NCBI GenBank assembly: GCA_017616955.1
Contig: JAFZXD010000163.1
Coordinates: forward strand, 1-14,633
Direction of reading: 5' to 3'
DNA from: Eubacterium sp.
GTDB lineage: Bacteria > Bacillota > Clostridia > Lachnospirales > Lachnospiraceae
DNA: 14,633 nucleotides
The notes under the pieces were generated by a model. That model did no database searches and was not told the origin of the DNA. It saw only the letters and a program-made list of their open reading frames with translations. Below are positions 1-14,633 of this stretch, one piece after another; position 1 is the stretch's first letter; every line of letters starts with the position of its first letter. The translations under genes and the position numbers were made by a program.

Positions 1-1152
1 GATCTCGCCGTTTCTCGTAGCTCGTTCTGCCATTACTTCAAAGCGATCACTTCCTATGTTAAGCTCTTCAAGTGAAACTGCGATTCCGAGTTCTTTGAAG
101 AAACTCTTGAGTTTATCGGATAATATCAGAGCTCTCTCTTTCTCTGAATAATCATATGAATCAACTCCGAATACTCTGGAAGCAAGGAGAGCAAGTCTCC
201 AAGGCTTTATCTCTGCTATATACTTTGTCCATGCAACGAATACAACTGCCATTCCTTCGCCGTGTGTTATGTTATATTCAGCTGATAATTCGTGTTCTAT
301 TCTGTGTGAACCCCAGTCTGCCGATCGGCCGGCATCCAGGAAGTTATTATGAGCAACACTTGCAAGCCACTGAATCTCGGCTTTGGCATTTATATATTCC
401 GGAAGCGTTGCCAACTCATCGGAAATGAACCCATCCGAACTATACTTATTTATAAGTTCTATCACCCTCTTACCATTTAAAATAAGTGCTCTGATAGCTC
501 CTTCTATCAGATAGTCGGTGGTGTCGGAATTCTTCTCGTCAGAGAAATATCTTTCCAGCAAATGAGCCAGAACGTCAGCAATTCCTACGGCTGTCTGATA
601 TTTAGGAAGTTTAGCTGTGTAAGCCGGATCCATTATCGCGAACTGAGGAATGATTCTGTCGTCTTCGAATCCAAGCTTCCATTCACCATTTGATATAATA
701 GCGGCATTTGATGTTTCTGAACCGCTTGATGCTGTTGTTGCAACAACTCCAATCGGTATAACATTTTCAGGAACGATTCCTTTATCGAAGAAGTCCCATA
801 CATCTCCTTCATAAGGTATACCGATTGATACCGCTTTCGCCGTATCGATGGAGCTACCTCCACCGACGGCAAGTATGAAATCTACCTTCTCTTTCTTTCC
901 TAATTCTACAAGTTCTCTTACAAGTGAAACTGTTGGGTTTGGTACTACATTTCCATTCTCAAAGAACTTAATTCCAAGCTCATCTATCGCTTTTTTTACT
1001 TCCTGATATATTCCCAGATCCTTAATGAAGTCACCGCTGTATATCAGGAGAAGCGACTTAACTTTCCTTCTTTCCAGGAGGGATTTGACTTTATTTATAC
1101 TTCCAGCTCCGAAAATGATCTTCGCAGGATTATAATATTCAAAATTAATCAT
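1..1152 (-). CDS. iron-containing alcohol dehydrogenase, BDH/YqhD type (3' end cut by window)
   Basis: The frame is open from ATG at 1152 to the window edge (384 codons, no stop), so only a few C-terminal residues are probably missing compared with about 387-residue relatives. It is a cytosolic NAD(P)H-dependent group III alcohol dehydrogenase reducing an aldehyde or ketone. The nucleotide-binding GGGSSIDTAKA motif lies at residues 97-107. The metal ligands expected for the YqhD/BDH branch are all visible: D193, H197, H283 and H297, with the same spacing as in YqhD. The start follows metQ by 53 bp with no terminator, so it is probably cotranscribed with metQ from the operator promoter at 2289-2319. 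The ribosome binding site is weak. The substrate cannot be read from sequence. Because the cluster looks sulfur-related, a sulfoacetaldehyde reductase role (some are Fe-ADHs) is possible, but general butanol/aldehyde dehydrogenase activity is equally likely. Confidence 0.9.
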   Translation of the reverse strand, partial: MINFEYYNPAKIIFGAGSINKVKSLLERRKVKSLLLIYSGDFIKDLGIYQEVKKAIDELGIKFFENGNVVPNPTVSLVRELVELGKKEKVDFILAVGGGSSIDTAKAVSIGIPYEGDVWDFFDKGIVPENVIPIGVVATTASSGSETSNAAIISNGEWKLGFEDDRIIPQFAIMDPAYTAKLPKYQTAVGIADVLAHLLERYFSDEKNSDTTDYLIEGAIRALILNGKRVIELINKYSSDGFISDELATLPEYINAKAEIQWLASVAHNNFLDAGRSADWGSHRIEHELSAEYNITHGEGMAVVFVAWTKYIAEIKPWRLALLASRVFGVDSYDYSEKERALILSDKLKSFFKELGIAVSLEELNIGSDRFEVMAERATRNGEI

Positions 1153-1205
1153 AACTTCTTACCCATTTAAATGTATCTACTTTATCGATTTATTTTTAGT
1201 ATTTT

Positions 1206-2192
1206 TTAGTAAAGAGGAACTACAGCTCCGTCATATTTTCCGTTAATGAAATCGCTGATCTGCTTGCTCTGAAGTACTGATACAAGTGCTTTGATAGCAT
1301 CGTCATTCTGCTTAGCAGGTGATGTTGCGATGATATTTCCATATGTCTGAGCTGCAAGTCCGTCGTTAGCTTCTACTGCAAGTGCATCCTTTACACTGAG
1401 TCCACCCTCGATTGCGTAGTTACCGTTGATAACTGCTACATCTACATCAGGGAGTGACTGTGCAAGCTGCTCAGGAGCAAGCTCTGTGAACTGAATGTTC
1501 TTAGGATTCTCTGTGATGTCTGCGATTGTTGCGTTGATTCCTGCATCGTCCTTTAGTGTAAGGATTCCTTCCTGCTGGAGAAGAAGAAGTGCTCTTGCTT
1601 CATTTGTTACATTGTTAGGAACTGCAACTGTTGCTCCGTCCGGAAGGTCTGCAAGTGAAGTTGTCTTTCCTGCGTATACTCCGAATGGCTCGTAGTGAAC
1701 TGCACCGACAGATACGAGATCTGAACCATTTTCCTGATTGAACTGCTCAAGATATGGAACATGCTGGAAGTAGTTAGCATCAAGGCTTCCCTCGATAACT
1801 CCTGTGTTAGGTGTAACTGAATCCTCAAGCTCTACTATCTCAAGTGTGATGCCCTGCTCTGCAAGGATTGGCTGTGCTTCTCTAAGAATTTCAGCATGTG
1901 GGGTGATGTTTGCACCAACCTTAAGTGTTACAGGATCGCCTGTGTAAACAAATGTTCCGTCTGTTGAAGTCGCATTTGACTCTGCAACGATGTCTTTGTC
2001 ATTCACTTCCTTGGAAGCTTCCTCAGCTGTTGCAACTTCCTCGCTGGCTGCTTCTGTTACTGCCTCAGTAATCTCTTCAGATTTAGCTGCCTCTGTGTTC
2101 TCTTCTGTATTTGTTGTAGCTGCATTTCCGCATCCTACTGCACTAATTAATAATGCTGCTGTTAAACCTACTGTAAATATTTTCTTTCTCAT
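1206..2192 (-). CDS. metQ: methionine-binding lipoprotein MetQ (NlpA family)
   Basis: Extracellular substrate-binding lipoprotein of the D/L-methionine ABC importer. Residues 1-21 are a lipoprotein signal with K3/K4, a hydrophobic stretch and lipobox AVGC (Cys21 acylated). Residues about 22-75 form an unusually long acidic Glu/Ala/Thr-rich linker. The NlpA fold follows from about residue 78 (VTLKVGANITPHAEIL) to the end. Family hallmarks are PHAEIL and DANYFQHVPYLEQFN, which place it in MetQ rather than the SsuA/TauA type. At 328 residues it is longer than typical MetQ (about 270-290), and the linker accounts for the difference. The start is supported by GGAGGAAAGAGTT just before ATG 2192. 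It lies downstream of metI but has its own operator promoter (2289-2319) in the 157-bp gap. No terminator separates it from metI, so both read-through and independent transcription are possible. Confidence 0.95.
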   Translation of the reverse strand: MRKKIFTVGLTAALLISAVGCGNAATTNTEENTEAAKSEEITEAVTEAASEEVATAEEASKEVNDKDIVAESNATSTDGTFVYTGDPVTLKVGANITPHAEILREAQPILAEQGITLEIVELEDSVTPNTGVIEGSLDANYFQHVPYLEQFNQENGSDLVSVGAVHYEPFGVYAGKTTSLADLPDGATVAVPNNVTNEARALLLLQQEGILTLKDDAGINATIADITENPKNIQFTELAPEQLAQSLPDVDVAVINGNYAIEGGLSVKDALAVEANDGLAAQTYGNIIATSPAKQNDDAIKALVSVLQSKQISDFINGKYDGAVVPLY

Positions 2193-2288
2193 AACTCTTT
2201 CCTCCGTGATTATGAATTATTTTTTTTAGTGTTTTTTGTTGATGTATGAACTATAAAACATTTATCTGTTAAACACAAATCCTTAAAA

Positions 2289-2319
2289 ACTATATTTAGC
2301 TATAGGCAGTTCTTATAGC
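2289..2319 (-). promoter_or_regulatory. operator-promoter block before metQ
   Basis: A perfect inverted repeat GCTATA-N9-TATAGC occupies 2299-2319. Reading on the minus strand, 4 bp later comes TATAGT (2294-2289), a good -10 hexamer. No convincing TTGACA-like -35 is present, and the -35 position falls inside the palindrome. The geometry is identical to the blocks before metN, the CMD gene and the aminotransferase. The predicted leader is about 90 nt and A-rich. Confidence 0.75.
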
Positions 2320-2349
2320 CATTTTTGTTCCTGATTGTTATTGATATTA

Positions 2350-3003
2350 TTAACTCTTTCTGATTCGTTTTGACAGAAGTCCACCGGATTCCTGAACCAG
2401 CCAAACCATAAGTATAAGTATGGAAACTGTTACCCAAAGCACGTCTTTCTGATATCTGTAATAACCGTACTGAAGTGCAATTGCACCGAGTCCGCCTCCA
2501 CCGATTACTCCTGCCATAGCTGAGTAACCGAGAACAGTTGCGATGTTTATTGCTGCACCGAGAACAAGGGAAGGTCCTGCTTCGGGAAGTATGAAATGAA
2601 ATACTATAAATAGAGGACTTGCCCCCATTGAGTTAGCTGCTTCAATAATTCCCGCAGGGACTTCATTTAAAGAAGACTCAACCATACGTGCTACGATTGG
2701 AATAGCTCCTATAGTAAGCGGAACGATAGTTGCAGTTGTTCCGATAGATGCTCCGACGATGAAACGTGTCACCGGGATAAGAAGCACCAACAGGATCAGG
2801 AACGGCAGCGACCGGCTGATATTTACGATAGCTCCGATAATCGTGTTGATGAATCTATTCTCAAATATTCTTCCTTTTGAAGTTGTATACAGCAGTATGC
2901 CGAGGGGAAGTCCGACAGCATATGCAAAGAGCGATGCAAAAAATGTCATCTGCAGCGTCTCAAATATTCCTTTTATAATTGCGTCTCTTATATATGTATC
3001 CAT
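2350..3003 (-). CDS. metI: methionine ABC transporter permease MetI
   Basis: Integral membrane permease of the MetNIQ importer. About 217 residues with five predicted membrane segments, the usual MetI size. The EAA loop that couples to MetN is seen around EAANSMGASPLFIVFHFILP, followed by PSLVLGAAINIATVLGYSAMAG and GGGLGAIA, which are typical of MetI. The start at 3003 is chosen over an in-frame ATG at 3009 because GGGAGG directly abuts the 3009 ATG but lies 6 nt before the 3003 ATG. It follows metN by 15 bp, so the two form one transcript. Substrate is methionine and derivatives by family and context; related MetI proteins may accept other sulfur amino acids. Confidence 0.95.
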   Translation of the reverse strand: MDTYIRDAIIKGIFETLQMTFFASLFAYAVGLPLGILLYTTSKGRIFENRFINTIIGAIVNISRSLPFLILLVLLIPVTRFIVGASIGTTATIVPLTIGAIPIVARMVESSLNEVPAGIIEAANSMGASPLFIVFHFILPEAGPSLVLGAAINIATVLGYSAMAGVIGGGGLGAIALQYGYYRYQKDVLWVTVSILILMVWLVQESGGLLSKRIRKS

Positions 3004-3018
3004 GATCATCCTCCCTTT

Positions 3019-4041
3019 CTATACTGCAGCTACGCTGAGACCTTCAGATAAGAAGAAGTCGAGAATCTGGTCCTGCTCTTCTTTATCTTTCGGCAGTTCG
3101 AGTACCATCTGACCGTAACCGATTCCTCCTACGCTCTTAATGTTGGCGCTGAGGATATTTACCTTCTTACCGGTCTTTTCAACGAGATTTGCGATAAATG
3201 GTTCATGCGCTGCCTGTCCGTCGAATACTATTCTGAGAAGACGACCTTCAAGACTTACGTCTTCAAATGCATCCTGAATGTCAGATACATTTTGTGGAAG
3301 AACGAGGTTCTTCGCAGCTTCAGACTGTGGATTGGTGAAGACGTCCTTTACCGCACCTACTTCTGCAAGTTCACCTTTATCTATAATAGCTACTCTGTCA
3401 CAGATTTTCTCTACGACTGACATTTCATGTGTAATGATAATGACGGTAAGTCCTCTGGTTCTGTTAATCTCCTGAAGAAGCGTAAGGATTTCCTCAGTGA
3501 TCTTCGGATCAAGCGCGGATGTTGCTTCGTCACATAGAAGTACCTTCGGACTAACTGTAAGTGCTCTTGCTATAGCAACTCTCTGGCGCTGTCCACCCGA
3601 AAGCTGCGCAGGGAAGCTCTTTGCCTTATCTTCAAGACCTACTACTTTAAGCATTTCAAGAGCAGTCTCTCTTCTTTCTTTTCTTCCTACCTTCGCAATC
3701 TTAAGCGGGAGCATGACATTTTCCAGAACAGTCTTCTGATTCAGCAGGTTGAAGCTCTGGAATATCATTGATATTGAACGACGGATTTTTCTGAGCTCCG
3801 CCGGTTTGAGTTTTCCGATATCCTGGCCAAGGAACTTGACCTCACCTTCCGTAACATCTTCAAGTCGGTTGAGTGTTCTGACCAAAGTTGACTTGCCGGC
3901 GCCACTCATACCGATTATTCCGAATATCTCACCTTCATATATTTCAAGATTAATCTTATCCAGAGCTTTGAATTCCTTGCCTTCATTCACGAAGACCTTC
4001 GAAACATCATTCAGCTCATAGACAACTGATTTCTCAGACAT
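3019..4041 (-). CDS. metN: methionine ABC transporter ATP-binding protein MetN
   Basis: Cytosolic ATPase that powers methionine import. Walker A GMSGAGKST lies at residues 44-52, Q-loop in MIFQSFNLL, signature LSGGQRQR, Walker B VLLCDEATSALDP and H-loop THEM. The last roughly 75 residues form the C-terminal NIL/ACT-like domain, which in MetN proteins binds methionine and gives feedback (trans-)inhibition; its end reads GIGYGQMVLELP...DFFLSEGL. About 340 residues, normal for the family. The start at 4041 (MSEKS) is preferred over ATG 4059, because AGAGGAGAA lies between them at correct spacing to 4041 and the 4059 ATG overlaps that ribosome binding site. First gene of metNI, driven by the operator promoter at 4114-4144. 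No S-box or T-box structure fits in the short leader, so control appears to be transcriptional. Confidence 0.96.
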   Translation of the reverse strand: MSEKSVVYELNDVSKVFVNEGKEFKALDKINLEIYEGEIFGIIGMSGAGKSTLVRTLNRLEDVTEGEVKFLGQDIGKLKPAELRKIRRSISMIFQSFNLLNQKTVLENVMLPLKIAKVGRKERRETALEMLKVVGLEDKAKSFPAQLSGGQRQRVAIARALTVSPKVLLCDEATSALDPKITEEILTLLQEINRTRGLTVIIITHEMSVVEKICDRVAIIDKGELAEVGAVKDVFTNPQSEAAKNLVLPQNVSDIQDAFEDVSLEGRLLRIVFDGQAAHEPFIANLVEKTGKKVNILSANIKSVGGIGYGQMVLELPKDKEEQDQILDFFLSEGLSVAAV

Positions 4042-4075
4042 AACTAATTCTCCTCTCATTTTTGTTCGCTAATAA

Positions 4076-4093
4076 CTATACCCGCTGTTATAG
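4076..4093 (-). promoter_or_regulatory. possible second half-palindrome in metN leader
   Basis: CTATA-N8-TATAG lies just downstream of the metN promoter, between the predicted transcription start and the ribosome binding site. It resembles the TATA half-sites of the main operator but has an 8-bp gap and outer-oriented half-sites, so it may be an auxiliary site or chance in AT-rich DNA. Confidence 0.25.
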
Positions 4094-4113
4094 CCCGAAA
4101 CAATTACCGATAA

Positions 4114-4144
4114 ATTATACCGTGTTATAGTCTCCCCCTATAAC
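4114..4144 (-). promoter_or_regulatory. operator-promoter block before metN
   Basis: A perfect inverted repeat GTTATAG-N7-CTATAAC (same as GTTATA-N9-TATAAC) spans 4124-4144. After 4 bp on the minus strand comes a consensus -10, TATAAT (4119-4114). This is the clearest -10 among the four blocks. The palindrome covers the -35 position, where only a poor hexamer (TATAGG) occurs. A 33-nt hairpin ends 8 nt upstream of the operator. Confidence 0.8.
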
Positions 4145-4148
4145 TGAG

Positions 4149-4200
4149 AAAAGTGGACACTTGAAATCTGATTTAAAGTGTCCACTTTTTATGTAAACCA
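4149..4200. repeat. palindromic repeat copy A
   Basis: The core 4153-4185 has 16-nt arms (GTGGACACTTGAAATC and its near-complement, one mismatch) around a single central base, extended by AAAA/TTTT. The 48-nt unit 4153-4200, read on the minus strand, matches copy B read on the plus strand at 46 of 48 positions, including a 15-nt flank outside the palindrome. It sits downstream of the CMD terminator and just before the metN operator. On the minus strand it is followed by TTTTCTC, so it may act as a second terminator. Confidence 0.85.
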
Positions 4201-4203
4201 ATA

Positions 4204-4246
4204 AAGGAAAAAGGGTGCCCAACGTGGCTATGCCACATCGGACACC
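4204..4246 (-). terminator. intrinsic terminator of the CMD gene
   Basis: Read on the minus strand, arms GGTGTCCGATGTGG and CCACGTTGGGCACC (4246-4214) pair over all 14 positions in RNA using three G-U wobbles, with a 5-nt loop, then CTTTTTCC. On the plus strand the same positions would be A-C mismatches, so the structure is built for minus-strand RNA. It ends the single-gene CMD transcript. Confidence 0.85.
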
Positions 4247-4320
4247 AAGGAGTGTTGATTTTTAAAGATTTTATAAAAAAAGAGGTTTAATAATTATTGA
4301 AAATATTGAAGTTATTGAAA

Positions 4321-4875
4321 CTATTTAATTCCTTCTCTCCATGTTGCAGGTTTGAATTCATTGATGATCGGAAGAAGTCTCTGATCAACATCGATTTTAA
4401 GAATTGAGTTGAAGTTATTTGTAGCGATCATCTGACCGGCAAATCCAACGATTGCTACTATCTCGCTGTCATTCCAGAACTTCTTAAGTCTGTCGATGAG
4501 CTCATCTGAAACTGCTGTAGGATTCTTAACAGCCTGCTGTCCGAGCTCTACAAGTGCCTGTTCTTTCTCATCATACTGAAGATTTGCAGGATCAAGTCCA
4601 AGTCCCTTAACATCACTTATAAAGAAAAGTGAGCAGAGCTGGCATGAATTTGTTGTAGATATTGAATGAGCATAAAGTACTGCCGCCTTCTCACCAACTA
4701 CTTCAACGAGTCTGTTCCAAGATGTGTACCATCCCATATATGCATCATAAGTTGCTGCATCATTAAGAAGTCCTGCCTTCATATTTGTTACTGCATTTCT
4801 TCCTGCGAGCTCCTCATATCTTTCTCTCTCTGCGCCACTTGTTTCTTCGAGCTTTAATAATTTAACTCTTGCCAT
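4321..4875 (-). CDS. carboxymuconolactone decarboxylase / AhpD-like CxxC protein
   Basis: 184-residue cytosolic alpha-helical protein of the CMD/alkylhydroperoxidase AhpD-like superfamily. The redox pair C78-x-x-C81 lies in NSCQLCSLFF, at the start of the family's core helix; no signal peptide or membrane segment is seen. In canonical AhpD proteins the CxxC is preceded by a Glu and followed by a His that forms the proton relay. Here the His after the cysteines is absent (Phe/Ile instead), and the only nearby His is H70, upstream. The reaction may therefore differ from peroxidase; a thiol-disulfide or dehydrogenation-type role is possible. GGAGGAAA lies 10 nt or less before ATG 4875. The gene is a monocistronic unit with its own operator promoter (5015-5045) and terminator, which places it in the same regulon as the transporters. 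Substrate unknown. Confidence 0.8.
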   Translation of the reverse strand: MARVKLLKLEETSGAERERYEELAGRNAVTNMKAGLLNDAATYDAYMGWYTSWNRLVEVVGEKAAVLYAHSISTTNSCQLCSLFFISDVKGLGLDPANLQYDEKEQALVELGQQAVKNPTAVSDELIDRLKKFWNDSEIVAIVGFAGQMIATNNFNSILKIDVDQRLLPIINEFKPATWREGIK

Positions 4876-5014
4876 TTTATGTTTCCTCCATAATTATATT
4901 ATATTTGAAATCCTTCGCATCCCTTTTATACTCTGGGTTTTCGGGGTGTTTTACTGATCTCTTTGTTATGTGTAAATCTTATACCAAAGCAACCGTTCTG
5001 TAAAATACCTAGAA

Positions 5015-5045
5015 ACGATAATCTGTTATAAACAGCCCCTATAGC
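5015..5045 (-). promoter_or_regulatory. operator-promoter block before the CMD gene
   Basis: The inverted repeat (plus strand GTTATA-N9-TATAGC, 5025-5045) is followed on the minus strand by 4 bp and TATCGT (5020-5015), the weakest -10 of the set. Outer bases differ by a G/A change but the TATA cores and 21-bp length match the other blocks. The predicted leader of roughly 130 nt is longer than those of the other units and has no recognised riboswitch. Confidence 0.65.
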
Positions 5046-5056
5046 GAAGGATTGAC

Positions 5057-5107
5057 TGGTTTACATAAAAAGTGGACAGTTGAAATCAGATTTCAAGTGT
5101 CCACCTT
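5057..5107. repeat. palindromic repeat copy B, also operon terminator
   Basis: The core 5072-5104 has 16-nt arms with one mismatch around a central A. The 48-nt unit 5057-5104 is the inverted counterpart of copy A (46 of 48 identical), so A and B flank the CMD gene head to head. On the minus strand the hairpin begins 14 nt after the stop of the lipoprotein gene and is followed by TTTTTATG, a canonical intrinsic terminator for the long operon. Confidence 0.85.
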
Positions 5108-5118
5108 TCATAGTTATA

Positions 5119-6177
5119 TTATTTAAGTTCAAGATATAGATTATCTGTAAATTGCTGTGGATCCCCCTGAAGGTATCCGATGGTTTTTAGTTCCTGTGCA
5201 AAGTAGAGAACGTCACCTTTTACGTCATGTGTTCCGGCAGTTTCCGGTGTTTCGTATTCATATGCTGTGATGAGTGCTTTAGCAAGTTCTTTATCTTCCA
5301 CTTCTGAATAGTTTCCTTTTACGATGATATCAAGTGCCTCGTCAGGATTTTCATTTATCCATTTCTGAGCCTTAAGTACTGCATTGTATAATGCCTTGAT
5401 CTCATCCGGTTTTTCATTTATTACTTTTGTTGATGCATAGTAGAAGCAGCAATATTTTCCTGCAAATGGTTCATCCTTGCTTATATCCACAAGTACTTTT
5501 GCTTTTCCGGATGCAACTGCAATATCTCCAAGAGGATCCCATATAGCTGCCACATCGATATCTCCGTTGTAGAGTGCTTCAAGTTCGAGGTTTCCGTCTG
5601 CATATGGTAGAAATGTCACCTCACCCTTTTCCTGTTTAGCAGAAACCCCATTCTCCTCAAGCCAAACACTGGCAACCTGGAATGTAGTTCCTCCTACTTC
5701 ATCGACACCAACCTTAAGTCCTTTCAAAGTCTCCGGATCAGAGGTTACAGCTTGAAGAGTCGAGTCTGACTTTACAACCAGCTTGATACAGCCGTAATGC
5801 ATTCCCCCGATAACCTTCATGTCTATACCCTGTTCCGCAGATGAAAAGAACTGGAAGTCTCCATTTACAAATGGAACATTTCCGTTGTTAAGACCTATCT
5901 TTCTTGTTTCAAAATCAGCAGCAGTAAGGTTCGCATCGATACCTTCTTCTGCAAAGAAACCTTTTTCATAGGCAATGTATATAGGGGCGCCGCAGAGTGA
6001 TCCGTCGAGCGCCGGAATATCTATCTTTCCAAACTTATAATCTGAACTTTCAGCTGTCGAAGATGAACTCGAACTACCGGTATCATCCCCTGCATTTCCT
6101 GGTGAACCGCCACATCCTGCTAGAGATACAGCCATAACAGCTGTTACCAAGACTATTGATACTAATTTCTTTTTCAT
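5119..6177 (-). CDS. SsuA/TauA/NrtA-like substrate-binding lipoprotein
   Basis: Extracellular lipoprotein of the NMT1/SsuA-like binding-protein group, which captures sulfonates, nitrate, pyrimidine precursors and similar small molecules for ABC import. The signal peptide ends at lipobox LAGC (Cys22), followed by a Gly/Ser-rich linker to about residue 45. The fold then shows GAPIYIAYEKGFFAEEGID, the hallmark helix of the family, and the hinge and second lobe with LKGLKVGVDEVGGTTF and AAIWDPLGDIA. At 352 residues it is of normal size. ATG 6177 overlaps the TGA of the preceding ATPase gene (ATGA) with an AGGAG site inside that gene, so the two are translationally coupled. It is the last gene of the operon. 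It presumably feeds the SsuBC-like pair encoded upstream, although it is coupled to the FtsX/LolD pair. Ligand unknown; an organosulfur compound is inferred from neighbours. Confidence 0.85.
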   Translation of the reverse strand: MKKKLVSIVLVTAVMAVSLAGCGGSPGNAGDDTGSSSSSSTAESSDYKFGKIDIPALDGSLCGAPIYIAYEKGFFAEEGIDANLTAADFETRKIGLNNGNVPFVNGDFQFFSSAEQGIDMKVIGGMHYGCIKLVVKSDSTLQAVTSDPETLKGLKVGVDEVGGTTFQVASVWLEENGVSAKQEKGEVTFLPYADGNLELEALYNGDIDVAAIWDPLGDIAVASGKAKVLVDISKDEPFAGKYCCFYYASTKVINEKPDEIKALYNAVLKAQKWINENPDEALDIIVKGNYSEVEDKELAKALITAYEYETPETAGTHDVKGDVLYFAQELKTIGYLQGDPQQFTDNLYLELK

Positions 6178-6851
6178 AATATTACTCCTAACTTACCCTT
6201 TTCTAAAATATATTTATTATCAGCCTTTGCAGCCAATTCTTCATCGTGGGTTACGACTATAACAGTGATTCCCGACTCGGTCATCTCCCTGAATACATCT
6301 GCGATAATCTCTCTGTTACGTTTATCCAGATCGTTTGTCGGTTCATCTGCAAGTACGACTTGTGGTTTTGAATAAAGAGTTCTCGCTACTACAAGTCTTC
6401 TTAACTCTCCTCCGGAAATGTCATTCGGGTACTCATCTTTCAAATCTGTCAGCCCAAGTCGTTCCAATATATATGAAAGATTCGCATCACCGTTCTCGTG
6501 ATCTCTATTATCAAAAGCATCTACAAGGCGGATATTTTCTGAAATACTTAGTTCCGGAATAACTTCCTGAAGCTGCGGCATATATACGATGTCGTGTCTT
6601 CTGATCTTTGCTTTCTCATCTATGCTCAGCGAACTGATTTCATTTTCATCGTTATATATCACGCTTCCTTCATCGACATCGATAAGCCCGGCAAGTACTC
6701 CTAGAAAAGTTGACTTACCGCTACCGGATTCACCTCGGATTACGATATATGTCCCTTTTTCTATACTTAAATCAATCCCATTTAAAACATTTAAAGTTTT
6801 ATCCCGTCGATTGTAACTTTTTCTTATATTCTTTACTTCCAGTACACTCAT
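6174..6851 (-). CDS. LolD/MacB-type ABC ATPase
   Basis: 225-residue cytosolic ATPase that pairs with FtsX/MacB-type permeases. Walker A GESGSGKST is near residues 39-47; Q-loop in YMPQLQEVIPELSI; signature ISGGELRR (Leu to Ile variant at the first position); Walker B VVLADEPTNDLD; H-loop VTHDEE. Size and the DEPTNDLD motif are typical of the LolD/MacB/FtsE group rather than importers. AGGAGG precedes ATG 6851, and the FtsX stop codon directly abuts that ATG. Its own stop overlaps the start of the lipoprotein gene by 4 bp. Such complexes usually do mechanotransmission or export and do not import solutes, so its place between an importer's ATPase and its binding protein is unusual. Confidence 0.9.
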   Translation of the reverse strand: MSVLEVKNIRKSYNRRDKTLNVLNGIDLSIEKGTYIVIRGESGSGKSTFLGVLAGLIDVDEGSVIYNDENEISSLSIDEKAKIRRHDIVYMPQLQEVIPELSISENIRLVDAFDNRDHENGDANLSYILERLGLTDLKDEYPNDISGGELRRLVVARTLYSKPQVVLADEPTNDLDKRNREIIADVFREMTESGITVIVVTHDEELAAKADNKYILEKGKLGVIL

Positions 6852-8036
6852 TTATCCGATCCTCCTGACTGCAAACCTGCCACTGACAGGGCCTGCAAGA
6901 ATTCCGATCACTCCCGCTATAATAAAAAGAAATACAAGAGTTTCCGGATTTGGAATCAAAAACGGAATACTAACGGAAGAACTGATAAATGTCTTAAATG
7001 GAAATAGAACAATCGAAACCAGACTCACACCCAAAACACTTCCGATAAAACTTATGATCAATGTTTCTTTTAAGATAAGCTTTCTGATCTGTTTATCCGT
7101 AGCACCGACCATCTTCATTACGTCATATCTGTCTTTTCTCTCATTTATTGAAAGCGCAAATGTAACATCAAGTATGATGACAGTAAGAATCAACAGCATA
7201 CTAAGGAGCAGATACAATAAAACTTTAAATCCTCCCAGCCCGGATTCTATCGAGTTCGTCATACTCCTTGTCTCTATAACCTGAAGTCCGTCCAACTTAG
7301 ATCTAATATCATGTTTTACCTGAGATGGTTCATATCCGTATTTTACACGAATCATTATTGAAGAGATTCCTTTATCTGGATTGATACCATCCGGAAATGT
7401 AAAGCCTTTATTCTTAGCTGCATCAAACAAAACTTGAATCGTTTTCATATTTGCAAAAACTGCCTGATCTAGACCTGTTCCTGTTTCTTCGAGCTGAGCC
7501 GAAACTTTAAAATGTTTTTCAAAGAACCTGATTTCACCGTTTTCCGGTATATCGATGTCACTTCCGACAATAATCTGATTATCATCAAGAAGACCTGCAT
7601 GAGCGCCATACATTTCCCTAATCCATGGATTAACGGTAAAGTCACTCGCTTCATCTATACCAATAAACTGAACAGGGATATCGCAGCATCCCTGATTAGA
7701 TGAAGTCAGATAAAACTGTGCGGATATTCTGTCTATCCCTTCAATATCAGCCTTGCTTAGTTCATCAGCAACCTCTCGTTCAAGATAGAAATAACTGGGT
7801 TCTCCTTTTATCAGAATTCCCTCTGCGCTACCTTCATAGTCAAGAGGTACTATCATCAGGTCAGCGCCCATTCTTTCACCAAGACATCTGATGCCATTTT
7901 TCAGACTAAATAGAATCAGTCCGCCGGCCAGAAGACTAAAGGTTAGAACTGCTACTATGGCAACTGTTCCGGCGAACCTTGCTTTCTTTCTTTTAATAAA
8001 TGAAAATATAATTTTTATATCATTCAGATTATTCAT
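6852..8036 (-). CDS. FtsX/MacB-family ABC permease
   Basis: 394-residue membrane protein with the FtsX/MacB layout: an N-terminal membrane helix at about residues 20-42, a large extracellular MacB-like periplasmic core domain (about 45-270), then three membrane helices in the last 120 residues. The intracellular loop SINERKDRYDVMKMVGATDKQIRKLI is the classical FtsX signature where the LolD-type ATPase docks. The extracellular domain carries an adjacent Cys pair in NQGCCDIPVQF. It begins 9 bp after the DUF4418-like gene and ends immediately before the ATPase gene, forming one complex with it. A role in membrane handling, export or transfer of a ligand to or from the lipoprotein or DUF4418-like partner can be imagined, but no substrate can be read. 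Confidence 0.9.
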   Translation of the reverse strand: MNNLNDIKIIFSFIKRKKARFAGTVAIVAVLTFSLLAGGLILFSLKNGIRCLGERMGADLMIVPLDYEGSAEGILIKGEPSYFYLEREVADELSKADIEGIDRISAQFYLTSSNQGCCDIPVQFIGIDEASDFTVNPWIREMYGAHAGLLDDNQIIVGSDIDIPENGEIRFFEKHFKVSAQLEETGTGLDQAVFANMKTIQVLFDAAKNKGFTFPDGINPDKGISSIMIRVKYGYEPSQVKHDIRSKLDGLQVIETRSMTNSIESGLGGFKVLLYLLLSMLLILTVIILDVTFALSINERKDRYDVMKMVGATDKQIRKLILKETLIISFIGSVLGVSLVSIVLFPFKTFISSSVSIPFLIPNPETLVFLFIIAGVIGILAGPVSGRFAVRRIG

Positions 8037-8045
8037 TTTAATTTC

Positions 8046-8534
8046 TTAAGCCTCTGAAGCAGCCTTTTCCTGAAGTGAATCTTCTTCACTTCCGTTAGAA
8101 ACCAATTTAAGACCAAGTGATAAAATACCTGTCAGTCCAACAATTACACCGATAAGTATAAGCGCAGGTCTTGTAACCATATGGCAATGCATATGAGCAC
8201 TTTGACACACACCAATGATAAAAGTAGGAATACCTACAGCTATAACTCCAAGAATAATTCTTACAAGATCAAGTATTGATTCAAATCCTGAATTCTTCGC
8301 TTCATATTTTGTTTCTGTAATAAGTGATATGATACTGATCAGAATAAGAACGATACCTGTCACAAGTGAAGCTGTCGGAATACCATGACATGGTGGTCCA
8401 CCTGCCATAGAACCCATATCGCCCATCTCTGAACCCATTTTCATATTTGCTCCGCATACATGTAAAAATGTATAAGGACCGATAGCAAGTACAAGTCCTG
8501 CTGCTAATCCAAGTATGTTTTTTAACTTATTCAT
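8046..8534 (-). CDS. DUF4418-like Cys/His/Met-rich four-helix membrane protein
   Basis: 162 residues with about four predicted membrane helices (roughly 7-27, 55-73, 88-112, 123-145) and a charged Glu/Lys-rich tail. Two segments outside the helices hold many metal-type ligands: HVCGANMKMG...MGDMGSMAGGPPCHG after helix 1, and GVCQSAHMHCHMVTRPA after helix 3. This pattern fits the DUF4418 family as I recall it, but the family call is from memory. Two Cys-His regions on the same face could bind a metal ion or heme, or form disulfides. It lies between the SsuB-like ATPase and the FtsX-type permease genes, and DUF4418/FtsX/LolD probably work as a unit. The ribosome binding site is weak (AAAGGGA), with a 57-bp gap upstream. 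Function unknown. Confidence 0.75.
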   Translation of the reverse strand: MNKLKNILGLAAGLVLAIGPYTFLHVCGANMKMGSEMGDMGSMAGGPPCHGIPTASLVTGIVLILISIISLITETKYEAKNSGFESILDLVRIILGVIAVGIPTFIIGVCQSAHMHCHMVTRPALILIGVIVGLTGILSLGLKLVSNGSEEDSLQEKAASEA

Positions 8535-8570
8535 TTTCTTAATTCCCTTTGTATATTTTATTATTTTGTA

Positions 8571-8591
8571 GCTATAAAGCTACTTTATATC
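8571..8591 (-). promoter_or_regulatory. degenerate operator-like palindrome before the DUF4418 gene
   Basis: GCTATA-N9-TATATC (plus strand) matches the operator consensus except for one outer base. The 4-bp-spaced hexamer on the minus strand is AAATAA, not a good -10. A small 5-bp hairpin GTAGC/GCTAC (8568-8583) overlaps it. Possibly a weak internal site that lets the DUF4418-FtsX-LolD-lipoprotein part be tuned separately, or chance. Confidence 0.3.
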
Positions 8592-9380
8592 TTAGATAGT
8601 ATATTCCGGCTGAGGAAGTTCCGTTGCAAGATGGAACTTCTCCAACAGTTTCTTTCTAAGTTCTATATAATCCGGCCCATTTCTGTGACGAGGATGATGC
8701 ATATTTACATCGATTATCTCGCTTATCCTTCCGGGTCTTGGCGTCATTATGACGATTCTGTCAGACAGATAGAGTGCCTCATCAACATCGTGTGTAACCA
8801 ATATCATGGTTGCCCCGGTTTCTTTCCTGATCTCCAAGATTTTATCCTGTAGATCTGCCCTTGTGAAGTTATCAAGCGCTCCCATTGGTTCATCAAGAAG
8901 CAGCACCTCCGGGTCATTTATAAGAGATCTTGCGATAGCAACTCTCTGTGCCATACCACCACTTATCTGATGAGGATAAACATTTTCAAATCCTTTTAGT
9001 CCGACCATCTCGATGAACTCAGGAATCCTATCTTTATTCTCTTTATATACATGTCTGGCTTTAAGACCGGCTGCTATATTCTGCTCAACGGTAAGCCATT
9101 CGAACAGACCGCCCTGCTGGAATACATATCCTCTCTTTGGATCTGCTCCCTTTATCTCTTCACCACTAAGTTTCAGTGTTCCGGACTGTGGCTTATCAAG
9201 TCCCGCAATGAGTCTCAGAAGTGTTGTCTTACCACATCCCGATGCCCCTATGATGGATATAAACTCACCTTTCTTCACATCCAGATTCACATTCGACAGA
9301 GCTATGGTTTCTGTCTCTGCATCTTTATATATTCTGTTTACATCCTTTATCTCAAGGATGATGTCATTGTCTTTACTCAT
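8592..9380 (-). CDS. SsuB/TauB/NrtD-type ABC importer ATPase
   Basis: About 262-residue cytosolic ATPase of the nitrate/sulfonate/taurine importer subfamily. Walker A GASGCGKTT at residues 45-53; Q-loop VFQQGGLFEW; signature ISGGMAQR; Walker B VLLLDEPMGALD; H-loop VTHDVDEAL; then IVIMTPRPGRI, characteristic of the SsuB/TauB/NrtD group. ATG 9380 is chosen because AAAGGAG lies 8 nt upstream and it overlaps the permease TGA (ATGA, 9377-9380). A TTG start at 9401 would put the ribosome binding site inside the gene. It forms the classical importer pair with the permease gene before it. The nucleotide-binding motifs are intact. Confidence 0.92.
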   Translation of the reverse strand: MSKDNDIILEIKDVNRIYKDAETETIALSNVNLDVKKGEFISIIGASGCGKTTLLRLIAGLDKPQSGTLKLSGEEIKGADPKRGYVFQQGGLFEWLTVEQNIAAGLKARHVYKENKDRIPEFIEMVGLKGFENVYPHQISGGMAQRVAIARSLINDPEVLLLDEPMGALDNFTRADLQDKILEIRKETGATMILVTHDVDEALYLSDRIVIMTPRPGRISEIIDVNMHHPRHRNGPDYIELRKKLLEKFHLATELPQPEYTI

Positions 9381-10369
9381 CTCACCACTCCTTTCTGCCA
9401 ACGAAGCATATGCTTCTGCAATAACTCAATAAGATTGGTTATGATACTGAAAAGAATGGCCATAACTATGATAGCTGCAAATACTTTGTAGTATGCACTC
9501 CACACTTTAGATGCATTTATATAATAACCGAGTCCTCCGGGCTGCCCCATCATCTCCGCCATGACAAGTGTGGTAAATGCATATCCATTTGCTGTTGTAA
9601 TTCCTGTAAATATCTGAGGAAGCGCATGAGGAAGTGCAACATGATATACCAGATACCATTCATTTCCGCCAAGCGTTCTTCCTGCTTCAAACTGTGTCTT
9701 AGGTGTACTTTCAACTCCGGCTGCTGTTAGTGTAGCCACCAGAATCCATACGGCAACTGCTATAAGAAATACAGCTGCAGAAAAAGGTGTAGGAAGAAGT
9801 GTCAGGGCAAATGGCATCCAAGCTACCGCCGGAATAACTCCCAAAACCTTAAGTACCGGACTTACCCAATAGCTGACTTTAGGAAACCATCCTACGAGAA
9901 CTCCTGTTATAATTCCGGCAAATGTACCGCTGATGAATCCAACAAGATAAAGTCTAAGTGAATACAAAGTGTTCTGAAGAACAAAGTCTCCCTCTGCTAC
10001 AAAAGCTTCCATAATTCCGGCAGGTCCCGGAAAGAATGGCTGAGTCAGCACCTGATATTTTGTACCAAGTATGTCCCACAGAAGAAGCAGAAGTCCCATA
10101 ACAAATCTGAACGGCGCCGCCTTTTGATACTTTTTCCTGCGTTCCTTCGAATGTGCATCCACTATTCCTATCACAATATAGAGGACAATAATAGCTATGA
10201 GAACAACTCTGTAAGCCTGATTACTGTTTATTTCCGTACCAAATAATTGATGTGGTTCAAATGTTACCCCTTCTGCCTTCTGGGGTATAAGAATATTTAA
10301 AATTGCTGCAATAGCAAAACCTATAGTTGTTATTATTATTGATAATATATGTTTAGTCTTTTTGTTCAT
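9377..10369 (-). CDS. SsuC/TauC-type ABC importer permease
   Basis: 330-residue membrane protein of the BPD_transp_1 (SsuC/TauC/NrtB) group. The importer core starts near residue 130 (NTLYSLRLYLVGFISGTFAG), has the EAA loop EAGRTLGGNEWYLVYHVALP and ends with a conserved LPHALPQIFTG plus two helices. The N-terminal 125 residues carry two or three additional hydrophobic segments and a basic stretch (KERRKKYQKAA), so it is longer than ordinary SsuC (about 260). It follows metY by 41 bp with an AAGAGG-type ribosome binding site and overlaps the ATPase gene by 4 bp. It imports the ligand delivered by the operon's lipoprotein; the substrate is likely a sulfonate or other small organic acid, which sequence does not settle. 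Confidence 0.9.
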   Translation of the reverse strand: MNKKTKHILSIIITTIGFAIAAILNILIPQKAEGVTFEPHQLFGTEINSNQAYRVVLIAIIVLYIVIGIVDAHSKERRKKYQKAAPFRFVMGLLLLLWDILGTKYQVLTQPFFPGPAGIMEAFVAEGDFVLQNTLYSLRLYLVGFISGTFAGIITGVLVGWFPKVSYWVSPVLKVLGVIPAVAWMPFALTLLPTPFSAAVFLIAVAVWILVATLTAAGVESTPKTQFEAGRTLGGNEWYLVYHVALPHALPQIFTGITTANGYAFTTLVMAEMMGQPGGLGYYINASKVWSAYYKVFAAIIVMAILFSIITNLIELLQKHMLRWQKGVVR

Positions 10370-10410
10370 TTATCTACGCCTCTTCTTTTGTCTAAAGTCA
10401 GAGACAACTC

Positions 10411-11709
10411 TTATAATCCTGCAGCGGCAAATGCCTGCTCAAGATCTTCGATCAGATCCTGTGCATCCTCAAGTCCAAGAGACAGTCTGATAGTTTCATC
10501 ATGTATATCTGCCGCGTTCTGAAGTTCAGGATTTAGTTCTGTATGTGTTGTTGAAGATGGATTAATAATAAGAGACTTGGCATCTCCTATATTTGCCTGG
10601 AATCCCCAAACTTTAACTGCCTCAAGGAACTTAGTCCTCTCTTCTATGCCACCCTTAAGACCGAATGAAAGTATTCCACCCGCTCCTTTAGGGAAGTATT
10701 TATCAGCAAGAGCTTTATATTTATTTCCGGTAGCAGACGGATGCTTAACCCAGAGAACCTCTTTCCCAAGTCTTGACTCAAGGAACTTAACAATCTTCTC
10801 TGCATTATCAACCTGCTTCCGGACTCTTTCCGAAAGAGTCTCAAGTCCGAGCAGTACCAGGTATCCGCTGAACGGAGCAAGTGCCGCACCAAGATAGTTC
10901 AGATGTATACTTCTGATTCTTCCGGTAAATGGACCATCAGGGAAAACATCAAGATATCTTCTCGGTTCACCCTGCTGACTTCTGAGGAAGTAAGGCGTAT
11001 CTCTAAACTGTGGGAACTTGTCACTGTCGAAGTTGAAACTATTGTTCTCAACTATTATTCCAGCTATGACATTTCCATGACCCGAAAGTCCCTTGGTTGC
11101 AGAATAAATAACTACATCTGCACCATATTCAAATGGATTCAGAAGGTAAGGTGTTGCAAGCGTGTTATCAACGATAAGCGGAATGCCTGCCTTATGTGCA
11201 ACTTCAGCGATAGCTTCGATATCAAGGATAGTCGCATTCGGATTTGTAAGACTCTCTATATAGATGACTTTTGTATCCGGCTTTATGGCCTTTTCAAAAC
11301 TTGAAGCATCATCAGGATCATCAACCAAGTCAAACTCAACATTACTCTCACGAAAAACCTGATTAAGACTATCAAGTGCTCCACCGTAAAGACGTGGAGT
11401 CGTAAGTATTCTGCCGCTCCCTGCTGTGATATTCAGAAGTGAATATGTAACAGCTGCCATACCGGAAGCCAGTGAAACCGCAGCTGTTGCTTCATGAAGT
11501 TCTACAAGACGCGCTTCAAGAACATCCGTTGTCGGGTTAGAAAGTCTTGTATACAGAGGATCCCAGCTGTCAAAAGCAAAGAGATCATCCGATCTGGATA
11601 CTGTTCCGAGTTCAAATGCTGTTGTAGCATATATCGGAACCGAAACAGCGTAATTATGATCAGCAGGATTATAACCTGCGTGTAATTTCTTAGTATCAAA
11701 ACGTGCCAT
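10411..11709 (-). CDS. metY: O-acetylhomoserine (thiol)-lyase, MetY-type
   Basis: 432-residue PLP enzyme of the Cys/Met-metabolism family. It joins O-acetylhomoserine with sulfide to give homocysteine, or with methanethiol to give methionine. The Schiff-base lysine is K206 in SATKGLSGHG; D181 (VDNTLATPYL) holds the PLP ring; YTRLSNPT (residues 53-60) and LYGG (108-111) supply phosphate and ring contacts. The length of about 430 and the GHGNVIAG motif favour the MetY sulfhydrylase branch over cystathionine gamma-synthase/lyase (about 380-400). GAGAGGAG lies upstream of ATG 11709. It follows the aminotransferase gene by 50 bp and shares its operon and promoter. Beside a NifB/NifH pair and sulfur transporters it probably assimilates reduced sulfur or methanethiol into methionine. 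An O-acetylserine or phospho-ester acceptor cannot be excluded. Confidence 0.88.
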   Translation of the reverse strand: MARFDTKKLHAGYNPADHNYAVSVPIYATTAFELGTVSRSDDLFAFDSWDPLYTRLSNPTTDVLEARLVELHEATAAVSLASGMAAVTYSLLNITAGSGRILTTPRLYGGALDSLNQVFRESNVEFDLVDDPDDASSFEKAIKPDTKVIYIESLTNPNATILDIEAIAEVAHKAGIPLIVDNTLATPYLLNPFEYGADVVIYSATKGLSGHGNVIAGIIVENNSFNFDSDKFPQFRDTPYFLRSQQGEPRRYLDVFPDGPFTGRIRSIHLNYLGAALAPFSGYLVLLGLETLSERVRKQVDNAEKIVKFLESRLGKEVLWVKHPSATGNKYKALADKYFPKGAGGILSFGLKGGIEERTKFLEAVKVWGFQANIGDAKSLIINPSSTTHTELNPELQNAADIHDETIRLSLGLEDAQDLIEDLEQAFAAAGL

Positions 11710-11759
11710 ATGATATCTCCTCTCAAAACTGTGCCATTATTTCATGCATGACTGACTTA

Positions 11760-13088
11760 TTATCCGATGATCTCATCAACGTATTTGATTGCGTCATCCA
11801 GAATCTCAAATGCTTCATCCAATTCTTCTTTTGTGATAATAAGAGGAGGAGCTACCAGGATATGTGAACCACCGCCGAATGTAAGTATTCCCTTTTCTCT
11901 CAGGTATGCAAGAAATGTATTAAGGAAAGGTTTTCCGTCCTTTGTTGTTTCTATAATCTCTCTTGTTTCTTTGCTGTATGAGAACTCTATTGCTCCGAAA
12001 AGTCCGATCGATCTTACATCGCCAACAGATACATGCTTTTCTTTAATCTCAGCAAGCTTCTCTTTGAGATATGGTTCAAGTTCCAACACATGCTCTCTTA
12101 CTCCAAGTCTCTTATATTCATTTATGCATCCGATAGCAGCTGCTATTCCAACCGGGTGAGCATTATATGTAAGTCCTGCTGTAAATGGATTCTCATCGTA
12201 GTAATCAGATATTTCCTTACTTATGATCACACCGCCAAGTGGTGCATATGAACTATTAACACCTTTTGCAAATGTTATGATATCCGGTTCAATCTCTTCT
12301 CTCTCTATTGCGAACCACTCACCACTTCTGAGGAAACCTGCCATAACTTCATCTGCTACAAAAAGTATTCCGTACTTCTTTGTTATTTCCCTTACTCCCT
12401 TAAGATATCCCTTTGGATACTGGTATACTCCGTTACTTCCCGGGACTGATTCGATAAAGAGTGCTGCGATCTTTTCAGGTCCTTCCTGAATGATCTGATA
12501 TTCAAGTCTGTTAAGGAAATGGTTTGTAGCTTCTTCCTCTGATGCAAACTTAATATCGTATCCGTAAAGATGAGGTGCTGCAAACTTAACGAAGCCCGGA
12601 ATAGTCGGTGAAAGCGAAGCTCTGTCAGGCTCTCCTGTAAGACTTGATGCTCCGTATGTTCCGCCATGATAAGACTCATACTTTGAAAAAATCTTATCTC
12701 TTCCTGTATATGCCTTTGCAAATCTTATAGCAAACTCATTTGCATCTGAACCACCAAGTGTGAAGAGAACCTTTCCGGCATTCTTTGGTGCAAGCTCTTC
12801 GATGATGATCTCTCCAAGCTCACCTCTTCTGTCAAATGCATGCTTAGGTGCGACATATGATAGTGTCTCAACCTGATCCTGAACTGCTTTTATAACTGCT
12901 TTATTATTGTGACCTATATTTACATTTACCAGCTGTGAACCGAGATCAATGTATGACTTACCTTCATCATCCCAAACTCTGACTCCGTCAGCCTTCTCAA
13001 TATAAAATGGCTTATACTCCTTCTGTGTATATCCTGTAAATGAAAACAGCGTATATTTTTTTGCCTTTTCCAATGCTTCCTTACTCAT
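11760..13088 (-). CDS. class III PLP aminotransferase (taurine/omega-amine type candidate)
   Basis: 442-residue cytosolic aminotransferase with fold type I. PLP lysine K275 lies in FAKGVNSSYAPLGG; the ring-binding aspartate D246 is in FVADEVMAGF; the phosphate cup is GGSDANE (112-118) and YHGGTYGAS (140-148); TYNAHPVG closes the second-subunit site. The start at 13088 follows GGAGGAAAAGAAAG; an upstream TTG at 13121 would place the ribosome binding site inside the gene. First gene of the long operon, with its promoter at 13168-13198. Class III enzymes transfer an omega-amino group from taurine, beta-alanine, GABA or diamines, or act on ornithine derivatives. Because the downstream genes encode a sulfonate-type importer, taurine is a reasonable candidate substrate, giving sulfoacetaldehyde. 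The sequence alone does not prove this. Confidence 0.85.
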   Translation of the reverse strand: MSKEALEKAKKYTLFSFTGYTQKEYKPFYIEKADGVRVWDDEGKSYIDLGSQLVNVNIGHNNKAVIKAVQDQVETLSYVAPKHAFDRRGELGEIIIEELAPKNAGKVLFTLGGSDANEFAIRFAKAYTGRDKIFSKYESYHGGTYGASSLTGEPDRASLSPTIPGFVKFAAPHLYGYDIKFASEEEATNHFLNRLEYQIIQEGPEKIAALFIESVPGSNGVYQYPKGYLKGVREITKKYGILFVADEVMAGFLRSGEWFAIEREEIEPDIITFAKGVNSSYAPLGGVIISKEISDYYDENPFTAGLTYNAHPVGIAAAIGCINEYKRLGVREHVLELEPYLKEKLAEIKEKHVSVGDVRSIGLFGAIEFSYSKETREIIETTKDGKPFLNTFLAYLREKGILTFGGGSHILVAPPLIITKEELDEAFEILDDAIKYVDEIIG

Positions 13089-13167
13089 CTTTCTTTTCCT
13101 CCGTTTTATGTCTTTTTTCAATGAGCATATGTTACCATCTACACTTGTTTTTGTCTTATCCCAAGAT

Positions 13168-13198
13168 ACTATGTCCGGTTATAAGACCTCGTTATAAC
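13168..13198 (-). promoter_or_regulatory. operator-promoter block before the long sulfur operon
   Basis: A perfect inverted repeat GTTATA-N9-TATAAC spans 13178-13198. After 4 bp on the minus strand comes CATAGT (13173-13168), a fair -10. The 33-nt hairpin copy C ends only 4 nt upstream of the operator. The predicted leader is about 70 nt. This block would drive the aminotransferase, metY, both ABC modules and the binding lipoprotein. Confidence 0.75.
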
Positions 13199-13202
13199 AA
13201 AT

Positions 13203-13235
13203 GTGGACAGTTGAAATCAGATTTCAACTGTCCAC
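13203..13235. repeat. palindromic repeat copy C
   Basis: A perfect palindrome with 16-nt arms GTGGACAGTTGAAATC around a central A. On the minus strand it starts 11 nt after the nifH-like stop, but the sequence after it is ATTTGTTAT, a poor T-tract. On the plus strand it is followed by TTTTTGAAAAA. It lacks the 15-nt flank shared by copies A and B. It may weakly terminate the nifB-nifH transcript or merely be a repeat. Confidence 0.8.
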
Positions 13236-13246
13236 TTTTTGAAAAA

Positions 13247-14086
<840 letters not shown>

Positions 14087-14114
14087 TCAAACTCCTTCTG
14101 TCTATGATTATTTT

Positions 14115-14633
14115 TTATCCATGTGAAAATGTATTATCCAGCTTCACTTCTTTCAGATATATCTGTTTGGATATATCTCTTCCTCCCGGAATTCCTATAG
14201 CATCGGCTCTACACCTCTGACAATGCCTGAATACCTTTATATACTTCTCCGCCTGTGCTCTCACCTCATACAGTTCTTCGCATGACGGTTCACTGCACCA
14301 TGACAGCTCATGCTGAGGAATAAGCGGGATAATGTTATAAATCTGTGCTCCGAGCTTCGAAACCGTTTCGGCTACTTTCGGCACATGTGTCTTATTTATC
14401 TCGGGGATCAAGACTGTATTAACCTTTACTGTAACTCCGCCTTTCGCCACCTTCTCTATTCCCTTAAGCTGATTCAATATAAGTATTTCAGCAGCTTCTA
14501 TTCCTGTAATAACCTTGCCTTTCCATATGATGTGATCGTTAATCTGTGACTGAATGACCGGATCAATGGAGTTAACTGTTACCGTCAACGAATCTATACC
14601 GACATCGATTATCTCATCAGCTTTCTCGTACAA
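14115..14633 (-). CDS. nifB: NifB-like radical SAM cofactor-biosynthesis protein (5' part cut by window)
   Basis: The 3' 172 codons of a gene that continues past the window edge, so the CX3CX2C radical-SAM cluster motif is not visible. What is visible matches the second half of NifB: DSLTVTVNSIDP (MTVTVN-type strand), the GREAAE-like segment GIEAAEILILNQLKGIE, VKVNTVLIPEIN, and the NifB C-terminal signature FRHCQRCRADAIG with paired cysteines. NifB fuses two Fe4S4 clusters into the NifB-co (L-cluster) precursor used by nitrogenases; MarB is a close relative serving methylthio-alkane reductase. It ends soon after the HCxxC region, so no NifX-like extension is fused. It precedes the nifH-like gene by 34 bp in the same direction and is probably cotranscribed. 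The TTG at the window edge is not taken as the start. Confidence 0.82.
   Translation of the reverse strand: MYEKADEIIDVGIDSLTVTVNSIDPVIQSQINDHIIWKGKVITGIEAAEILILNQLKGIEKVAKGGVTVKVNTVLIPEINKTHVPKVAETVSKLGAQIYNIIPLIPQHELSWCSEPSCEELYEVRAQAEKYIKVFRHCQRCRADAIGIPGGRDISKQIYLKEVKLDNTFSHG

Follow-up and report, generated by a model that had tools for sequence, protein, structure and literature searches.

The 21-bp box GYTATA-N9-TATARC, four copies of which lie in the window (the whole 14,633-nt stretch of DNA that was analysed), is, on sequence evidence, the mark of a sulfur amino acid regulon. A LysR-type activator that controls sulfur amino acid genes probably recognises the box as its primary site, with the LysR-type protein LTTR-B as the most likely regulator. 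This assignment draws on the sites and their register, the predicted downstream promoter, the gene context and the conservation of the sites together with LTTR-B.

Boxes and target genes

The four exact copies of the box reported in a sequence-only reading of the window were all found (Table 1), and 200 shuffles of the window gave a mean of 0.01 matches and never four. The LysR-type symmetry (T-N11-A) noted in that reading is present in all four boxes as TATA-N9-TATA. The genes downstream of the four boxes are metQ, metN, a gene for a CMD-like protein and a class III aminotransferase–metY pair. The name of the CMD-like protein was taken from the same reading; NCBIfam gave only a weak match to a YciW-related model and the Pfam search gave no match. 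A relative of the alcohol dehydrogenase-like ORF (L102:7922-9130) matches Fe-ADH. The genes from the aminotransferase to the SsuA-like protein (5119..13121) likely form one operon, as suggested by their order and spacing. As had been claimed, a family scan of the 14 window ORFs revealed no regulator gene. A riboswitch as the regulator of the window genes was rejected, since no Rfam family reached the gathering threshold.

Table 1. Features of the window; sites and promoters are predicted
Feature	Position	Strand	Remarks
Box 1, putative primary LysR site, before metQ	2299..2319	-	predicted centre ~ -66; R1 E 6.8e-12 (training site)
Box 2, before metNI	4124..4144	-	R1 E 8.5e-8 (training site)
Box 3, before CMD-like gene	5025..5045	-	R1 E 2.2e-11 (training site)
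Box 4, before aminotransferase-metY-ABC operon	13178..13198	-	R1 E 2.0e-11 (training site)
Second site of box 1, degenerate ATA-N9-TAT	2278..2294	-	contains -10-like hexamer; columns +5 to +21, 38-site table
Second site of box 2	4103..4119	-	38-site table
Second site of box 3	5004..5020	-	38-site table
Second site of box 4	13157..13173	-	38-site table
Predicted metQ promoter, TTGTGT-N17-TATAGT	2250..2278	-	-35 2273-2278, -10 2250-2255; absent from independent consensus scan list
Predicted metN promoter, TTGTTT-N17-TATAGT	4075..4103	-	absent from independent consensus scan list
Predicted CMD-like gene promoter, TTTACA-N17-TAAGAT	4976..5004	-	independent consensus scan agrees
Predicted aminotransferase-metY promoter, AAGACA-N17-TAACAT	13129..13157	-	absent from independent consensus scan list
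Iron-type alcohol dehydrogenase-like ORF, after metQ	1..1152	-	truncated by contig end
metQ-like lipoprotein (NlpA family)	1206..2192	-	PF03180
metI, permease	2350-3009	-	PF00528
metN, ABC ATPase with NIL domain	3019-4059	-	PF00005, PF09383
CMD-like protein, 184 aa	4321..4875	-	target conserved in relatives
SsuA-like binding protein	5119-6177	-	likely operon 5119..13121
Second ABC ATPase	6174-6851	-	likely operon 5119..13121
FtsX-type permease	6852-8036	-	likely operon 5119..13121
DUF4418	8046-8534	-	likely operon 5119..13121
ABC ATPase paired with sulfonate-type permease	8592-9401	-	likely operon 5119..13121
Sulfonate-type permease	9377-10369	-	likely operon 5119..13121
metY	10411-11709	-	likely operon 5119..13121
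Class III aminotransferase	11760-13121	-	likely operon 5119..13121
NifH-like protein	13247-14080	-	
NifB-like protein, C-terminal part	14115-14633	-	truncated by contig end

A 40-bp palindrome lies just upstream of three of the four boxes. It was regarded as a separate element because it is not at a constant distance from the box and is present at 28 places in the genome, mostly without an exact box, and the idea that the box and its flanks are a single mobile or duplicated repeat was rejected.

A scan of this draft genome (1.7 Mb, 58.6% complete) revealed eight exact sites and none of the reversed pattern, and in this respect the pattern is not random; most of the sites stand before met/cys genes. 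The proposal that metNI, metQ, the CMD gene and the aminotransferase–metY operon belong to a shared regulon is supported. When the pattern was made slightly tighter and applied to 36 other genomes of the genus, it gave 43 sites versus 17 for the reversed control, so that chance matches also occur with the pattern alone; several exact matches fall inside ORFs. The pattern alone was rejected as a genus-wide predictor as being too loose, and the profile R1 was used instead. From 53 exact sites, 38 were kept on the basis of what their downstream genes do, and 15 were dropped (located inside ORFs, convergent or with a nearest gene not related to sulfur). R1 was built from 31 of the 38 sites, leaving out four metE sites, L009:3246, L085:166 and L087:1027. 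With this profile three of the dropped sites were recovered, of which L113 contains two and L114 one; one of the three precedes metY by 330 bp.

R1 gave 112 matches, and 48 of those outside the training set were examined. At E 1.1e-5 or better there were the 31 training sites, 28 examined matches and two that were not examined, namely G008:C15:48380 (metY 330 bp on) and G001:C13:32463 (before metN). It was found that 35 of the 48 (34 of 47 without the self-match in G000:C302) have, at no more than 250 bp, a gene resembling one of 31 labelled genes, which were taken from the window, other sites and relatives, many of the tested genes being orthologues of known targets. The other 13 matches include two at contig edges, two without a downstream gene (G004:C1:1208704 and G013:C128) and nine not near a labelled gene. 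Two of these nine precede glutamate-cysteine ligase-like genes, one a NifX-like gene and one a HAD-family gene; two are inside an ORF and three are too far away.

Second site and promoter register

Alignment of the 38 oriented sites revealed a second, weaker ATA-N9-TAT copy exactly 23 bp beyond the box: its mean score at this shift was 4.84 of 6 versus 2.14 (sd 0.68) at shifts 12-59. A TTGACA-like signal peaks at +21 (3.26 of 6; next best 2.47; maximum of 300 base shuffles 2.37). It is followed, with 17 bp between, by a TAnnAT signal at +44, where the score for TATAAT was 3.84 of 6 and that of the highest shuffle was 2.92. The promoter appears to have its -35 element at 21-26 and its -10 element at 44-49 bases after the box, and this register puts the predicted centres of the box and the second site near -66 and -43, respectively. 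As a rule, the primary site of LysR-type regulators is located near -65, and a weaker second one near -35. The predicted centres agree with this rule and with the layout of a LysR-type activator. The register is not followed by the four metE sites and C100:3246. In locus L232, from Lachnoclostridium phytofermentans strain KNHs2131, the box occupies 6900-6920 and is followed by TTAACA (6940-6945) and TATAAT (6964-6969); for Clostridium phytofermentans, transcription starts have been mapped at single-base resolution (PMC5171806).

A different promoter was proposed in the sequence-only reading, with a -10 hexamer 4 bp after the box and the box itself at -37 to -17, acting as a repressor operator or a -35 substitute. 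The spacing holds, as four bases separate each box, read on the minus strand, from the TATAGT, TATAAT, TATCGT or CATAGT that comes next. Over the 38 sites this +5 hexamer is on average even slightly closer to TATAAT (4.00 of 6; 6 of 6 at 4124) than the +44 hexamer, which counts against the activator model. However, its sixth base is T in just 18 of the 38 sites, it reads on as ATA-N9-TAT and the 23-bp repeat accounts for it; taking it as a -10 element is probably wrong, since it is half of the shifted copy. Only one offset, +21, gives a strong TTGACA-like signal, and its partner is the +44 hexamer rather than the +5 one; in a free search +44 was chosen by 22 of the 38 sequences and +5 by three. 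A box at -37 to -17 is thus disfavoured by the +21/+44 signals, the roles that followed from the displaced -10 lose their support, and we regard this model as quite unlikely.

For the window itself, the consensus scan listed one of the four promoters, and promoter-like sites were fewer than in shuffles (19 versus 29.4). The -35 element of the predicted metQ promoter is weak, and the unanchored search preferred +5 for the metN promoter sequence.

With regard to the preferred LysR-type activator, we infer binding, a tetramer, activation rather than repression, and a ligand. A tetramer would bind at two places, namely at the strong palindrome GYTATARG-N5-CYTATARC, located near -66, and at the degenerate copy, which lies 23 bp further downstream (near -43) and next to the weak -35. 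When sulfur amino acids are low, a small ligand would change the grip on the second site, and the changed contact would recruit RNA polymerase to the -35 and -10 elements that follow the box at 21 and 44 bases. LTTR-B, whose gene is on a different contig of this genome (G000:C252), would most likely be the acting regulator.

Candidate regulators

LTTR-B, whose gene is located outside the window, carries HTH_1 and LysR_substrate domains and is the best candidate for the regulator. Among 37 genomes of the genus, LTTR-B and strong sites (R1 E 1e-6 or better) were both present in 19 and both absent in 14, with 2 + 2 discordant cases (Fisher p 2e-6, without correction for the relatedness of the 37 genomes). 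The genomes lacking both may represent one clade. Strong sites without an LTTR-B match were found in G020 (72% complete) and G025 (79% complete), and LTTR-B without a strong site in G011 and G031. G013 contains an LTTR-B fragment (86%), and the match in G023 is just 52% identical to LTTR-B.

In 14 of the 18 genomes viewed, LTTR-B adjoins cysK, CGL, metQ, CMD or metY genes, and in relatives its gene stands next to both the box and met/cys genes. No met/cys gene was seen beside it in G008, G012, G028 and this genome, where it sits at a contig end. A PWM search of 80 named LTTR-B loci gave 52 matches in 44 loci and none in the reversed sequences; no PWM site was found within the stretch fetched for the other 36 loci. 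There were 47 matches with at least 18 bits and a downstream ORF, and for 24 of them the LTTR-B stop is no more than 120 bp away. Among the named loci, L220 was judged to be the same contig as the training locus G001:C13, L227 the same as G031:C166, and L233 contains no labelled LysR ORF. Family models did not give the exact identity of the LysR proteins, all matches being far below the cut-offs, and no CmbR model was among the best 25 of 52 and 50 NCBIfam families for one LTTR-A and one LTTR-B protein.

Alternatively, the box could be the target of LTTR-A, a LysR paralogue linked to metE, or of LTTR-A and LTTR-B alike. Four genomes contain exact boxes between LTTR-A and metE, and 8 of 10 LTTR-A/metE intergenic regions have ATA-N9-TAT site pairs 23 bp apart. 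However, all 10 metE regions contain another palindrome of the CATAGAT-N3-ATCTATG type, in some cases with changed bases, and in nine of them a TTTA-type -35 follows 31 bp after its centre, which is the distance found for the box; this palindrome is likelier than the box to be the LTTR-A site. In addition, seven strong-site genomes contain LTTR-B with no LTTR-A match and the reverse case was not found, G003 and G026 contain LTTR-A but neither LTTR-B nor a strong site, and the association with sites is weaker for LTTR-A (p 0.02 versus 2e-6). Control by LTTR-A, alone or together with LTTR-B, is therefore considered unlikely; as the sole regulator LTTR-A is less likely, given the co-occurrence and the other palindrome of the metE regions.

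An Rrf2/CymR-type regulator binding the box would fit its location between metY and a divergent Rrf2 gene, which is seen in this genome and in two relatives. The gene beside one box in this genome was assigned to the Rrf2 family, and a separate motif was found over the -35. The motif over the -35 in the L010 and L119 promoters is different from the box and has the type CCTATTGAC-N4-ATAGG, and an Rrf2-like neighbour occurs among the genes listed for just 9 of 79 named LTTR-B loci. Binding of the box by such a regulator is considered very improbable.

Known relatives and nitrogenase-like targets

The regulon was previously called uncharacterised. This appears to hold for Lachnospiraceae, for which no report was found in open-licence literature, but the site is much like two published ones from Streptococcus pneumoniae, those of CmbR and CmhR/MtaR. 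According to the available text on CmbR (FhuR), this LysR-family protein has the 21-bp operator GYGATAAAAAWWAYTTATMAC and, like the box regulon, its regulon comprises cysteine and methionine genes (PMC5131005). Both sites fit the 21-bp frame GY-K-ATA-N9-TAT-M-R-C and differ in the third base, which is T in the box and G in the CmbR operator (GYGATA-N9-TATMAC). Pneumococcal CmbR is reported there as a repressor, which counts against the activator proposed here, and the CMD, aminotransferase–metY and nitrogenase-like operons go beyond the CmbR targets described in that text (PMC5131005). The second protein, CmhR (MtaR), also of the LysR family, is described as an activator of metQ, metEF, metB and other genes (PMC5359408). 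Its 17-bp site TATAGTTTSAAACTATA and many of the sites found here have TATAG-N7-CTATA in common. The boxes do not match this site as a whole, as the inner bases differ (GTTTSAAAC versus RG-N5-CY), and the outer GY/RC of the box is not within the CmhR site as published in the available text (PMC5359408). As the operator is so like that of CmbR, these genes may be under LysR control in more bacteria than streptococci and lactococci.

The predicted targets include nitrogenase-like operons, one of which appears closest to methylthio-alkane reductase. The NifH-like and NifB-like genes of the window (13247..14633) probably continue the nitrogenase-like operon of contig C302. The K protein of this operon gave 378 bits with chains of PDB 9FMG against 63 for the best nitrogenase, and the D protein (part) gave 304 against 76, which places both subunits, as judged from these scores, nearer to MarDK than to NifDK. 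The likeness to MarBHDK, as far as described in the available text (PMC12552129; PDB 9FMG), concerns D and K. The gene order differs, being D-K-NifX-NifB, plus NifH if the contigs are neighbours, and the NifH-like protein scores higher with nitrogenase NifH (476 bits) than with the 9FMG iron protein (285 bits). The D gene of C302 is interrupted by an in-frame TAG. The isethionate reductase IsrBHDK of Rhodobacter capsulatus, a nitrogenase-like enzyme of sulfonate assimilation, is similar in its radical SAM partner and SsuCAB-type transporter, as described in the available text (PMC11423573). The closest solved relative is Mar, and Isr is likened by description.

The chances are about even that a LysR-controlled sulfur-starvation regulon, widespread in Lachnospiraceae, switches on several distinct nitrogenase-like operons (one of them a Mar relative), metY and sulfonate-type transporters. 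If so, the box would control the release of methanethiol or sulfite from organic sulfur in gut and rumen anaerobes, with small hydrocarbons as possible by-products. The regulon would predict when nitrogenase-like sulfur-salvage genes are expressed, and it points to the CMD-like protein, DUF4418 and the class III aminotransferase as new candidates for sulfur metabolism. A testable regulator, site and promoter register can be proposed for the sulfur amino acid genes of a large bacterial family of the gut and rumen.

Distribution of the box and adjacent genes

The pattern GYTATA-N9-TATARC was found exactly four times in the window, as the sequence-only reading had claimed, and none of 200 shuffles reached that number. 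The hexamers that it had placed 4 bases past each box on the minus strand were also found at that spacing. The window ORFs comprise metQ, metI, metN, the gene of the 184-aa CMD-like protein, metY and a class III aminotransferase, as well as DUF4418 with a sulfonate-type ABC set, NifH and a fragment of NifB. The genome-wide scan proposed earlier was performed on the 1.7 Mb draft genome (58.6% complete), of which the window is contig C20, and revealed 8 exact sites, with none for the reversed pattern. Gene names at C100, C103, C157 and C196 were assigned by reading the sequences, Rrf2 alone by family search.

Locations of the box, of other motifs and of the interrupted gene (C, contigs of this genome; L, extracted loci)
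Feature	Location	Context
Box, minus strand	window 2299-2319, 4124-4144, 5025-5045, 13178-13198	
Exact site	C100	between cysK and mccB-like gene
Exact site	C103	between metY and Rrf2-family gene
Exact site	C157	upstream of cysK
Exact site	C196	upstream of peptide-type ABC operon
Ninth, imperfect site	C302	upstream of nitrogenase-like operon; profile match, E 5.5e-5
In-frame TAG	L195 870-872 (G000:C302)	splits nitrogenase-like D gene
Dispersed palindrome	window 4149-4189, 5068-5108, 13199-13239	
Dispersed palindrome	C8, C36, C56, C60, C189 and others	
Palindrome copy	window 13203-13235	terminator score on both strands
CCTATTGAC-N4-ATAGG-like motif	L010 ~2170; L119 ~4025; L087 ~980; L194 ~9925	
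CATAGAT-N3-ATCTATG-type palindrome	L107, L103, L098, L110, L162, L164, L165, L167, L168, L169	metE-LysR intergenic regions

Exact sites in genus relatives were located upstream of metQ, metN, metY, cysK, the CMD gene, the aminotransferase, DUF4418 and nitrogenase-like genes, and between metE and a LysR gene; 15 of the 53 sites listed fell within ORFs or away from genes of these kinds and were set aside. The suggested check for cysteine/methionine, nif and LysR or Rrf2 genes placed sites before met/cys and nitrogenase-like genes and beside LysR and Rrf2. A sequence-only profile built from 31 sites (R1) gave 112 matches in 23 of the 37 genus genomes and recovered all 31 training sites. Outside the training set, 35 of the 48 matches examined (one of the 35 being a self-match) had a gene resembling one of the 31 labelled genes at a distance of ≤250 bp, and 2 more were upstream of glutamate-cysteine ligase-like genes. 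Among the 28 examined with E ≤1.1e-5, 22 were near a labelled gene, one was at a contig edge and 5 were not near.

Separately, a palindrome of ~40 bp, with the core AAGTGGACANTTGAAATCNGATTT and the complement of this core, was observed dispersed over 28 places in the genome (52 rows when ≤2 mismatches were allowed, none in the reversed control). Three of the four window boxes have a copy 1-23 bp upstream, and another copy is close to the C196 box.

Predicted promoter register downstream of the box

A total of 38 sites were aligned from the box, several of them orthologous, so that they are not independent. Counting bases after the box, ATA at 6-8 was kept in 36, 33 and 29 of 38 and ATT at 19-21 in 36, 32 and 28. 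The score for a second ATA-N9-TAT copy peaked at a shift of 23 bp (4.84 of 6; mean 2.14, sd 0.68 over shifts 12-59), and the next-best shift, 13 bp, simply reuses one half-site. TTGACA-like matches were highest at +21 (3.26), other offsets reaching at most 2.47, barely above the maximum from 300 base shuffles (2.37). Matches to TATAAT peaked at +5 (4.00), +44 (3.84) and +18 (3.42), compared with at most 2.92 in the shuffles; +5 and +18 each correspond to one half of the second site. In a -10 element, T, A and the final T are the strong positions. They were kept in the +44 hexamer in 32, 33 and 30 of 38, and the final T of the +5 hexamer in 18. When the best -35/-10 pair was searched freely in each sequence, +44 was picked by 22 of 38 and +5 by 3. 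The hexamer 4 bp past the box had been taken as the -10, but the +21/+44 pair is preferred and +5 is half of the second site. Transcription would start at about +56, with the box centred at about -66 and the second site at about -43.

When the window was scanned with a fixed consensus, the CMD promoter alone of the four predicted ones was listed, and promoter-like sites were fewer than in shuffles. The weak -35 elements are consistent with activator dependence, yet they lower the strength of the direct promoter evidence.

LysR-type regulators

Among the genus LysR proteins, two related groups stood out (LTTR-A and LTTR-B), the others being more distant. The LTTR-A gene adjoins metE. LTTR-B, the candidate reader of the box, has 303 aa with HTH_1 and LysR_substrate domains. 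It adjoins met/cys genes in 14 of the 18 genomes viewed, with the order cysK-CGL-cysK-LTTR-B-CMD-aminotransferase-metY in G007; no met/cys gene was seen beside it in this genome, G008, G012 and G028. Strong sites and LTTR-B were concordant in 33 of 37 genomes (Fisher p 2e-6), compared with p 0.02 for LTTR-A in the same 37, both p values ignoring relatedness. In the best 80 of the named LTTR-B loci among the matches listed, from Lachnospiraceae and other clostridia, a site was found in 44, mostly before metN, metQ or metY (reversed sequences 0); one of these loci is apparently a contig already used for training. A covariance-model scan of these 80 gave 74 matches at E ≤0.1.

The metE regions of all 10 genomes compared contained another palindrome, of the type CATAGAT-N3-ATCTATG. 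In 9 of them it is centred 31 bp upstream of a -35 of the TTTA type, equal to the distance from box centre to -35 in LTTR-B sites. This palindrome is likely the site of LTTR-A.

A motif like CCTATTGAC-N4-ATAGG was observed over the likely -35 of metY promoters adjoining Rrf2 genes and likewise over that of a glutamate-cysteine ligase-like gene. It is possibly an Rrf2/CymR site, which would give double control.

Nitrogenase-like targets and known systems

Downstream of the C302 site, an in-frame TAG divides a D-like gene into two pieces; K-like and NifX-like genes and the beginning of a NifB-like gene come next. Related D genes of other genomes (L117, L205, L212) are uninterrupted; the TAG may be real, a sequencing error or recoding. 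The K protein and the larger D piece matched 9FMG, a methylthio-alkane reductase structure, and 9D9U far above nitrogenase. Since the NifB pieces of C302 and the window cover different parts of the profile (9-94 and 123-295), these contigs are probably neighbours, and the window NifH would close the C302 operon. Relatives of the C302 K protein were found in 10 of 37 genomes, including this one, with 32-45% identity in the others. A second D-K type of relatives follows strong sites (L088, L117, L205) and a third follows weak sites (L210, L212; E ~0.001). Further Lachnospiraceae records also show nitrogenase-like genes within sulfur operons: at the loci L293 and L285, a single row holds LTTR-B, CGL, MalY-like, cysK, nifB-like, nifX-like and nifH-like genes.

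Published reports describe pneumococcal CmbR as a repressor with the operator GYGATAAAAAWWAYTTATMAC (PMC5131005) and CmhR as an activator with the site TATAGTTTSAAACTATA (PMC5359408). In a comparative study of four streptococci, MtaR, CmbR and HomR were jointly predicted to act on metEF. As background, a Clostridium perfringens study names S-box and T-box control for firmicutes, CymR for Bacillus/Staphylococcus, and CmbR, CysR and MetR/MtaR for lactococci/streptococci. Regulation of this kind is therefore already known; in the open-licence literature searched, the clade, the register of paired sites and several of the targets appear to be new.
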